Shown piece after piece: positions 1 to 64,000 of a stretch of DNA of 64,000 nucleotides (positions within the stretch are counted from its first letter, which is position 1; the number at the start of each line of letters is the position of its first letter). The translations under genes and the position numbers were made by a program. Location of the stretch: NCBI RefSeq assembly GCF_032842345.1, contig NZ_WBKO01000001.1, positions 1,054,001 through 1,118,000 of the forward strand. Direction: 5' to 3'. The notes under the pieces are model-generated. The model was not told the origin of the DNA. It searched no databases and saw nothing but the letters and a program-made list of their open reading frames with translations. This stretch comes from Methanoculleus caldifontis (lineage in GTDB: Archaea > Halobacteriota > Methanomicrobia > Methanomicrobiales > Methanoculleaceae).

Positions 1-2
1 CA

Positions 3-278
3 TGCGGGGCCGTGTCGGGGGCGGTCCTCGCGATCGGGCTCATCTTCGGGAGCACCGAACCTGAGGAGAAGGAAGCGAAGGACCGGACCTACGCCGTCAC
101 GCAGGAGTTCATCTCCCGCTTCGTCCGGAAGCACGGCACGGTCTCCTGCACCGGGCTCCTTAACTGCGACCTCTCGACCGACGAGGGGCTGGCCCGGGCC
201 CGCGAGCAGGGTCTCACCCGGACCCTCTGCCCCGGATATGTCCGGGACGCGGTAGAGATCCTCGAAGAACTGCTCTGA
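3..278 (+). CDS. C_GCAxxG_C_C family putative redox protein (5' end outside window)
   Basis: The frame is open to the left edge of the window, so the N-terminus is missing. The first visible residues, CGAVSGAVLAIGL, match the CGAxxG part of the C_GCAxxG_C_C family, which is named for its conserved cysteines and glycines. Further cysteines follow in SCTGLLNCDLS and in LCPGYV near the C-terminus, as expected for this family of small putative redox or metal-binding proteins. An internal GTG at 12 is unlikely to be the true start because it would discard the first motif cysteine. The biochemical function of the family is not established. Confidence 0.75.
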   Translation, partial: CGAVSGAVLAIGLIFGSTEPEEKEAKDRTYAVTQEFISRFVRKHGTVSCTGLLNCDLSTDEGLARAREQGLTRTLCPGYVRDAVEILEELL

Positions 279-288
279 GCCGGGCGGC

Positions 289-1470
289 TCACCCGATGAA
301 CGTGCGGATCGCTGCTCCGAGGCGCCGGATCCCCTCGGCGATCTCCTCTTCGCCCGCATTCGAGAAGTTCAGGCGCATCGTCGTATCCCCGCCCCCGTCG
401 ACGTAAAACGCCTTTCCCGGCACGAACGCAACGTTCTTTTCGAGAGCGATCTCCAGAAGCCGCATGGTCGAGCAGCCCTCCGGGAGGGTGACCCAGAGGA
501 ACATCCCGCCGTCCGGCCGTGTATAACGGGCATCTTCCGGGAACTCCTCCTCGATCGCGGCGATCATCTGGTCGCGCTGTGTACGGTAGGCCCGGGTGAT
601 ACGTTCGATGTGGGCGTCGATATCGTTCGTCTCGAGGTAACGGGCGATGACCCGCTGGGCGAGGGTGTTTGAGTGCAGGTCGGAAGCCTGCTTTGCCACG
701 GTGATCTGGTCCATGATCTCGCGGGGGGCGGCGACCCAGCCGACCCGCAGGCCGGGCGTGACGATCTTGGAGAATGATCCGGTGATGACCGTCGCGTCAC
801 TGAGATACTGCCTGACGGAGGGGAGGCATCTCCCGTCGAACCGGAGCTCGCCGTAGGCGTCGTCTTCGACGAAGACCGTTCCGGTGCCGGCGAGCGCGGC
901 GGCGACGGCACGCCGCTTCTCCTCAGAATAGGTGATCCCGGACGGGTTCTGCGCGTTCGGGACACCGTAGAAGAGTCTGGCCGGCGCCTCCTCAAGCATC
1001 GCTTCCAGACATCCGGTGTCCGGGCCGTCGTCGAGCAGTGGCACGGAACGGAATTCGGGCTCGTAGAGAGAGAACGCCTGGATCGCCCCGAGATAACCCG
1101 GCCGTTCGATGAAAACCGGATCGCCCGGGTCCAGGAAGACCTTCCCGATGAGATCCAGGCACTGCTGGGAGCCGTTGGTGATCAGGACCTCATCCGGGTC
1201 GACGGAGAGGCCGAGGCGCTGCCGGTAGCGTTCGGCGATGAACTCCCGCAACGGGAGATAGCCTTCGGTCGTGCTGTACTGCAGGGCTGCCCTCCCCGCA
1301 TCCGCCATGACGTCCTGTGCGGCCGCCGCCAGTTCCTCAACGGCGAAGAGCGAGGGGCTTGGGAGCCCTCCGGCAAACGAGATGACCTCGGGCTTCTCGG
1401 TTGTCTTGAGAATCTCGCGGATGAAGGATCGGGGTGTTTTCCCCATCCTGGAGGCAAAATGGTACGCCAT
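289..1470 (-). CDS. PLP-dependent aminotransferase, class I/II (LysN/2-aminoadipate aminotransferase-like)
   Basis: This 393-residue protein is a fold-type I aminotransferase of the group containing 2-aminoadipate/LysN and MocR-like enzymes. The N-terminus reads MAYHFASRMGKTPRSFIREI, followed by the SFAGGLPSPSLF segment typical of this group. The PNAQNPSG motif (about residues 171-178), the aspartate in VEDDAYGELR (near 204) and the Schiff-base lysine in GSFSKIVTPGLRVGW (K235) are all present. It transfers an amino group between an amino acid and a 2-oxo acid in the cytoplasm; the substrate cannot be read from sequence (aminoadipate, aromatic or branched-chain amino acids are possible). It stands alone, with its own promoter just upstream. 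Confidence 0.9.
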   Translation of the reverse strand: MAYHFASRMGKTPRSFIREILKTTEKPEVISFAGGLPSPSLFAVEELAAAAQDVMADAGRAALQYSTTEGYLPLREFIAERYRQRLGLSVDPDEVLITNGSQQCLDLIGKVFLDPGDPVFIERPGYLGAIQAFSLYEPEFRSVPLLDDGPDTGCLEAMLEEAPARLFYGVPNAQNPSGITYSEEKRRAVAAALAGTGTVFVEDDAYGELRFDGRCLPSVRQYLSDATVITGSFSKIVTPGLRVGWVAAPREIMDQITVAKQASDLHSNTLAQRVIARYLETNDIDAHIERITRAYRTQRDQMIAAIEEEFPEDARYTRPDGGMFLWVTLPEGCSTMRLLEIALEKNVAFVPGKAFYVDGGGDTTMRLNFSNAGEEEIAEGIRRLGAAIRTFIG

Positions 1471-1475
1471 ACTCT

Positions 1476-1500
1476 CGCGTCCTCTATAATTGGTTAACCA
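1476..1500 (-). promoter_or_regulatory. Probable promoter and small palindrome upstream of the aminotransferase
   Basis: On the minus strand an AT-rich TATA-like stretch (AATTATAG) lies roughly 15-25 nt upstream of the ATG. It abuts the perfect 10-bp palindrome TGGTTAACCA at 1491-1500. The position overlapping the promoter would suit a repressor site, but the palindrome is short and a chance occurrence is possible. Confidence 0.35.
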
Positions 1501-1536
1501 CTATGCTCTGATCCGGGATAATAGGTGCCGCCGATA

Positions 1537-2658
1537 TCACCGGCGGGCGACGTATCGCCACGCGCCGCCGGCAGAGAGGAGCGCCTCCGCACGCACCCGG
1601 TATGCCCGGAAGACGTCCGCCGGCGCGATCTTCTTCAGTGCCATCGCCCGCTTCTCGACGAGATGCCAGGAGAGGAACGCGAGGGCGAACGTCGCGAGGA
1701 ACGAGAGCCCGCAGAGCGCCGGAAGGGAGAGACTATTCTCCGTGGTCTGGATGATCGTCTGCTGGAGCGGGTAATGGTAGATGTAGAGCCCGTAGGAGAA
1801 GTCGCCCGCTCTACCGAAGGTGTTCAGGAGCGGGACCGGGAGATGCGCGGCGTAGATGGTGAGGTAGGGGATGGCGATCACCCCGGCGACGGCCAGGTAG
1901 GGCGTCAGGGCCGCGAGCCCGAGCAGCAGGAGGAGCCCCCCGGCGACGGCCGGCCGGTAGGCGATCCGCTCCCTCTGAAGGTAGAGGTAAGCCCCGATCA
2001 GGAAGTAGAGGGTGAACCGGACCTTCGCCATCCGGGGGTCGTCGAACCAGTATAGCCAGAGGAGGAGGTTGATGGCGGCGAGGGCGGGGATGGCGCCCCG
2101 GCGGTAGAGGAGCCCCGCGATCCCGATGACCGCGACGACCCCGTACATCGCGACCTCGACGGGTATCGTCCAGAGCGAGCCGTTGACGTAGGTCCAGGGG
2201 TTCTGCTGGAAGAGACCGATCGCCGACCCGTTCTCAAAGAACGGGACGGTGGCCATCCCTGCCGGGGAGAAGAGGGCACCGAAGTAATCCCCGATGGGAA
2301 GGGACGTCATCAGCGGGCCGATGATGAAGAGCGTCAGGACGATCTCCGGGATGAGCGCCGGGACGACCCGGAGGAACCGTTTCCAGGCGAACCGTCGGGG
2401 CGACGCGGTCGACTCCCAGCTCGCCGTGATCAGGTAGCCGCTGGTGACGAGGAGGGCGGCAAGCGCCCCCTGCCCGAGCAGCACGACCGGATCGGAGAGT
2501 CCGACGTCGACGTAGCCGAGCCTGAGCGCATAGGCGTGGGTGACGACGATCACTGCCGCTGCAGCGAAGCGCAGGAAGTCGAAGTTGTTTGAGAACCGGC
2601 CCGCACCGCCGGGAATGCTCCCGCCCACCGGGGCGGCTCCCGGGTGCTGTGTGGTCAT
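1537..2658 (-). CDS. Acyltransferase 3 family integral membrane protein (OafA/YrhL type)
   Basis: This 373-residue polytopic membrane protein begins its core with NNFDFLRFAAAAVIVVTHAY, the conserved first helix of acyltransferase 3 proteins; the motif carries the R/H pair (LRF...THAY) implicated in catalysis. About ten hydrophobic segments follow, and the C-terminus reads SYGLYIYHYPLQQ, also typical. Members O-acylate cell-surface sugars, antibiotics or lipids from a cytoplasmic acyl donor. Here it could decorate surface glycans, but no glycan genes are adjacent. The ATG at 2658 is divergent from the YhfC gene across a short AT-rich spacer. Confidence 0.85.
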   Translation of the reverse strand: MTTQHPGAAPVGGSIPGGAGRFSNNFDFLRFAAAAVIVVTHAYALRLGYVDVGLSDPVVLLGQGALAALLVTSGYLITASWESTASPRRFAWKRFLRVVPALIPEIVLTLFIIGPLMTSLPIGDYFGALFSPAGMATVPFFENGSAIGLFQQNPWTYVNGSLWTIPVEVAMYGVVAVIGIAGLLYRRGAIPALAAINLLLWLYWFDDPRMAKVRFTLYFLIGAYLYLQRERIAYRPAVAGGLLLLLGLAALTPYLAVAGVIAIPYLTIYAAHLPVPLLNTFGRAGDFSYGLYIYHYPLQQTIIQTTENSLSLPALCGLSFLATFALAFLSWHLVEKRAMALKKIAPADVFRAYRVRAEALLSAGGAWRYVARR

Positions 2659-2693
2659 GGCAGTCAGGATAACTGCACAACTGTGCTCCGGCA

Positions 2694-2709
2694 GTCATTA
2701 AATAATTAG
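2694..2709 (+). promoter_or_regulatory. TATA box for the YhfC gene
   Basis: The sequence ATTAAATAATTA centred about 25-27 nt upstream of the ATG at 2727 is a good archaeal TATA element. Initiation at the usual distance would fall almost on the start codon, so the transcript is probably leaderless; no Shine-Dalgarno sequence is visible. Confidence 0.5.
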
Positions 2710-2726
2710 CCAAAGTATTCTTCCCC

Positions 2727-3533
2727 ATGGACCCACTGGTCGTCGCCACGTTCGCCGTCGTCGCCCTGCTCGAGGTCGTCGTTCCGCTCGCGCTCGGCTA
2801 CTGGTTTGTCAGGAGGTTCGGCCTCTCGTGGCGGGTCTTCGTCCTTGGCGCCCTCTTCTTCATCGCCGTGCAGGTGATCCACACGCCGTTCGTCCTGCTG
2901 ACCCAGGGCCCGCTCTACCTCGCCCTCCTGCCGTCCGGGACGACGGCGGCCCTTGCCGGGATCGCGGTCTACCTCGGTCTCATGGCCGGGCTCTTTGAGG
3001 AGGTCGGGCGCTACCTCGTCTACCGCTACTACTTCGGGCGGCGGGGGATCTCCCTTTCTCGCGAGAACGGCCTTCTCTTCGGGACCGGGTGGGGCGGGGT
3101 CGAGAGCATGATCGTCGCGCTGCTCGTGCTTTCGGGTATGGTCTCTTACATCCTCCTCACCGGCGACGCGGGAACGATCCCCCTGCCCGACGACCCTCTT
3201 GTCCGGGAGCAGGTCGAGGTCCTCCGGGCCCTCACCCCGCTCGATATCCTGCCCGGCCTCGCCGAGCGGATGATGACGATCACGCTGCACATCGCCTGGT
3301 CGCTGATGGTCCTCGCCGCCGTCGTCTACGAGCGAAAGGTGCTCCTTCTTCTCGCCGTCCTCTGGCATACCGCGGTGGATGCCGCCGCCGTCTACCTCTC
3401 CCAGACGCTAGGCCTCCTCGTGACCGAGGCGGTGGTCTTCGTCTTTGCGGTCATCGGCCTGGCGTATATCCTGTGGGAGTGGCGGCGGATGGGGGTAAGG
3501 GCGGCTTCCCTGCCGGCCGAGGACGTTCAATAA
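2727..3533 (+). CDS. YhfC family intramembrane protease
   Basis: This 268-residue, highly hydrophobic protein has about seven to eight membrane segments. The motif LFEEVGRYLVYRYYFGR (around residues 90-106) supplies the paired glutamates and arginine typical of glutamic-type intramembrane proteases of the YhfC and CAAX/Abi superfamilies. The later conserved positions GWGGVESM, LHIAWSLM and LWHTAVDAAA provide the expected glutamate and histidines lining the active site. The substrate is unknown. It has its own leaderless-type promoter and is followed by a long repeat-bearing spacer. The family call is good; the enzymatic role is inferred. Confidence 0.85.
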   Translation: MDPLVVATFAVVALLEVVVPLALGYWFVRRFGLSWRVFVLGALFFIAVQVIHTPFVLLTQGPLYLALLPSGTTAALAGIAVYLGLMAGLFEEVGRYLVYRYYFGRRGISLSRENGLLFGTGWGGVESMIVALLVLSGMVSYILLTGDAGTIPLPDDPLVREQVEVLRALTPLDILPGLAERMMTITLHIAWSLMVLAAVVYERKVLLLLAVLWHTAVDAAAVYLSQTLGLLVTEAVVFVFAVIGLAYILWEWRRMGVRAASLPAEDVQ

Positions 3534-3564
3534 TTTTGTGTGCCATGAGACCAGAGTGATGAGA

Positions 3565-3785
3565 TCTCACGCGAAGCGCGAGCGTAGCGAGCTTGAGAAG
3601 CCATCAGGCTTCGAGCCGCGATGGTCCGCCAGGACCGGAGCTTGAGAAGCCATCAGGCTTCGAGCCGCGAAGAACGCGAAGTCCGGTACAACAGTGCTGG
3701 CAGTTCCCTTCGCGGCTTCGCGTCTTTCGAAGACCTTCGGTCTTCTCAAGCTCCGGATGTCCCACCCGTCGCATTTCGCGTGAGA
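3565..3785. repeat. Palindromic intergenic repeat element, copy 1 (longest)
   Basis: The 332-base spacer between the YhfC and thiL genes is filled by this element. It is bounded by perfect 11-bp inverted ends, TCTCACGCGAA (3565-3575) and TTCGCGTGAGA (3775-3785). The interior is a series of hairpins rich in CGCGAAG/CTTCGCG, including GAAGCCATCAGGCTTC, GGTCCGCCAGGACC and GAAGACCTTCGGTCTTC. A 31-bp segment beginning GCTTGAGAAGCC is duplicated exactly at 3591-3621 and 3640-3670. Related, shorter elements lie at about 8485, 14805 and 28047. Short open frames crossing it are not genes. Confidence 0.8.
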
Positions 3786-3865
3786 CTGCGGCGTCGTCTG
3801 CATACCATTGCTTTACGCGAAACCACGAAGTTGGCAGAGGGAATGTGTGGAGGTGCTCTGGGGCG

Positions 3866-4732
3866 CTACCCGCTCCACTCGTGCAGGTATCCCCGGCGTT
3901 CGAGAGGTTCTCCGTCGGCGAGAACCGTCCGCTCCGCTATGACCTCGCCGATGACGCGGGCCTCGACCCCCGGGACCGGGAAGATGGTGGGGGGTGCGCA
4001 GAAGAGGAGCTCGAAGTCTCCCCCGCCGTAGAGGGCGAGTGCCCGCCCCTCGCCCTCCGGCACGCCCGCCGGGAGCGGGAGGCGGGCGGTATCGATCGAG
4101 AAGCCGCAGTCGTTCACCGCGAGGAGGTCGTGGAGGGAGAGAGCAAGGCCGTCGGAGATGTCCATCATCGCCGAGACGCCGGCACGGCCGAGGATCGCGC
4201 CCTCCCTCACGCGGGGCTGCGGTTCGAGGAGCTCCTTTCTGTGCCGGTCGTAGCCGGAGAGGGCGGCCTGGGCCTCGCCGAGCGTCCCGGTGACCGCGAT
4301 GACGTCTCCCGGCCGCGCCCCCCTCCGGCGGACGAGGTGCTCCGGGGCGACCGCCCCAAGGCCAGTGCTTACGATCGTCAGCTCGGTGTGGGCGTCGAGG
4401 TCCCCCCCGACCAGTTCGGCGCCGAACGTCGTGCAGCAGTCCCGCGCGCCCTCCATGATGCCTCTGAGGCGTTCCGGCCTATCAAGGCCGACCGCGAGGA
4501 GCACCTGTCCCGGCGCCGCGCCCATGCTCGCGACGTCCGAGAGCGTGACCGCCGTCGACATCCAGCCGATCTGCCAGTCGGTCATCCCGGCCGGGAAATC
4601 AGTCGTTTCGTGGAGCATATCGGTCGTCGCGACCATCACGAGGTCGCCGCAGGGGATGACTGCACAGTCGTCCGCGAGGCGCTCCGGGTCGATGATCGTC
4701 CCGATCAGCCTGTGCAGGCCCCGTTCATCCAC
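3866..4732 (-). CDS. thiL: Thiamine-monophosphate kinase
   Basis: ThiL phosphorylates thiamine monophosphate with ATP to give thiamine pyrophosphate. The 288-residue product has the N-terminal acidic ATP/Mg-binding signature DDCAVIPCGDLVMVATTDML, then the DWQIGWMSTAVTLSDVASMG helix and, later, MMDISDGLALSLHDLL, all characteristic of ThiL/PurM-like kinases. The start is taken as the GTG at 4732, giving VDERGLHRLIG, because the alignable N-terminus begins there. It overlaps the end of the DUF460 gene by 8 nt (GTGGATGA), so translation is probably coupled. It is the last gene of the RIO2-DUF460-thiL operon. Confidence 0.92.
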   Translation of the reverse strand: MDERGLHRLIGTIIDPERLADDCAVIPCGDLVMVATTDMLHETTDFPAGMTDWQIGWMSTAVTLSDVASMGAAPGQVLLAVGLDRPERLRGIMEGARDCCTTFGAELVGGDLDAHTELTIVSTGLGAVAPEHLVRRRGARPGDVIAVTGTLGEAQAALSGYDRHRKELLEPQPRVREGAILGRAGVSAMMDISDGLALSLHDLLAVNDCGFSIDTARLPLPAGVPEGEGRALALYGGGDFELLFCAPPTIFPVPGVEARVIGEVIAERTVLADGEPLERRGYLHEWSG

Positions 4733-6680
4733 CGCGCCGCACCTCCTTCTCCCGCTCGCTCCGGTACTCCTTGAAGAGGTACTCGACCCGCTCGGCCTCC
4801 TGCTCGCGGAGGAACTCCTTCTGCCCTTCCTCCCACCTGCCCATCGCTTCCTCGACGGCACCGGTCTTCGCCGCCCCGGTCCTGCCCCGGATCTCCGGGC
4901 TGACGGTCTCTGCGGGGAGGAGTGGGAGATTTGCCTCGCGGGCGAGCTGGACTAGGTGCGGGTCGGGGGGTTCCTCGCCGCCGACGACCAGGGCCCGCAC
5001 ACCTGTCCCCGCAAGGTCTTTGACCACGCCCCGGCCCCAGCCGTGAGGTCGGGGGACATAGAGGATGTCGCCCGCGGCGATGCCGACCCCCTCCTGAAGG
5101 GCCCGCACTCCCTCGCGGGTGAGGGAGTCGAGGACCTTGAGCGGCGTGTAGTCCTCGGAGAGTTCTATCTTCGCGACGGTCTGCATCCGCTCCAGGCGCT
5201 TCTTCAGTCGCCGGGAGCGCCGCCGCTCGTCGCGGAGCTGCTCGCGCAGGCTCTCGATCATCGCGTCCTTCGTCGCGAGCTCCGCGTCCCGCCGGACCTT
5301 CTGCTCGGTCGCGGAGCGTGCCCGCCTGACGGATTGGCGCAGCCGCTCCGCTTCGCGGTCGCGCTCCCGGAGATCTTCCTGGAGTTCCTGCACGTAGGTC
5401 CGGAGCCTCTTGACTATCCCGTCGAGCGCCATCACCCGCTCGTCCTCGACCGGCCGCTCCGGGGCGGGCTCTATGGGAGGCGCGGCAGGTTTCTCTGCCG
5501 CCGGAGCTCCCTGCAGGTCGGTGAGGACCGTATCGAGGGGCTGGCCCCGGAGCACCCGCGCCCGGACCTCGTCGAGGTCGACGCCCGGCTTCACCCTCTT
5601 TACGATGTTCCGGAACTTGTTCTGGAGGCTCCGGTAGGCGTCCAGCGCCGCCGAGAGGGAGTCGCGCTCGTGGTCGTTCGTGTAGGAGAACGGGGCGGTC
5701 AGGTCGTACTTCGCCTCCACCGAGAGCGACTGCTTGGGGGTGTAGGGGATGGCGTTGAAGGCCCGGCGGATCTTCTCGACCGAGTAGGGCATCTGCTGGA
5801 CGTCGGAGGCGATGATGAGCGGTTTTCCGGCGCGGTAGAGTTCCTCGATGATATCGGACATCGTCATCTGCCGCGAGCTCGTGAGGAGGACCAGGTTGCC
5901 GTCGAGGTCCACGGCGGCGATCCCGGTCGTCGTTCCCGGGTCGAGCCCGACGATCAGGTAGCGGGGGCGGCTGGATCGCGGCTCGAACCGTATCCGGTCG
6001 AGTTCTCTCCCCGACACCCGGACCTGGACATCGGCGCCCCGCGAGGAGTGGACCGGGACCATCTCGCGGGGGGCCATGACCTTGAACGCGGCCCTCGAAT
6101 ACCCCCCGAAGGCCTTCGTCTCCTTCTTCTCGTAGTCGAGCCCGGCACCCTTGAGTCTCGCCTCGATCTCGCGGGCCTTCTGCATCACCCCGCCGTGGAT
6201 CTTTCGGGCGTAACGGTTCTGGCTCCACCCGCCCCGGCCGGGCGATCGGTGCCTGCTCGCCACGATGTCGGTGGTGTTCTCAAACGCGATCACCTCGACG
6301 CCCGCGCCGAGGGCGGCGACCTGCGCCGTCGTCCGGGCCTCGGCGTAAGGGTCGAACTTATTGAAACTGATGTTGTATCGAGCGGCGACCTTCGGGAGAC
6401 TCTCCGTCCGCTCGCCGCCGGTCACCTGGACGAGTTTTGTTGCAGGAGGGAGTGATTGGAGAAATGTGTAGAGTTCGCGCTGGTCGGCGGCGATCTCCTG
6501 GATGCTGTCGACCGCGAGGATATCGGGCTCTTCGGCAGCAAGGATACGCTGGAGCCGGAACCCGGTGACCTCCTCGACGCCCAGGATCTCCCCGTCCTCC
6601 ACCCGGCAGAGGGCGTAGACGGGCCGCCGGGTGCGGGAGCGGACCGAGCCTTTGATGATGTCGATACCAAAGACCCTCAC
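4725..6680 (-). CDS. DUF460 protein with two RNase H-like segments and a coiled coil
   Basis: This 651-residue protein belongs to the archaeal DUF460 family. The N-terminal part (about 1-250) starts VRVFGIDIIKGSVRSRTR and resembles an RNase H-like fold with a basic RNA-binding look. A second RNase H/RuvC-like unit begins at YLIVGLDPGTTTGIAAVDL (around 260), including the DPGTTTG nucleotide/metal loop. A long charged coiled coil follows (about 440-540), then a small C-terminal domain. The function is unknown, and conservation with translation and thiamine genes does not settle it. The GTG at 6680 overlaps the RIO2 stop codon by 4 nt (GTGA), implying translational coupling. A longer upstream extension lacks family similarity and is rejected. 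Confidence 0.8.
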   Translation of the reverse strand: MRVFGIDIIKGSVRSRTRRPVYALCRVEDGEILGVEEVTGFRLQRILAAEEPDILAVDSIQEIAADQRELYTFLQSLPPATKLVQVTGGERTESLPKVAARYNISFNKFDPYAEARTTAQVAALGAGVEVIAFENTTDIVASRHRSPGRGGWSQNRYARKIHGGVMQKAREIEARLKGAGLDYEKKETKAFGGYSRAAFKVMAPREMVPVHSSRGADVQVRVSGRELDRIRFEPRSSRPRYLIVGLDPGTTTGIAAVDLDGNLVLLTSSRQMTMSDIIEELYRAGKPLIIASDVQQMPYSVEKIRRAFNAIPYTPKQSLSVEAKYDLTAPFSYTNDHERDSLSAALDAYRSLQNKFRNIVKRVKPGVDLDEVRARVLRGQPLDTVLTDLQGAPAAEKPAAPPIEPAPERPVEDERVMALDGIVKRLRTYVQELQEDLRERDREAERLRQSVRRARSATEQKVRRDAELATKDAMIESLREQLRDERRRSRRLKKRLERMQTVAKIELSEDYTPLKVLDSLTREGVRALQEGVGIAAGDILYVPRPHGWGRGVVKDLAGTGVRALVVGGEEPPDPHLVQLAREANLPLLPAETVSPEIRGRTGAAKTGAVEEAMGRWEEGQKEFLREQEAERVEYLFKEYRSEREKEVRRGG

Positions 6681-7534
6681 TCCACCACCCGTGCCAGTGC
6701 TTCGTCGAAGGCGTACTCGATGCCGTATTTCCGCTTGAAGTACTGGAGGATGTTCACGATGTCCCGACCCAGGATCTCGTCGGCGTTCGGGTGGGCGGTC
6801 TCGACCCACTGGGGCCAGTCGATCAGCCAGCACTGCCCCTCGTCGACCATGACATTGAACTCGCTCAAGTCCCCGTGGACGATGCCGAGGCGGTAGGCCT
6901 CGCGGATGTTATCGAGGATCTCGTCGAGGATGATCTGCGGCTCCGTCACGGTCGCCTGCGAGAGATTGACGCCGGGGATGTATGACATCGCCACGACGTG
7001 CCGGTTCTGGTCGATCGGGAGCGGCACCGAGACCGCGGGGTGGAGGGCTTTCAAGGCATCGTACTCCATCTTCGCCGAGCTGGTCGAGGCAAAGAGCCAG
7101 GGGCAGTGCCCGGCCTCCGGCATGTAGCCCCGCTTCAGACGGACGGACTGGAACGACCGCTGCCCGACCCGGTGGAACTTCAGCACCACCACCCCGAGCC
7201 CCATCGCCTCGTAGACCTCCGACTCCTTCCCGACACCGATCAGGGTGCCGAGCGCCTGGATGGTGCCCCGGCGGGTGAGGGTGTGGAGGGCCAGGCTGTC
7301 GTAGCCGTTGAAGACGAGGGCGTAGCCCTCGTAGGGGACCTTCTCGTACCTGACCATGTCCATGGCCATCAGCCTGCCCAGCCGGTAGGAGAGCTCGGAC
7401 TCGGAGAACTTGGTCGCCGACTTGAGCACATCGAGCGGCACCCACTGGTATCGGCGCATGAGGCGTTCGAGGGCGAGGAGGACCCGGAGTTCGTAGGCGT
7501 GCAGGGATCGCACGTATTCTGCAGGAACAGGCAT
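6677..7534 (-). CDS. rio2: RIO2-type serine/threonine protein kinase
   Basis: RIO2 kinases/ATPases act in maturation of the small ribosomal subunit. The 285-residue product has the RIO2-specific N-terminal winged-helix domain (about 1-85; LHAYELRVLLALERLMRRYQ). The kinase fold follows: the nucleotide loop IGVGKESEVYEA, the lysine in VVVLKFHRVG, the catalytic loop GIVHGDLSEFNVMV (the D and N are visible) and the metal-binding aspartate in CWLIDWPQW. The length and domain order match archaeal RIO2. It is the first gene of the operon continuing into DUF460 and thiL, and is divergent from the tRNA thiolase gene across 35 bp. Confidence 0.93.
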   Translation of the reverse strand: MPVPAEYVRSLHAYELRVLLALERLMRRYQWVPLDVLKSATKFSESELSYRLGRLMAMDMVRYEKVPYEGYALVFNGYDSLALHTLTRRGTIQALGTLIGVGKESEVYEAMGLGVVVLKFHRVGQRSFQSVRLKRGYMPEAGHCPWLFASTSSAKMEYDALKALHPAVSVPLPIDQNRHVVAMSYIPGVNLSQATVTEPQIILDEILDNIREAYRLGIVHGDLSEFNVMVDEGQCWLIDWPQWVETAHPNADEILGRDIVNILQYFKRKYGIEYAFDEALARVVE

Positions 7535-7569
7535 CTTCTACACCATTTATGTGGGCCGGTGATAAAAGG

Positions 7570-8475
7570 ATGATCGAGAAGATGGAGTGCAGCAAGTGCC
7601 GCCGCGACGCGGTCATCTACCAGCGGTATTCGGGGCTGCACCTCTGCGAGCAGCACTTCAACCGCGATTTCGAGGCGAAGGCGAAGCGGGCGATCCGGGA
7701 TCACCGCTGGATCGTATCGGGCGATACCGTGGCGGTGGCGCTCTCGGGGGGCAAGGACTCGAGCGCCGTCCTCTACTTCCTCCACAACCTCCTCCACGAG
7801 CGGCGGGACGTCAGACTGATGGCGATCACCGTGGACGAGGGGATCGACAGCTACCGCGATCCGGAGCAGGCGAGATCGATCGCAGACAGCATCGGCGTCC
7901 CCTGGGTGACGGCCTCGTTTCGCGACGAGTACGGCATCACGCTCGATGAGATCGTGGGCCGGAAGGGGACGAACCTCTCCTGCTCCTACTGCGGGGTGCT
8001 CCGGCGGGCGCTGATGAACCGGCTTGCCCGCGAGAACGGGGTCACGAAGTTCGCCTACGGGTTCAACCTGGACGACGAGGCCCAGTCGGTCCTGATGAAC
8101 GTCCTCCGCGGGGACCCCGAACGGCTCACCCGTCCCGTGCGGGAGGTCGAGGGGATGGTCCCCCGGATCAAACCGTTCATGTACATCCCGGAGCGCGAAG
8201 TGGCGCTCTACGCCTTCCTCCACGTCGAGGGGTTCGATCTTGCGGGCTGCCCCTACGCGGGCGACGCTCTCCGGGGGGACGTCCGGGGGCTCCTCAACGA
8301 CTATACCTGGCGCCACCCGGCGACGAAGAACGCGCTCGTCAACCTGGGCGAGGCCCTCAGAGAGCCGGAAAGGGTCACCGGCGAAGGGCTCAGGGTCTGT
8401 GAGCGGTGCGGCGAGCCGTGTGGAAGGGTCTGTCGGACGTGCCAGGTTCTCGACGAGATGCAGGGGAGAACCTGA
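7570..8475 (+). CDS. ncsA: tRNA 2-thiolation ATPase (NcsA/Ncs6/TtuA family)
   Basis: This PP-loop ATPase activates a tRNA uridine by adenylation so that sulfur can be inserted to form 2-thiouridine. The product of about 301 residues has an N-terminal zinc-binding CSKC...LCEQHF, the PP-loop SGGKDSSAVLYF, the central catalytic or cluster cysteine motif SCSYCGVLRR, a conserved GFNLDDEAQ, and a C-terminal zinc ribbon CERCGEPC...CRTCQ. The ATG at 7570 is chosen because GGTGAT lies 6 nt upstream; an in-frame ATG at 7549 is also possible. Whether it modifies position 34 or 54 cannot be decided from the sequence. Confidence 0.9.
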   Translation: MIEKMECSKCRRDAVIYQRYSGLHLCEQHFNRDFEAKAKRAIRDHRWIVSGDTVAVALSGGKDSSAVLYFLHNLLHERRDVRLMAITVDEGIDSYRDPEQARSIADSIGVPWVTASFRDEYGITLDEIVGRKGTNLSCSYCGVLRRALMNRLARENGVTKFAYGFNLDDEAQSVLMNVLRGDPERLTRPVREVEGMVPRIKPFMYIPEREVALYAFLHVEGFDLAGCPYAGDALRGDVRGLLNDYTWRHPATKNALVNLGEALREPERVTGEGLRVCERCGEPCGRVCRTCQVLDEMQGRT

Positions 8476-8484
8476 GGAGCAGGG

Positions 8485-8603
8485 TCTCACGCGAAGAGCG
8501 CGAAGCCGCGAAGGGGAGTGTGACCAACAACCAACTGTCCTTCGCGTCCTTCGCGGCTCGCACCTGCGGTGCTCAAGCTCGCTTCGCTCGCACTTCGCGT
8601 GAG
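8485..8603. repeat. Palindromic intergenic repeat element, copy 2
   Basis: The spacer between the tRNA thiolase gene and the convergent pgi gene holds a shorter version of the element at 3565. It starts TCTCACGCGAA and ends TTCGCGTGAG. The interior pairs CGCGAAGCCGCGAAGG with CCTTCGCGTCCTTCGCGG, and a small insert, GAGCGAAGC-like, sits near the right end. Its position between convergent genes would allow a terminator role. Confidence 0.75.
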
Positions 8604-8690
8604 GCTGTATCACTATTCTCACCCGTTAGAGCGCGTGACGCAACAGGTATTATAGGCGCCGGGTGCCGTCCGGGATGCCGCCCTCAGACC

Positions 8691-9413
8691 CTAGCGCATC
8701 ACAAGGCATCCGCCGGTCACGTCGGCGAAGATCTCCATGAACTGCTCGGGGTGATTCAGGAACGCGACCGATCGCGGTCGCCCGATGAGGTCGTAGAGCC
8801 CGACTCCTCTCTCGATGCCGAGGTCGGGGACCTCCACCGGGTTGCAGTAGCGCACCGGCGGGGCGTCGGGGTAGCGGGGGTTCTTCACCAGCGCCCCGCC
8901 CTCCATCTCGTAGTAGGCGGCGCCCCGGAGTTCCCCGTACGGGCCGTAGTTGCTCGAGAACTCCGGCGAGACCAGGTTTGCCATCACGAGGTCCTCCCGT
9001 CCGGGGTTGATGGTGACGTGACCGTATCCCGGCGGGATCAGGATCTTGTCGCCGGCGGAGGCCTCGATCATCACCACGTCGTCGACGCTGCGGGTCTGGA
9101 GGAGGTAGTGCCCGGTTCCCTCCAGGACTTCGTAGATCTCCGGGTAGAGGGCTCCTGCGGGGTTTTCCGTATGGTAATGCCCCATCGTCTTGACATACTC
9201 TCCGCAGAGCGTTCGGGCGGGAATGACGGTGATATCGTAGCGGATACGGTGCTGCCGGAGCCACTTCCGGTCGTCGTCGTTCCGGGCAAGATCCCGGTAC
9301 ATAAAATAGAGGGGTTGATCGGAGGAGCAGCCGGGATCTGCGAGGACATCCCGCATCTCTTCAATCGTCCTTATCTGCGGCTCCGGTTTGGGCCCGTCCC
9401 AGTACCCGTTCAT
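8691..9413 (-). CDS. pgi: Cupin-type glucose-6-phosphate isomerase (archaeal)
   Basis: This enzyme interconverts glucose 6-phosphate and fructose 6-phosphate. The 240-residue cupin carries the family metal site: the histidines of GHYHTENP (H79, H81), a glutamate in YPEIYEVLEGTGHY (about 92) and a histidine in PPGYGHVTINPG (about 132). The Y-P-G-rich region SSNYGPYGELRGAAYYE is also typical. This family is unrelated to the bacterial/eukaryotic isomerase. Its ATG overlaps the stop codon of the COG1361 gene by 4 nt (ATGA), so the two are co-transcribed and probably translationally coupled, an odd pairing of surface protein and sugar enzyme. Confidence 0.92.
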   Translation of the reverse strand: MNGYWDGPKPEPQIRTIEEMRDVLADPGCSSDQPLYFMYRDLARNDDDRKWLRQHRIRYDITVIPARTLCGEYVKTMGHYHTENPAGALYPEIYEVLEGTGHYLLQTRSVDDVVMIEASAGDKILIPPGYGHVTINPGREDLVMANLVSPEFSSNYGPYGELRGAAYYEMEGGALVKNPRYPDAPPVRYCNPVEVPDLGIERGVGLYDLIGRPRSVAFLNHPEQFMEIFADVTGGCLVMR

Positions 9414-10693
9414 CTCCTCTTCTTACGGTACACGAATATATAATACCCTGCGCCGATGATCACGGCGAGAACGGCGACCAGGAAGACCGGGTTCGTGAAG
9501 ATGGTGCCCTGTCTCTGCTCGAGCGCGACCCGGACCTTCATGGTGTCGGAGATCTTGCTGTTGTCGAGGTTGTCGCGGTAGCGGATCTCGGAGTCGATCC
9601 CGTACTCCTTCAGGGTGCCGGCGCCGTCGACATTCACCTCGAACCGTGCCGTCGCCGTCTCGCCGGGGGCAAGGTCGCCGAGGTAGGCAGTGTCGTCGCT
9701 GCTGGTGAAGGGGTCGACGGCGCTGATCCGGGCCTGGGCGTTGTAGACCGTCGCCGCTCCGGCGTTTCTGTACACGACCTCAAGGATGCTCTTCTGGCCC
9801 TGGTAGAGCGTTGCCTTCGGGGAGACTACCTCAAAGGCGATCTTCCCGCCGACGGGGATGCCGATCGTCGTTGCCCGCGAGGTCACTGCCTTCCCCTCGT
9901 AGTCCTCGTAGGCGATCGAGACGTCGAGCGGGTATGACTGGGGCTCGGCGGTATCGGCGACCGAGACCTTGAACCTCACGTCCACGGTCTCTCCCGGCTC
10001 GAACGTCCCGAGGTAGGCGTTGCCGTCGGTGGGGATGAGCGGGCTTGCACCGTTCCTCGCGATCTTCGCGATCGCGTTCTGCGCCGAGTCGGACCCGACG
10101 TTCTTCAGGGTCATGGAGACGTAGCCTTCCGTGCCGACGTTGAGCGACTCGGAGCGGACGTCAAGGACTTCGACGCGGAGGTCGGGCGTCACCCGGACCG
10201 TCAGCGGCAGGGTCGCGGTCTTCTTCTGGTAGTTGTAGCGGAGGGTGTCGCCCAGATCCTCGGCGTCCTGCAGGTAGGTGTAGGTCACCTCGAGCGGCAG
10301 CACGTAGGTGCCCGGTTCCGCGGAGTCCGCGACCTTCACGTTGAAGGTAGCGGCCCGGGAGGCGCCGCCCGTGATGTCGCTTAAGAACTGGGGATCCGTC
10401 TTGACGGTGAACGGCGTGCCCTCGCTCTTGAGAGCCGCGGTGGCCAGTTTTGCGGTGCTCGGCTGATCGTCGGGGGTGACGATCGTCGACCCGACCATTT
10501 TAATGGTATTCACGCCGCTATTGGCTATGTTCACGGTCAGGGCGGTCTCGGCACCCGGCGCGAACTGATTGGTGCCGGCGATCGTCGCCGAGAGTTCAGG
10601 GTTTCCATAGAGGTACTTGACTCCTTGCGCTGAGGCCGGCACGGCCAGGAGTGCCAGCAGGAGGAGTGCTACCGATATCTGTTGCCAACGCAT
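9410..10693 (-). CDS. COG1361 surface (S-layer-like) protein with C-terminal membrane anchor
   Basis: The 427-residue product begins with a signal peptide (MRWQQISVALLLLALL... ending VPASA, about 22 residues). It contains several tandem beta-sandwich repeats of the COG1361/NEW3 type, visible as recurring phrases such as LTVNIANSG, SMTLKNVGSDSAQNAIAKI, LGTFEPGETVDVRFKV and LGDLAPGETATARFEV. A C-terminal helix (about 403-422, FLVAVLAVIIGAGYYIF) with a KKRR tail anchors it in the membrane, so the bulk of the protein faces outside. The partner is unknown. It is the first gene of an operon with pgi and is divergent from the trmB-like gene, which probably controls it. Confidence 0.85.
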   Translation of the reverse strand: MRWQQISVALLLLALLAVPASAQGVKYLYGNPELSATIAGTNQFAPGAETALTVNIANSGVNTIKMVGSTIVTPDDQPSTAKLATAALKSEGTPFTVKTDPQFLSDITGGASRAATFNVKVADSAEPGTYVLPLEVTYTYLQDAEDLGDTLRYNYQKKTATLPLTVRVTPDLRVEVLDVRSESLNVGTEGYVSMTLKNVGSDSAQNAIAKIARNGASPLIPTDGNAYLGTFEPGETVDVRFKVSVADTAEPQSYPLDVSIAYEDYEGKAVTSRATTIGIPVGGKIAFEVVSPKATLYQGQKSILEVVYRNAGAATVYNAQARISAVDPFTSSDDTAYLGDLAPGETATARFEVNVDGAGTLKEYGIDSEIRYRDNLDNSKISDTMKVRVALEQRQGTIFTNPVFLVAVLAVIIGAGYYIFVYRKKRR

Positions 10694-10703
10694 CTCGTCA
10701 CCT

Positions 10704-10725
10704 TGTTGTTATATTAGCAACAACA
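10704..10725. promoter_or_regulatory. Inverted-repeat operator TGTTGTT-N8-AACAACA, probable TrmB-family site
   Basis: Two perfect 7-bp arms, TGTTGTT (10704-10710) and AACAACA (10719-10725), flank an 8-bp AT-rich spacer in the 64-bp region between the divergent COG1361-pgi operon and the TrmB-like gene. The site lies about where transcription of the COG1361 operon should start, 20-30 nt downstream of its TATA box, so binding would block that promoter. Control by the adjacent regulator is an inference from position. Confidence 0.6.
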
Positions 10726-10740
10726 TTTATCCCTGGAGGG

Positions 10741-10748
10741 TATATATA
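10741..10748 (-). promoter_or_regulatory. TATA box of the COG1361-pgi operon
   Basis: TATATATA is self-complementary. Read on the minus strand it lies about 48 nt upstream of the COG1361 start codon, with a GGTGA ribosome-binding sequence just before that ATG. On the plus strand it is only 10 nt from the TrmB ATG, too close to serve that gene, whose promoter is more likely the CATTTATC stretch near 10724-10731. Confidence 0.5.
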
Positions 10749-10757
10749 CATACTGGC

Positions 10758-11549
10758 ATGAATGCTTCCCGGGATCTTCCAGGCAACCTCCTCGAATCTC
10801 TTAAATCACTGGGACTTACGAAGTACGAAGCCCTCGTGTATATCGGCCTTCTCAGGGTGGCCGGTGCGACCGCGACAGAGATCCACGAGACCTCCGGGGT
10901 ACCGCGCGCGTCCGTCTACCCGGTCCTCGACCGGCTCGTCCAGAAAGAACTGGTCAGCGTCTCGCACACCACGCCCAAGCGGTTCGATGCGATCCCTCCC
11001 GACCAGGGCGTGGAGAACCTGATGCGCCGGATCGAGAGCGACGCGGAGAGCGCCAGGGAGGCTCTCAACGCCCTTTACCGGGAGAAGGTGCCGGAGGCCC
11101 GGGGCACCCAGGAACTGATCTGGACCGTTTACGGAGAGGAGAATATCAAGACCCGTCTTGCGGAGATGTTCCGGAGCGCGGAACTGAGCGTTGAGGTGCT
11201 CGCGGCGTGCGATCTCCTGGAGGAAAACGTGCTCCCGATCCTCAACGCCGTTCCCGGCTCCGTCCAGGTCGATATCGTCACGGACTCCTGGCAGGGCGAG
11301 CAGCCTTCCGGGTTCGGCATCCATATCCTCCCCCTTGCGGCCCGGTGCGAGGCCTATTCCCCGCAGGGGAAACTGCTGCCGTACGAAAAGTCAGGTGTCT
11401 TTTTAGTGGACAACGCCCGGACGCTGCTCTGGCTGGGTTCGAGTGGAGAGCAGCCCTCGGCTCTCTACTCCGAGTCCGCGGGATTTGTCCAGTTTGTCAG
11501 GCGGCACATCGCCAGCGTCGCGGAGCGGGCGAGGGCTGCCGTTCAGTGA
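10758..11549 (+). CDS. TrmB family transcriptional regulator
   Basis: The product (263 residues from the ATG at 10758) has an N-terminal winged helix (about 10-75; LKSLGLTKYEALVYIGLLRV and GVPRASVYPVLDRL) diagnostic of TrmB. A C-terminal ligand-binding domain follows (about 105-255). TrmB proteins of Thermococcales sense sugars. Here the divergent operon contains a phosphoglucose isomerase, so a sugar or sugar-phosphate signal is plausible but unproven. The inverted repeat in the shared upstream region is the likely operator. An open extension upstream of 10758 runs through the promoter region and is not coding. The gene's 3' end overlaps the convergent DUF128 gene by 7 bp. Confidence 0.88.
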   Translation: MNASRDLPGNLLESLKSLGLTKYEALVYIGLLRVAGATATEIHETSGVPRASVYPVLDRLVQKELVSVSHTTPKRFDAIPPDQGVENLMRRIESDAESAREALNALYREKVPEARGTQELIWTVYGEENIKTRLAEMFRSAELSVEVLAACDLLEENVLPILNAVPGSVQVDIVTDSWQGEQPSGFGIHILPLAARCEAYSPQGKLLPYEKSGVFLVDNARTLLWLGSSGEQPSALYSESAGFVQFVRRHIASVAERARAAVQ

Positions 11550-12334
11550 TCCTCCAGGTAGCCCATCTCCCTGATATCGATCAACCCTTTGAGCGCCCTG
11601 GTCACCACCGGCCGCCCCGCCTCCCTGACGGCCGCAAGGGCGTTCGTGCCCCCGACCATCGCCACGCCGACGTATTGCGGGCTCACCGGGACCCCGAGCA
11701 GCGGGGCGTTCGGGACGCCGACGTCCAGGATGCCGGAGAACCCCATGGCCCCGAGCTCGTCGAGCACCGCCCCCATGAGCGGTTCGGCCTCCATGTGGCA
11801 CTCGCGGAGGTTCGCGAGGATGTTGCCGTTCCCGCTGCGCATGACATCCAGGATCGACGTGGTCTTCTGGGAAATCAGGACCTCGAGCGGGTCGAGCGTG
11901 GTGTCGCGGTAGAGGATCATGCTCGTGAACCGTTGCGCCACCCGTCCTTCGACCTCGACGACCCCGCCTCCGATCGGGTTGATCGGGATGCCGTGCCGTA
12001 GAAGGAGCGCGTCGAGCGTGATGCTGCACATCGTGCAGATCGCGTGCTTGCCCTCCGGCACCATATAGCCGCCGACCTGTTCTCCCGGCCCGGCAACCCG
12101 GATCCGGTCACTGATGGTGATGCCGGCGCGGTGCGCCTCTTTCATGATGGAGAGCGCGAACTCGAGGTCGCCGCTCTCGATGAGCGAGAGGTTGTAGATG
12201 ATCGCCCCGGTGTCGTCCTCCGGGCGGTAGGTCACCCTGAGCGCGTACTCCTCGATACGGTGGTTGGTGAACTTCAGGGGGACATGCATCATCTGATCTC
12301 TCGTGCGGCAGGGGAAAAAAGTGTTGCTCCCCAT
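11543..12334 (-). CDS. DUF128 (NrpR regulatory domain) protein lacking a DNA-binding domain
   Basis: This 263-residue protein consists of a single DUF128 domain, the effector-sensing module of the archaeal nitrogen repressor NrpR, where it binds 2-oxoglutarate. Family-like stretches are PEGKHAICTMCSITLDALLL, NPIGGGVVEVEGRVA, SGNGNILANLRE and VGVAMVGGTNALAAVREAG. NrpR proteins normally carry an N-terminal winged helix followed by one or two such domains; none is present here. The start is the ATG at 12334, preceded by AGGAGA at good spacing, which excludes the longer upstream frame. It may act as a sensor partner of a separate DNA-binding protein. It converges on and overlaps the trmB-like gene. 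Confidence 0.8.
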   Translation of the reverse strand: MGSNTFFPCRTRDQMMHVPLKFTNHRIEEYALRVTYRPEDDTGAIIYNLSLIESGDLEFALSIMKEAHRAGITISDRIRVAGPGEQVGGYMVPEGKHAICTMCSITLDALLLRHGIPINPIGGGVVEVEGRVAQRFTSMILYRDTTLDPLEVLISQKTTSILDVMRSGNGNILANLRECHMEAEPLMGAVLDELGAMGFSGILDVGVPNAPLLGVPVSPQYVGVAMVGGTNALAAVREAGRPVVTRALKGLIDIREMGYLEDH

Positions 12335-12482
12335 TGAAGTCTCCTGATTGGGGCCATACCCTCGTGACAACCGATAACTCCGGTCTCTCGTGCCGGCCGG
12401 ACGATGCCCGTACCGATCACGGCTCTCATCGTCCGAAACGGATGCAAAACTTGTTCTACCTTCCTGCGATATTATACGATGA

Positions 12483-13451
12483 ATGGAGAGTGGGACTCGG
12501 GAAAAAGCCCGGAATGTGCTGAAGCGGATCCTCACGGCAGCCTCCTACGATGTCGAGGAGGTCGGCGAGCCGCTGGATCTCTCCGCAATCGGAGAAGAGG
12601 ACGTCATCGTGGTGCTCTGCTCCGACGACCCGGAGACGATCGAGAAGTTTGATTCGATGACTTACCGGCTGCGCACCTCCGGCGACGACCTGGTCTGCAG
12701 GAAGCTGCTCTTCACCCTCGATCCGGCGGTGCAGACGGAGGACTGCATCCGGTGGGGTGCGGACGAGCTCGCCCGCTACGCGGGCCGGGCCGTGCTTGCA
12801 GAGGTGCTCGGGGAGAGCCTGACCCTGGACCTGCCCCGGCCGTCGACGGCGTTCCGGGGCGAGCCGGCTGGAGGAGCGATCGGTGCGCCGGCGGAGCAGG
12901 AGTCGGAGGAGGGGCCGGAGCTCCCGCACCTCCCCCTCCGGGTCACTGAGAAGCGCGCCTGCGGCATCGCCGGGCTGCACGGGTCGGCGAAGTGCCGGTT
13001 CATCCCGTACTGGTGCTACCGTTACGTCAGCACCGGCGAGCGCGAGATAAAAGACCGGCTGGTCTCCTTCGACGCCGAAGGCTCCGGGGCCGTCAACGCC
13101 ATCAACGGCATCAGGATGGACCTCGATCCCGGTACCGTCGAGTCCGGGCCGGTCCCCTTCGGCTCCGAGATCGTGCCCGGCCGGCTCGTGCGGGAGGATG
13201 TCGAGGACCAGATCGTGCGGGAGGTCATCGAACGGCTCACCCAGCGGATCCGGTTCCGCTACGAGAAGGGCGACGCCATCTTCTACGAGGAAAAGACTCT
13301 CAAACCCGACCGGAGCAACATCAATGTCAACCTTGAGACCGTCTACGTGCCGGTCTGGCAGGTGCGGGGCGGGAGCAAGATCGTCGAGGTCAACGGGTTC
13401 ACCGGCGAGATCCTCTCGATGCCGATGGACGAGGGTGTCGAGCTGCTGTAG
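12483..13451 (+). CDS. Conserved archaeal protein of unknown function
   Basis: I do not recognise a named family. The 322-residue protein has no signal peptide or membrane segment. The N-terminal half (about 1-110) looks like an alpha/beta fold with EEDVIVVLCSDDPETIEKF and CIRWGADELARYAG, faintly recalling restriction-endonuclease-like (Mrr) domains. An acidic, Pro/Gly-rich linker (about 120-145) follows, then a beta-rich C-terminal half with HGSAKCRFIPYWCYRYV (two cysteines) and a terminal VPVWQVRGGSKIVEVNGFTGEI, a PepSY-like or beta-hairpin ending. It is 6 bp upstream of the flavin oxidoreductase gene and surely co-transcribed, suggesting a shared redox or thiol role. Confidence 0.7.
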   Translation: MESGTREKARNVLKRILTAASYDVEEVGEPLDLSAIGEEDVIVVLCSDDPETIEKFDSMTYRLRTSGDDLVCRKLLFTLDPAVQTEDCIRWGADELARYAGRAVLAEVLGESLTLDLPRPSTAFRGEPAGGAIGAPAEQESEEGPELPHLPLRVTEKRACGIAGLHGSAKCRFIPYWCYRYVSTGEREIKDRLVSFDAEGSGAVNAINGIRMDLDPGTVESGPVPFGSEIVPGRLVREDVEDQIVREVIERLTQRIRFRYEKGDAIFYEEKTLKPDRSNINVNLETVYVPVWQVRGGSKIVEVNGFTGEILSMPMDEGVELL

Positions 13452-13457
13452 GTTGCC

Positions 13458-14777
13458 ATGTTTGTCGTCATCGGCGGCGGACCCGCAGGGAGGCTTGGGG
13501 CGATGCGCCTCGCGCAGGCCGGGGCGGAGGTCCGGCTGATCGAGCAGCGCAAGATCGGGGGTCAGTGCCTGCACGAGCGGTGCATGACCATCTGCGCCTT
13601 GAACGACGTCGCCCGGCTCGTCGAGTACGCCCGGACCCAGAAGGACCTCGGGATCCTTGATACGGTCCCCGCGGTCTCCTACCCGGCGATACGGAGGAGG
13701 ATCTGCGAGGTGCAGGAGAAACTCTCCTCGGTCCTCGACGCCGAGACCCGCCGGGCGGGGGTCGAGGTGATCTATGGTGCGGAAGGCCGGCTCGAGGGGA
13801 ACCGCGTCTATATCGACGACGAGGAGGTCCGGGCGGACGCGGTCCTCGCGGCCACCGGGTCGCGCCCGGCCGTCCCCGATATCCCCGGCACCAGCCTCTC
13901 CGGCGTCTACACCTACCGGACGCTTCCCGCGATGCCCGACCTCCCCCGGCGGATGGTCATCGTCGGCGGCGGGGTGGTGGCGGCGGAGTTCGCCCACGTC
14001 TTCCGCGCTTTCGGGGCGGAGGTCGAGATCGTCGCCCGGCACGGGCTGCTCGGGAACCTCGATCCGAAGGTGCGCGCCGCCGCGCTGCGCGATCTCTCCG
14101 GGATCGGCATCCGCGAGCAGACCCCCGTCGCGAGCATCGAGGGGGCGGGCAGGGTCCGGTCGGTCGTCCTCGGAGACGGGGAGGAGATCGAGGCCGACGC
14201 CGTCATGCTCGCCACCGGGCTCGTCCCCCGGTCGGAGTCGCTGCAGGGCCTCGAGAAAGGCCCGGACGGGGCGGTCACCGTCGACTCACGGATGCGGACG
14301 AGCGTTGAGGGCGTCTACGCCGCAGGCGACGTCATCGGCCCGCCCTACCTCACCCCGGCGGCCCGCCGGGAGGGAGTGGTGGCGGCCGAGAACATCCTCG
14401 GCCACGAGACGGTCATGGACTATACGGGCATCCCGTGGGCGATGAGTCTCCGCTACGACTACGCGTTCGCCACTGCCGGCGCCGGCGGCCTCACCCTCTC
14501 GGCTCCCGCTCCCGCGGGCCCCGGCTCGTTCTGGGACGTCGCGGGCGGCTGGGCGGGCGTTGCGCAGATCCGGGTCGACCCGGAGACCGGGAGGATCGTC
14601 GGCGCCGCCGCCGGTGTTCCCGGCGCATCGACCCTCCTCTCCTACATCGGTTACCTGATGAAGCGGGGCGTCACCGTCGACGATTTCGACGATATCGTCG
14701 AGATCCACCCCTCGACCGACGGCATCTACCCCCTTGCACGTTACGCTGCCGGGGTACTCAGGAAGAAGAACGAGTGA
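13458..14777 (+). CDS. Dihydrolipoamide dehydrogenase-like pyridine nucleotide-disulfide oxidoreductase
   Basis: This 439-residue FAD- and NAD(P)H-binding enzyme has the first dinucleotide-binding motif [14 protein letters not shown] at its N-terminus and a redox-active disulfide in GGQCLHERCMTICAL (CX4C, as in lipoamide dehydrogenase and mercuric reductase). The second Rossmann motif is VIVGGGVVAAEFAHV (about 176-190), followed by the FAD-binding TSVEGVYAAGDV. The C-terminal dimer domain carries EIHPSTDGIYPL where the family has HPTxxE, so the catalytic histidine is kept but the usual glutamate is glycine. No 2-oxoacid dehydrogenase genes are nearby, so the disulfide substrate may be another thiol. 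Confidence 0.88.
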   Translation: MFVVIGGGPAGRLGAMRLAQAGAEVRLIEQRKIGGQCLHERCMTICALNDVARLVEYARTQKDLGILDTVPAVSYPAIRRRICEVQEKLSSVLDAETRRAGVEVIYGAEGRLEGNRVYIDDEEVRADAVLAATGSRPAVPDIPGTSLSGVYTYRTLPAMPDLPRRMVIVGGGVVAAEFAHVFRAFGAEVEIVARHGLLGNLDPKVRAAALRDLSGIGIREQTPVASIEGAGRVRSVVLGDGEEIEADAVMLATGLVPRSESLQGLEKGPDGAVTVDSRMRTSVEGVYAAGDVIGPPYLTPAARREGVVAAENILGHETVMDYTGIPWAMSLRYDYAFATAGAGGLTLSAPAPAGPGSFWDVAGGWAGVAQIRVDPETGRIVGAAAGVPGASTLLSYIGYLMKRGVTVDDFDDIVEIHPSTDGIYPLARYAAGVLRKKNE

Positions 14778-14804
14778 GCCGGTAGTAGAGGGTAATAGTA
14801 GAGC

Positions 14805-14874
14805 CTCACGCGAAGCCGCGAAGGGGAGTGTCACCCGTCTCCTAAACTTCGCGTTCTTCGCGGCTTCGCGTGGG
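14805..14874. repeat. Palindromic intergenic repeat element, copy 3 (minimal form)
   Basis: A 70-bp version starts CTCACGCGAAGCCGCGAAGG and ends CTTCGCGGCTTCGCGTGGG, forming one long imperfect hairpin between two convergent genes. The sequence at about 14896-14915 (CTAACGCGAAGGATGGG) resembles the flank seen near copies 1 and 4, so a decayed half-element may follow. Its location between convergent stop codons is compatible with bidirectional termination. Confidence 0.75.
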
Positions 14875-14938
14875 ATAACTGGTGCAGACGGCGATACGAT
14901 CTAACGCGAAGGATGGGAAGTATCAGGTGCCCCGGCGG

Positions 14939-16561
14939 CTAGAGCTGCCGGAACATCTGCCCGAACCTCGGGATAAAATCTTTTTTCCGCGACATCACGC
15001 CTTCGAGCCGGACGGGCTGGTCCCGCAGTTCCAGTCTGGTGATGCAGGCCTCGTCCCCGGCGGCGAAAAGGTCGCTTGCGTTCTCAAAGACGTTCGTGAA
15101 GAGGGCGAAGTAGCAGTCGACCCCCATCGCTACCCGGAGGTGCTCGAGTTCGGCCCGGATCACGTCGGCATGGGTCTCTGCGAAGGCAAACGACGACGTC
15201 ATCACCTGCGAGACCATGATGCTCCGCCCGAAGAGGTTGTAGCGCTTCATGTCCCGGGTGAGGAGTTCCTCTTTGGGGAGGGCGTCAAGATCCATGCCCT
15301 TCCGGATCAGCTCCGGCCCGAACTCGGCCGGGTCGACCCCGGCGATCCCCGCGAGATAGTCCGCCGCCCGGACGTCCGCCGGCGTGGTCGTCGAGAGTTT
15401 CATCACCATCGTGTCGGAGAGGACTCCCGAGAGGAGGAGGCCGGCGGTCGCGGGCGTGGGCTCCACGTCGGCCTCGATGAACTTGTTCGCGACGATCGTC
15501 GAGGTCGAGCCCACGGGATCGTTGAGGAACTTCACTGGCTTTAAGGTCGAGATCGCGCCGAGGCGGTGGTGGTCGATGATCTCGAGGATATCCGCCTGCT
15601 CGATCCCGTCCACGGCCTGGGAGTACTCGTTGTGGTCGAGGAGGATCACGGATTTCTGGACCTCCTGCATCAGCGTCGTCCGGGATATGAGCCCGATATG
15701 CTGTCTGGCGTCCCCGACGACGCAGGCCGTCCTGAACTTGGAGTTCGAGACGATCCCTTTTGCGTACTCAAGCGAGTCCTCCAGCCGCACCGTGGGGACG
15801 TCGGTCTCCATGATCATCCGCGCGGGGAGCGAGAGGCTGATCATCTTGCCGACGCTGAAGGCGTCGAGCGTCGTCGCGAGGACCGAGGCCCCCCGCGCCC
15901 GGGCCGCGGCGATAACCCGCTCCCCCACCGGCGCCCCTTCGGCGATGACGAGCGCGGCGACGCCCGCCGAGATCAGGGCGAGCTGCGCTGGTTCGTTGTC
16001 CCCGACGATCGCGATATCGTCCGGCGTCATCCGCGAGAGGGTGACGTGCAGGGCGTCGATGACGGTATAGACCCGCCCCTCGCCGAGGGTCTCGCGTGCC
16101 TGGACGACCGTCCTGGCGTCGAGGATGCGCGCGAGGGTCTCGAGCGGCATCGGGATGAGCGAGAGCTGCTCCCGCGGGTTCTTCCGGACGTAGGACCGGG
16201 CGAGACCGTACTCGCTGACGAGGCCGACCAGGGTCTGGTCGCCGTTCGTGATCGGCATGTTCCGCATATCGTAGGTGTCCATCAGGGCGGCGACGTCGAC
16301 CGTCGGGACGTCCTGCCTGACGCTCCGGGTATCGAGCGGTATATCCGAGACCGTGGGCTCGACGCTTGCGATGTAGACCGGGGCGGCGGTCTTGAACGTC
16401 TCAAGGGCAAACCGCGTCTCCGGGTTCACTTCGCCGCACCGGGCCGCAATGTACTTCCCCGGCTCGGCGTGGTTCAAGAGTTCGGCGTAACCGATGACGC
16501 TGCAGATGCTATCGGTGTCGGGCTGCTTGTGGCCAATGATATAGATGGTATTCTGTCCCAT
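14939..16561 (-). CDS. ppaC: Family II (Mn/Co-dependent) inorganic pyrophosphatase with CBS-DRTGG regulatory insert
   Basis: This enzyme hydrolyses pyrophosphate to phosphate. The 540-residue product has the DHH-type active site: GHKQPDTDS (residues 10-18), LLDHNEYSQ (near 309) and IIDHHRLG (330-332), followed by VGSTSTIVA. The region from about 75 to 297 is a regulatory insert made of a CBS motif, a DRTGG domain and a second CBS motif, which in known enzymes of this type binds adenine nucleotides and alters activity. The C-terminal substrate-binding domain ends SRKKDFIPRFGQMF. The ATG at 16561 follows AGGAGG at good spacing. The gene is monocistronic. Confidence 0.92.
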   Translation of the reverse strand: MGQNTIYIIGHKQPDTDSICSVIGYAELLNHAEPGKYIAARCGEVNPETRFALETFKTAAPVYIASVEPTVSDIPLDTRSVRQDVPTVDVAALMDTYDMRNMPITNGDQTLVGLVSEYGLARSYVRKNPREQLSLIPMPLETLARILDARTVVQARETLGEGRVYTVIDALHVTLSRMTPDDIAIVGDNEPAQLALISAGVAALVIAEGAPVGERVIAAARARGASVLATTLDAFSVGKMISLSLPARMIMETDVPTVRLEDSLEYAKGIVSNSKFRTACVVGDARQHIGLISRTTLMQEVQKSVILLDHNEYSQAVDGIEQADILEIIDHHRLGAISTLKPVKFLNDPVGSTSTIVANKFIEADVEPTPATAGLLLSGVLSDTMVMKLSTTTPADVRAADYLAGIAGVDPAEFGPELIRKGMDLDALPKEELLTRDMKRYNLFGRSIMVSQVMTSSFAFAETHADVIRAELEHLRVAMGVDCYFALFTNVFENASDLFAAGDEACITRLELRDQPVRLEGVMSRKKDFIPRFGQMFRQL

Positions 16562-16902
16562 TTTCCTCCTCGTGGTCGGCGACTCTTTCGTACCTTTATC
16601 GTCTTGGGGCAACAAAGGCGTTGTGCCGGGAGGGCGGGGGGCCGTCCGGCAGGCAGGCACCCCGGTGCTCGCGGGAGGTGCGACGGGTCGTTGCGCCCGG
16701 TAGTGCCTGCCCCCGCTCTCGCCCGGACCCCGCGCGGGCCCAGACCGTCGGGAAGGGTCTGGTCCCGTACATGTACGGGAAAATCTTGAACTGCCGGTTC
16801 TCCCGTACCGGTTGATATGGAGAGTCTCTGGCGACCGGCTATCCGGGATCCAAACGGCTATGACGGACCGGCAACTATGGGGTGCCGTCAGGAGAGAGTG
16901 AT
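16562..16902. other. 341-base spacer upstream of the ABC-type operon
   Basis: No gene is visible here. The left half (about 16620-16760) is very GC-rich, with inverted segments such as GCCGTCCGGC and GACCGTCGGGAAGGGTC that could form hairpins. The right half holds the palindrome described separately and, just before the operon, the ribosome-binding sequence AGGAGAG that sets the start of the first gene at 16903. No tRNA-like cloverleaf was found. Confidence 0.5.
16763..16780. promoter_or_regulatory. 18-bp perfect palindrome TCCCGTACATGTACGGGA, candidate operator
   Basis: This perfect dyad lies 123 bp upstream of the first gene of the COG1361-ABC operon. The half-site TCCCGTAC recurs once more at 16801-16808, 38 bp downstream of the first. 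Such an arrangement is typical of a dimeric regulator with a secondary site. No regulator gene is adjacent, and no identical palindrome was noticed elsewhere in the window. Confidence 0.55.
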
Positions 16903-18072
16903 ATGACGGTCGAAAGTTACCTGCCCGGAGACGGCAGGAGGAGATGCCCGGGCCTGCTGGTCCTGCTCGCCCTGCTATGCGCCCTCGCGCCCGCGGCCTC
17001 TGCCGGTCCGGCGGATGTCACCGTGACCACCGTGGCCGTCGACCCGCCGGTCCTGATGCGCGGCGATACCGGGACGCTCACGGTCGTGATCCAGAACAAC
17101 GGCGCCGAGATCGTCGACGTCAGGAGCGCCCGGCTCTACGGCAACGGGGTCGTGGCCGCGAGCGACCCCTATCCGGCGGTCGGGGAGCTCGGTCCCGGCG
17201 TCGTGAAGACGTTCACCTTCACCGTCCGGGCGGACGGCGGGGAGGGGACGTTCTACCCCACGTTCGTCCTTGACTTCCGCGACGGCGGCAGCCTCCGCTA
17301 CCCGGTCCCTGTCCGGGTCGAGGACACCCCGCTCAGCGCATCGGTGGTCGCGAAGCCCGACGCCTTCGTCGAAGGCCGGACGGCGCACATCACCGTCAGG
17401 GTGGGTAACCCGCGCCCGAACGCCGCATCAGGCGTCCAGGTCGTCCCGGCCGGGACGAACTTCACCGTCGTCCCGGCCGGCGGCGCGTTCGTCGGCAGCC
17501 TCCCGCCCGACGGCACGGCGACCGTCCTCTTCAACCTGACCCCGGCGGCGGAGACGGACGTCACGTTCCAGGTGGTCTGGCGCAACGGCATCAATACCCA
17601 TACCGCCGATCTCGTCCTGCCGGTCGTGTTCGGCGAGGACCGGCGCGAGGCCGACCTGATCATCACCAATATCGAGGTCGTGCCCGCCGCCGGGGACGGC
17701 TACCGGATCGCGGGCGACGTCATGAACGCCGGGCTCCGTCCCGCGCGGTCGGTCCTCGTCAGCCCCGGTCCCCCGGCGACACCCATCGACCCCTTCCGCG
17801 TCTATGTCGTCGGGACGCTCGACCCCGACGACATCTCCACGTTCGAGGTGACGTTCCGGGCAGATAGCGGCACGAACGAGGTCCCGGTCGTCGTCGAGTA
17901 CCGGGACGACGACGGCAACCGCTATACGACGTCGATCCCCGTCTCGCTCGTGAACCGGACCGCGGAGGACGGCGGTGCCGCGGGAGTGCCTGTCGCCGCC
18001 GCCGTCGCCGTAGTCCTTGCGCTCCTCGCCGCTGCGGCGGCGATCTGGTATTACCGGAGAAGGCGGCGATGA
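16903..18072 (+). CDS. COG1361 surface protein, first gene of an ABC export operon
   Basis: The 389-residue product has an N-terminal signal peptide whose hydrophobic core is LLVLLALLCALAPAAS. Three or so beta-sandwich repeats of the COG1361 type follow (LTVVIQNNGAEIVDVRSARL, ITVRVGNPRPNAASGVQVV, AGDVMNAGLRPARSVLV). A C-terminal membrane helix (about 361-383) with an RRRRR tail completes it. It is overlapped by the ATPase gene (ATGA, 4 nt), so it belongs to the same transport complex. By position it may stand in for MacA, the periplasmic adaptor that partners MacB in bacteria; this is inference. The ATG at 16903 is chosen for its AGGAGAG upstream. Confidence 0.85.
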   Translation: MTVESYLPGDGRRRCPGLLVLLALLCALAPAASAGPADVTVTTVAVDPPVLMRGDTGTLTVVIQNNGAEIVDVRSARLYGNGVVAASDPYPAVGELGPGVVKTFTFTVRADGGEGTFYPTFVLDFRDGGSLRYPVPVRVEDTPLSASVVAKPDAFVEGRTAHITVRVGNPRPNAASGVQVVPAGTNFTVVPAGGAFVGSLPPDGTATVLFNLTPAAETDVTFQVVWRNGINTHTADLVLPVVFGEDRREADLIITNIEVVPAAGDGYRIAGDVMNAGLRPARSVLVSPGPPATPIDPFRVYVVGTLDPDDISTFEVTFRADSGTNEVPVVVEYRDDDGNRYTTSIPVSLVNRTAEDGGAAGVPVAAAVAVVLALLAAAAAIWYYRRRRR

Positions 18073-18743
18073 GCGGCGAGCCCATCATCCGGTTCGAGGA
18101 CGTCAGCAAGATCTACCGCCTCCCGGCCGGCGATCTCACGGCGCTCGACCACGTCTCCCTCACCGTGGAGCCCGGCGAGTTCATCGCCGTGATGGGACCG
18201 TCGGGATCCGGGAAATCGACGCTCTTAAACATGATGGGCTGCCTCGACGTCCCGACCACGGGGAGGATCTACCTTGCCGGCCAGGACATCTCCGGGCTCG
18301 GCGACGACGACCTCACCCGGCTCCGGCGGGACCGGATCGGATTCGTCTTCCAGCAGTTCAACCTCATCCCGCTTCTCTCGGCGGTCGAGAACGTCGAGTT
18401 CCCGATCGTCCTCACCACCGGCCGGGCCGAGAGCCGTCGTCGGGCCGAGGAGGTCCTCGCGGCCGTGGATCTCTCCGCATCGCACTTCACCCACAAGCCC
18501 GGCGAGCTCTCGGGCGGCCAGCAGCAGCGGGTGGCGATCGCCCGGGCGCTCGTCAACGACCCCGACCTCCTCCTCTGCGACGAACCGACCGGGAACCTGG
18601 ACTCGAAGACCGGGACCGCGATCATGGACCTCCTCGCGGAGGAGAACCGGGAGGGCAAGACGATCGTCATGGTCACCCACGACCCGCGGGTCGCGGAATA
18701 CGCCCGCCGCACGATCCGGATCGTCGACGGGAGGATCGCGTGA
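18069..18743 (+). CDS. ABC transporter ATP-binding protein (MacB/LolD type)
   Basis: This 224-residue ATPase has Walker [17 protein letters not shown] (about 42-57), the Q-loop VFQQFNLIP, the signature [15 protein letters not shown], Walker [14 protein letters not shown] and the H-loop MVTHDP. The signature and the short length place it in the LolD/MacB/FtsE group, which couples ATP hydrolysis to FtsX-type permeases for mechanotransmission or export rather than import. It is flanked with overlaps by the COG1361 gene and by the first of two permease genes (TGATG). Confidence 0.93.
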
Positions 18744-19942
18744 TGCTTTTTTCGTTCGCGGCAAGGAACCTGCGGCGGCACTGGATCCGCTCGTCGCTCT
18801 CGATCATCGGGATCATCATCGGCGTCGTCGCGATCGCCTCCCTCGGCATCATGGGCAACAGCATCAACCTCCTCGTCGCGAACGTCATCACGGACGTCGG
18901 GGACACCGTCGTGATCACGCCCCATACCGCGATCGGCGGGACCTTCGCAGGAGACCCGCGGACGGCGGTGGACGCCGCCATCCCCGCCCGCGAGGTCGAG
19001 GAGATCCGGCGGGCGGCAAACCCGCACAGGACGATCCCGGTGCTCCAGGGGGCCGACGAGGTGGAGTTCGGCCGCGGCGAGAGCGGGTACGCCCAGATCA
19101 TCGGGCTTGCGTCGGAGGATATCCCCTTCCTCCTCGACCTCGCAGAGGGGCAGTATCCCCGGCAGAACCAGCCCGGAGCGCTCGTCGGGACCCACCTCGC
19201 CCGGGAGTACGGTATAAGCCCCGGCTCGAGGATCGCGATCGGGGGCGAGAACGTCCGGGTTGCCGGCGTCCTCGCGGAGCGCGGGTTTGCCGCCGATATA
19301 AACCCGGATTACGCGGTTGTCGTGCCCGACGGCTGGTACGAGAACCATTTCGGGGCAGGGCGCGGCTACTCGATGGTCATCGTCAGGGTCGGCGACGTGA
19401 ACCAGATCGACGCCGTGAAGGAGGCGGTGGAGAGCCGGCTCAACCGGCGCGACGAGGTGGTGGACATCTTCGACTCCCGCGAGATGCTCCGGCAGTACGA
19501 GGAGATCTACCAGCAGATCACGGTCTTCCTCGTCGGGATCGGGGGTATATCCCTCCTCATCGCCGCCGTCAACATCTTAAACGTCATGTACATCTCGGTC
19601 GCCGAACGGATCCGGGAGATCGGGGTCATGCGGAGCATCGGCATCCTCCGGCAGGATATCCTCCGGATGTTCCTCTATGAAGCGCTGATCCTCGGCCTCG
19701 TCGGGAGCCTCGTCGGGGGGATCATGAGCGCAGCCGCCGGCTACCTGATCAGCGTCGCCGCGGTCGAGGTCTTCACGGCCGGGACGACCTTCGGCGAGAA
19801 CTTCACGGTCCTCGACCTCAGCGCGGCGGGGTACATCGTCTTCGGGATGGCGTTCGGTATCGGGACAAGCATCGCCGCCGGGTTCTACCCGGCGTGGAGA
19901 GCCTCGCAGCTCTCCCCGATCGAGGCGATGCGGCAGAAGTGA
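18743..19942 (+). CDS. MacB/FtsX-type ABC permease, first copy
   Basis: This 399-residue permease has the MacB layout. The N-terminal helix is [20 protein letters not shown], followed by a large extracytoplasmic MacB-PCD domain (about 50-265) and three C-terminal helices (FtsX domain, about 270-395) containing [19 protein letters not shown] and ending [19 protein letters not shown]. Its start overlaps the ATPase stop codon (TGATG). It is closely similar to the next gene, and the two probably form a heterodimer with the ATPase. The exported or sensed molecule is unknown; lipoproteins, peptides or surface proteins are options. Confidence 0.92.
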
Positions 19943-19957
19943 GGGGTAGGTCGGAGT

Positions 19958-21151
19958 ATGCTGTTCCTGAGCCTCGCGTTGCGCAACCTCCGGCGGCACC
20001 GGGTTCGCTCGGTCCTCGCAACGGTCGGAATCATCATCGGCGTCGTCGCGATCGCCTCCCTCGGCATCGTGGGGGCCAGCCTCTCGGCGCTTGTCGGGGG
20101 GATGGTCGCCGACGTGAGCGACACCGTCCTCGTCACCCCGCACCTCGCGATATCGAGCGGCGACCCCTTCGACCCCCGGAACACCCTTGCGGCACGCATC
20201 TCCGACGAGACCGTGAGACTGGTGGAGAGGGCCGCCGGGCAGCACCGGGTCATTCCCATGATCCTCGCCTCGGATCGGGTCCGGATCCGGGATACGGAGG
20301 GCTATGTCACGGTCTACGCCCTGCAGTCAGACGACATCCCCTTCCTGATCGAGCGGGAGGCGGGCCTCTACCCGCAGGCACGGTCGCCGGGAGTGATGGT
20401 GGGCGCGCTCCTCGCCGAAGAGTTCGACCTGCACCCTGGCAGCCGTATCGAGGTCGGCGGGGAGAGCGTCCGCGTCGCGGGGGTCGCGGCGGAGCGGGGG
20501 ATGGGGATCGACATCAACCCCGATTACGCCCTCATCGTCACGGAGGAGTGGTATGCGGCGCGGCACGGCTCTCAGGAATACAGCCGGGTCGTCGTGAAGG
20601 TCGGCGATCTCGCGGCGATCGAGGGGGTGAAGGACGCTATCGACCAGCAGGTCAACCGCAGGAGGGACGTCGTGGACGTCTTAGATTCGCGTGAGATCCT
20701 GGAGCTCTACTATGAGACCTTCGACGCCATCAACATCTTCCTCCTCGGTATAGGGGCAGTCTCCCTCTTCGTGGCGAGCGTGAGCATCTTAAACGTCATG
20801 ATCATCTCGGTCACGGAGCGGACGGCGGAGATCGGCCTGATGCGGAGTATCGGGGTGACGAGGCGCCAGGTTCTCCTCATGTTCCTCTACGAAAGCCTGA
20901 TCCTCGGCGTCGCGGGGAGCCTCGTCGGCGGGATCATCAGCGTGGCCGTCGGCTATTACGTCAGCGCCTCCGTAGCCGAATTCTTCACGGACTTCGCCGT
21001 ATCGGGGAGCGCCGGCATGCTCGGTCCCGCGGTGGCCGGGTACGTCGCCTTCGGAATGGCGTTCGGGGTGGCGGCGAGCATCGTCGCCGGGCTTTACCCC
21101 GCGTGGAGCGCCGCGCAGAAGAACCCGATCGAGGCGCTCCGTTACGAGTGA
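19958..21151 (+). CDS. MacB/FtsX-type ABC permease, second copy
   Basis: This 397-residue paralogue of the preceding permease has the same domain order: [21 protein letters not shown] at the N-terminus (split here from longer identity), a MacB-PCD extracytoplasmic domain, then IISVTERTAEIGLMRSIGV and a final LYPAWSAAQKNPIEALRYE. It starts 15 bp after the first permease and closes the operon. The tandem pair suggests local duplication and a heterodimeric channel. A C-rich/G-rich hairpin (near 21169-21190) follows the stop and may be a terminator. Confidence 0.92.
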   Translation: MLFLSLALRNLRRHRVRSVLATVGIIIGVVAIASLGIVGASLSALVGGMVADVSDTVLVTPHLAISSGDPFDPRNTLAARISDETVRLVERAAGQHRVIPMILASDRVRIRDTEGYVTVYALQSDDIPFLIEREAGLYPQARSPGVMVGALLAEEFDLHPGSRIEVGGESVRVAGVAAERGMGIDINPDYALIVTEEWYAARHGSQEYSRVVVKVGDLAAIEGVKDAIDQQVNRRRDVVDVLDSREILELYYETFDAINIFLLGIGAVSLFVASVSILNVMIISVTERTAEIGLMRSIGVTRRQVLLMFLYESLILGVAGSLVGGIISVAVGYYVSASVAEFFTDFAVSGSAGMLGPAVAGYVAFGMAFGVAASIVAGLYPAWSAAQKNPIEALRYE

Positions 21152-21263
21152 TCGCCGGAGACTCCACTCCCCCTGCCCCCCCTTCCGGTGGGGGTGCATG
21201 CGTAATTTCATAGCAGAGGAGACCGGAAACTCTATGAGCACTCATTGGATGATAGACTCTCCT

Positions 21264-21281
21264 GTCAGAGAGTGCTCTGAC
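21264..21281. repeat. Small perfect inverted repeat upstream of the unknown gene at 21331
   Basis: GTCAGAG-AGTG-CTCTGAC forms a 7-bp stem with a 4-nt loop about 50 bp upstream of the start codon. It could be an operator or an mRNA hairpin. There is no further copy in the neighbourhood. Confidence 0.3.
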
Positions 21282-21330
21282 CTCCATCCGGTCCTCAATA
21301 CGATAACAATACCCAAGTTGCGTGGAACGA

Positions 21331-22509
21331 ATGTTACAGATGATTACGTGGCTCGACAAGAACTTCAACTCGCTCCAGCCTACGCGAGCGACCATCATGA
21401 GAGCGCTGCGCCACCTGCGCCCCGCCGACCGAAAAAAGCTCTTCTCCGAGGATATTCCCGAGATGCGGACCGCCGAAGGGCGGTGGTTTGAGGCGATCGT
21501 CTACGAGATGATCCTGGATCTCTCGCTGCAGACCGACCTCATCCTCTCCGTCGTGGCCCGCGGGGCCGACGGTCCCGCGAAGGTCCGGCGCGCGCAGCTC
21601 GGTCAGAACGGGCTCTTCTACTCGAACATCGGCGACATCAAGGTCAGGGGAAACGGCCAGGATCTCGCCGAGGTCGATATGATGCTCGTCGATCATACCG
21701 GCGCGCTGACGTTCGGGGAGATCATCACCTCCCCTGCCGACCTAAAAGAGTTCGAGGCGGAGATCCGCTACAAGAAACAGCTCCTCGGCTACCTCTACGG
21801 GCAACCGACCGTCCCGTTCCTCCTCATCTCCTCGGTCGACATCTCCCGGACGGCCGTCGTCCGCCGCCTCCTCCGCGAGCCCGACAACGTCCTCCTCACC
21901 ACCCCCACGTGCGAGGACTTAAAGGCCCTGATCCGGCCGAGGGACCTGAAGCAGAGCTCCACCCGCAGGATCAAGCACGAGAAACTGGTCTCGATCGCCG
22001 ATATACCCCCCCGGCGGCCGTTCGACTACAAGCAGCTCCACGACGAGCGGATGCAGAGCATCATCGCCGCCGTCACGACCGATCGCGGTGTCGGGGAACT
22101 CGGCACCCCGGACGAGATTCCCCCGATCGTAAAAAAGGTCCTCTTCGGCGGGCTCTACCCCTCGGCCGTCCGGATGCTCGATGCCCGTTATCCCATCCGC
22201 GTCAAGGGCAAGACCTACGACCCGGACACGATCCAGAAGCAGTTCTCGAAGGTGATCCTCGCCGTGAACATCCCGGAGTACCGGCCGATCCTCTACCTGC
22301 GGACGAGAGACAAGAAGGAGTACCTCAAGATGGTGCCGAGCAAGGCGGACGGATTCAAGTTCGAGAGCAGGCGGACCCCCCACATGGCCGGGTTCTTCCT
22401 CTGGCTCGAATCCGTCAAACCGTCGCTTGGGGCCGAACTGACGCGGGCGCTCCTCGACGCGTTCCCCGCGGTCCACGGTCCCGAAGCGGCCGCGGCACCG
22501 GAACCGTAA
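21331..22509 (+). CDS. Conserved protein of unknown function, possible PD-(D/E)XK nuclease fold
   Basis: I do not recognise a named family. The product of about 392 residues is soluble, without signal peptide. The central part, AEVDMMLVDHTGALTFGEI followed by EFEAEIRYKKQLLGYL, has the order of acidic residues, beta hairpin, glutamate and lysine-rich helix seen in PD-(D/E)XK nucleases, though the canonical ExK is relaxed to EII. The C-terminal half contains KVLFGGLYPSAVRMLDARYP and ILYLRTRDKKEYLKMV. No partner gene shares its transcript: MarC downstream has its own ribosome-binding site. Starts at 21322 (GTG) or 21340 are also possible; no Shine-Dalgarno sequence decides. Confidence 0.65.
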   Translation: MLQMITWLDKNFNSLQPTRATIMRALRHLRPADRKKLFSEDIPEMRTAEGRWFEAIVYEMILDLSLQTDLILSVVARGADGPAKVRRAQLGQNGLFYSNIGDIKVRGNGQDLAEVDMMLVDHTGALTFGEIITSPADLKEFEAEIRYKKQLLGYLYGQPTVPFLLISSVDISRTAVVRRLLREPDNVLLTTPTCEDLKALIRPRDLKQSSTRRIKHEKLVSIADIPPRRPFDYKQLHDERMQSIIAAVTTDRGVGELGTPDEIPPIVKKVLFGGLYPSAVRMLDARYPIRVKGKTYDPDTIQKQFSKVILAVNIPEYRPILYLRTRDKKEYLKMVPSKADGFKFESRRTPHMAGFFLWLESVKPSLGAELTRALLDAFPAVHGPEAAAAPEP

Positions 22510-22563
22510 GTTACCTATGCGTCCGGATAAATGATACTCCATGATCTGGGGTGACCGGTTAAG

Positions 22564-23214
22564 ATGGATCTGATCGCCGAGGTAGCCGGGTTTGTAGGGT
22601 TCAGTCTGGTCGCGATCGCCTCGATCACCGCGGTGATGAACCCGGCCTCTACGACCGCCGTCTACACGGCGCTCACGGACGGGATGAGCAAGAGCGATCG
22701 CCGGGATATCATCCATACGTCGATGAAGATAGCCTTCATCGTGCTCGCCTTCTTCGCTCTCACCGGGCAGTTGATCTTCTCGATCTTCAACATCACCGTC
22801 CCGGCGTTTCAGATCGCCGGCGGCATCCTCCTTATCAGTGTGGCGACCGGGATGCTCAGCGCAAGACGCGAGGCGTATCCGACCGAGAGTCTCGAGAACA
22901 TCGCCATCGTCCCGCTGGCCTTCCCGCTCTCGTGCGGTCCGGGGACGATCACGACGGTGATCCTGCTCGCATCGGGCCCGGAGGGTCTCGTGGGCCTCGT
23001 CGCCGTATTTGCGGGGATCATCGTGGCGCTCGCCATCTCCTATGTGGGGATGCTGTATGGCCCCCGGATCTTCGCCCTCATCGGAGAGGCCGGGCTCCGG
23101 GTCGTCCCGAGACTGATGGCGATCATCGTCCTCGCCATCGCTATCCAGTTCATCATCAACGGCGTTGCTGCGGCGATGCCCCAGCTGCTGGCAAACTTCG
23201 CTCCCGCAGGCTAA
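22564..23214 (+). CDS. MarC family integral membrane protein
   Basis: This 216-residue protein has six hydrophobic segments in the MarC/UPF0056 pattern. Family features are VMNPASTTAVYTALTDGMS near the N-terminus, the central FQIAGGILLISVATGML, and IVPLAFPLSCGPGTITTVI, the conserved PL-GPG loop. The family was named from the E. coli mar locus, but no transport or resistance function has been demonstrated for it. GGTGA lies 9 nt upstream of the ATG. The following PAP2 gene begins one base after its stop codon, so the two are co-transcribed. Confidence 0.9.
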   Translation: MDLIAEVAGFVGFSLVAIASITAVMNPASTTAVYTALTDGMSKSDRRDIIHTSMKIAFIVLAFFALTGQLIFSIFNITVPAFQIAGGILLISVATGMLSARREAYPTESLENIAIVPLAFPLSCGPGTITTVILLASGPEGLVGLVAVFAGIIVALAISYVGMLYGPRIFALIGEAGLRVVPRLMAIIVLAIAIQFIINGVAAAMPQLLANFAPAG

Positions 23215-23215
23215 T

Positions 23216-24190
23216 ATGGCCGATCTCCAGATCGCGTTCATCCAGGAAGTCCAGGGCGGGGCGGCGTGGCTCGAGGGGCCCGCCCGGCTCTTCTCGCTCC
23301 TCGGACTGCCGGCGCTCTACCTCCTCGTCATCGCGTACTTCTACTGGTGCCGGGACCCGCGCCTCGGCCTCCGCCTGGCCCTCCTCATGGGGATATCGGG
23401 CGGGATAAACGAGGCGTTCAAGGTTGCGTTCCACCTCCCCCGCCCCTACTGGGTCTGCCCGGAGGTCCGGGCGCTCGAGAGTTACCCCTCGTTCGGCCTG
23501 CCCTCCGCTCACGCCCAGGGAGCGGCGTCGTTCTGGGGACTTCTGGCCGTCGAGGCCCGGGCGAGGTGGTTCCTGGTCCTCGCGGCCGCGATGATCTTCT
23601 GTATCGGAGGGTCGCGTGTCGTCCTCGGCGTCCACTACCCTCTCGACGTCGTCGCGGGCTGGGGGTTCGGCCTCCTCGTCCTCGCCGGGTTCCTCGCCCT
23701 CGAGAAGCCGGTGGGCCGCCGGGTCGCCGCTCTTCCGCTATCTGGGCAGGTGCTCGCCGCGTTCGCGGGCTCCCTTGTCCTGGCACTGGCCTCGTTTGCC
23801 GCCCTCGCGTCCCTCGGCGACTGGGAGGTCCCTGCGTCCTGGGCCGCGGGAGCGCTCGATCGGTCCGGGGAGGCGATCCACCCGCTCGCCCTCCTTGACG
23901 CCGTGACGGCGTCCGGGCTCTTCTTCGGGTTCGCTGCCGGTGCGGCGGCGGAGCACCGCCGGGGGAGCATCTGCGCCGCGACCGGAGGATCCGTCCGCCT
24001 GCTCCGCTACACCTTCGGGATCGCCGTGGCGGGAGCGATCTGGTTCGGGCTCGGCCTCTTCGTCCCGCCCGAACCCCTCTCTGCCGCCTACGTCCTTCAA
24101 TACCTCCGGGCCGCAACCGCCGGTGCCTGGGTCTCGTTCGGCGCCCCGGCAGCCTTTGCCCACTCAGACGTGTTCCGGGACAGAGCGTAA
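23216..24190 (+). CDS. PAP2 superfamily membrane phosphatase
   Basis: This 324-residue polytopic protein has all three PAP2 phosphatase motifs: KVAFHLPRPYW (KxxxxxxRP), PSAHAQGA (the PSGH motif with alanine for glycine) and SRVVLGVHYPLDV (SRxxxxxHxxxD). These residues perform phosphate transfer through the histidines. Substrates in the family are lipid phosphates such as polyprenyl or phosphatidate phosphates. A hydrophobic C-terminal half (about 190-324) adds four or more helices beyond the catalytic core. It directly follows marC. The ATG at 23216 is taken because the upstream frame lies inside marC. Confidence 0.88.
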   Translation: MADLQIAFIQEVQGGAAWLEGPARLFSLLGLPALYLLVIAYFYWCRDPRLGLRLALLMGISGGINEAFKVAFHLPRPYWVCPEVRALESYPSFGLPSAHAQGAASFWGLLAVEARARWFLVLAAAMIFCIGGSRVVLGVHYPLDVVAGWGFGLLVLAGFLALEKPVGRRVAALPLSGQVLAAFAGSLVLALASFAALASLGDWEVPASWAAGALDRSGEAIHPLALLDAVTASGLFFGFAAGAAAEHRRGSICAATGGSVRLLRYTFGIAVAGAIWFGLGLFVPPEPLSAAYVLQYLRAATAGAWVSFGAPAAFAHSDVFRDRA

Positions 24191-24192
24191 GG

Positions 24193-24200
24193 GTATATAT
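24193..24200 (+). promoter_or_regulatory. TATA box of the archaellin-like gene
   Basis: TATATATC-type element (GGTATATAT) about 26 nt upstream of the ATG at 24223. The spacing implies a leaderless or near-leaderless transcript. Confidence 0.5.
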
Positions 24201-24222
24201 CTCCGGCAGGCGAGGATCCTGT

Positions 24223-24834
24223 ATGGATTCGACGGACGGGGGTCTCACGGTGCTCGAGGCGGTGATCCTCGGCGTCGTGGCGCTCCTGCTTGCGGCAGTC
24301 GCGATCCACGCCGCTGCCGGTCCCGCCGCCGCTCCGGGGGGCCTCATCCCTCTCGTACTCGGCGAGACCGGGGACTGCCTCGTCCTCGACGGCAACGTCT
24401 ACGGCTACGCGCTCGCGGACGGGAGCATCGGGGGCGCCGATCTCCGGTGCGACCGGCCCGACCCGTCAGCGATGGGCTCGCTCGCCTGCAGCGTCCGTCT
24501 CTTCATCGGCGATATGGGGAGCATCGATATGGGCCGGGCGACGGTCGAGGTTGCAACCCGCGAACGGGTCGAGCGCCTCGGAATGACCACGGAGATGCCG
24601 GTGCTGCCGGGGAACTGGACTATCGTCCGGAAGGGGCATACCGTCCCGTTCCAAGAGGCGGACGACGATCTCCTCCTCGAGCCGGGGGAGCGGTTCGACC
24701 TGCTCGTCTACCCCTCCCGTCCGCTTGCCCGCGGCGAGGCGTTCCGCCTCTGCATCACCCCGCCCGGCAGCGTCCCCCTTGTGGTCGAGCGGACCGTCCC
24801 GCCACGGATCACGCCCGTGGTGGACCTCGGCTGA
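24223..24834 (+). CDS. Orphan archaellin/type IV pilin-like protein
   Basis: The 203-residue product has a class III signal peptide: DGG precedes LTVLEAVILGVVALLLAAVA, giving glycine at -1 and glutamate at +5, as for prepilin/FlaK-type peptidases. The following region matches the archaellin core in order: IGDMGSIDMGRATV, NWTIVRKGHTVPF, LLEPGERFDLLVYP and a C-terminal LVVERTVPPRITPVVDLG, the family ending. Unlike usual pilin precursors there is no basic residue right before the cleavage site. No other archaellum or pilus gene is adjacent. It may be a minor filament subunit or an adhesin. Confidence 0.7.
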   Translation: MDSTDGGLTVLEAVILGVVALLLAAVAIHAAAGPAAAPGGLIPLVLGETGDCLVLDGNVYGYALADGSIGGADLRCDRPDPSAMGSLACSVRLFIGDMGSIDMGRATVEVATRERVERLGMTTEMPVLPGNWTIVRKGHTVPFQEADDDLLLEPGERFDLLVYPSRPLARGEAFRLCITPPGSVPLVVERTVPPRITPVVDLG

Positions 24835-24884
24835 ATTTGCGTCCTTTCAGCAGGCTTTTATAGCCGGATGCCGACTCACTCCCC

Positions 24885-25343
24885 ATGCTTGCAGAGGGGA
24901 TTGCCCTCGGCTGGATACTGATCGTGGTCGGGGCGGTGCTGCTCTTAGTCGAGGTCTACGAACCCGGGTTCTTCATCGCCGTCCCCGCGACGGTCCTGAT
25001 CATCCTCGGGATCCTCCTCCTCCTCGGCGTCGATATCCTCAGTTCTCCTGCCGGCCTCATCGTCGGGGTCGTCGCGGCACTCGGAGCGGCATTGATCACG
25101 GTCTGGTTCTACGGCCGCCTGACGCCCGGAGCGGAGCCACCGAGGACGCTCTCGCGGGATTCGCTCGTCGGCCTCGAGGGGACGGTCGTCGTGCCGGTCG
25201 ATCCGGAGACGCTCAAAGGGAAGGTGCGGCTCATGAGCACGGAGTGGAGCGCCCGATCCGAGTCCGGGGAGATCCCGGCAGGGAAAAGGGTTATCGTCGT
25301 CCGTTCCGAGGGAGTGCATGTTGTTGTAAAGGAGGTTGTGTAG
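24885..25343 (+). CDS. NfeD-like membrane protein (short form)
   Basis: This 152-residue protein has three N-terminal membrane helices (about 8-75) and a C-terminal OB-like beta barrel (about 95-150; LVGLEGTVVVPVDPETLKGKV and AGKRVIVVRSEGVHVVV), the arrangement of short NfeD proteins. NfeD partners of stomatin-like proteins form large membrane complexes, and here the stomatin gene follows by one base after the stop codon. A TATA-like TTTTATA at 24856-24862 sits about 25 nt before the ATG, suggesting a leaderless start. Confidence 0.88.
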   Translation: MLAEGIALGWILIVVGAVLLLVEVYEPGFFIAVPATVLIILGILLLLGVDILSSPAGLIVGVVAALGAALITVWFYGRLTPGAEPPRTLSRDSLVGLEGTVVVPVDPETLKGKVRLMSTEWSARSESGEIPAGKRVIVVRSEGVHVVVKEVV

Positions 25344-25344
25344 T

Positions 25345-26430
25345 ATGCTATTTACCCTGGATATCCCGTGGACCGGCCTGATAACGATCTTTCTCATCCT
25401 CGTCATCGTCATCATCTTCGCCCGGGGCGTTGTCATTGTGCAGCCCTACGAGCAGGGGCTCCAGATCCGGCTGGGGCGCTATGTCGGGAGGCTGAACCCC
25501 GGCTTCCGGTGGGTGGTCCCTCTGATCACGGTGGTCAAGAAACTCGATCTCCGGACGGAGGTGATGGACGTCCCGAAGCAGGAGGTGATCACGAAGGACA
25601 ACTCCCCGACGAACGTAGACGCGATCGTCTACGTCCGGGTGATGGATCCCGAGAAGGCCTTCTTTGAGGTGATGAACTACCGGTCGGCGACGGTGGCGCT
25701 CGCCCAGACGAGCCTGCGAGGGATCATCGGCGATATGGAACTCGACGAGGTCCTTTACAACCGGGACGTCATCAACGCCCGCCTCCGCGATATCCTGGAC
25801 CGGGAGACCGACGCCTGGGGCGTGAAGGTCGAGCGGGTGGAGATCAAGGAGGTCGACCCGGTGGGCGCGGTCAAGCAGGCGATGACCGAGCAGACCGCGG
25901 CCGAGCGGGAGCGGCGTGCCGCGATCCTCCGGGCCGACGGTGAGAAGCGGGCGGCGATCCTCCGGTCGGAGGGTAACCGCCAGAGCATCATCCTGGAGGC
26001 CGAGGGCGAGCGGCAGAGCAAGATCCTGCGGGCCGAGGGCGAGCGGATGTCGCGGATCCTCCAGGCCCAGGGTGAGGCGCAGGGGCTGCGCATCCTCTCG
26101 GTCGGCGCCCGGCCGCTCGATAAGCGGGCGATCACGGTTCTCTCGCTCGACGCCTTGAAGAAGATGGCCGAGGGCCAGGCGACGAAGATCATCTTCCCGT
26201 TCGAGCTCTCAAGCGTCGTCAAACAGGCCGCCGAGTACCTCGGCGCCACGGCCGAGAGCCCGGAGGTTCCCGAAGGCGTCGAACTGCCTCCCGAGGATAT
26301 CCTCGGCGATATCCCGGGCCGGGAGGCGGTTCAGAGCGCGGAGGAGGCGGTAAAGAGCATCGAGACCGACGTCGACGTGGAGATGCAGATGAAGTCGCGG
26401 GATCTGATCGGGAAGGAAGGAGGAGATTGA
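25345..26430 (+). CDS. Stomatin/prohibitin (SPFH) family membrane protein (slipin)
   Basis: The 361-residue product has an N-terminal membrane helix (about 7-28), an SPFH domain (about 30-190; VVIVQPYEQGLQIRLGRYV, NVDAIVYVRV, ALAQTSLRGIIGDMELDEVL) and a long charged region. That region carries about five 10-residue repeats of the AILRAEGER type (about 195-255), which form a coiled coil and drive oligomerisation. An acidic C-terminal tail follows. AAAGGAGG at 25328-25335 inside the nfeD gene is its ribosome-binding site. With NfeD it likely forms a membrane microdomain scaffold; no protease gene is linked. Confidence 0.92.
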   Translation: MLFTLDIPWTGLITIFLILVIVIIFARGVVIVQPYEQGLQIRLGRYVGRLNPGFRWVVPLITVVKKLDLRTEVMDVPKQEVITKDNSPTNVDAIVYVRVMDPEKAFFEVMNYRSATVALAQTSLRGIIGDMELDEVLYNRDVINARLRDILDRETDAWGVKVERVEIKEVDPVGAVKQAMTEQTAAERERRAAILRADGEKRAAILRSEGNRQSIILEAEGERQSKILRAEGERMSRILQAQGEAQGLRILSVGARPLDKRAITVLSLDALKKMAEGQATKIIFPFELSSVVKQAAEYLGATAESPEVPEGVELPPEDILGDIPGREAVQSAEEAVKSIETDVDVEMQMKSRDLIGKEGGD

Positions 26431-26459
26431 GCCTCCTCCCGGACCTGTCCCGCTTTTTT
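26419..26459 (+). terminator. Hairpin and T-run after the stomatin gene
   Basis: The stem GGAGGAG (26419-26425) and CTCCTCC (26433-26439) has a 7-nt loop containing the stop codon. A T6 run follows at 26454-26459. The T-run is the archaeal termination signal, and the hairpin may add to it. Confidence 0.55.
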
Positions 26460-26619
26460 GTCGGTTGAGGGCCGCCCTGCCGTATTTGTGGCCTCTTTAA
26501 CTCCAGGATGCTTTAGATCCGCTAATCGGACCCCTTTATGGCTCGTTCCGGCTATTGCGTGCTGTTCCTTCCCGTGATAAAGCAAAACGGTTATTCCCTC
26601 TCCTGAATAGTAAATTCTT

Positions 26620-27885
26620 ATGAGATCAGTCTCATCAGCATTCATACTCATCATCCTTGCAGCGATCGTCTTTGCCTGCGGGTGCACAGGTACGCAGACT
26701 TCCCCCGCACAGCAGGGCGAAGCGGTTCAGGAGATCGTCGTAGGCGCCCTTCTGCCGCTTTCCGGCGGCTTTGCCGAGGGTGGAGAGGCGAGCCGGGTCG
26801 CCCTCGAGACGGCCGCAGGAGACATCAACGACCACTTCACCGCGTTCGGGTCGGACTACCGTGTCGGGGTGATCATCGAGGACACGAAGACCGATCCCGC
26901 AGTCGCTCTCGAAAAACTGCAGGCGCTCGATAAGCAGGGTGTCAGGATCGTCATCGGGCCCGGCACCAGTGTCGAACTGAACGCAACCCGGACCTACGCC
27001 GACGAGCATGGGATCATCCTGATCAGCACCATGAGTACGGCGCCGTCCCTCGCGATTGCGGGTGACAACGTCTACCGGTTCGTGCCGCCGGACACCTACC
27101 AGGCCGATGCGACGGCATACTGCCTGAAAGAGGAGGGGATAACGGCAATCGTGCCGATCTCGCGCGGCGACATCTGGGGCGACGAGCTGGAGAAACTTGT
27201 TGCGGCGTCGTTTGCGAAGGGCAACGGGACAGTCCTCGACGGAGTCCGGTATGTGCCGGGCGAGAAGGATTATGCCGGTGCTGTGACGGACCTCGATCTG
27301 CAGGTCGGCAGGGCTATCGCGGCGCACGGGAAGGGCAAGGTCGGGGTCTACCTGATCAGCCTCGACGAGGCTGCGGCGATCATGGAGGCGGCCGCAGAGA
27401 CGAAGAACCTCACGGAGGTCCGGTGGTACGGGTGCGACGGCAACGTCCTCCTCGATACTCTCGTGACGGGGGATGCCGGCCGGTTCGCGGCGCAGACGAA
27501 GTTCACCGGCCCGGAGTTCGGACAATATGAACGTGCCGTGGCGAATGCTGCTACCGTCCAGAAGATCCAGAATGCCCTTGGACGGCAGCCCGATGGCTAT
27601 AGTCTGGCCTCCTACGACGCCCTCTGGACCGTAGCCATGACTCGGACGCAGACCGACACCACGGACGTCTCGAAGTTGAAGATCGCCCTCGAATGGGCCG
27701 CAGCGGGGGCCGGGGGCCCCCTGTGCGGGCGGGTGCAGCTGGACGGCGCCGGTGACCTGGCGACCGCGCACTACACATTCTGGTCGGTAGAGGGCGGTGG
27801 TGAAGCCTACCGGTGGGTGCCGGTTGTCCAGTACGATATCTGGTCCGTCCGTGCTCCCCCTGAAATTGAACGCATCGATGCCTGA
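26620..27885 (+). CDS. Periplasmic-binding-protein-like lipoprotein (Leu/Ile/Val-binding type)
   Basis: This 421-residue protein begins with a lipoprotein signal ending in VFACGCTG; acylation would be on Cys19 or Cys21. A Thr/Gln linker follows, then the type 1 periplasmic-binding fold: IVVGALLPLSGGFAEGGEAS, VGVIIEDTKTDPAVALEKL, VRIVIGPGTSVEL and VKK-like C-terminal strands. It resembles the ABC branched-chain amino-acid/amide receptors. No permease or ATPase genes follow, so it is an orphan receptor that could serve a distant transporter or a sensor. No Shine-Dalgarno sequence is evident, and a TATA-like GGTTATTC about 28 nt upstream suggests a leaderless transcript. Confidence 0.85.
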   Translation: MRSVSSAFILIILAAIVFACGCTGTQTSPAQQGEAVQEIVVGALLPLSGGFAEGGEASRVALETAAGDINDHFTAFGSDYRVGVIIEDTKTDPAVALEKLQALDKQGVRIVIGPGTSVELNATRTYADEHGIILISTMSTAPSLAIAGDNVYRFVPPDTYQADATAYCLKEEGITAIVPISRGDIWGDELEKLVAASFAKGNGTVLDGVRYVPGEKDYAGAVTDLDLQVGRAIAAHGKGKVGVYLISLDEAAAIMEAAAETKNLTEVRWYGCDGNVLLDTLVTGDAGRFAAQTKFTGPEFGQYERAVANAATVQKIQNALGRQPDGYSLASYDALWTVAMTRTQTDTTDVSKLKIALEWAAAGAGGPLCGRVQLDGAGDLATAHYTFWSVEGGGEAYRWVPVVQYDIWSVRAPPEIERIDA

Positions 27886-28291
27886 ATACCCGGGTACTCC
27901 CCCGACCCCTTTTTGAAAAGAGATATTTCCGGAGGATCTCTCCGCAGGTTTCAAGTCGGTTCTTCTTCCTGATCCTGCAGGTCTGGGGCTTGAAGGGTGC
28001 ATGGCGGACTCCCGGCTGACCCCTCGTTATCATCTACAACTGCTACCCCGCGAAGCGCGAGCGTAAGCGAGCTTGAATTCCGCAGGTGCGAGGCACGAAG
28101 AGAGGTGTCAACGTCTTCTGTACCGCACTTCGCGTTCTTCGCGGCTTTGCGCGAGTTAATTTTGGGAGGATGATACGGCCTCACGCGAAATGCGATGGAC
28201 GGAACGTCCGGAGCATGAGCACCGAAGGCGCAAAAAAGGGGCTATTGCACCCCGGGGGGTGCAGGTTCCGGCCCGGAGCTCAGGCTGGGTT
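27886..28291. other. 406-base spacer with T-run and repeat element
   Basis: No gene is supported here. A T5 run at 27910-27914 after a C-rich stretch probably terminates the binding-protein gene. The remainder is occupied by repeat copy 4 and its inverted flank. The spacer lies between convergent genes. Confidence 0.55.
28047..28220. repeat. Palindromic intergenic repeat element, copy 4
   Basis: The element begins CCCGCGAAGCGCGAGCGTAA and ends CTTCGCGGCTTTGCGCGAG at 28155, with GCGAGCTTGA and a GAAGAGAG insert inside. From 28180 a second arm, CTCACGCGAAATGCGATGG, continues to ACGTCCGGAGCATGAG. This arm matches, in inverse orientation, the right end of copy 1 (3740-3785) with only a few differences, confirming that the four elements are one family. 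Confidence 0.75.
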
Positions 28292-29623
28292 TCACCCGAT
28301 CGTCATCACGAACCGGAGCGCCGCGACGATCATCGGCATCGTGATGAGGAGGATCAGCATCACCGTCACGAACCCGCTGATCGAGGCGGCAACCCGCTGC
28401 GCATACCGCGACAGGCCCAGGCGGTCGAAGACACGCTCAACTCCTTCTCGCATCATGTAGCCGCCGTCGAGCGGGACGATCGGGATGGCGTTGAACATCC
28501 CGACCAGCAGGTTGAACCACCCGGTCCAGAAGATGAGGTGGACCGTGCCCCAGAAGAAGGGGAACGGCTCCTCCCAGGCGACCTGCTCGGGCGTGTCGGC
28601 GAGGAGGATCGCGAGCTGCTGGGTGTTGCCCTGGATGAAGGCGTCGATCGGGGCTATCGTCAGGTAGAGCGGCGCGAGCAGACCGAGGTTCGCGACGTTC
28701 CCGATATGCTCCTTCACGGCCGGGGCGTTGTAGTAGTAGACCCCCATGAACCCGGAGTCCCGGTCGCCGCCGAGCGCCTCCGGCCACTCGGAGAGCGTGA
28801 GGGTGTAGGTGCTCTCGACGCCGTCTTTTGTGGCTGTCAGCGTGACCGTCTCGCCCGGCCGCGTCCCCTCCATCGCCGCCGAGACCTCTTCCTGGCTCGT
28901 CACGGGAACGCCGTTCACGCCCGTGATGATCGAGTAGCCGGGGATGCCTGCATCGGCAGCCGGGTAGTCCTTGTAGACCCCCTGGACGAGCGGGACGGAG
29001 AGGGGCGTCGCCATCCCGACGAGGAGGAACATCACCACGAAGCAGGCGAGGCCGATGACGATGTTGTTCGTGATTCCGGCGCCGAACATCCGGATCTTCG
29101 GCATCCCCTTCGCCGCTTCGACATCGGCCTCTTCCGGTTCGACGAACGCCCCTATCGGGATGACGGCGATAAGAAGGCCCATGCTCCGCACCCGCATATC
29201 CTCGACCCGTGCGAGGATCGCGTGACCGAACTCGTGGATGACGATCGTGAGCACGAGGCCGATGATGACGGCCGCGGTGACCGGGATCGCCTGGTTGACT
29301 CCGGGTATCGCGAGGATGTTCCGGGGGTCGTAGATCCCGGTCGGCTCCGGGGTATGCACCAGCAGCTGGGGGACCGCGAGGACGAGAGCAAGCGTCATGA
29401 AGGCCGAGACCAGCACCACCATGACGACGCCGAGCGTCGCGTAGATCCTGAGCAGAGGTGTGAATTTCCTGAACCAGTCAAAGAAGCCGACCCGGTCGGT
29501 CTTGATCCCCATGATGGGACCAAAAAACATAATGTGATCGCGAAACAGCCCCCGGTCGCGGATATAATAGGCTATCAGGAGATATGCCGCGACGAGAAGG
29601 AGGAGGATCTGGAGCCAGCTCAT
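28292..29623 (-). CDS. Site-2 protease family (M50) membrane metalloprotease with PDZ domain
   Basis: This protein of about 443 residues is an intramembrane zinc protease. The zinc motif HEFGH (HExxH, near residue 130) sits in a hydrophobic segment. A PDZ domain follows (about 225-305; AADAGIPGYSIITGVNGVPV), and the second active-site motif NAIPIVPLDGG (the NPxPxxDG type with a one-residue shift) is near residue 375. Such enzymes cleave membrane-bound regulators or remnant signal peptides. It stands alone between repeat copy 4 and rnhB. The first in-frame ATG (29623) is used; a GTG lies one codon earlier. Confidence 0.9.
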   Translation of the reverse strand: MSWLQILLLLVAAYLLIAYYIRDRGLFRDHIMFFGPIMGIKTDRVGFFDWFRKFTPLLRIYATLGVVMVVLVSAFMTLALVLAVPQLLVHTPEPTGIYDPRNILAIPGVNQAIPVTAAVIIGLVLTIVIHEFGHAILARVEDMRVRSMGLLIAVIPIGAFVEPEEADVEAAKGMPKIRMFGAGITNNIVIGLACFVVMFLLVGMATPLSVPLVQGVYKDYPAADAGIPGYSIITGVNGVPVTSQEEVSAAMEGTRPGETVTLTATKDGVESTYTLTLSEWPEALGGDRDSGFMGVYYYNAPAVKEHIGNVANLGLLAPLYLTIAPIDAFIQGNTQQLAILLADTPEQVAWEEPFPFFWGTVHLIFWTGWFNLLVGMFNAIPIVPLDGGYMMREGVERVFDRLGLSRYAQRVAASISGFVTVMLILLITMPMIVAALRFVMTIG

Positions 29624-29663
29624 CACTCAGGGTTGGCGCGCGGGAGGCATAAATGCTTCCGGG

Positions 29664-30323
29664 TTATGAAAAATCCCGTATCGTCGTCTGGGAAAGGTTC
29701 GTCACCGTCTTCCAGCTCCGGCGGGCGCAGGGGGGCGGGCTCCCGTACTCGCGGATGTAGGACCGGAGGAACTCGATCGTGACCGGGTCGGAGGGGTAAC
29801 CGCTCCCGATCTTCCCATACTGCTGGCTGAGTTCCCAAATCGCCCGGTCGCGGGTGACCTTGGCGACGATGCTTGCCGCGCCGACGATCTTGTGGCGGGC
29901 GTCCGCGCGGTGCTCGGCGACGATATCGCAGGGGAAGTCGAGATGTCCTGCGACCGTCCGGCCGTAGCGTTCCGCGTTGACGTCGCAGGCATCGAGGTAG
30001 GCCTGCTCGGGGCGGAGCCCCATGAGCGCCTCGGCGTGGAGTTCGGCCACGCACTCGTTCATGCTCATCCGGGTCCGGCAATCGTCGATTCCGGCGGCGT
30101 CGATGGTGACGACGGCTATCGAGAACTCCTTGAAGAGGACCCCGTAGATCTCCTCGCGCTGCTTCGGCCGGAGGACCTTCGAGTCCTTGATGGGGAGGGC
30201 CGCAAGGTCCTCAACCGCCCGGCACCCGACGGCGGCAACCACCATCGGACCGAGGACCGAGCCCTTCCCCGCTTCGTCCACCCCGCAGATCACATTTTCT
30301 GGTTGATTCGCAAGGTATTTCAA
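29664..30323 (-). CDS. rnhB: Ribonuclease HII
   Basis: RNase HII cleaves RNA in RNA-DNA hybrids and at single ribonucleotides. The product of about 219 residues has the catalytic CGVDEAGKGSVLGPMVVAAV (D16, E17), the KDSKVLRPKQRE segment, AYLDACDVN with a further catalytic aspartate, and ASIVAKVTRDRAI. The start is uncertain: TTG at 30323 or GTG at 30293. Neither has a clear ribosome-binding site, and the TTG lies 23 bp from the divergent trkA start, so promoters overlap coding sequence on both sides. Confidence 0.93.
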   Translation of the reverse strand: MKYLANQPENVICGVDEAGKGSVLGPMVVAAVGCRAVEDLAALPIKDSKVLRPKQREEIYGVLFKEFSIAVVTIDAAGIDDCRTRMSMNECVAELHAEALMGLRPEQAYLDACDVNAERYGRTVAGHLDFPCDIVAEHRADARHKIVGAASIVAKVTRDRAIWELSQQYGKIGSGYPSDPVTIEFLRSYIREYGSPPPCARRSWKTVTNLSQTTIRDFS

Positions 30324-30346
30324 TGCCGACGATTGAATCCAGATGG

Positions 30347-31012
30347 ATGTACACCATCATCGTCGGCCTTGGCGGAATCGGCCGGAACCTGACTGCGATC
30401 GCCGTAAATGCCGGAGACTCCGTGGTGGTGATCGACCAGGACGAAGAGCGCGCAAGCGACATCTTAGAGCACTACGACGTCCTCGCCATCACCGGGAACG
30501 CGACTGACAAATCGGTTCTTGAGGATGCGGGGATCGACCGGGCGGACGCCCTGGTCGCCACCACGAGCGACGACGCCGTGAACCTGATGACCTGCTGGCT
30601 CGCGAAGCGCTACGACGTCGGCAACGTCGTCTCGATCGTCAACCAGAAGGAGCACTCGGACCTCTTCAACGAGGTCGGGGTGAGGATCAGCGAGAACCCT
30701 GACGAACTGGTGGCGACCCGGCTCTACTACTGGGCAAAGAGCCCGAATCTCCAGCAGGTCGCCTCGATCCCCGGCGGCACCATCTTCGAGATCGTCGCTG
30801 AGGAGGGTGCGCCCATCATCGACCACGAGATCCGCGACCTCGACGTCCGTGACTTCGTCTTCATCGCCATCCGGCGTGCGGGCGGCGACCTCATCATCCC
30901 GAGCGGCACCGTCCGTATCCGGCCCGGTGACGTCATCACGGTCTTCACAAAAAAAGAGGCTGAGACGGAGACCTTAAAGACGCTCAACAAGCAGCTGATC
31001 CGCTCAGGCTAG
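30347..31012 (+). CDS. trkA: TrkA-type potassium-channel regulatory protein (RCK domains)
   Basis: The product (221 residues from the ATG at 30347) has a TrkA-N/Rossmann NAD-binding domain, [19 protein letters not shown] with the acidic VIDQDEERA at the end of strand 2, and a TrkA-C domain (about 140-221; [18 protein letters not shown] and RPGDVITVF). Such proteins gate Trk/Ktr potassium transporters in response to nucleotides. The membrane subunit is not in this window. An ATG at 30323 would add eight residues before the Rossmann strand and is less likely. The gene ends with a 9-bp convergent overlap with the reductase gene. Confidence 0.9.
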
Positions 31013-32200
31013 CGTGTCCCTGAGCGCTTTGAGCTCAAGGAGCATCTTCGGGTTCCGCTTGATCAGTTCTTTGATGAGTGCCGCGACCGAGAACTCACTG
31101 AAACTGATGCTTGCGATCGAGTCTGCGAGGGTGTTGAGTTTCTTATCGTCGAGCGTGATGAAGTACTCTTTGACCTTGTAGTTCCGCTCGATCGTCGCAC
31201 CCATCTTTGATGCACGCCACTCCGTGTCGTAGGGCATCATGGCCTCCTTCGAGCAGTTGCCCGCCTCGATGCACTTCGAGGCCACCCGGGCGGCGAGCCG
31301 TCCGGTATACAGGGCGTTGCCGATCCCGCCGCCGGTGATGGGGTCGACGACCCTGGCCGCGTCGCCGGCGACGAGAAGGCCGTCAGCGACCGTACAGGGG
31401 AGCGGCCGGCAGACAGGAACCCCGCCCGCGATCAGCTCGATCGTCTTCCCGTTCGGGAAGTTCTTTGCGACGAACTTATCCAGGTAGTCCTTTGCCCGGG
31501 CACCGTCGCGGCTCTTTCTCCCGGTGATGCCGATCCCGACGTTCGCCGTCCGGTCGCCCTTCGGGAAGACCCAGAGGTAGCCTTCGGGCGCGATCTCGTT
31601 ACCCAGGTAGAAGTCCGTCGAGCCCGCGTTGATATCGATATCGGTCATCACATACTGGGCGCAGCTCATCATCTCCCGGAGGGGGACGGTGGTGTCGAGC
31701 CCGGCCCACCGGGCGAACTGCGCTTCCGTGCCGTCGGCGGCGATGACCACCTCGGCCCGGATCTCTGCCGGATTCCCGCACGAGAGGATCTTCGCGCCTT
31801 TGACCGCTCCGTTCTCCATGATCGGCGCGGTCGCCCGGGTCTTGACGATCACGTCCGCCCCGGCCTCGGCGGCCTGCCAGACAAGTTCCCGGTCAAAGAC
31901 CTTCCGGTCGAGGACGTAACCGACCTCGTTTCCGGCCCGGGCCTGATCGAGTTTGATGGCGGTGCCGTTCGGAGCGATGATCCTGGCACTCTCGATATCG
32001 GCGGATATCCAGCAGGGGTCGGGCTTGATGAATTCCTTCAAGAGTTCTTTGCCGATCCCTTCCGCGCACCGGACAGGCGTGCCGATGGCGGGACGCTTCT
32101 CGACGAGGCAGACCGAGTTCCCTGCCTCGGCCGCCGTCTTCGCTGCAAGGGCGCCGGCGGGGCCGCCCCCGATGACGAGGATATCGTAGTTACTCTTCAT
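31004..32200 (-). CDS. Digeranylgeranylglycerophospholipid reductase (geranylgeranyl reductase family)
   Basis: This 398-residue FAD enzyme saturates the isoprenoid chains of archaeal membrane lipids. The N-terminal FAD motif is [20 protein letters not shown]. The family pattern [15 protein letters not shown] (with the conserved cysteine), [12 protein letters not shown] and the [22 protein letters not shown]-binding segment (about 280-298) are all present, and the length is standard. The ATG at 32200 has GGAGG upstream, inside the ferredoxin gene that overlaps it by 11 bp. That ferredoxin is the likely electron donor, since archaeal GGRs use reduced ferredoxin or F420. Confidence 0.92.
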
Positions 32201-32375
32201 GGACGACCTCCAGTGCCCCGAGCGGGCAGGCCCGTGCGCAGATGCCGCAGGCGATGCACTCCCGCTCAAGGCTGAGGTAGGCGTCGATCAGCTCGAGCGC
32301 GTCCTCGGGGCAGACTGCGACGCAGGTGCCGCAGTATCCGCACTTGTCTCGGTTTATCCTGAGCATTGTACTCAT
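32190..32375 (-). CDS. Small 2[4Fe-4S] ferredoxin
   Basis: This 61-residue protein has two complete cluster motifs, [15 protein letters not shown] and [15 protein letters not shown], the CxxCxxCxxxCP pattern twice. It overlaps the start of the geranylgeranyl reductase gene by 11 bp, so it is translationally linked to it and probably feeds it electrons. A second ATG three codons in (32366) is possible. An ATAAAGG element about 25 nt upstream may be its TATA box. Confidence 0.92.
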
Positions 32376-32466
32376 GTTGTTGTTGTCATCGCAAAAACCT
32401 TTATGTTCCCGTTCTCCGCGATATCCGTCTCTTCCTGTCCCGGGGGGAGGGGGAGCGCCCCACTGG

Positions 32467-32478
32467 TCTATTAAATAG
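32467..32478 (+). promoter_or_regulatory. Probable TATA box of the cbi operon
   Basis: TCTATTAAATAG lies about 40 bp upstream of the cbiT ATG. A second AT-rich block, CAAATTTATC, at about 32488-32497 is an alternative. Either would place initiation shortly before or at the cbiT start. Confidence 0.4.
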
Positions 32479-32514
32479 GAGTTAGCACAAATTTATCTGG
32501 GAAATGGGGATGCC

Positions 32515-33045
32515 ATGGGACTGAAGGGTGGACCTACGCAGGACGAGGTCATGGCCGTATCGCTCGCAAAACTCGGCATTCGCCCGGGCGACCGGGTGGC
32601 CGACGTCGGGTGCGGGACCGGGAAGGTCGCCGTCGCCGCTGCACGGACGGCGGAACGGGTCTACGCGATCGACCGCCGGCCGGAGGCGATCGCCTGCGCC
32701 AGGCAGGAGGCGGCCGCCGCCGGTGCCGGAAACATCGAGTTCTTCGAGGGCGACGCGGTGGACGTTCTCCGCGATATCGACCGGCTCGACGCCGCTTTCG
32801 TCGGGGGGTCCCGCCGCCTGCCGGAGGTCCTCGACCTCCTCGCCGGGAAGGTGCAGGGAAGGATCGTCGTGAACGCGGTGATGGTCGGGACGCTTCATGA
32901 GGCGATAGCAAGTATGCAGCGTCTCGGCATCTTCGTCGAGGCCGTCCACCTCCAGGTCTCCCGGTCAGCCGGCATCGCCGGCGGGATGATGTTCAAGCCC
33001 ATCAACCCGGTCTACGTCATCGTCGGGGGTGCCGGATGCTCGTAG
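32515..33045 (+). CDS. cbiT: Cobalt-precorrin-6B C15-methyltransferase (decarboxylating)
   Basis: CbiT methylates C15 and decarboxylates the C12 acetate during anaerobic corrin synthesis. The 176-residue product is a class I SAM methyltransferase with motif I VADVGCGTGKVAVAAA (about 29-44), the acidic AIDRRPEAIACARQ and the family start GGPTQDEVMAVSLAKLGI. The length and order match archaeal CbiT. It opens the cbiTLFGHCDE operon, in which each gene overlaps the next by a few to about 30 nt. Confidence 0.93.
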   Translation: MGLKGGPTQDEVMAVSLAKLGIRPGDRVADVGCGTGKVAVAAARTAERVYAIDRRPEAIACARQEAAAAGAGNIEFFEGDAVDVLRDIDRLDAAFVGGSRRLPEVLDLLAGKVQGRIVVNAVMVGTLHEAIASMQRLGIFVEAVHLQVSRSAGIAGGMMFKPINPVYVIVGGAGCS

Positions 33046-33653
33046 GCGTGGGGCTCGGCCCCGGCGACCCGGAACTCCTGACCCTTCGTGCGGTCAGGCT
33101 TCTCGCCGAGGCAACGGCGGTCTTCGTCCCCGGAAACATGGCCTACGACCTGGTGCGGCCCTACCGGCCCGACGCCACGGTCCTCAGGTTCCCGATGACG
33201 AACGACGAGGCCTACATCAGAAGATGCCTCGAAGAGAACGCCGACCGGATCGCGCCGTGCGCCTTGAACGGCCTTGCGGTCTTTGGGATCATCGGGGACC
33301 CGAACTTCTACTCGACATTCTCGCGGCTCTGCGAGGTGATCGCCGCCCGCTACCCGGAGATCACGTTTGCGACCGAGCCGGGTATCAGTTCGATCACCGC
33401 GTTCGCCTCGGTGGCAAACGTCCCGGTGGCAGGCGGATTCTTCGTCTCGGACGGGAACGGGCCGGAATCAAGGATCTTCATGAAGGTGAGGAAGCCCGCG
33501 GCGCTTGCGGCCGACCTCAAGGGAGAGGGCTACTCGGAGTTCGTCCTCGTGGAGCGGATGTTCATGCCGGAGCAGCGGGTCTACCGGGATGACGACCTTC
33601 CCGAGGAGAGCGACTACTTCTCGATCCTCTTTGCGAGGCGGTCCCGTGCATAA
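33036..33653 (+). CDS. cbiL: Cobalt-precorrin-2 C20-methyltransferase
   Basis: This SAM-dependent enzyme of the tetrapyrrole methylase fold adds the C20 methyl group. The 205-residue product shows the N-terminal VGVGLGPGDPELLTLRAV, the SAM-loop GIIGDPNFYSTFSRL and ATEPGISSITAFASVANVP, typical of CbiL/CobI. The start overlaps the cbiT end by 10 nt. The C-terminus (about 170-205) is short but within the family range. Confidence 0.9.
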   Translation: MLVGVGLGPGDPELLTLRAVRLLAEATAVFVPGNMAYDLVRPYRPDATVLRFPMTNDEAYIRRCLEENADRIAPCALNGLAVFGIIGDPNFYSTFSRLCEVIAARYPEITFATEPGISSITAFASVANVPVAGGFFVSDGNGPESRIFMKVRKPAALAADLKGEGYSEFVLVERMFMPEQRVYRDDDLPEESDYFSILFARRSRA

Positions 33654-34362
33654 GTTCTACATCGTGGGCGCCGGGCCGGGAGCGCCCGATCTCATCACCG
33701 TCCGGGGGATGGACCTCCTCCGGCGGGCGGACGTCCTCATCTACGCCGGGTCGCTCGTGAACCCAGCGCTCGTCGAGGAGTCCGGCGCGGGCATAAAACT
33801 CGACAGCTGGAAGATGGCGCTTCCCGAGATCGTCGGCGCGATTGAGGAAAACGTCCGGGCCGGAAAACTCGTCGTCCGGCTCCACTCGGGCGACCCGGCC
33901 CTCTACGGCGCGATCGTCGAGCAGATGGCGGAGCTCGACCGGCGCGGGATCGAGGCCGAGATCGTCCCCGGCGTCTCGTCGCTCTTTGCGGCGGCTGCGG
34001 CCCTCAAGACCCAGTTCACGCTCCGCGACGTCTCCGAGAGCCTGATCGTCACCCGCCCGGCAGGGGCGACGCTTGAACGCGATCTGATCCCCGAGTTCTC
34101 GCGGCTCGGCCAGACGATGGTGGTCTTCCTCGGCACCGAGCTGATGGAGGAGGTCCTCGCCCGGGTGGAGTGCCCACCCGAGACCCCGGCGGCGGTCGTC
34201 TACCACGCTTCCTGGCCCGACCAGAAGGTCGTCCGGGGGACGGTGGCGGATATCGCAGAGAAGGCTCGTGCTGCCGGGATCGAGCGGACGGCGCTGATCG
34301 TGATCGGGAAGGCGGTCGAGGGAGCGGCCTCAGGGTTCGGGAGGTCGGTCCTCTACTCATGA
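33646..34362 (+). CDS. cbiF: Cobalt-precorrin-4 C11-methyltransferase
   Basis: CbiF/CobM transfers the C11 methyl group. The 238-residue protein has the tetrapyrrole methylase features FYIVGAGPGAPDLITVRG, LIYAGSLVNPALVE (family-specific), LHSGDPALYGAIVEQM and VPGVSSLFAAAAAL. The GTG at 33646, eight bases before the cbiL stop codon, is the start because the fold begins there and upstream sequence is cbiL in another frame. Confidence 0.93.
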   Translation: MHKFYIVGAGPGAPDLITVRGMDLLRRADVLIYAGSLVNPALVEESGAGIKLDSWKMALPEIVGAIEENVRAGKLVVRLHSGDPALYGAIVEQMAELDRRGIEAEIVPGVSSLFAAAAALKTQFTLRDVSESLIVTRPAGATLERDLIPEFSRLGQTMVVFLGTELMEEVLARVECPPETPAAVVYHASWPDQKVVRGTVADIAEKARAAGIERTALIVIGKAVEGAASGFGRSVLYS

Positions 34363-35231
34363 CCGGGACCGTCGTTGTCGCGCTCGACCGGTTCCTCCCC
34401 GACGCCCGCCGTATCGCCGATGCGCTCGGCGCCGCGGTCATCCCCTACGGCCCTGATGCGTTCCGTGAGGCGTTCAGCCGCTACGGCCGGATCGTCGCCC
34501 TGATGTCGGCCGGGATCGCCGTGCGGGGGATCGCCCCGCTCCTCGCCGACAAATGGCGGGACCCGGCTGTCGTGGTGGTCGGCCCGGACCTCCGCTACGC
34601 CGTCCCGGTGGTCGGGGGGCACCACGGCGCAAACGAACTCGCCCGGGACCTCGCCCGTCTCGGGATCGAACCGGTGATCACGACCGCGACCGAGACCCGC
34701 GGCCGGGAATCGGTCGAGGGGATCGCCGCCCGGACCGGGTGCGATATCGTGAACCGCGACTCCACCCGTGCGGTGAACGCCGCGGTCCTCGATGCCGACG
34801 TGCCCCTCTACGCGATCACCGGTCCCGGGATCGTCGTCGCGGGCCCGGGGGTCTCGCTCCTCGTCCGGAAGGGCGAGTACGTCGTCGGGGTCGGGTGCCG
34901 GAAGGGCGTCGCGGCCGGCGACGTGGTCGGCGCCGTCCGGCAGGCGCTGGAGCAAGCCGGGATCGCCCCCGGCGAGGTCCTCGTCTACGCGACGACGAGA
35001 AAGAAGCGCGGGGAGGCCGGCCTCCTTGCTGCCGTTACGGATCTCGGCGGCAACCTTGTCTTCTTTGACGACGAAACATTGAACGCAGAGGCGGCCCCCA
35101 CCCCCTCGCGAGCCTCCCTGATCGGGCTCGCCGGGGTCGCCGAACCCGCGGCCCTCGCGGCCTCGAAGCGGAGAGAGCTGGTGCTCGCGAAAGAGACCTA
35201 TGGGAGTGTTACCGTTGCAATCGCACGATAG
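34359..35231 (+). CDS. cbiG: Cobalt-precorrin-5A hydrolase
   Basis: CbiG opens the delta-lactone of cobalt-precorrin-5A, releasing acetaldehyde. The 290-residue product has an N-terminal domain with IVALMSAGIAVRGIAPLL and YAVPVVGGHHGANELARDLA (the conserved HHGAN), a middle region, and a C-terminal domain with VVGVGCRKGVAAGDVV followed by VLVYATTRKKRGEAGLLAA. It starts with ATGA overlapping cbiF. Confidence 0.93.
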   Translation: MTGTVVVALDRFLPDARRIADALGAAVIPYGPDAFREAFSRYGRIVALMSAGIAVRGIAPLLADKWRDPAVVVVGPDLRYAVPVVGGHHGANELARDLARLGIEPVITTATETRGRESVEGIAARTGCDIVNRDSTRAVNAAVLDADVPLYAITGPGIVVAGPGVSLLVRKGEYVVGVGCRKGVAAGDVVGAVRQALEQAGIAPGEVLVYATTRKKRGEAGLLAAVTDLGGNLVFFDDETLNAEAAPTPSRASLIGLAGVAEPAALAASKRRELVLAKETYGSVTVAIAR

Positions 35232-35994
35232 TAGAGGAAGACTGTATATCGTCGGGACCGGCCCCGGCAACCTGCTGCAGATGACGCCTAAGGCGCTCAA
35301 AGCCCTCGGCGAGGCCGATTGCGTCATCGGCAACGGGTTCTATCTCGACCTGGTCGAGCCCCTGCTCGCCGGAAAAGAGGTTATCCGGAGCAGCATGGGC
35401 CGTGAGGTCGACCGGGCGGCAAAGGCGCTCGCCCTCGCGGAGGATCGTGTCGTCGCGATGGTGAGCGGCGGGGATGCCGGGGTCTACGGGATGGCGAGCA
35501 TCGTGCTCGAGGTGGCGGAGCGATCCGGCACGAACGTCCCTATCCAGGTAATCCCCGGCATCACGGCGGCGGTCTCGGCGGCGGCGCTCCTCGGCTCGCC
35601 GCTCTCGGGCGACTACGTCACGATGAGCCTCTCGGACCTCCTGACCCCCTGGGAGGAGATCGAGCGGAGGCTCGACCTCGCGTTCCGGATGCGGGTCCCG
35701 GTCGTCCTCTACAACCCCAGGTCAAGGGGGAGGCCGCACAATCTGGATACGGCGATCGGGATCGCCCGCCGCCATCTCCCCGACACGACGCCGGTCGGCG
35801 TGGTCAGGAACGCCTACCGGGAGGGGGAGGACCGGCTGGTAACGACGCTTGGGGAGTTTGAAGACCACTTTGCCTTCGTAGACATGCACTCGATCGTCTT
35901 TGTCGGCGGAGAAGAGACCAGGATCTTGAGGAGTGAGACTGATGGGAGAGGAATCATCACGCCCCGGGGATACCACCGGAAATACGTATACTGA
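35200..35994 (+). CDS. cbiH: Cobalt-precorrin-3 C17-methyltransferase
   Basis: CbiH/CobJ methylates C17 with ring contraction. The product of about 264 residues shows RLYIVGTGPGNLLQMTPKAL, the SAM loop MVSGGDAGVYGMASIVLE, IPGITAAVSAAALLG and VVLYNPRSRGRPHNL, a strong CbiH signature. It overlaps cbiG by 32 nt if the ATG at 35200 is used; a later start close to the conserved core cannot be excluded. Confidence 0.93.
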   Translation: MGVLPLQSHDSRGRLYIVGTGPGNLLQMTPKALKALGEADCVIGNGFYLDLVEPLLAGKEVIRSSMGREVDRAAKALALAEDRVVAMVSGGDAGVYGMASIVLEVAERSGTNVPIQVIPGITAAVSAAALLGSPLSGDYVTMSLSDLLTPWEEIERRLDLAFRMRVPVVLYNPRSRGRPHNLDTAIGIARRHLPDTTPVGVVRNAYREGEDRLVTTLGEFEDHFAFVDMHSIVFVGGEETRILRSETDGRGIITPRGYHRKYVY

Positions 35995-36622
35995 TCTTGC
36001 GGCGGTCACCCCGGAGGCCTACGCGATCGCGAGCACGAGCCGGAACCTGGCCCGCGAGCAGGTGGGGAACGCCACCGCCGAAGACCGGATCCGGCAGCGG
36101 TGCTCGATCGCGGTCGGCGATTTTTCGATGGCCGACCTGATGCGGTTTGCAGGCAGCCCGGTCGATGCGGGGCTCGCCGCGCTCGAGCGGCAGGCGCCGA
36201 TCATCACCGATATCCGGATGGTGCAGACGGGCATCCTGAAACGCGGCCATGCAAGCGAGGTCGTCTGCGCCCTCGACTACGGGGAGGATATCGCCCTGGC
36301 CCGCGGGATCACCCGGACGTCGGCCGGGTTCTTCGCCCTGCGCGACCAAATAGAGGGCGCCATCGTGGTGATCGGGAACGCCCCGTCGGCGCTCCTCGTC
36401 GTCTGCGATATGATCCGCGAGGGGGTCCGGCCGGCCCTGGTCGTCGGGACCCCGGTCGGGTTCGTGAACGCTGCGGAGTCGAAGGACGCCCTCCGCGCCA
36501 TCGACATCCCCTCGGTCTCGAACGTCGGGACCCGGGGTGGGACGCCGATCGCGGTGGCGGCGATCAACGAGATCATCACGATCCGTGCCGAGCGTGCCGG
36601 TCATGCGGGACCCGGTTACTGA
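35942..36622 (+). CDS. cbiC: Cobalt-precorrin-8 methylmutase
   Basis: CbiC moves the C11 methyl group to C12, giving cobyrinate. The 226-residue product has RCSIAVGDFSMADLMRF, ITDIRMVQTGILKRG and an adjacent histidine in RGHASEVVCALDYG as the likely catalytic residue. TRTSAGFFALRDQIEG and VVGTPVGFVNAAESK are also conserved. The ATG at 35942 has GAGGAGTGA upstream within the end of cbiH. Confidence 0.92.
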   Translation: MGEESSRPGDTTGNTYTDLAAVTPEAYAIASTSRNLAREQVGNATAEDRIRQRCSIAVGDFSMADLMRFAGSPVDAGLAALERQAPIITDIRMVQTGILKRGHASEVVCALDYGEDIALARGITRTSAGFFALRDQIEGAIVVIGNAPSALLVVCDMIREGVRPALVVGTPVGFVNAAESKDALRAIDIPSVSNVGTRGGTPIAVAAINEIITIRAERAGHAGPGY

Positions 36623-37616
36623 TTTCGAGTATCCCGCGGCGTGGACGGCGGCCTGCCGTTCGCCGGCCCTTCTCGAGGACGTCCGGCGCGGGCTCGCGGT
36701 CCTGACGGCGTCCGGGTCCGTCCTCCGCCGGGGGTTCACGACCGGGACGACGGCGGCCGCAGCCTGCAAGGCGGCGGTCCTCTCGCTCACTTTCGATACC
36801 GTCAGCGAGGTGAAGGTCACCCTCCCCTGCGGCATCACCGTCACAGTCCCGGTGGACGGCTACCGGGGCCGGGCGTCGTGCTGGAAGGATGCCGGCGACT
36901 ACCCCTCGGACGTGACCGCGGGGCTTGAGTTCGTCGCGATGGCGGTTCCCTCCCTATCGGGAGGAGTCCAGTTCGTCCCCGGCGAGGGGATCGGGAGTTT
37001 CGCCCGCGACACCCCCCGCCACCGCCAGGGGACGGCGGCGATCGGCGAGCAGGCGCTCGAGTGCATCCTGCGCTCGATCGACGAGGCGGTGGAGGAGGCC
37101 GAACTCTGCGGGACGACGGTCATCCTGACGGTCCCGCGGGGGCCGGAGGTGGCGCAGAAGACCCTGAACCCGAGAGTAGGGATCCATGGCGGGATCTCCG
37201 TCCTCGGCACGACCGGGTTCGTGGAACCCTGGGACGACCACATGACGGAAGGGGTGCTCGAGCGGGTCGGCCGGGCGGCCGGAAGGGCCGTCCTGACGAC
37301 CGGCCGGCTCGGGCTGCGCTACTCGCGGCTCCTCTTCCCCGAACGGGAGGCGATCCTGGTCGGGAACAACCTGGCAGAAGCGCTCCGGGTTGCCGGCGAG
37401 GATACGGTGATCTGCGGCCTCCCCGGCCTGGTCCTGAAGTTCATCAACCCCGACGTCCTCGACGGGACCGGGTGCGCGACGGTGGAGGAACTCTCGGCGA
37501 CGGTGCTCTGGAAGGGGATCGCCTGCCGGGAACTTGCTGCGTTCCGGGCTCTCCACCCGGGCGTCCGGGTCGTGATCGTCGATCGCGGCGGCCGGATCAT
37601 CGCGGAGTCGCCGTGA
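36603..37616 (+). CDS. cbiD: Cobalt-precorrin-5B C1-methyltransferase
   Basis: CbiD methylates C1 in the anaerobic route and is found only there. The 337-residue product carries the diagnostic RRGFTTGTTAAAACKAA near residue 45, LPCGITVTVPVDG, VPRGPEVAQKTLNPRVGIHG and GISVLGTTGFVEPWD. The ATG at 36603 lies 20 nt inside the end of cbiC. Its presence shows that the pathway is the early-cobalt type, as expected for a methanogen. Confidence 0.94.
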   Translation: MRDPVTDFEYPAAWTAACRSPALLEDVRRGLAVLTASGSVLRRGFTTGTTAAAACKAAVLSLTFDTVSEVKVTLPCGITVTVPVDGYRGRASCWKDAGDYPSDVTAGLEFVAMAVPSLSGGVQFVPGEGIGSFARDTPRHRQGTAAIGEQALECILRSIDEAVEEAELCGTTVILTVPRGPEVAQKTLNPRVGIHGGISVLGTTGFVEPWDDHMTEGVLERVGRAAGRAVLTTGRLGLRYSRLLFPEREAILVGNNLAEALRVAGEDTVICGLPGLVLKFINPDVLDGTGCATVEELSATVLWKGIACRELAAFRALHPGVRVVIVDRGGRIIAESP

Positions 37617-38197
37617 AGATCGTCGGCGTCGGTTGCGGACCGGGGATGCTGACAGAGGAGGCGATCGCTGCCGTCCGGGAGGCAACCCTCGTCTACGGCT
37701 CGGCCCGTGCGATCGCGCTCGTCCGCGACGTCATCCCCCCCGGGTGCGAGGTCCGCGAGATCGCGGATTACCGCGGCCTCCGGTCTCTCCCGGCCCACGC
37801 GGTCGTCCTCTCGACGGGGGATCCGATGCTTGCGGGTCTCGGCTACCTTCCCGGCGAGGTCGTTCCCGGCATCTCCTCCCTCCAGGTCGCCTTCGCCCGT
37901 TTAAAGATCCCGCTGACGCGGGCGGCGGTTGTCTCGGCCCACGGGAAGGACCACGCCCCGGCGGTCGCCGCGGCCCGGGAGGAGGTCCTCCGGGGCCGGG
38001 TGGTCTTCCTCATCGCCGATCCGGCCTTCGATGTCGGGGAACTCGCGGCCGCCCTCCCCCCGGAGGCCCGGCTTGCCGTCTGCGAGAACCTCGGCTACCC
38101 GGAGGAGCGGATCGCCGTCGGGACGGCGGCGATGCCCCCGGCGCCCCGAAACGACCTCTTCGTCGTGGTGGCGGGAGCGTTCCAGGATCAGGCGTAA
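37613..38197 (+). CDS. cbiE: Cobalt-precorrin-6B C5-methyltransferase
   Basis: CbiE adds the C5 methyl group; in many organisms it is fused to CbiT, but here the two are the first and last genes of the operon. The 194-residue product has VKIVGVGCGPGMLTEEAI, VVLSTGDPMLAGLG and VVPGISSLQVAFARL. The GTG at 37613 overlaps the cbiD stop codon by 4 nt (GTGA). The stop codon is 3 bp from the convergent transposase-like fragment. Confidence 0.92.
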   Translation: MKIVGVGCGPGMLTEEAIAAVREATLVYGSARAIALVRDVIPPGCEVREIADYRGLRSLPAHAVVLSTGDPMLAGLGYLPGEVVPGISSLQVAFARLKIPLTRAAVVSAHGKDHAPAVAAAREEVLRGRVVFLIADPAFDVGELAAALPPEARLAVCENLGYPEERIAVGTAAMPPAPRNDLFVVVAGAFQDQA

Positions 38198-38200
38198 CTG

Positions 38201-38524
38201 TTACCGAACGACGGTCCGGATCGCCCCCGCGGCAGGCCTGACCGGTTTCCCCTTCCGGAACTCGTAGCCCGACCGGATAAGGTCGAGGAATATCGCCTGG
38301 TAGGTCCCCCGCTCGCAGAGCTCGAGATGGTAGCGGTGCACCGTCGACTTCGTCCCGTACTCCGCCGGCACGTCGCTCCAGGCGCACCCGGTAGAGAGGA
38401 CATACAAGACCCCGTTGAAGAGGTGGCGGGGGTCCCGCCGCGGCCGGCCGATGTGCGGTTTCTGGGGCGGGAGGTGCCTCTGGAGGATCGCCCAGAGGGC
38501 ATCGTCGATCTCCCGGAATGGCAT
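38201..38524 (-). pseudogene. IS5-type transposase N-terminal fragment (DUF4096), probable insertion-sequence remnant
   Basis: The frame encodes only the N-terminal domain of IS5-like transposases: FREIDDALWAILQRHLPPQK, RRDPRHLFNGVLYVLSTGCAW, DVPAEYGTKSTVHRYHL. In two-frame IS5 elements this is OrfA (about 110-120 aa), and the DDE catalytic part would be OrfB. No OrfB or other catalytic region lies downstream: cbiE ends 3 bp away. No clear terminal inverted repeats were seen. It is therefore a remnant, or a stand-alone DNA-binding protein derived from one. It sits immediately downstream of the methylase pair and on the same strand. Confidence 0.65.
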
Positions 38525-38581
38525 GGTCCCGGATATCCTTCCTGACACCTTATACTTTTGGGACCGCCCGGCGTCCGGGCG

Positions 38582-39520
38582 CTATCGCTCTCTATGGTTG
38601 TGCGGGTCGTAGTTCGTGACGATAATCTCGTGGATCGCCCCACGTTTCGCCCCGTCGCAGTTGATCATCCTCTTCGCCGGAACCCTGTCAACATGGTATC
38701 CGGAATAGAGGTTGTCGAAGAACGCGTCATCGGGATCGGCGTTCCTCGGATCGGAGTTGCTCAGCATCAGCCTCGCCCCCGCGGCATCGCACCGCGCGTA
38801 GAAAGCCGCAAGGCGGCGCTGCTCCACATCGGTAAACCCTTCCTTCGCGTACTGCGTGAACGACGACGTCCGGTTCAGGGGGCGGTAGGGGGGATCGAAG
38901 TAGACGAAGGTCTCTTTTGAGATGTAGGGCTCCGACTGCATGAAGTCGCCGAGGTGGACCGTCGTGTTCCGCATCAGTTCGGCATCGGCCCGGAGCAGGT
39001 CCTCGTGCAGGATCCTGGGGTTCCCATATCTGCCGAACGGGACGTTGAACCCGCCTCGTGAGTTGACCCGGTAAAGGCCGTTGAAGCACGTCCTGTTGAG
39101 GAAGATGAACCGGGCGGCCCGCTCCACCCAGTCCGCGCCGTACCTTCCGAAGTCGATGGTCTCTCTCTCGCAGTTGAACGCATCCCGGGTGGCGTAATAA
39201 TATTCCCTGCGCCCGGCGCCGTCCTGGGAGAGGAAATCGTCGGAGATCTCGCGCAGACAGTCGATGAGGCCGGCAACGTCGTTCTTCACGACGCTGTAGG
39301 CGAGGACCAGCTCCTCGTTGATGTCGAAGAGGTGGCACTCCCTGAACCTGAAGACGCTGTTGAAGTGAAAGTAGACCGCGCCGCCGCCCATGAACGGCTC
39401 GACGAAGACCGGCAGGCCTCCTCCGGCGAGTTCGCGGGGAGCTCTCTTTGCGAACGCATCGAGCAGCTGCGCCTTGCCGCCTGCCCACTTAAGAAACGGT
39501 CGTGCGGTGACTGGTGGCAT
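38582..39520 (-). CDS. DNA adenine methylase, D12 class (Dam/DpnM type)
   Basis: This 312-residue SAM-dependent N6-adenine methyltransferase has the D12-class motifs in order: PFLKWAGGKAQLLDAF (motif X/I), FVEPFMGGGAVYFHF, LFDINEELVLAY and the catalytic FVYFDPPYRPL (DPPY at about 209-212). FNGLYRVNSRGGFNVPFG is also typical of the GATC-methylating Dam/DpnM group, although the target cannot be proven by reading. The ATG at 39520 is preferred; a GTG at 39595 would add 25 residues and overlap the second methylase gene by 14 nt. It forms a pair with that gene, without an endonuclease. Confidence 0.9.
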   Translation of the reverse strand: MPPVTARPFLKWAGGKAQLLDAFAKRAPRELAGGGLPVFVEPFMGGGAVYFHFNSVFRFRECHLFDINEELVLAYSVVKNDVAGLIDCLREISDDFLSQDGAGRREYYYATRDAFNCERETIDFGRYGADWVERAARFIFLNRTCFNGLYRVNSRGGFNVPFGRYGNPRILHEDLLRADAELMRNTTVHLGDFMQSEPYISKETFVYFDPPYRPLNRTSSFTQYAKEGFTDVEQRRLAAFYARCDAAGARLMLSNSDPRNADPDDAFFDNLYSGYHVDRVPAKRMINCDGAKRGAIHEIIVTNYDPHNHRER

Positions 39521-39581
39521 CGGTCTCTTCCATCCGGCGTCAATACTTTGCGGTATCGGCAAAAATGTGTTTTGGAAGGCT

Positions 39582-40595
39582 TTACGAATCGCCACCGCCC
39601 TTCCCGCGGCGGGCGATGATGCCCTGCTTCACAAGCATCTTCCGGATAGACCACCGGCCCCTGCCGAGTTCGCTCTCCAGCACCTCGATGGCACGTTTCT
39701 TCGTCGTCCCGGACGCGGTGAGCAGGGCGAACCGGGAGACCAGGGCTTCAACCTCGTCGCCGGTCCAGGTCCTGCCCCGGTTCTTATGTCCCGCAATCTG
39801 CGGGGCCCTCAGTGACGGCAGCAGCCACCCCTGCCCGAGACCGCGCAACTCCGCAACCTTCAGATCAAAGACCCGGTCCGACACCTCAAACCCGGTCGCC
39901 CTGCGGTCGAGGCCGACCGCCACCCGGGCGGTCGAGAACCCGCCGAGAAACATATCGCAGACCAGGTCGCCCTCGTTGCTGCTATACTGGATCATCTTGA
40001 CGAGCAGATCGGTCGGGAGTTCGTTCTTGTTCTTCGTCTTCCCCGGTTTGTACTCGCGGTTGATGTTCCAGACGTCCTCGCGGTCCCGGTAGTTGGGCGA
40101 CCCGTTGTCCGGCCCCTTCTCCCCGATCCCGTACCTCGATTCCAGGTTGAACGTCCTCCTGTCGCCCGGCTTTTCATAAAAGAGGATATGATAGTGGGAG
40201 GAGACGTATTTCCTGCTGGTGTAGACGCCGAAGTTGTACTTCCAGATGATATGGTTGACCTCGCGGAGCCCCGTCTGCCGCAGGGCATGGAGTATGTGGT
40301 AGAGGTTCGTGTAGCCCGATACGATGTAGATCGACCCGCCGGGCCGGAGGATCCGCTCGGCCTCCCGGATCCACCTCCGGCTGAACTCACCGTACCCGGC
40401 CGCGGGGACCTCGACGTAACCCTCGACGACGAACGTCTCGTCCCGGTTGTAGTGCTGGTGCAACCGGTCGCCGTTGATGCCGTACGGGGGATCGGTGACG
40501 ATCAGGTCGACCGAGTCGTCGGGGATATACTTCCTTGCCCCGCGGATGCAGTCGCCGTTGTAGAAGATGTTGCCGTTGATTTCCTCAGACCTCAT
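39582..40595 (-). CDS. N6-adenine DNA methylase (DpnA-like) with C-terminal helix-turn-helix extension
   Basis: This 337-residue protein is a beta-class methyltransferase: the catalytic LIVTDPPYGINGD (DPPY near 35-38) comes early and the SAM motif DMFLGGFSTARVAVGLD late (about 220), as in DpnA and other DNA methylases of the N6/N4 family. After the methylase core, the last 60 or so residues (RTWTGDEVEALVSRFALLT ... RWSIRKMLVKQGII) look like a SANT/helix-turn-helix DNA-binding module. The ATG at 40595 is chosen because GGAGG lies 8 nt upstream; an ATG at 40601 is too close to it. The neighbouring D12 methylase makes this resemble the two methylases of DpnII systems, but the nuclease is missing. 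Confidence 0.85.
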   Translation of the reverse strand: MRSEEINGNIFYNGDCIRGARKYIPDDSVDLIVTDPPYGINGDRLHQHYNRDETFVVEGYVEVPAAGYGEFSRRWIREAERILRPGGSIYIVSGYTNLYHILHALRQTGLREVNHIIWKYNFGVYTSRKYVSSHYHILFYEKPGDRRTFNLESRYGIGEKGPDNGSPNYRDREDVWNINREYKPGKTKNKNELPTDLLVKMIQYSSNEGDLVCDMFLGGFSTARVAVGLDRRATGFEVSDRVFDLKVAELRGLGQGWLLPSLRAPQIAGHKNRGRTWTGDEVEALVSRFALLTASGTTKKRAIEVLESELGRGRWSIRKMLVKQGIIARRGKGGGDS

Positions 40596-40795
40596 ACGCA
40601 TCTCCTCCGGGCTGCAACGTAAATCACGTGGGTTGTACGACAATAAGAGTCTGACCCGCGTCACCCGTGCAGGAGTGCAGCACGCGCCCGGCCGCGGGCC
40701 CGGAACCCTGTGCCACTCCCTGTGAGAGAGGTAACATTAATACGGCCCGGGTGGACTCCATCTGAGAACGAAGCGGGATCGTCGTGTGATACCAG

Positions 40796-42430
40796 ATGAC
40801 GGCACGTTCCGAGGGGATGCGGGCTCCGTGTACAGCCGGAGCGGGAGAGGGCGGGAAGGAGACCCATGCAACGGGTGAGCAGCCGGTCGATGAACGTATG
40901 GCAGCCCTCCAGGCCGAGAACCGGGCGCTCCGGGCCGAGAACGCCACGCTGCAGTCCCTCAAAGACGCCCTGCAGGAGAGCGAGGAGCGTTACCGGCGGT
41001 TCTTCGAGGCCGATCTCACGGGGGACTTCGTCACCACGGTGGACGGCCGGATCCTCGCCTGCAACCCTGCGTTCGTCAGGATGTTCGGGTTTGCCTCCGT
41101 AGAAGAGGCTCTGAACACCAGCATCCGGGACCTCTACGAGGACCCCGCCGACCGGGATCTGCTCCTTGTCCACCTCAGAAGGGAGGGAAAGGTGGAGAAC
41201 CAGGGCCGGATCCGGAAACGCCGGGACGGCACGTCTATCCACGTCGTCGAGAACGTGGTCGGGCGCTTCGACGCGGACGGTGCGCTGGTTGAGATCCAGT
41301 GCTACACATACGACGACTCCGAGCGCAAGCGGGCTGAAGACGCCCTGCGCGAGAGTGAGGAGAGGTTCCGGGCGGTACTGGAGAACTCGCTCGACGCGGC
41401 TTACCGGTACAACCTCCAGAAAGACCGTTATGATTACATGAGCCCGGTCATCGAGCAGATCCTCGGTTTTACCCCGGAGGAGATGGCCTCGATGAGCATC
41501 GAGGAGATCCTGGGCCGCATTCACCCCGACGACCGCCTGTCGGTCGAAGCGGAGATCATCAACGCGGCCGCATCGGGGCGGGGACTTCTCGAGTACCGGT
41601 TCCTGACGAAGAACGGTGAGTACCGCTGGCTTGCGGATCACCTCACGGTCATCCGCGATCCGAACGGACGACCGCTCTACCGGGGCGGCATCGTCCGCGA
41701 CGTCACCACCAAGAAGTCGGCGGAGGAGGAACTCGTCCGGATTCACCGCGATCTCGAGTCCGCTCACCGGGAGGCGAACCTCTACCTGGACATCCTGACC
41801 CACGATATCGGGAACACCGAGAACGTCTCGAACCTCTACGCCGATCTTCTCATCGACTCCCTGGACGGGGAGGCGGCCTGTTATGCGGCGAGCCTGAAGA
41901 AGAGCATCGCTAAAAGCATCGAGATCCTCGGCATCGTATCGAAGATCCGGCGGATCCATAGCGGAACGCCCGACATCCGGCCGGTTGACCTCGACGCCGT
42001 CATCAGGGAGGAGATCGCCCATTTCCCGGCTCTCCCCATCCGCTACGAGGGGATTACCCGGCAGGTTCTTGCCGACGACCTTCTCTGCGAGGTCTTCACG
42101 AACCTGATCGGCAACGCCGTGAAGCACGGTGGGCCCGGAGTTGAGGTATTCATCCGTGTTGAGGCCGCAGATGGGGGATACCTCCGCGTGACGGTCGCGG
42201 ATACCGGCCGGGGTGTTCCGGACGCCCGGAAAGAGGAGATCTTCCATCGCTACGAGATGAGGCAGCGTGGCGTGGGCGAGGGCCTCGGCCTCTACCTTGT
42301 GCGGATCCTCATCGACCGCTACGGCGGCAGGATCTGGGTCGGGGACCGCGTACCGGGCCGCCCGGATGAGGGGGCGGCGTTCTCCTTTGTGCTCCGGGCG
42401 GCGGGCGGCGGCGGTACCGGGCGGGCCTGA
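40796..42430 (+). CDS. PAS-domain sensor histidine kinase (cytoplasmic)
   Basis: The 544-residue kinase has no membrane segment. A short coiled coil (about 33-60) precedes PAS 1 (about 62-175; RRFFEADLTGDFVTTVDGRI) and PAS 2 (about 188-312; EYRFLTKNGEYRWLADHLTV, with a following PAC motif). The phospho-acceptor histidine is in YLDILTHDIGN, a variant H-box common in methanogens. The ATPase domain has NLIGNAVKHGG, VADTGRGVPDARKEEIF and GEGLGLYLVRILIDRYGG. No receiver gene is adjacent. It is 239 bp upstream of the SpoIIE phosphatase gene on the same strand and may act in the same signal route. Confidence 0.88.
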   Translation: MTARSEGMRAPCTAGAGEGGKETHATGEQPVDERMAALQAENRALRAENATLQSLKDALQESEERYRRFFEADLTGDFVTTVDGRILACNPAFVRMFGFASVEEALNTSIRDLYEDPADRDLLLVHLRREGKVENQGRIRKRRDGTSIHVVENVVGRFDADGALVEIQCYTYDDSERKRAEDALRESEERFRAVLENSLDAAYRYNLQKDRYDYMSPVIEQILGFTPEEMASMSIEEILGRIHPDDRLSVEAEIINAAASGRGLLEYRFLTKNGEYRWLADHLTVIRDPNGRPLYRGGIVRDVTTKKSAEEELVRIHRDLESAHREANLYLDILTHDIGNTENVSNLYADLLIDSLDGEAACYAASLKKSIAKSIEILGIVSKIRRIHSGTPDIRPVDLDAVIREEIAHFPALPIRYEGITRQVLADDLLCEVFTNLIGNAVKHGGPGVEVFIRVEAADGGYLRVTVADTGRGVPDARKEEIFHRYEMRQRGVGEGLGLYLVRILIDRYGGRIWVGDRVPGRPDEGAAFSFVLRAAGGGGTGRA

Positions 42431-42669
42431 GGCGGGTCGGCGAAGTGGTTCTCTTCTGCCGCCATCGTCCGGGGGTCAGAGTCGTCCCGCCTGACCGGCC
42501 GTGCCGGTGAGATCATGGGGTGTGGTATAAGTCTGGGTGGGTGCCGGAATCGCTCCCTGCTCCCGTCCGACTTCTGTTTCGGAGCTGGTAGCACCCCAAC
42601 ATCGGCCTGCGGGGCAGAGAAGGCGAATTCGATCCAGTATGCCTTATCTTCTCTCTCGGAACAATCTTA
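42431..42669 (+). promoter_or_regulatory. Spacer between kinase and phosphatase genes with probable leaderless promoter
   Basis: No gene is seen. The region just before the phosphatase ATG has a TATA-like CCTTATCT about 25 nt upstream and no Shine-Dalgarno sequence, suggesting that the phosphatase gene starts its own leaderless transcript rather than being read only from the kinase promoter. Confidence 0.35.
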
Positions 42670-44814
42670 ATGATGAGCGAGAGTGAGCCCGAGCGCCCCC
42701 GGATCCGGATCCCGGTCAGGACCAAGTTCCTCCTCGTATTCCTGGGTCTCTCGACGGTCGCCCTCCTCCTCGCCGGGTCTCTTGCCTTCGTGCAGATGGA
42801 CGATGTCGGCCGCTACGCCCTGGACCGGAGCACCGATCTCGGAGCCCGCGCGATGAACGACAGCACCGCCGCGCTCGAGCGCAACGCCGAGGAGTCGCTT
42901 CTCCGGCTTGCGCAGAACCAGGCTTACATCAGCAATATCGTCTTTGAGCAGGTGAGCGGGGATCTTGAGATCATGGAGCGGTACGCGGCGACCATCATGG
43001 AGAACCCGTCCATGGTCCGGCCGCGGCACTTCTACCTGCAGGACGAAGAGCCGGCAGACCGGCGCGCAACCTCCCTCCTCTTCCTCTCGCCCGGCATCGA
43101 TGCCGGGCGCCTTAGCGAGGAGCGGGACGCCGCCGGGACGATGAACGACATCTTCATCCCCGTCTCCGCAACGAACCGGCACCTGGCGAATGTCTACGTC
43201 GGGACGGGTTCGGGGATGGCGATGATTTACCCCTGGACGACCGGGCTCGATCCTGCATGCGACCTCCGGCTCAGGAGCTGGTTTTCGCAGGCAGTCGAGA
43301 CCGGGGGTCTCGTCTGGTCCGAGCCGTATGTCGATCTCATCGGGCACGGCCTGATGGTGACCTGCTCGCGGCCGGTCTACCATCCGGAGAAGGGCTGGGT
43401 CTGGGTGGTCGGTGCGGACGTCACGGTCGAGACGATCAACCAGCAGATCATCGGGACCCAGGTGGGCGACCGGGGCTACGCGATGCTGATCGACCAGCAT
43501 GGAAACGTCATCAGCCGGCCCGGCCTCACCTCGGGCGACCTGCGGTGGGACGCGTCGTTCGTCGCCGAGAACCTGCTTTCGAGCGAGAACCCGGATCTCG
43601 CTTCGGTCGCCGAAAAGATGACCGCGGGGGAGACGGGGGTCGCCAGGATCAGGTTTGACGACGGCGAGCGGTTCATCGCGTATGCCCCCGTCCGGAGCGT
43701 GAACTGGAGCGTCGGTGTCGTGATGCCGGTCGACGAGGTGCTCGCGCCGATAGAGAAGACCCGATCGAGCATCTTCCAGGCCTCGGAGGATACCGCCGCG
43801 CATATCGGCAGTCAACAGGACGCAATGAAGACCATCTTCACCGGGGCGTTCCTCGGCCTGCTCGCCGTCGTCGCCCTCCTGACCCTCGCCGTCACCCGGC
43901 ACTTCACCCGGCCCATCGAGGAACTGCAGAAGGGTTCCGAGGCCATCGGCCGGGGCGACCTCGATCACCGGGTGGAGGTGGCGACCGGGGACGAGTTCGA
44001 GGAGCTTGCCCACTCCTTCAACCGGATGACGGCCGATCTGAGAGGACACGTCGAGGATCTCCGTCGGACGACCGCGGAGAAGGAGCGGATCGCAAAGGAG
44101 CTTGAGATCGCGAAGGAGATCCAGCAGAGCATCCTGCCCGAGTCGGCGCCGGTGCTTCCCGGGTTCGACCTCGCAGGCTTCAACCTGCCTGCCCGGGAGG
44201 TGGGCGGGGACTTCTTCGACTACATCCCTGCCGGCGAAGGTTGCTGGGGCGTCGAGATCGCCGACGTATCGGGGAAGGGCGTTCCCGCCGCACTCTTCAT
44301 GGCCCTCTCCCGCACCCTCGTCCGGGCGAGCGCGTCGGAGAGCTCCGATCCGGTCAGGTCGATCCTGGAGGCGAACCGCTACATCTGCATGGATTCAAAG
44401 ACCTGCATGTTCGTCACCCTCTTCTACGGTATCCTCGATACCCGGAAGGGGACCTTCACCTACGTGAACGCAGGCCACAATCCTCCCCTCCTCTTCAGGG
44501 CGGGATCGAGCGAGGCGGAACTCCTCCAGGGGAAGGGGATCGCCCTCGGGATCTTCGACGATATCGAGCTCGAACTCGTGGAACTCCGGCTGAACCCCGG
44601 CGACACGGTGGTCTTCTACACCGACGGGGTGAACGAGGCCACGAACGAGCGCGACGAGGAGTACGGTATGGAGCGGCTCAAAGCGTTCATCCCGGGACTG
44701 CTCGACCGCCAGGCACGGGAGATGATCGAGGCGATCGTGGAGGACGTCACCGCCTTTGCCGGCGACCGGCCGCAGTTCGACGATATCACGCTTGTTGTGC
44801 TGAAGGTCGGGTGA
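42670..44814 (+). CDS. Membrane sensor phosphatase: Cache-HAMP-SpoIIE (PP2C, RsbU-like)
   Basis: The 714-residue product has a membrane helix (about 20-40), an extracellular double-Cache sensor (about 45-390, with [19 protein letters not shown] and [15 protein letters not shown]), a second helix (about 395-413) and a HAMP linker ([20 protein letters not shown]). A coiled coil ([20 protein letters not shown]) leads to a SpoIIE/PP2C phosphatase domain (about 500-712) with [24 protein letters not shown] and [11 protein letters not shown]. Such proteins dephosphorylate anti-sigma-antagonist (STAS) partners in bacteria; the archaeal partner is unknown, and no STAS gene is nearby. The stop codon overlaps the start of the PKD-dockerin gene. 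Confidence 0.9.
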
Positions 44815-45620
44815 TACGGGTGAGATGGATCCTCATGGTACTTCTCCTCTTCGCCCTTGCCGGCCCCGCCTCAGCCGTTCCCCTCCTTCCCGCGGAGTTC
44901 TGGGGCACGGTCACGATCGACGGGAGCCCGGCGCCGGCGGGGACCGTCGTCACAGCAAGGATCGACGACCGCGACTGCGGGTCGCTCGCCACGGCGGCTG
45001 CCGGGGCCTACGGCGGGGATAGCCTCTTCGATACGCGTCTGATCGTCGGCGGGGAGGACGGCGATGCCGGGAAGGCGATCGTCTTCCTCGTGAACGGTAT
45101 GCCCGCCGGGACGGCGGTCTACACCCCTGGCACTTCCGTCCGCCTCGATCTTGCGGCCGCCGGCGGGAAAGCGACCATCTCCGCGAACGTGACCGCCGGC
45201 ACCATCCCGCTCACCGTCCGGTTCACCGACACCTCCGCAGAGAATCCATCATCCTGGCACTGGTCGTTCGGTGACGGCGGCACTTCCGTAGAGCAGCATC
45301 CGGTGCATACCTACACCCTCCCCGGCAACTACACCGTCTCGCTCTCGGTGGACGGCGGGCTCGCGACCGTCACGAGACCCGGTTACGTCAGGGTCACCCC
45401 GGTCCTCTTCGGGGACGCGAACGAGGACGGCGCGGTCAACCAGGCCGATACCCTCGTCGTCCTCCAGGAGGTCGTAGGTCTCCGGGAGAAGCCTGCCGCC
45501 GGGACCGATCGGTTCCGGAAGACGGACGTCGACGTGAACGGCGTGATCGAGGTCGGCGACGCTCTTTTCATCGCCCAGCACAACGTCGGCCTCCGGGACC
45601 CGTGGTTCGGGTTGCTGTAG
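44811..45620 (+). CDS. Secreted PKD-domain protein with C-terminal dockerin
   Basis: The product of about 269 residues has a signal peptide (core [16 protein letters not shown]) and a beta domain beginning [22 protein letters not shown] domain follows (about 120-195; [20 protein letters not shown]). The type I dockerin near the C-terminus has two calcium loops, [12 protein letters not shown] and [12 protein letters not shown], each followed by a helix ([22 protein letters not shown]). This dockerin closely matches that of the large protease downstream. The start is GTG at 44811 (4-nt GTGA overlap with the phosphatase) or GTG at 44820. Dockerins bind cohesins, of which four are encoded in the next 15 kb. 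Confidence 0.85.
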
Positions 45621-45940
45621 TCCCGGTCGGCCGCGCAGAGGAGATCGTCGCGGCGACTGCGAGGGGCATGCCCTCCCCTGTTTGTGAAATTTCCCGGCAG
45701 AATATCGGGGGAAAAGCTCTTCAGTCTTCACTCCTGCTTCTTTTTCCCCATCCGGCCGTAGTGACGTTCAATATAATCTTATCTATTCGATATCCTGCTC
45801 ACATGGAGTAAATATTTAAAAATCCCGCTCAAAATTTGATTATTTTTTATTTCTCATCTCTGGGATGTGTGTTGGAAACAAAACTATTATATGCAGAATA
45901 ATCGTTTTATCTTCTCATTGATCGTTTTTGGGTGATCTGC
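45621..45940 (+). promoter_or_regulatory. AT-rich promoter region of the protease gene
   Basis: This 320-base spacer contains a T5 run (about 45749) that may terminate the dockerin transcript. An unusually AT-rich stretch from 45770 to 45930 follows. A TATA box, CTATTATATG at 45884-45893, preceded by a purine-rich BRE-like GAAACAAAA, lies about 50 nt before the ATG. A second AT block (ATATTTAAAAAT near 45810) could be another promoter. The ribosome-binding sequence GGTGATC (45932-45938) decides the start at 45941 rather than the in-frame GTG it contains. Confidence 0.55.
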
Positions 45941-48900
45941 ATGAGAATGTCGAAATTCGTGGCGGGATTGATTATCCTGCTCATTGTCCTGTTCCTGGCG
46001 GGCACCGCGAGTGCCCTGCCGGGAGATGACCGGACCGTACGGGACCCCCCCTCCGTCCAGGCGGGGGAGCGGGTACCGGTGTTCCTGGTCTTGAACGAAC
46101 AGCCAAAGCAACCTGCGTCCTTTGGCGAGCTCAAAGCCAACGCTCTGAGCCGTCAGGCGCAGGTGCTGCAGACCGTCGGAGCAGTCGACTCTGCGGCCGC
46201 AAAGACCGCCCGGTCCTACTGGATCGCGAACGCGATCTGGATGGAGGCCGATCCGGCAGCGCTTGATCAGCTTGCCAGGATCCCGGGGGTCAGCCGCATC
46301 GAGCCGGACCTGACCGTCACGCTCAGCGACCCGGTCACGGGGGTTGCATCGACGATCAGCCCCGAGTCCATATCGCGGCCGGAGAACGGGTACGCCACGG
46401 TCTGGAGCGTGGACTATATCGAGGCCCCGTCCGTCTGGAAGAACGGGACCATCGGTGAAGGAGTGACGATCGCCATCGTCGATACAGGTATCGAGGGCGA
46501 CCACCCGGCGTTCGGCGACCGTGTCGTCAAATTCGCCGACTTCGTCTACGGTGACAACACCTCCGCCTACGACGACCACGGCCACGGCACCCACTGCGCC
46601 GGTACGGCGGCAGGCGGCACGGTCACGGTCGAGAATTATGACGGCCAGTTCGACGTGGCCCTCGGCGTCGCGCCTGGAGCGAACCTGATCGGGGCAAAAG
46701 TCCTCGGCAGTGGAGGTTCCGGCTCGTTCAGCACAATTCTCAGCGGCGCTCAGTGGGCGGTCGACAACGGGGCCGACATCGTCTCGATGAGCCTTGGGAC
46801 CTACGTCTCCCGCGACAACTACGAGGGTGGCTTCTACCTCTCCGAGGGCGAGAGCCGGATTGTTTCGCTCGATGTCTCGTCGCAGATGCACGATGTTTTC
46901 GGTGTCCTCTATGAGCCCCAGTTCGTGATCGGATCGGTCCGGGTTGAGGACCAGTATTACTACGCCACTGCGGCCGGATATGATCCAAACCCCCTGGAGA
47001 GCCTCACCATCACCATCACGGATGGTAACGGCAACATCGCCAGCGGCGCCGAGATCGACTGGCTCGGTTTCGACCAGAATACGAACCGCTACTACTTCAA
47101 GGCGCCCTATGCCTCGAACACCGCAGGCTGGAACGGTTTCTGGAAGCTCAATGTGACGAACACCGGAGAGACCGGGGTCTCGATCCGGGAGGCCGGGCTC
47201 TCCGAGTGCTATCAGTCCAACGGGGAGACCATCCTTGATGCCGCTATCAACAACATGGTCGCCGGAGGCACCGTCGTCGTGATCGCCGCCGGGAACAATG
47301 GAGAGTTTGGTACCGCCACCATCGGCACGCCGGGGACCGCAAAAGACGCCATCACCGTCGGCGCCACCGACTACCTGATGGACTACCGTGCGTTCTTCAG
47401 CAGCATGGGGCCGGTGAACCGGGCAGCGCCGTACATCAAGCCCGACGTCATGGCGCCCGGTGTCGCGATCATCTCGGCGTACCCCGGCTGGCAGTATGCC
47501 TCCGGACAGGGCACATCGATGGCCTGCCCGGCCGTCGCCGGAGCGGCGGCGCTGATGCTCTCGGGCAACGAGACCCTTACGCCCGCTGAGGTGAAGGCCG
47601 CCCTGATGAAGACGGCGGTCCACATCGGCGAGGACGGGGCCATCCTGCCCGTGATGCAGAAGAACAACGCCTACGGTGCAGGCAGGATCAACGCCTATGA
47701 GGCGGTGAACACCACCGGCGGCCTTGGTGAGGCTCTCCCGTGGAACGGGATCCAGCACGAACTCATCGGCGGATCCCTCGGTTACAGCGTGACGGGCAAT
47801 ACCCTCCCGGTCATGGCGGTCCTCTGGAACACGACCGCAGGGGAGCCCCTTGCGGGAGAAGAGGTTGAGCTCAACGTATGGTACGAGGGGTATTACAATT
47901 TCCAGTATTACCGCGCCTATGTTGACAACCAGACGCTCACGACCGATGAGTATGGGTACGCCTACTACAATGCGGACATATCCACCGTCCCTACCAGCAG
48001 GTCTGTCTACACCAGAATCGCCAGTGGCAGTCTCCAGCTGGAGGGCTCGGTGTGGAAGAACTCGGTCACGCCGACCCCGACCGTGACGCCGGAACCGATC
48101 GTCCCCATCTACACTAGCGAGACTTACCGGGTGGACCGCAACGCGACCGTTGAGATCAAGTATCCGCTCCTCGCCGCCGACGGCTCGCCCTACGTGGAGG
48201 ATGTCGCCTTTACGGTCGAGAACGACAGTGATACCCTCGTCGACGAGGTGCTCACCCCGGTGAACGGCGTCATCGCGTACTCGCTTGACCTTGCCGGGAG
48301 GCCGCTTGATGAGACGGATCTCGACATCTGGGTTGGAGGAAGATACGCGGGAAGCGTCTACGTAAGCCAGCAGGAAGACATCAGCCAGCACGTGCGGCCC
48401 TTCCCGAATCGCGCCATCTGTCTGCCGGGAGAGACGGTCGACCTTGGCATCATGGCCATGTCGTTCCACGGGCGGAAGACCGCGAGCCAGGAGTTTGACG
48501 TCTATGTCACCACGTTGACGGAGACCGAGGTACTCTCGCTCTCGTCGGCAGGCGCTCGGACCCTTTCCACGCCGGAACTGGGCAATATGCAGGCGCTCCG
48601 TGCCGAGGTCGCCGGGATGAAGCCCGAGACCCGCATGGGCTCCGTCGGCCTGACGAACGGCATCGGGCTTATGAGCTTCACGATGCCGGAAGACGGCTAC
48701 ATCGCCATCGTCCGGTTTGTCGCTCCGTATGAAGCCATGCCCATGGCCCAGTCGCCCGGCGAGGCGGTCACGGTTCTCGTCTACGGGACGCTCGAACCCT
48801 GGCTCATGCACCGGAGCACGCCTCCGGCCTACGAGGACTCCTACAATGGGACCCGGACGTTTGTCTACGCCACCTACGACTGGCCGGCGGTCTGGGACCA

Positions 48901-51277
48901 GAGCGCCTACGCATCGGTCCCCGCCGATGAGGCCACCATCACTGCCTGCGTCTACACCTACGACCCGGCGACGGTTGAGTCCGATGAATCGAGTGAATCC
49001 GGCGCCGCGCCCGGGAAGACGGTCTATCTTTACACCAAAGACGGTGTCCAGACCGGCGTGACCGGCCCGGATGGTACCTGTACCTTCACCGTTGATACGA
49101 CTGACAGAACGATGATGGAGTATCTCCTCATCTCGCCGGGCGTCACCGCCTCCCGGGGTATCTGGAAGGGGCATACCCCGTTCAGTCTGATCAACGGTTA
49201 CTCAGTCAACCCTGGACTGATAGCCAACAGATTCTCCGCATCTGCGCACACCGGGACGCTTTACCCGGACTCCGAGATGCGCGACATCAGCGTTATCCGT
49301 GACGGCGACGCGTACAATGTGAAAGCGACAAGTTACGGCCCTGCTGATGAGCTCATCCACGAGAGGGGAGCTTTCACCTTCAACAGGCTACCCGGTGCGT
49401 CGATGGAGGGTTCCGCGGGAACCGAAGTGGCTACTGTGGTGGACTTCACCGGCACGAAGACCATCCGTGTGACTCCTGCGACGAAAGAGTATTACGCGGC
49501 TTCCTATCGTCTCCTCAACCCGAACGACCAGTCTTCCGAATCTCTCTACTACATGTTCGGTAGCCCGGAGAAGTCCGTTTCCTACACGATGCCTGACTCC
49601 GTCCTGCTCGGGTCGTCCGTGCCGGTCGTCTTCAACGCATCGACCAGCGACGGAGCGCCGATTGCCGGTGCGCGCGTCGTGCTCGCGCTGGGCGCAGCGT
49701 CGAGTGAGTCGTACGGCGTGTCCTCCTTCTCCGATCCGAGAAACGAGAATATTCTTCTCGCGGCGCGCAACTTCCCCGACCCCTACACAGTGATCGCGAA
49801 CGGTTACACGGATGCCTCCGGTAAGGTAACCCTGACCTTCACCGCGCCCAATGCCGGTCAGCAGGCGCTGAGGGAGGCCCTCGTTCACGCATCGGGCGTC
49901 TCCTACGAGATCTCCTGCTACCACGATGGTGAGTTTGTACAGGCAGGCTACGGCTACCTGGGGTTAACCGCCGAGGCTCTCCCCGACTTCGTGCCGGACA
50001 TATCCGCGCCGCAGATCGTGAAACTCGAGCGGAACGACCAGATCACCATCTCCAACGTCGCCCTCTTCATCAGCAACATCGGGACGGCGGACTACGTCTA
50101 CGACTCGAACAACAGGATGACCTGCACTGCCGAGGTCGGGCCCCACAGCGAGAGCACCTACTTCACGAACAGCCTCGCCAGGGGTGTGAAGGCGTCTGTC
50201 CTCACGACGACGGTCTCGCGCAACGCACGCGATTTCGGTATCAACACGAGCGACTACCGGCTGCCCCTCGACGTCGACGTCGGGATCGAGGTCAACGCGA
50301 ACCGGGCGGTCGCGGAGCTGAACTACCAGAACAACCGGCTCGTGCACCCTGTCCGGATCACCGCGCCTGACCTGGCCGTCGAGTTCCTCGCGCCGAGATA
50401 CACCACGCCGGCAGGCATCACCACGATCGGAGTCCGGGTGACGAACCACGGCGAGGTCGGGAGCAACGCGGCGAGCCTCTGCTACACCATCACCGGCAAG
50501 CCGGAAGCGACGGTCGCGGTCCCGGCGCTCGCGCCCGGACAGTCGACGATGATCTGGCAGAACCAGACGCTTGTCGCCGGCGAGTACACGATCGACGCCG
50601 AGGTCAACCGTGCAGGAGCGACCGACTACGAGACGACGTTTACAAACAACCGCGTCAACACCACGATCGGCTCCTACACCAACCCGGCGACCAAAATCGA
50701 GCTGCCCCGGAACCTCGTGCTGGTGCCCGGCACGACCTACGACCTCCCGATCACCGTCAACCAGGTCTCCGACCTTGCGGCCTACCAGGTAGACCTCACC
50801 TTCAACGGCTCCGTCCTTGCGGTGCAGGACGTCATCCCCGGAGCGCTGCCTCTGACGGCGAAGAACATCGGAAGCGGGAGCGTCAGGTTCAACGGCGCCG
50901 CAATATCCGGCGTCAGCGGGAATGTCACCGTTGCCACCGTCCGGTTCAACGTCGTCGGTAAGACCGGTGACGAGACGGCCCTGAACATGGTTGCAGGTCT
51001 CTGGGATGCGAACACCCTCGTGATCCCGGCCGAAGTCGTGAGCGGCGATGCGTATCTCCTGCTCTACGGCGACGCGAACGGTGACGGGAAGGTCGATCAG
51101 GCAGACACCCTGAAGGTTCTCCGCGAGGTCGTCGGCCTCGATGCGAAGCCTGCTATCGGGACGACGAAGTTCCTCCAGACCGATGTCACCAGGAACAGTG
51201 CCATCGAGGTCGGCGATGCGATGTTCATCGCCCAGTATAATGTCGACCTGAGGGACGAGTATTTCAGGCTCAAGTGA
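45941..51277 (+). CDS. Secreted subtilisin-like protease with CARDB, cohesin and dockerin modules
   Basis: The 1778-residue exoprotein has a signal peptide (1-25) and an I9-like propeptide (about 40-125). The subtilase domain holds the catalytic triad D181 (AIVDTGIEGDHP), H215 (DDHGHGTHCAG) and S526 (GQGTSMACPAVAG), plus the oxyanion N452 (IAAGNNG). About 140 residues (about 288-428) are inserted into the catalytic domain after VSMSLGTY. Several beta domains follow, then two CARDB-like repeats (about 1345-1580), a cohesin-like domain (about 1585-1705, LAAYQVDLTFNGSVLAVQDV) and a C-terminal dockerin with loops DANGDGKVDQAD and DVTRNSAIEVGD. It thus carries both halves of the cohesin-dockerin pair. 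No membrane anchor is seen, so attachment must come from partners. The next gene follows after 21 bp. Confidence 0.9.
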   Translation: MRMSKFVAGLIILLIVLFLAGTASALPGDDRTVRDPPSVQAGERVPVFLVLNEQPKQPASFGELKANALSRQAQVLQTVGAVDSAAAKTARSYWIANAIWMEADPAALDQLARIPGVSRIEPDLTVTLSDPVTGVASTISPESISRPENGYATVWSVDYIEAPSVWKNGTIGEGVTIAIVDTGIEGDHPAFGDRVVKFADFVYGDNTSAYDDHGHGTHCAGTAAGGTVTVENYDGQFDVALGVAPGANLIGAKVLGSGGSGSFSTILSGAQWAVDNGADIVSMSLGTYVSRDNYEGGFYLSEGESRIVSLDVSSQMHDVFGVLYEPQFVIGSVRVEDQYYYATAAGYDPNPLESLTITITDGNGNIASGAEIDWLGFDQNTNRYYFKAPYASNTAGWNGFWKLNVTNTGETGVSIREAGLSECYQSNGETILDAAINNMVAGGTVVVIAAGNNGEFGTATIGTPGTAKDAITVGATDYLMDYRAFFSSMGPVNRAAPYIKPDVMAPGVAIISAYPGWQYASGQGTSMACPAVAGAAALMLSGNETLTPAEVKAALMKTAVHIGEDGAILPVMQKNNAYGAGRINAYEAVNTTGGLGEALPWNGIQHELIGGSLGYSVTGNTLPVMAVLWNTTAGEPLAGEEVELNVWYEGYYNFQYYRAYVDNQTLTTDEYGYAYYNADISTVPTSRSVYTRIASGSLQLEGSVWKNSVTPTPTVTPEPIVPIYTSETYRVDRNATVEIKYPLLAADGSPYVEDVAFTVENDSDTLVDEVLTPVNGVIAYSLDLAGRPLDETDLDIWVGGRYAGSVYVSQQEDISQHVRPFPNRAICLPGETVDLGIMAMSFHGRKTASQEFDVYVTTLTETEVLSLSSAGARTLSTPELGNMQALRAEVAGMKPETRMGSVGLTNGIGLMSFTMPEDGYIAIVRFVAPYEAMPMAQSPGEAVTVLVYGTLEPWLMHRSTPPAYEDSYNGTRTFVYATYDWPAVWDQSAYASVPADEATITACVYTYDPATVESDESSESGAAPGKTVYLYTKDGVQTGVTGPDGTCTFTVDTTDRTMMEYLLISPGVTASRGIWKGHTPFSLINGYSVNPGLIANRFSASAHTGTLYPDSEMRDISVIRDGDAYNVKATSYGPADELIHERGAFTFNRLPGASMEGSAGTEVATVVDFTGTKTIRVTPATKEYYAASYRLLNPNDQSSESLYYMFGSPEKSVSYTMPDSVLLGSSVPVVFNASTSDGAPIAGARVVLALGAASSESYGVSSFSDPRNENILLAARNFPDPYTVIANGYTDASGKVTLTFTAPNAGQQALREALVHASGVSYEISCYHDGEFVQAGYGYLGLTAEALPDFVPDISAPQIVKLERNDQITISNVALFISNIGTADYVYDSNNRMTCTAEVGPHSESTYFTNSLARGVKASVLTTTVSRNARDFGINTSDYRLPLDVDVGIEVNANRAVAELNYQNNRLVHPVRITAPDLAVEFLAPRYTTPAGITTIGVRVTNHGEVGSNAASLCYTITGKPEATVAVPALAPGQSTMIWQNQTLVAGEYTIDAEVNRAGATDYETTFTNNRVNTTIGSYTNPATKIELPRNLVLVPGTTYDLPITVNQVSDLAAYQVDLTFNGSVLAVQDVIPGALPLTAKNIGSGSVRFNGAAISGVSGNVTVATVRFNVVGKTGDETALNMVAGLWDANTLVIPAEVVSGDAYLLLYGDANGDGKVDQADTLKVLREVVGLDAKPAIGTTKFLQTDVTRNSAIEVGDAMFIAQYNVDLRDEYFRLK

Positions 51278-51298
51278 GGGAACAAGGAGGAAAATGAA

Positions 51299-54200
51299 AT
51301 GAGACATATGATATGGAGCATCCTGCTCCTCACCCTCCTCTGCGGCGTCTGCTCTGCTGCCACGCTCTCGGTGGATCCAGCGGAGAGCACCTGCGCCAGC
51401 GGGGAGACCGTGGACCTGACCGTCTGGGTCAAGGACGTCAGCAACCTGGGCGGGTTCGACTTCGACCTGAAGTGGGACCCCCGGGTCGTCAGGCTCAACG
51501 GAACGAATGTAGATGACAGCATCATAAAGGGACCCCACGTTGACAGCATCATGGTGAACTCCCAGAGCGGGAGAGCCCGGATCGCGGGCATAAGCGCCCT
51601 CGGGATCACCAGGGGAGCCGATGGAGCCGATCTCTTTGCGGTGCGGTTCGTCGGGGTCGACGACACGGGCGCCTCGACGCCGGTCACCCTCACCGTCAAC
51701 AACTACGGGTTCCTGAACTCCACGTCCGGCGAGGAGATCCCGGTCGCTGCGATCACCAACGCCACCATCACGGCTGAGAAGACCAACGTCGTCGATGCCC
51801 GGATCGCCGTGCCGTCCAACCAGGTGATCACCGGCCTCGAGAGCCGCCTCACCGCCTCCGTCGTGAACCGCCGGGGTGCCGTGACGTCCCCGCTCGACGT
51901 CAACGTCAGCATCGTCGACGGCAGCGGCGCCATGGTCGAGTCCTGGCTCTATCCCGGTGAGACCGTTCCCGCCTGGGGCAGGTTCCAGCGGGAGCTTGCC
52001 TGGACTCCGGCAGCGCCCGGGACTTACAGCGTCCGGATCAACGTGACGAGCGATAAGCCCGTCTCCGGAACGACGGACTACACGACGACCATCACCGCAA
52101 AGGAGTACACCCTCGAGTTCACCGACGGCTACGTCTACGGCCCGTGGGACGGCAGGGCGAGCGCCGGCTCATGGTTCAGCATGGGCGCCTACGTGAGGGC
52201 AAGCCAGCCGGGCAACGTCCGGTTCAACATCACCGCCCCGGACCATGTCGAGGTCGACGGCGGGAGAAACCAGACCCGGTACCTGTATGGCTACGACTGG
52301 AATTACGTCGGTGTCTGGATGCGGTCGAACACGCCCGGCCGGATCGCTGCGGGTGATATCAAGTTCGATATCGCCGCGAACGGCAAGGCCGACTCAGTCG
52401 ACTGCCCGACCGTACTCATCTGGATCCCCTCGATCCAGGTCTCGTCCGTCAATGTCACATCGGTAACCGGGACTCCCGGTGAACTGACCTTCAACACCCT
52501 CCACACCAACAACACCTACGACAACGTAACGAAACTTACCATCCAATCCGGCGCCCGCGGGCGCACGCTCTCCGGTCTCGACTACCTGGTCGGCTACCCC
52601 TACGGGTGCGTCGAGCAGACGACGAGCCGGATGATGGCATCGTTGAACGTGAAGAACTACTACCTCGACCGCGCGGAGAGACCCACGAACTGGGACAGCA
52701 TCCGGGAGAATGTAAACTCCTCGATCTCCGGCGGTGTTCAGAAACTTGTCAGGGGCGGCGAGGTCGGCCAGAACAGCGACGGTGGCTGGAACCTCTGGGG
52801 CGGCGACCCCTCGGAGTCGTCGTCGAGTTCCTACGCGAGTTACACTCTCGCCCGAATCAACATGCCCGAAGAGGACTTAAACCGGCTCCTTGACGGGAAG
52901 ATCTCAAACGGCAGCACGGTCACTTCCGGCACCGTAAACTTCGAGAAACTGATCCAGTGGTTCCACGACAACCCGGACAACCCGAGCAGCGGTACCTGGA
53001 CGTGGAGCGCTCACGTCTGCCACTCGTGGACACCGGAGTCGAACACCGCGTTCGTCATGCTCATCCATGACATGATCAACCAGACGGTGGAGCTGGATGC
53101 CGAGCACCGCGGCTACATGGAAGACAACATGAGGAACGCCACGCGGTACTTCGTCGACACACAGAAGCCGGACGGTTCGTGGTCGACCGGCGACGACCAG
53201 GCGATGGCGACGGCGCTTGCCCTCTGGGGCCTTGAGTCGTTCGCGCTGCCCTCAGACGACGTCACCGACCAGCAGATCGCTGATGCAAAGGCGGCTGCGG
53301 CGGAGTGGCTGATCGCGAGCCAGAACTCCGACGGATCCTGGCCGGTCGGCGGCTACTACGGCTGGTATTACGGAGGGCGGGATGCCGAAGCGACCGGCTA
53401 CGCAGTCCTCGCGCTGAACGCGACCGGGCTCACCGCCGATAACCCGACGATCAGCAGCGGCGTCAACTGGCTCATCGAGCAGTACGAGACCGGCGGAGGA
53501 TGGGGATACACCTGGGCCACTCAGGTAGCCATCGATGCGCTGATCCAATGCCAGCCCAACATCATTACCACCGGCACGGTCGATGTCGTCATCGACGGGG
53601 CGTCTATCGGCACCTTCAGCGTGGACGCGACCAACCCCCGGACGACCTACACGCTCACACCTGCTCAGATGGACGTCCTGATGGCGGGCGGAAACCTGAA
53701 GCGCGACATCTTCGGCGACGGGTTCTCCACGGTGAAGTCTCACCTGCTCACCGCCACGCTCACTGCCGGCAGCGGGCCGATCCTGGTCAGCGTCGACCAC
53801 ACGCAGTATGCCCCGACGAGCGAGATCGACAACACGATCCGGTCAAACCCGGTGATCCAGTCGTTCGGCTACGACGAAGAAGAGGCCGGGCTCCTGCAGG
53901 TCTCGACGGATATCGGGACGCTCGCCGATCTCGAGGAGGAGAACCCCTACACCGTCGGCATCACCTCGACCCCGATGGTCGCCGGCGAGGAGGCGGATCT
54001 GACGATCACGGTCACGTCGAGCAAGAATGTATACTCCCCGATGATCGAGGTCCCGATCTCCGGGTTCAGCTTCGATAACGCGTCGACCATCTTTGAGAAC
54101 GGAACTGCCGGGGCGTTCGAAGTCCTCAACAGCACGACGAGCAGCGACCAGCTCGCGCTCTTCATCCAATCCGTCGGGTGGGTAAGGAACGTGGAGATGA

Positions 54201-55111
54201 CCTACCGGTTCACGATAATCCCCAAGACTCACGGGGATCTTGATGTGGACCTCCGCATCCGGCCGCTCTACGACGAGACGCAGGTGACCTTTGCGAGCGA
54301 GACCATCCGGGTCATGGGCAAGGGGAACGTCACCGTCAACGTCGTCGATGAGAACGGTGCGTCGGTCACCGCCGACAGTATCGCACTCGGTGCGACCAGC
54401 GTTGCCGACAAATCGAGCCACACTTTCACGAGTGTCCTTCAGGGGACCTACCCGCTCGTCGTGAACAGCACCGGCTACCCCTCGATCCACACCGCGGCCC
54501 GGGTCGCGCCCGGTGCGACGGGAATCTACAACGTCACGCTCCCGTCGTCCCTCGCCGACCCGACCCTGGTCCTCTCGGAGGGAGGCGCCGGCAGCATCGC
54601 CGACGTGGCGCGGGTACCCCCCGAGCCGCTCAACGCGCTCCGGAACGAGAACACCACCTACAGCGTGACGGTTCTCGGGAACGGCGGCGAGCTCGGCCTT
54701 GCGCTCGAGTTCCCGATGCGTTACCTGATGAACAACCCGGTTGTGAAGGTGAACGGCGTTGTGACGCCGTATGAGCTGATCAACGGGACGTTCGAGTACA
54801 ATCCTCTCACGAGGACTTACTCGACCACGAACGCCACCCTGGTCGTCTACAACACGACGGCCGGCAGCAACACTATAGATATCGAGTTTGACGGCGGCAG
54901 GTTAGGCAAAGCCCGGAGGACCGGCGAGGTCACCTCTACGGATGCGATGTTCGTTCTGCAGTTCGTCGTCGGCAGCAGGGCTGGTTTCGACACGTACGAC
55001 TACGTCGACGTTCATTCCCGCGACAGGCAGATGATCACGTCCACGGATGCGATGTACATCCTCCAGAAGGTGACGGGTTCGCGCGACGAGTATTACAACC
55101 TTAAATCCTGA
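51299..55111 (+). CDS. Secreted cohesin - alpha-2-macroglobulin-type thioester domain - degenerate dockerin protein
   Basis: The 1270-residue protein has a signal peptide (1-20) and an N-terminal cohesin (about 21-160; LGGFDFDLKWDPRVVRLNG, ARIAGISALG). Beta-sandwich domains follow (about 160-410). The thioester motif YPYGCVEQTTSRMM (C437, Q440) is the hallmark of alpha-2-macroglobulins and complement proteins. It starts an alpha/alpha-toroid domain with repeated QNSDGGW, QKPDGSW, QNSDGSW and GGGWGY motifs (about 437-740). More beta domains precede a C-terminal dockerin-like tail with two TSTDAM helices (about 1205-1268) whose calcium-binding aspartates are largely replaced. AAGGAGG 8 nt upstream sets the ATG. 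The adjacent protease suggests a protease-trapping or covalent attachment role; that is inference. Confidence 0.85.
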   Translation: MRHMIWSILLLTLLCGVCSAATLSVDPAESTCASGETVDLTVWVKDVSNLGGFDFDLKWDPRVVRLNGTNVDDSIIKGPHVDSIMVNSQSGRARIAGISALGITRGADGADLFAVRFVGVDDTGASTPVTLTVNNYGFLNSTSGEEIPVAAITNATITAEKTNVVDARIAVPSNQVITGLESRLTASVVNRRGAVTSPLDVNVSIVDGSGAMVESWLYPGETVPAWGRFQRELAWTPAAPGTYSVRINVTSDKPVSGTTDYTTTITAKEYTLEFTDGYVYGPWDGRASAGSWFSMGAYVRASQPGNVRFNITAPDHVEVDGGRNQTRYLYGYDWNYVGVWMRSNTPGRIAAGDIKFDIAANGKADSVDCPTVLIWIPSIQVSSVNVTSVTGTPGELTFNTLHTNNTYDNVTKLTIQSGARGRTLSGLDYLVGYPYGCVEQTTSRMMASLNVKNYYLDRAERPTNWDSIRENVNSSISGGVQKLVRGGEVGQNSDGGWNLWGGDPSESSSSSYASYTLARINMPEEDLNRLLDGKISNGSTVTSGTVNFEKLIQWFHDNPDNPSSGTWTWSAHVCHSWTPESNTAFVMLIHDMINQTVELDAEHRGYMEDNMRNATRYFVDTQKPDGSWSTGDDQAMATALALWGLESFALPSDDVTDQQIADAKAAAAEWLIASQNSDGSWPVGGYYGWYYGGRDAEATGYAVLALNATGLTADNPTISSGVNWLIEQYETGGGWGYTWATQVAIDALIQCQPNIITTGTVDVVIDGASIGTFSVDATNPRTTYTLTPAQMDVLMAGGNLKRDIFGDGFSTVKSHLLTATLTAGSGPILVSVDHTQYAPTSEIDNTIRSNPVIQSFGYDEEEAGLLQVSTDIGTLADLEEENPYTVGITSTPMVAGEEADLTITVTSSKNVYSPMIEVPISGFSFDNASTIFENGTAGAFEVLNSTTSSDQLALFIQSVGWVRNVEMTYRFTIIPKTHGDLDVDLRIRPLYDETQVTFASETIRVMGKGNVTVNVVDENGASVTADSIALGATSVADKSSHTFTSVLQGTYPLVVNSTGYPSIHTAARVAPGATGIYNVTLPSSLADPTLVLSEGGAGSIADVARVPPEPLNALRNENTTYSVTVLGNGGELGLALEFPMRYLMNNPVVKVNGVVTPYELINGTFEYNPLTRTYSTTNATLVVYNTTAGSNTIDIEFDGGRLGKARRTGEVTSTDAMFVLQFVVGSRAGFDTYDYVDVHSRDRQMITSTDAMYILQKVTGSRDEYYNLKS

Positions 55112-55121
55112 GGTGAACCGA

Positions 55122-55856
55122 TTGAAACCCATTTTTTCACGCACACTCATTCTTGTAGCGCTACTGTGCGTATCGTTCACAGCGGTACAGGCAGCGGAAG
55201 TGCGCCTCGCTGACGGGCAACTCACCGTCGCGGGCGTCGACGACAGCATCGGCCTTGGCGCCTTTGATGTCGTCCTCTCGTACGGGCCTGATGTCTCCGT
55301 CACCTCCGTCGAAGGCCTTCCGGGTTTCCTGGTGGCCAGCAACATCAGGAATGGCGAGGGAATGACCATCATCGCCGGAATCTCTGCTGACGGTCCGACG
55401 GGTGATGTCCCTGTCGCGTCCGTGGTGGTCGAGGGGACGGGCTCCATCGCGATCGCTGTTCGGGAGCTGGCTAACAGCCGTGGAGATCCGATTCCTTTCA
55501 CCAACCCGGCATTTGGCGGGACCACCCCCACCCCGGTACCGACCACACCCGGAAGCATGCCCGGGAGCGGTAGTTCCGTCTCGTCCGGGAGCGGGGGCCC
55601 TGCTTCCACACCGGCCCAGACTCCCACGCCGGCAACGACCGCCGCGCCGGGAGAAACGCCGCAGGCGGTGGAAACCGGATCGACACCGGCCGTGACGGCT
55701 GCGACGACGACAGCGGTACAGGCGGGAGCGACAACAGAGCCCCTGGAATCACCTGAAGCGGGTGAAACTGCAGAGAGCACGCCGAAAGCGGGACTACCTG
55801 TCCTTATTGTCCTCTTCGCGGTTATGATCGTAGTTGTATTAAATAGAAAGGATTAA
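55122..55856 (+). CDS. Membrane-anchored cohesin-like protein on a Thr/Pro-rich stalk
   Basis: The product of about 244 residues has a signal peptide (core LILVALLCVSFTAVQA) and a single cohesin-like beta-sandwich (about 25-135; LGAFDVVLSYGPDVSVTSVE, MTIIAGISADGP). A low-complexity Thr/Pro/Ser/Gly stalk follows (about 140-220), then a C-terminal membrane helix (LPVLIVLFAVMIVVVL) with an RKD tail. This is the layout of an anchoring scaffold that could hold dockerin-bearing proteins at the cell surface. GAGGTGA lies 5 nt before the TTG at 55122, preferred over a GTG at 55113 that has no ribosome-binding site. The start is 10 bp after the stop of the thioester protein gene. Confidence 0.8.
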   Translation: MKPIFSRTLILVALLCVSFTAVQAAEVRLADGQLTVAGVDDSIGLGAFDVVLSYGPDVSVTSVEGLPGFLVASNIRNGEGMTIIAGISADGPTGDVPVASVVVEGTGSIAIAVRELANSRGDPIPFTNPAFGGTTPTPVPTTPGSMPGSGSSVSSGSGGPASTPAQTPTPATTAAPGETPQAVETGSTPAVTAATTTAVQAGATTEPLESPEAGETAESTPKAGLPVLIVLFAVMIVVVLNRKD

Positions 55857-55881
55857 TTATCTCTAAAAAAGAGGCTTGATT

Positions 55882-58800
55882 ATGAAAAAGCAGACCTATG
55901 TTAACGCCATACTTGTTCTGCTGTTAACTCTGTCTCTCTGTATCCCTGCAGCCAGTGCCGTAGGAGCCGGCACTGTGTCCGTGACGGATAATACAGGGGT
56001 TCGACAGGGCGAGACGGCAAATGCATCTGTCTGGTTTAACAACGACTTTAACCCGAAAGCGGGTTCATTTACATTTGCAGTCTACTTCGACGAATCGGTT
56101 GTGACGGCAACCGAAGTCAGTGCGGACGCTACGTTCCAACTTCCGCCCGGGCGCTCAAGCGGGATGATCTTCGCAGGGGCGACCGGAACCGGCTACTCGA
56201 ACACCGCTCCGTTCTGGGTTGCGAATGTTACCTTCGAGGCCGTGAAGAACGACGGTTCGTCTACCCCGGTCGGGGTCGTTCTGATAACGCTGGACGACAC
56301 CAACGGTGACGATCTCATCTCATCAACGACCGTCATGAACGGCACCTTCACCACCAAGGATGAAGTGCCCCCGGCGATCACGCTCACCACGCCCGTGACC
56401 GTCTCATCCACGTTCAACATCGCCGGCACTATCACCGACGTCGGTGGGATGGGAACCGCTCAGGCCACCCTGGCGAACGCGACCCACACGGTGCCCTTCG
56501 CCCTCACGCTCAGCGGGTCGGCTCCCGGTTACACCTTCAGCGAACAGGTCACCTGGCCGATTGAGGACGGGGTCACCCTGACGGTCACCGCGACCGATGC
56601 CGCGGGCAACGCCGCGGCGCCCAGATCGCAGGTCATCAACGTCGTCAACGTCGGGTTCTCGCAGCCCGCACCGACCGGCTACATCAACGCCGTCCCGGCC
56701 CAGGCACAGGCCTTCATGTCCCAGATGGACAAGACGTCCGTCGGTATGATCCTCGGCTCCGCGACCTACGGCCCGATCCCGCTGGTCGTCGACACCACTA
56801 CTGACTACGCCAGGGGCACCGTGCCTCCCGCTCTTCCCGACGGCGACTACTGGGTGAACGCCAGCGGCACCGACAACTTCGGCGATGAGCGGTACCTGAA
56901 CTGGACCTTCACGCTCGACACCACCGCACCGGTGATCAACTCCTTCACCATCACCGACAGCGACGGTGACGGTTACATTGAGGCCGGCGAGACTCTTACG
57001 CTGACCTGGGACGTCTCCGCCGACCCGAACTTTGACCGTGTCGCCCTCGTGGACGTCGCAACCGGCCAGGAACTCTGGACCAGCGGCAGCCTCTCCGGGA
57101 CCACCACGACGACGATCCTCGACGGAAACCGCGACCTCGCGTTCCGTGCCTATGACCGTGCGGGCAACTTCGGCAGCCGCGGGTTCCACCTCTACTATGA
57201 CTACATGGTCTGGGTGAACTCGACCAGGATGGGCGAGGTCTCCGGCATCGACACGACCTACACTGCGGTGAAGGATATCAGCAGGACCGCGGTAAGTTCC
57301 ATCACCCTCTACGGGTGCACCGTGACCCTCCCCACCCTCGACTCGCTGGTGAGGACCGTTACCGGTGTCGGCCAGGTCACTCCCGACACCTACGTGACTG
57401 TCGATGCGAACGCAAACCGGACTCTCTCAGGAAGCGAGACCTACGGCAACGTCTGGGTTCTTGATCCCGGCGTGGACCTCGACTTCCTGGTGCAGGTCCC
57501 CCATGCTCACAAGGCCACCCTCGTGCTCGCGGAGGCGAACGAGTCCTACATCGCCGACCTGATCCATGGCGGGCGGGGCGGCATGCACTCGGTCAACTAC
57601 ACCGAGCTCATCAAGAGGACAGCCTACATCTTCATCGATGGCGGCTGGACGAAGATCACAGTGGCCGACGACGGCACGATCTCGATGGATGCACAGTCCG
57701 GGACTCCCATCACCAACGCGGGCAACATCTCCGCGACCCTCCGCCACCCGGCCAACCAGGTGGACCTGGACGGTGCCGGCTACCGGCTGAGCACCCAGGG
57801 TCTTGACGCGATCGTGCCCGCTTCCGGCGACTATGCGCTTGCCGCGATCGCTATGGACGGCGACCGGATGGGTATTATCGGCGCGATGCCGATCATGGTT
57901 CTCGGGAGTGCAGAACTGGGCTCGATCTCCGCCACGAGCGTGGTGCAGGGAGGAAGCATTACCGCGCAGTTCACGTCGCCCTGTGAGCGCCTCGGCGTGG
58001 TCCTGCTCCGCAACGTCGCCTACAACGGCACCGCGGTGATCGACGCGGCGACGCTCGGTGCGAACTCTCTCCAGGTGAACCTCACCTACAACGGCATCCC
58101 CGCGACCCAGAAACTCATCGGCGACATCTACGTCAGCCCGAGCAGCGGGAAGTATGTCGTGGCGAACACCAACCAGGCCACGATCTCGACAGCGGGACTG
58201 GATGCCGGCACCTACCGGGTCTACATGGTCGGGCTGAGCGCGAGCGGAACGATGCAGGCCTATGGCCAGCACACGCTCCAGATCACCCCGGTCGGGAGCA
58301 TTGCCGTCACGTCCGTCCCCACGGGTGCGACGATCTACCTCGACGGAGCGGACACGGGCGTCGTGACGAACGGAACGCTCCCCGGTGTTCCGGTCGGGAC
58401 CCACAACGTCACGGTGACGCTGGCCGGCTATAACCCTGCCTCCTCGCAGGTGACGGTCGCCGCCGGTCAGACCGCTACGGCTCACTTCGCTCTTACCCCT
58501 GTTGCAGAGACGGGGAGCATCGCCGTCACGTCCGCCCCCACGGGTGCGGTAATTTACCTTGACGGAACAGCTACCGGTGTTGTGACGAACGGGGTTCTGA
58601 CCGGCGTCCCGGTCGGGACCCACACCGTTGCGGTGTCGCTGGGCGGATATAACCCCGCCTCCTCGCAGGTGACTGTCGTTGCCAACCAGACCGTTGCGGT
58701 CCACTTTGCCCTGAGCCCCAGCGGCGGCGGCGGTGGCGGCGGCGGTGGCAGCAGCAGCAGCCGCACGACCTCCTACACCGACGCAGGCACGCTCTCGGTC

Positions 58801-59406
58801 AGCAGCTCGGGCACCGTCATCCGGTCCATCATCGTTAACGCCAACGACCAGGTCGGAAACCTGTTCGTCCCGGTCGGCGTGAAGGCGCTCGATGCCAACG
58901 GCAAGCCGCTCACCAGCATCGCCTTCAGCCCCCTCGCTGAGGACGAGGTGCCGGGGATCCCGTCTGGCTCGGTCTTCCGGTTTGCCGGCTACGCCTACGA
59001 GGCCGGTCCTTCCGGCGCCACGTTCAACCCGGGCATCACCCTGACGTTGAACATCCCCGACGACGTCTGGGAGACGCTCGACCTCACCGACACCCAGCTG
59101 AAGCTGATGTGGTACAACCAGGAGACCGGTCTCTGGGAAGAGATCGAAGCAACTGTCTCTCCGGAGACGAAGACCGTGAAAGCAACGGTTACGCACTTCA
59201 GCGTCTACGCGCTCTTCACCGAGACAGTGACGACGCCGGTCACCCCGACCGAGACGCCGACCACGGTCTCGCCGACGACGCAGCCCACGACGCCTCCGGC
59301 GGCAGAGCAGCCCGCTGAAGGGCTGCCCATGACGACGATCCTTGCTATCTTTGCGGTCGTCGTCATCATCGCAGCGGCCGGATACTTCTTCATGATGCGG
59401 AAGTAA
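55882..59406 (+). CDS. Large surface protein: cohesin-like, Ig-like and two PEGA domains with C-terminal anchor
   Basis: The 1174-residue protein has a signal peptide (1-26) and an N-terminal cohesin-like domain (about 27-160; AGSFTFAVYFDESVVTATEV). Ig-like or Big domains follow, the first starting ITLTTPVTVSSTFNIAGTI. Two PEGA domains (about 805-950) are near-identical tandem repeats of 73 residues (GSIAVTSVPTGATIYLDG / GSIAVTSAPTGAVIYLDG). A Gly9-Ser4 linker leads to a beta domain, a Thr/Pro stalk and a C-terminal helix (TILAIFAVVVIIAAAGYFFM) with an RK end. The ATG at 55882 has GAGG upstream. It is the last gene of the same-strand series and could be the largest anchor of the surface complex. 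Confidence 0.82.
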   Translation: MKKQTYVNAILVLLLTLSLCIPAASAVGAGTVSVTDNTGVRQGETANASVWFNNDFNPKAGSFTFAVYFDESVVTATEVSADATFQLPPGRSSGMIFAGATGTGYSNTAPFWVANVTFEAVKNDGSSTPVGVVLITLDDTNGDDLISSTTVMNGTFTTKDEVPPAITLTTPVTVSSTFNIAGTITDVGGMGTAQATLANATHTVPFALTLSGSAPGYTFSEQVTWPIEDGVTLTVTATDAAGNAAAPRSQVINVVNVGFSQPAPTGYINAVPAQAQAFMSQMDKTSVGMILGSATYGPIPLVVDTTTDYARGTVPPALPDGDYWVNASGTDNFGDERYLNWTFTLDTTAPVINSFTITDSDGDGYIEAGETLTLTWDVSADPNFDRVALVDVATGQELWTSGSLSGTTTTTILDGNRDLAFRAYDRAGNFGSRGFHLYYDYMVWVNSTRMGEVSGIDTTYTAVKDISRTAVSSITLYGCTVTLPTLDSLVRTVTGVGQVTPDTYVTVDANANRTLSGSETYGNVWVLDPGVDLDFLVQVPHAHKATLVLAEANESYIADLIHGGRGGMHSVNYTELIKRTAYIFIDGGWTKITVADDGTISMDAQSGTPITNAGNISATLRHPANQVDLDGAGYRLSTQGLDAIVPASGDYALAAIAMDGDRMGIIGAMPIMVLGSAELGSISATSVVQGGSITAQFTSPCERLGVVLLRNVAYNGTAVIDAATLGANSLQVNLTYNGIPATQKLIGDIYVSPSSGKYVVANTNQATISTAGLDAGTYRVYMVGLSASGTMQAYGQHTLQITPVGSIAVTSVPTGATIYLDGADTGVVTNGTLPGVPVGTHNVTVTLAGYNPASSQVTVAAGQTATAHFALTPVAETGSIAVTSAPTGAVIYLDGTATGVVTNGVLTGVPVGTHTVAVSLGGYNPASSQVTVVANQTVAVHFALSPSGGGGGGGGGSSSSRTTSYTDAGTLSVSSSGTVIRSIIVNANDQVGNLFVPVGVKALDANGKPLTSIAFSPLAEDEVPGIPSGSVFRFAGYAYEAGPSGATFNPGITLTLNIPDDVWETLDLTDTQLKLMWYNQETGLWEEIEATVSPETKTVKATVTHFSVYALFTETVTTPVTPTETPTTVSPTTQPTTPPAAEQPAEGLPMTTILAIFAVVVIIAAAGYFFMMRK
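58294..58725 (+). repeat. Tandem PEGA-coding repeat, two units of 219 bp
   Basis: Two consecutive segments, starting at 58294 and 58513, encode the two PEGA domains and are highly similar at DNA level (for example GGGAGCAT, CCCACGGGTGCG, CGGTCGGGACCCACA). They mark a recent internal duplication in the surface-protein gene. A GGC-rich run coding for nine glycines follows. Confidence 0.7.
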
Positions 59407-59854
59407 TCCGCTCAACCCTTTTTTTGCGCCTGAAGGCGATCGTTTGCAGTGCGATCTTCCGGGCTACCTCCCGGACCCGTGCAGCCACGTGCCTGGACTT
59501 CTTTCCTCCGGCATTGCCGGGCGTCGCCGCACCGGCAGTTTGCCATACGTGTGCGGCACCCCATCCGCCGGACCCATCGCGGTGTTCCTGAGCGAGTTCT
59601 CCGCCCTGTTATGAGCCCGATCCCGGACGGTCCTCCCGGAACCGGCGGTGTGGGTGGGGGCCGGTTATTCCGGCATACCGCTGGCTACAGCGCTGAAGCT
59701 CTGCTCGGGGAAGGCTATCTGGTTAAGAAGGCTGCAAGAATCAGGTGATCATCTGGATGCCCGGCGTAGCCGGTCCCGGGCCGATTTAAACCCTAAATTT
59801 CCATTTTCTGGTCCGGGGTAAACTTTATTTACGCCAAGAAGCATCGTCCACCGC
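59407..59854 (+). other. 448-base spacer: terminator, no gene seen, cupredoxin promoter
   Basis: A T8 run at about 59418-59425 right after the surface-protein gene, followed by the small hairpin CGCC-TGAA-GGCG (59427-59438), should terminate transcription. The middle has an open frame of 99 codons (59449-59748), but its composition (Arg/Pro/Ser-rich) and lack of ribosome-binding site give no support for a gene. A TATA box, CTTTATTTA at 59824-59832, lies about 25 nt upstream of the cupredoxin-like ATG, indicating a leaderless transcript. Confidence 0.55.
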
Positions 59855-60433
59855 ATGAAGAGAATGTTTGGTATCCTTGCGCTCATGGTGGTCGCAAGCC
59901 TCATGATCGCGGGGTGTGTGCAGCCTGCGGGCAACGAGACGGGGACTCCCGGCGCAACCCCTACACCGACACTGGCGGCCGAGACCCCGGTATTCACTAC
60001 ACCGGGGCAGGCCGAGACGCCGATGACGACACCGGTTGAGACACCGGTTGAGACACCGATTGAAACACCGGTAGAGACGCCGATGACGACGCCGGTTGGG
60101 AATGAGACACCTGCGGCCACGCCCGCGGGCGTAACGGAGACCCCGCCGGGACCACCGGCAGCCGTGGTCGCTGACGAGCTCATCTCCATCACGGACGGCG
60201 GATTCTCGCCGAGTTCGGTCACCGTTCCTTCCGGGACCACGGTGGGCTGGACCAACGATGCCAGCACAAACCAGACCGTCACGGCGACCGGGACTATGGG
60301 CTTCTTTGACTCCGGCCTGCTCGCGCCCGGTGACTCGTTCACCTACCCCTTCACCGCAACGGGCAACTACACCTACACGTCACAGACATCAGGGTTCGCC
60401 GGAGAGATCATCGTCACTGTTAACACATCCTGA
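59855..60433 (+). CDS. Cupredoxin-fold lipoprotein lacking the copper ligands
   Basis: The 192-residue product begins with a lipoprotein signal ending MIAGCVQPAG (acylation on the Cys). A repetitive Thr/Pro/Glu stalk (about 30-90; TPVETPVETPIETPVETP) follows, then a C-terminal plastocyanin-like domain (about 105-192; ITDGGFSPSSVTVPSGTTVG, GDSFTYPFTATGNYTY). In copper-binding relatives the loop NDxxxxHTV and the ending CxxHPxM supply His, Cys, His and Met. Here they read NDASTNQTV and TSQTSGF, so none of the ligands remains. It is probably a surface adhesive or structural module, not an electron carrier. It is monocistronic and convergent with cbiA. Confidence 0.85.
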   Translation: MKRMFGILALMVVASLMIAGCVQPAGNETGTPGATPTPTLAAETPVFTTPGQAETPMTTPVETPVETPIETPVETPMTTPVGNETPAATPAGVTETPPGPPAAVVADELISITDGGFSPSSVTVPSGTTVGWTNDASTNQTVTATGTMGFFDSGLLAPGDSFTYPFTATGNYTYTSQTSGFAGEIIVTVNTS

Positions 60434-60436
60434 TCC

Positions 60437-60476
60437 CTTTTTCATGCTGGCAGGTCATGGGGGGCGTCAAACCCCC
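60437..60476. terminator. Bidirectional terminator between the cupredoxin-like gene and cbiA
   Basis: A T5 run at about 60438-60442 follows the cupredoxin stop codon. A hairpin, GGGGG-CGTCAAA-CCCCC (about 60460-60476), touches the stop codon of the convergent cbiA gene. Confidence 0.45.
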
Positions 60477-61807
60477 TACGACCGCCGGTATGCTGTGGCT
60501 GCCCTTACGAGCCCTTCAGCAAATCCTTCCGTGAAATAAGCGTGGGTGTACTGCCCTATCGTATTCTGGACCACGAGCCCGTCCCTGCCGCCGTCGATCC
60601 CGCGACCCCTGAGAAGTTCCAGGGCGAACCGGGCGTCCGGGGCGCAGTCGAGTCTTGAATAGTGGAACTCGTGGCCCCGGACAAGGGAGCCGGGCGCGAG
60701 GGCCGGTCCACCGCCGACTACCCGGGCCTCCACGTAGCCGAGGCCCTGGATACGGTTCGTCATTGCGGCGTCTGCCGGGAGGACCCCGGCCATCGGAAAG
60801 TCGCCATCGCCGGTGGCGAGTTTCTCCGCGAGGTAGACGAGCCCGCCGCACTCGGCATAGACCGGCATGCCGTCGTCGACCGCCCACCGGATGTCCTCCC
60901 GGCACCGGGAGGCCGCGAGCGCTGCCGCATGGAGTTCCGGGTAGCCCCCGCCGAGGTAGAGGGCATCCACGTCCGGGAGCCGGTCGGATGCCGGGGAGAA
61001 GGAGATCAGGTCCGCCCCGGCCCGCCTGAGCCGGTCGAGGTTGTCGGGATAGTAGAAGCAGAACGCCGCGTCATCGGCGACGCCGATCCGGATCCCGACC
61101 TCCCGGCGATCCGGGACTTCCGGCGCCGCCGGGAGGGGCGGGGCGGACCGCGCGAGGTCCAGGATCCCGGAGACGTTGCAGACCTCTTCCACCACCGGCC
61201 CGAACTGTGCGAGCGCGTCGGTCTCGGCGGCCATCGCGAGCCCCAGGTGCCGGCTCGCGACCGCGAGATCGCTTCGCCGGGGAATCCACCCGTAGACCGG
61301 GAGGCTCTGCGTGGCCTCGATCAACGCCCGGTGGCGGGGGCTTCCGATCCGGTTGAAGACGACCCCGGCGACCCGGACCTCCGGGTCGAACCCGGCGTAC
61401 CCCCGGACCGTCGCATGGACGCTCCGCGACGCGCCCTTTGCATCTACGGCGAGAAGGGCCGGAGCATCGAGGATCTTCGCGACGTGGGCGGTGCTCGCCA
61501 TATCGGTGCCGTCGAGGCCGTCGTAGAGCCCCATCACCCCTTCGACGACGGCGATGTCGGCCCCTCTGCATGCCCGCTGGAAGGTCTCCCGCACCCCCGC
61601 CTCACCCATCATGAAGGGGTCGAGGTTGCGCGACGTCCGGCCGCATATGGCCGAGTGGTGCGTGGGATCGATGAAGTCCGGGCCTACCTTGAAGGGCTGG
61701 ACGGCGAGCCCGCGAGCGGCGAGCGCCGCCATCAGGCCGCTTGCGAGTGTTGTCTTGCCGCAGCCGCTCTGGGTTCCGGCGACGACGATTCGTGGGATCG
61801 GGCGCAT
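60476..61807 (-). CDS. cbiA: Cobyrinate a,c-diamide synthase (CbiA) or its paralogue CfbB
   Basis: This 443-residue glutamine amidotransferase amidates the a and c side chains of a tetrapyrrole. It has an N-terminal P-loop domain (IVVAGTQSGCGKTTLASGLM; KVGPDFIDPTHHSAICGR; VVEGVMGLYDG) and a C-terminal class I glutaminase domain with VDALYLGGGYPELHA, the nucleophile in YAECGGLVYL and a late HEFHYS. Methanogens own two homologues: CbiA for cobalamin and CfbB, which amidates Ni-sirohydrochlorin for coenzyme F430. The adjacent cobalt importer favours CbiA, but sequence reading cannot exclude CfbB. It is divergent from cbiM. Confidence 0.88.
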   Translation of the reverse strand: MRPIPRIVVAGTQSGCGKTTLASGLMAALAARGLAVQPFKVGPDFIDPTHHSAICGRTSRNLDPFMMGEAGVRETFQRACRGADIAVVEGVMGLYDGLDGTDMASTAHVAKILDAPALLAVDAKGASRSVHATVRGYAGFDPEVRVAGVVFNRIGSPRHRALIEATQSLPVYGWIPRRSDLAVASRHLGLAMAAETDALAQFGPVVEEVCNVSGILDLARSAPPLPAAPEVPDRREVGIRIGVADDAAFCFYYPDNLDRLRRAGADLISFSPASDRLPDVDALYLGGGYPELHAAALAASRCREDIRWAVDDGMPVYAECGGLVYLAEKLATGDGDFPMAGVLPADAAMTNRIQGLGYVEARVVGGGPALAPGSLVRGHEFHYSRLDCAPDARFALELLRGRGIDGGRDGLVVQNTIGQYTHAYFTEGFAEGLVRAATAYRRS

Positions 61808-61887
61808 AACCTTCCTACAGTGTTGAATACCGCAGAAGATAAATATGACCGGGGATAACCAGCATATGTCAGAATAACTTTCCCTAA

Positions 61888-61900
61888 AACAAATTAATTT
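61888..61900 (+). promoter_or_regulatory. Probable TATA box of the cbiMNQO operon
   Basis: AACAAATTAATTT lies about 40 nt upstream of the cbiM start. Initiation would fall just after it, in front of the leader hairpin. No cobalamin riboswitch-like box was recognised. Confidence 0.4.
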
Positions 61901-61906
61901 GGATTT

Positions 61907-61932
61907 GCCGCCGGGACGGCGGCCAGGTGATC
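61907..61932 (+). promoter_or_regulatory. Leader hairpin and ribosome-binding site of cbiM
   Basis: GCCGCCG-GGA-CGGCGGC (61907-61923) is a perfect 7-bp stem ending one base before the ribosome-binding sequence AGGTGATC (61925-61932). The site supports initiation at the GTG at 61936 rather than the in-frame GTG at 61927 that it contains. The strong hairpin may modulate access of ribosomes. Confidence 0.45.
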
Positions 61933-61935
61933 ATC

Positions 61936-62628
61936 GTGCATATCATGGAAGGATTCTTACCCGGCCCCTGGTGGGAGATCTGGTTCCTCGTCTCCCTGCC
62001 ATTCATCATCGTCGGACTGTACCAGCTCAATAATCTCGTGCGGGAGAAGCGGGAGACCCTGCCGCTCCTTGCAGTCGCAGGCGCGTTCGTCTTCGTCCTC
62101 TCCTCGCTCAAACTCCCCTCGTTCAACGGGAGTTGCTCGCACCCCACGGGGACGGGGCTCGGGGCCATCCTCTTCGGCCCCTGCATCGCCGCGGTCCTCG
62201 GCCTGATCGTCCTCGTCTTCCAGGCGGTCTTCCTCGCGCACGGCGGGATCACCACCCTCGGGGCGAACGTCTTCTCGATGGGGATCGCGGGCCCCGCCGT
62301 CGCCTACCTCATCTACAAGGCCGGGACCCGGGCGGGCGCGAACACCTACGCGACGGTCTTCGTCGCCGCGGCACTCGCCGATCTCACCACCTACGTCGTC
62401 ACCTCGGTTCAGCTCGCCCTCGCCTTCCCCGGTAGCGGCGGGTTTGTCGAGGCATTCGTAGCCTTTGCCGGGATCTTCGCCGTCACCCAGGTCCCCCTTG
62501 CCATCGTCGAAGGAGCGGTCATCGCGCTGGTCTTCAAGTATATCGTCCAGCTCAAACCCGAGATCCTCACCCGCTTAAACCTCCTCTCCGAGAGCACCGT
62601 CCGGAAACTCCGGGAGGCCGCAGCATGA
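61936..62628 (+). CDS. cbiM: Cobalt ECF transporter substrate-binding membrane protein
   Basis: CbiM is the S-component that captures cobalt. The 230-residue product begins MHIMEGFLP when the GTG at 61936 is used. The histidine at position 2 is the N-terminal metal ligand of the CbiM/NikM family, which fixes this start. About seven hydrophobic segments follow, with the conserved SFNGSCSHPTGTGLGAILFG loop containing further metal-binding histidine. It overlaps cbiN by 4 nt (ATGA). Cobalt rather than nickel is inferred from cbiN and the neighbouring cbiA. Confidence 0.94.
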   Translation: MHIMEGFLPGPWWEIWFLVSLPFIIVGLYQLNNLVREKRETLPLLAVAGAFVFVLSSLKLPSFNGSCSHPTGTGLGAILFGPCIAAVLGLIVLVFQAVFLAHGGITTLGANVFSMGIAGPAVAYLIYKAGTRAGANTYATVFVAAALADLTTYVVTSVQLALAFPGSGGFVEAFVAFAGIFAVTQVPLAIVEGAVIALVFKYIVQLKPEILTRLNLLSESTVRKLREAAA

Positions 62629-62915
62629 AGTACGGTCTCGAGATCGCGGTCGTCCTGATCATCGTCGTCTTTGCCGCAGTCTTCCTCCTGCAGGACGCCG
62701 CGATCCGCGCCTCCGGGGAGGAGGCCTGGGGCGGGGCGGACGGCGCGGCCGCAGACCTCATCGAGGCCTCGGGCTACGAGCCCTGGGCGGAACCATTCTG
62801 GGAGCCCCCGAGCGGCGAGGTCGAGTCCCTTCTCTTTGCCCTGCAGGCCGCCATCGGCGCGGTAGTCATCGGTTACGTCCTCGGCTACTGGCAGGGCAGC
62901 AGGAAAACCGCCTGA
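62625..62915 (+). CDS. cbiN: Cobalt ECF transporter accessory protein
   Basis: This 96-residue protein has two membrane helices (about 6-24, IAVVLIIVVFAAVFLL, and about 70-88, FALQAAIGAVVIGYVLGYW) joined by an extracellular loop containing SGYEPWAEPFWEPPSGEVES, characteristic of CbiN. CbiN assists metal loading of CbiM and marks the system as a cobalt importer. Confidence 0.94.
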   Translation: MKYGLEIAVVLIIVVFAAVFLLQDAAIRASGEEAWGGADGAAADLIEASGYEPWAEPFWEPPSGEVESLLFALQAAIGAVVIGYVLGYWQGSRKTA

Positions 62916-62959
62916 TTTTTGTGGTGATCCGGCAAACCAGATGAGAGGACGGGACTGCA

Positions 62960-63736
62960 GTGCACACGATGCTCGATGACTTTGCCCAGGTAAATGGCCT
63001 CCGGGAGACGAGCCCGGGCCTCAAACTTTTCCTCGGGCTCGCGAGCATCCTCCTCTGCGTCTCGTCCTCCGGCCCTGCCGCCCCCCTGCTGGTCGCGGCC
63101 GCGATGAGCGCGGCGATCCTTCTCCTTGCCGGGATCCCGGCGCGTTTCTACGCCCGCCTCCTCCTCGTCCCGGTCTCGTTCGCCGCGATGAGCATCGCCG
63201 TGATCCTCTTTATCACCCCCGGCGGTGCGGTGCTCTTCGAGGTCCCCGGCCTCCCCCTCACGATAACCGCCGGCGGCGCGAGCCTCGCCGCCCTTCTCCT
63301 CGCCCGGGTCTTCGGGGGGATGTGCTCGCTCTACTTCATCGCGCTCACGACGCCGATGGCCGAAGTCTTTGATATCCTCCGCAAGCTCCGGGTGCCCGCC
63401 GTCTTCATCGACCTTGCCATGCTCACCTACCGGTTCATCTTCATCTTCATCGAGGAGGCCGGCCAGATCTACCGCTCGCAGGTGATGCGCCTCGGCTATT
63501 CGCGGTTCCGCGAGTCCGTCCAATCTTTCGGGATGCTTGCCGGGGCGCTCTTCCTCCGGACCTGGGAGAGCGGCGAATCCCTGGTTCTCGCGATGGACGC
63601 CCGCTGCTACGACGGCAGGCTCGGCATCCCCGGCGAAGCCCGGCCGGTCTCGCTCTCCGCGCTCGCAACGGCCTTTCTCTACCTTGCCGCCGTCCTCGGC
63701 GTCTCACTCTCCACCGGAGGTATTGCACTCGCATGA
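62960..63736 (+). CDS. cbiQ: Cobalt ECF transporter T component
   Basis: This 258-residue membrane protein couples CbiMN to the ATPase. It has about five helices and the T-component coupling region with EVFDILRKLRVPAVFIDLA and AMDARCYDG (an Ala-Arg-Gly type motif near residue 210). The start is GTG at 62960; an ATG three codons later is also possible. It overlaps the cbiO start by 4 nt (ATGA). Confidence 0.92.
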   Translation: MHTMLDDFAQVNGLRETSPGLKLFLGLASILLCVSSSGPAAPLLVAAAMSAAILLLAGIPARFYARLLLVPVSFAAMSIAVILFITPGGAVLFEVPGLPLTITAGGASLAALLLARVFGGMCSLYFIALTTPMAEVFDILRKLRVPAVFIDLAMLTYRFIFIFIEEAGQIYRSQVMRLGYSRFRESVQSFGMLAGALFLRTWESGESLVLAMDARCYDGRLGIPGEARPVSLSALATAFLYLAAVLGVSLSTGGIALA

Positions 63737-64000
63737 CGACACCACTCCTTGAGATCGACAACGTCACCTATGCCTACCCGAACGGTCCCGCCGCCCTTGC
63801 CGGAGTGAGCGTCCGGATCGCCGCGGGCTCGAAGACCGCCCTCGTCGGCCCGAACGGTGCCGGGAAGTCGACGCTTCTCCTGATGCTCAACGGCATGCTC
63901 CGGCCCGCCTCGGGTACAGTCCGCTTCGACGGCCGCCCGCTCGCCTACGATACCCGGAGCCTCCGGGACCTCCGCCGCCGGGTCGGGTTCGTCTTCCAGA
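63733..64000 (+). CDS. cbiO: Cobalt ECF transporter ATPase (3' end outside window)
   Basis: The first 89 codons are visible. They show the A-loop tyrosine region LEIDNVTYAYPNG, Walker A VGPNGAGKSTLLLML (about 35-50) and the start of the Q-loop RRVGFVFQ at the window edge. The gene follows cbiQ with an ATGA overlap and completes cbiMNQO. The signature motif and Walker B lie beyond the window. Confidence 0.93.
   Translation, partial: MTTPLLEIDNVTYAYPNGPAALAGVSVRIAAGSKTALVGPNGAGKSTLLLMLNGMLRPASGTVRFDGRPLAYDTRSLRDLRRRVGFVFQ

Follow-up and report, generated by a model that had tools for sequence, protein, structure and literature searches.

The cellulosomes of bacteria (Clostridium/Acetivibrio, Ruminococcus) are among the closest known parallels to the gene cluster reported here. 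Both have anchored cohesins, secreted clients that carry a common dockerin type, and a dual-symmetric dockerin, and in the two-tier type I/type II cellulosomes, as in the cluster, an adaptor combines one cohesin with a dockerin of the other specificity. Dockerin proteins of the S8 and papain-like protease families are accessory parts of cellulosomes (PMC12484212, PMC3573020), and dockerin-bearing serpins have been proposed as protective inhibitors in the clostridial complexes (PMC12484212). The mucinolysome is likewise a cellulosome-like complex for another task, but unlike the cluster it is bacterial, contains mucin-degrading enzymes and, going by its abstract, has no thioester protein (PMC12997984). 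Non-cellulosomal cohesin and dockerin proteins of archaea are known from Archaeoglobus fulgidus, the source of the nearest solved cohesin (2xdh), and from ANME, but these are isolated modules and ABC-binding or scaffoldin-like proteins rather than a conserved protease-thioester-anchor operon (PMC9012536).

The second parallel is the complement family. C3/C4, CD109, TEP1 and the bacterial alpha-2-macroglobulin (A2M) ECAM share a CUB-TED-CUB-MG8 core and the CxEQ motif with the thioester protein described below, which differs in having no N-terminal ring, anaphylatoxin or bait and in having a cohesin and a dockerin at its ends. Makarova et al. (2021) described archaeal alpha-2-macroglobulin/TEP homologues from Halobacteria and Methanomicrobia whose TED has the CxEQ motif, noted surface proteins and endoproteases near the TED genes and proposed a complement-like role (PMC8416519); cohesins and dockerins go unmentioned in the main text. 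Some of our loci may already be in the supplement of that paper. Relative to its main text, the mounting on a cohesin-dockerin scaffold, the clients encoded in trans and the partner assignment are new. A literature search, with most subscription journals outside its reach, found no published account pairing cohesins or dockerins with archaeal thioester proteins.

Results

The window analysed is a 64,000-nucleotide stretch of the Methanoculleus caldifontis genome. Five exported proteins, each with a signal peptide judged by eye (5/5), are encoded there and have three dockerins and four cohesins spread among them. Profile searches and a structural model confirmed this inventory; coordinates and strand are those given in the initial annotation. 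Below, SUB denotes the subtilase, the TED protein is the thioester protein, and the short protein is the short membrane-anchored cohesin protein.

44811..45620, +, PKD-dockerin protein, 269 aa, exported client (Pfam PKD_4 56 bits, Dockerin_1 21.6 bits)
45402-45617, +, PKD protein dockerin (Dockerin_1 21.6 bits)
45932..51277, +, subtilase, 1781 aa: S8 domain, CARDB, cohesin, dockerin (Peptidase_S8 179 bits, Cohesin 27 bits, Dockerin_1)
50678..51049, +, subtilase cohesin (Pfam Cohesin above cut-off; 17-orthologue alignment)
51059..51274, +, subtilase dockerin, calcium-type loops, order-wide conservation (23.8 bits)
51299..55111, +, thioester (complement/A2M-like) adaptor protein, 1270 aa: cohesin, MG/CUB/TED core, dockerin (TED_complement 44.6 bits; AF2 model)
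51356..51778, +, thioester-protein cohesin (Pfam Cohesin 36.5 bits)
52604..52618, +, GCVEQ thioester motif, Cys437 and Gln440 (CxEQ conservation)
54890..55108, +, thioester-protein dockerin, hypervariable (orthologue profile matches)
55113..55856, +, short membrane-anchored cohesin protein, 247 aa (AF2 pLDDT 95; Foldseek/VIA)
55188-55538, +, short-protein cohesin
about 55788-55844, +, short-protein hydrophobic anchor
55876..59406, +, PEGA protein, 1176 aa: N-terminal cohesin, Ig-like body, two PEGA domains, C-terminal membrane anchor (PEGA 100 bits)
55957-56373, +, PEGA protein cohesin (Cohesin 22.3 bits; hhalign to TED cohesin 95%)

As the gaps between the SUB, TED, short and PEGA genes are only 21, 1 and 19 bp, these four probably form one operon. 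A wider gap of 311 bp separates SUB from the upstream PKD gene, which has a 4-bp overlap with the SpoIIE-phosphatase gene before it. The short and PEGA proteins each have a C-terminal hydrophobic stretch followed by a basic tail, and the D-H-S triad is present, by motif, in the window subtilase and in nearly all complete orthologues. The window gave no Rfam matches.

The dockerins consist of two tandem F-hand repeats (dockerin type I) at the C-termini of the PKD, SUB and TED proteins. Calcium ligands D1/N3/D5/D12 are kept in the PKD and SUB dockerins, the latter scoring 18.3 bits against Dockerin_1 in the whole protein and 23.8 bits in the genome scan. The TED dockerin of M. caldifontis has lost most of its calcium ligands and had no Pfam match, but several orthologues retain at least one loop, and a profile of the orthologues matched solved dockerins (4uyp_B, E 1.2e-6) and the PKD/subtilase dockerins (98% probability, E 1.2e-14).

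Cohesins of the subtilase and the thioester protein exceed the Pfam cut-off, and that of the thioester protein also matches solved cohesins (3l8q, E 1.2e-5; archaeal 2xdh, E 7.5e-4). The PEGA cohesin falls slightly short (22.3 bits versus a cut-off of 24.1) but gave a 95% match to the thioester cohesin profile. The short-protein cohesin had no Pfam match, and its sequence gave only chance ankyrin-repeat matches among solved structures. However, the top structural matches of its AF2 model (pLDDT 95) were all cohesins, the best being Archaeoglobus 2xdh (Z 11.8). The module thus models as a cohesin, as the initial annotation had proposed. Pfam cohesins were absent from the rest of the 2.6 Mb genome scanned, so the clustering of modules exceeds chance. 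As in cellulosomes, cohesins, dockerins and a surface anchor are encoded side by side, and the modules are predicted to bind one another. Each cohesin protein of the genome has a single cohesin, and no multi-cohesin scaffoldin was found.

The thioester protein is complement-like as modelled. Its AF2 core matches the TED-containing half of C3, C4 and CD109, with further matches to C5 and TEP1. Residues 111-848 align with C3 over 595 residues (Z about 25; native C3, Z 25.3), and the match to C4A dg has a Z of 27.5 over 285 residues. A CUB-TED-CUB-MG8 core is present in the model, which has a mean pLDDT of 74 and a pTM of 0.49, such that its domain packing is unreliable. The sequence ahead of CUB-TED is too short for an MG1-MG6 ring, and both this ring and any recognisable bait region are missing; residues 1-160 are signal peptide plus cohesin, and a cohesin sits in their place. 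The CxEQ motif is intact in 32/32 relatives (25/25 TED proteins of the order plus 7/7 distant ones, down to about 23% identity). The invariant columns contain no histidine matching the catalytic one of C3/A2M. A distant archaeon encodes subtilase and TED in a single open frame of 2668 aa.

The order SUB-TED-anchored cohesin-PEGA is kept in all 16 orthologous loci found across the order (six genera, three families), and thus conservation of gene order, by which the initial annotation was to be judged, holds. The order is recognisable, loosely, in divergent and distant archaeal loci. In the relative L054 the SUB protein has no protease domain, and because two relatives, L054 and L062, keep the thioester-anchor core in clusters without a subtilase catalytic domain, activation by the subtilase cannot be universal. 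Most relatives of the same genus lack the cluster. Among 80 distant bacterial and archaeal TED loci, scanned with profiles biased to the group studied here and in some cases on short contigs, similar cohesins or dockerins were seen only in a Methanogenium locus and on one nanohaloarchaeal contig.

The cluster had been described as self-contained, a view ruled out by three proteins encoded elsewhere in the genome with the same dockerin: a papain-like (C1) protease, a matrixin-like (M10-like) protease and a kelch protein. The PKD dockerin is 65-86% identical to the dockerins of SUB and these three clients. Dockerins of the subtilase type were found in 17/17 genomes having an orthologous cluster versus 5/215 lacking it (Fisher 1e-21, phylogeny not corrected), and within the genus in 5/5 versus 3/30 (p 2e-4). 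The 38 non-fragment unlinked clients include 10 peptidases (6 S8, 2 C1, 2 M10-like) and 10 propellers; clients are rich in PKD, PEGA, NHL/kelch propellers and beta-helices, and have been exchanged between families. No glycoside hydrolase or plant-polysaccharide enzyme family was found among the scanned clients at E<=0.001, in agreement with the initial annotation, and this rules out membership in the cellulosomes proper.

Partners were assigned by co-variation, expressed as partial r after background distances had been regressed out. For the thioester dockerin, r was 0.72 with the PEGA cohesin and 0.54 with that of the short protein (p 2e-4 each), against -0.17 with the TED cohesin and -0.25 with the SUB cohesin. 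The signal stops abruptly past the PEGA cohesin, to -0.01 for PEGA residues 161-330. The tail of the short protein, outside its cohesin, likewise follows the thioester dockerin (r 0.35), so part of the co-variation stems from linked recombination. Within the thioester dockerin, the two halves shift together at the residues that precede the final calcium ligand (84% identity; n=16, permutation p<1e-4), which are the known recognition positions. The subtilase dockerin co-varies with the TED cohesin (r 0.43, p 4e-4, with similar values at a few other places) and not with the subtilase's own cohesin (r 0.10). By this measure the thioester dockerin is assigned to the two membrane-anchored cohesins and the subtilase dockerin to the thioester cohesin, as predicted partners. 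On these assignments the anchors would hold the thioester adaptor, and the adaptor would recruit proteases and other clients. This pattern fits a layered stack better than open-ended chains. The earlier suggestion that proteins with both module types chain into polymers is weakened by the two separate tiers, although a subtilase-subtilase link may also occur.

Discussion

Domains and folds support the central claim of the initial annotation, a surface system of cohesins and dockerins in which some cohesins are anchored in the membrane and which includes a protease and an A2M-like protein. Unlike a cellulosome it is archaeal, has neither glycoside hydrolase nor multi-cohesin scaffoldin, and uses a complement-like thioester protein as adaptor. 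On balance we lean towards a two-tier, tethered, complement-like platform for covalent capture that has its own proteases, a reading built on computed modules, folds, motif, gene order, co-occurrence and co-variation. In the first tier the membrane-anchored cohesins of the short and PEGA proteins would hold the thioester protein by its C-terminal dockerin. In the second, the cohesin of the thioester protein, and probably that of the subtilase, would recruit secreted clients sharing the order-wide dockerin type: the subtilase, the PKD protein, papain-like and matrixin-like proteases and beta-propeller proteins. The CxEQ thioester most likely captures its target, a protein or glycan of a foreign or neighbouring cell surface, covalently, and exposing the thioester, or trimming what it has captured, most likely falls to the neighbouring subtilase or another docked protease. 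What we infer is that the modules bind, that the thioester forms, that proteases have an activating part and that the platform serves attachment or defence.

The abundance of PKD, PEGA, propeller and beta-helix domains among the clients and the membrane or PGF-CTERM-type anchors would also suit part of the cell's own sheath, S-layer or biofilm matrix, in which the thioester links self proteins and the proteases and propellers serve maturation or adhesion. We think this unlikely, as the patchy presence of the cluster is not that of a structural envelope component and clients are exchanged between families. The thioester protein could instead be an A2M-type inhibitor that traps proteases to shield the surface or the docked complex. 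Its A2M-family fold with CxEQ, the proteases encoded and docked alongside it and the precedent of cellulosomal protease inhibitors (PMC12484212) speak for such a guard. We nevertheless judge it quite unlikely, because a cohesin replaces the macroglobulin ring and any recognisable bait, and one would not expect a trap to share a polypeptide with the protease it controls, as in the subtilase-TED fusion. It is improbable that the complex is a protein-digesting counterpart of the cellulosome with the thioester protein merely an adaptor: serine, cysteine and metallo-protease domains do share one dockerin in a single genome, but peptidases make up no more than about a quarter of the clients, an invariant thioester motif would be superfluous in a pure adaptor and, to our knowledge, these hydrogenotrophic methanogens do not grow on proteins. 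Very improbable is the absence of any assembly, with drifting Ig-like and EF-hand-like domains and co-variation due only to linked recombination of neighbouring segments; the lost calcium ligands of the M. caldifontis TED dockerin and some co-variation of adjacent segments would fit, but the farther PEGA cohesin (0.72) exceeds the nearer short-protein tail (0.35), the signal ends at the cohesin boundary, the thioester dockerin halves change together, and clients encoded elsewhere retain the common dockerin and occur together with the cluster.

The proposed capture platform places archaeal cohesins and dockerins in a concrete setting, with binding partners predicted module by module, and joins the cellulosome clip to the complement thioester, a pair for which we found no joint description. 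The species-specific matched dockerin-cohesin pair would also provide a ready-made library of orthogonal protein clips from nature. Should the thioester act in the proposed way, archaea would possess a device for covalent capture that is tethered to the cell surface and has its own proteases, which bears on the origin of complement-type proteins. More tentatively, the cluster could be a complement-like system of archaeal surface immunity or attachment, in which protease-triggered thioester proteins sit on anchored cohesins under a species-specific effector-anchor code and an order-wide code for exchangeable clients. If true, this would supply a main function for the cohesins and dockerins of archaea, which have lacked an explanation since 1999.

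Gene layout and modules of the cluster

The genome spans 2.6 Mb in four contigs, and the window (1,054,001-1,118,000) lies on the largest of them and contains the following genes.

44811-45620, + strand, PKD protein
45932-51277, + strand, subtilase (SUB)
51299-55111, + strand, thioester (TED) protein
55113-55856, + strand, short anchored protein
55876-59406, + strand, PEGA protein

Gaps of 21, 1 and 19 bases separate the last four. The PKD gene, which lies beside the cluster in no relatives but the five closest, is 311 bases from the subtilase gene and overlaps the 3' end of the upstream SpoIIE-phosphatase gene, and thus may be a neighboring client gene outside the operon. It starts 4 bases before the end of the phosphatase stop, an overlap that suggests translational coupling. 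Upstream are the genes of this Cache-HAMP-SpoIIE phosphatase (42670-44814) and a PAS histidine kinase (40796-42430), a sensor pair that perhaps controls the PKD gene. Directly downstream of the PEGA gene is a cupredoxin-like lipoprotein gene (59855-60433), as also found at locus L042.

Pfam detected Peptidase_S8, CARDB, Cohesin and a weak Dockerin_1 in the subtilase, TED_complement in the thioester protein, PKD plus a near-threshold Dockerin_1 in the PKD protein and PEGA in the PEGA protein. When the whole genome was scanned in translation, three cohesins were found, every one inside the cluster. The C-terminal dockerin of the thioester protein gave no Pfam match in this species owing to decay of its calcium loops; a profile of this C-terminus from 17 orthologues matched solved dockerins and the other dockerins of the cluster. 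The N-terminal domain of the short protein was modeled from 16 orthologues (pLDDT 95), and its best solved matches by Z were an Archaeoglobus fulgidus cohesin (11.8) followed by cellulosomal cohesins. The Pfam matches, orthologue profile and short-protein model bear out the three dockerins and four cohesins of the initial annotation.

Conservation of the cluster

In 232 genomes of the Methanomicrobiales, a search with the thioester protein brought up another 16 orthologues of full length, at 47-79% identity, together with roughly eight divergent relatives. The gene order SUB-TED-short-PEGA, conservation of which had been put forward as a check on the system, is retained in 16/16 orthologous loci, two of which (L047 and L050) are truncated by contig ends. 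At the divergent loci the TED, anchored cohesin and PEGA genes adjoin (confirmed in 6 of 8), mostly with a subtilase alongside. As two clusters lack a protease domain (L054, where SUB is present without it, and L062), the invariant core consists of the thioester protein and an anchored cohesin.

Outside the order, genome G360 has S8-TED-membrane protein-PEGA, and G425, G701 and G635 have S8 and TED close to an anchored cohesin protein; several anchored cohesin proteins of such loci bear PGF-CTERM-like tails. In G437 the subtilase and TED form one 2668-residue open frame (L227:8403-16406) with triad and GCVEQ intact, followed by a dockerin protein and then an anchored cohesin. By protein character these distant loci look haloarchaea-like. 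A nanohaloarchaeal contig (L134) encodes TED, a cohesin-dockerin protein and an anchored cohesin. Such loci are sparse in distant lineages (4/243 genomes in the order of G437). G701 also has a second, paralogous TED-dockerin-anchored cohesin locus (L237) with no subtilase alongside.

The thioester protein

A model of residues 160-1270 built from 25 sequences (mean pLDDT 74) resembles complement/A2M proteins across its first 850 residues, matching C4A dg (Z 27.5, 285 residues, 2.8 A), native C3 (Z 25.3, 595 residues) and CD109 (across 683 residues). On these matches the protein is predicted to be the CUB-TED-CUB-MG8 half plus a short upstream part. Unlike complement/A2M proteins, it lacks the N-terminal macroglobulin ring and bait region and has a cohesin in their place.

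The CxEQ thioester motif is kept in 25/25 proteins of the order and in the 7/7 distant proteins examined, as GCVEQ or GCPEQ (WCVEQ or ACVEQ in three distant proteins). Its retention in every relative, down to about 23% overall identity, argues for strong selection on the thioester pair. The alignment has no invariant histidine, and hence the chemistry may be of the histidine-independent kind known from C4A.

Partner assignment by co-variation

Of the segments tested, the subtilase dockerin changed least (mean pairwise difference 0.30) and the thioester dockerin (0.60) and PEGA cohesin (0.65) changed fastest; other segments gave 0.42-0.55. With background removed, thioester-dockerin distances correlated with those of the PEGA cohesin (r 0.77) and short-protein cohesin (0.68) but showed no correlation for the TED or SUB cohesin; the correlation fell to 0.08 immediately past the PEGA cohesin. 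A stricter run, in which a near-duplicate was dropped, segments were realigned and the dockerin-adjacent domain was added to the background, gave 0.72 for the PEGA cohesin (jackknife 0.70-0.77), 0.54 for the short-protein cohesin, -0.17 for the TED cohesin and -0.25 for the SUB cohesin. Part of the co-variation reflects linked exchange of the region, since in the short protein the tail outside the cohesin gave 0.35; the PEGA cohesin, although farther off, outscored this nearer tail. For the subtilase dockerin, the TED cohesin was the one cohesin to correlate (0.43, p 4e-4); this signal was weaker, and a few non-cohesin windows gave comparable values.

In the thioester dockerin, the residues that precede the last calcium ligand are specific to the species and shared by both repeats (e.g., NVN/NVN, DVF/DVF, TST/TST), two positions being 84% identical (permutation p<1e-4). 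These are the established recognition positions of dual-binding dockerins. The simplest reading of the sequence data is that the anchors would bind the thioester protein, which would bind the subtilase and other clients.

Clients encoded elsewhere

Three further proteins of this genome have a PKD/SUB-like dockerin (85-86% identity to the PKD dockerin): a papain-family protease that includes a Lectin_like domain, an adjoining matrixin-like metalloprotease (HELGH motif; M10 score of 19 bits, under the cut-off) and a kelch/BNR protein. At L066:9648-14762, matrixin-like and papain-like protease genes, both with the cluster-type dockerin, adjoin and are convergent to apparent ribosomal protein L10/L12 genes. 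Across the 232 genomes, strong profile scores for this dockerin were found in 17/17 genomes with an orthologous cluster versus 5/215 others, two of which have a divergent cluster. Of the 38 unlinked, non-fragmentary clients, drawn from this genome and others, 10 carry peptidase domains (six S8, two C1, two M10-like) and 10 carry NHL/kelch/SBBP propellers; no client matched a glycoside hydrolase.

Two families with thioester proteins at 48% identity have in common a 2490-residue NHL/PKD propeller client that is 90% identical. This would be expected were clients exchanged and the dockerin recognised in other species too. At L116, L121 and L123 this client is 90-94% identical (thioester proteins of those genomes, 48-72%). 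Recent horizontal transfer of the client seems likely from these identities.

Genome G196 and those of genus g38, of the same order, have 14-26 dockerins and few cohesins per genome, which is a different system. G119:C1:1096348 has a cohesin within a 9331-residue open frame. L067:7821-10004 encodes a beta-helix/CARDB protein whose dockerin belongs to a different type; dockerin matches in frames of about 730-900 residues occur in most genus members lacking the cluster too, and hence proteins of this type are probably unrelated to it.

Discussion

The modules, folds, conservation, co-occurrence and co-variation were established by computation, and the combination is real and conserved. It is a union of two known kinds, of which we found no earlier description in the literature searched. 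Archaeal TED/CxEQ proteins, some close to endoproteases, were reported by Makarova et al. 2021 (PMC8416519), who suggested complement-like roles; the main text of that paper mentions neither cohesin nor dockerin. Accessory proteases and serpins are known in cellulosomes (PMC12484212). The logic of anchor, adaptor and client is that of the cellulosome at small scale, except that the adaptor is a complement-type protein. Anchored cohesins would hold the thioester adaptor, which would bind clients and form its thioester. Adjacency of SUB and TED and the one SUB-TED fusion support a proposed activation of the thioester protein by the protease. The system would capture targets covalently, in attachment or defence.
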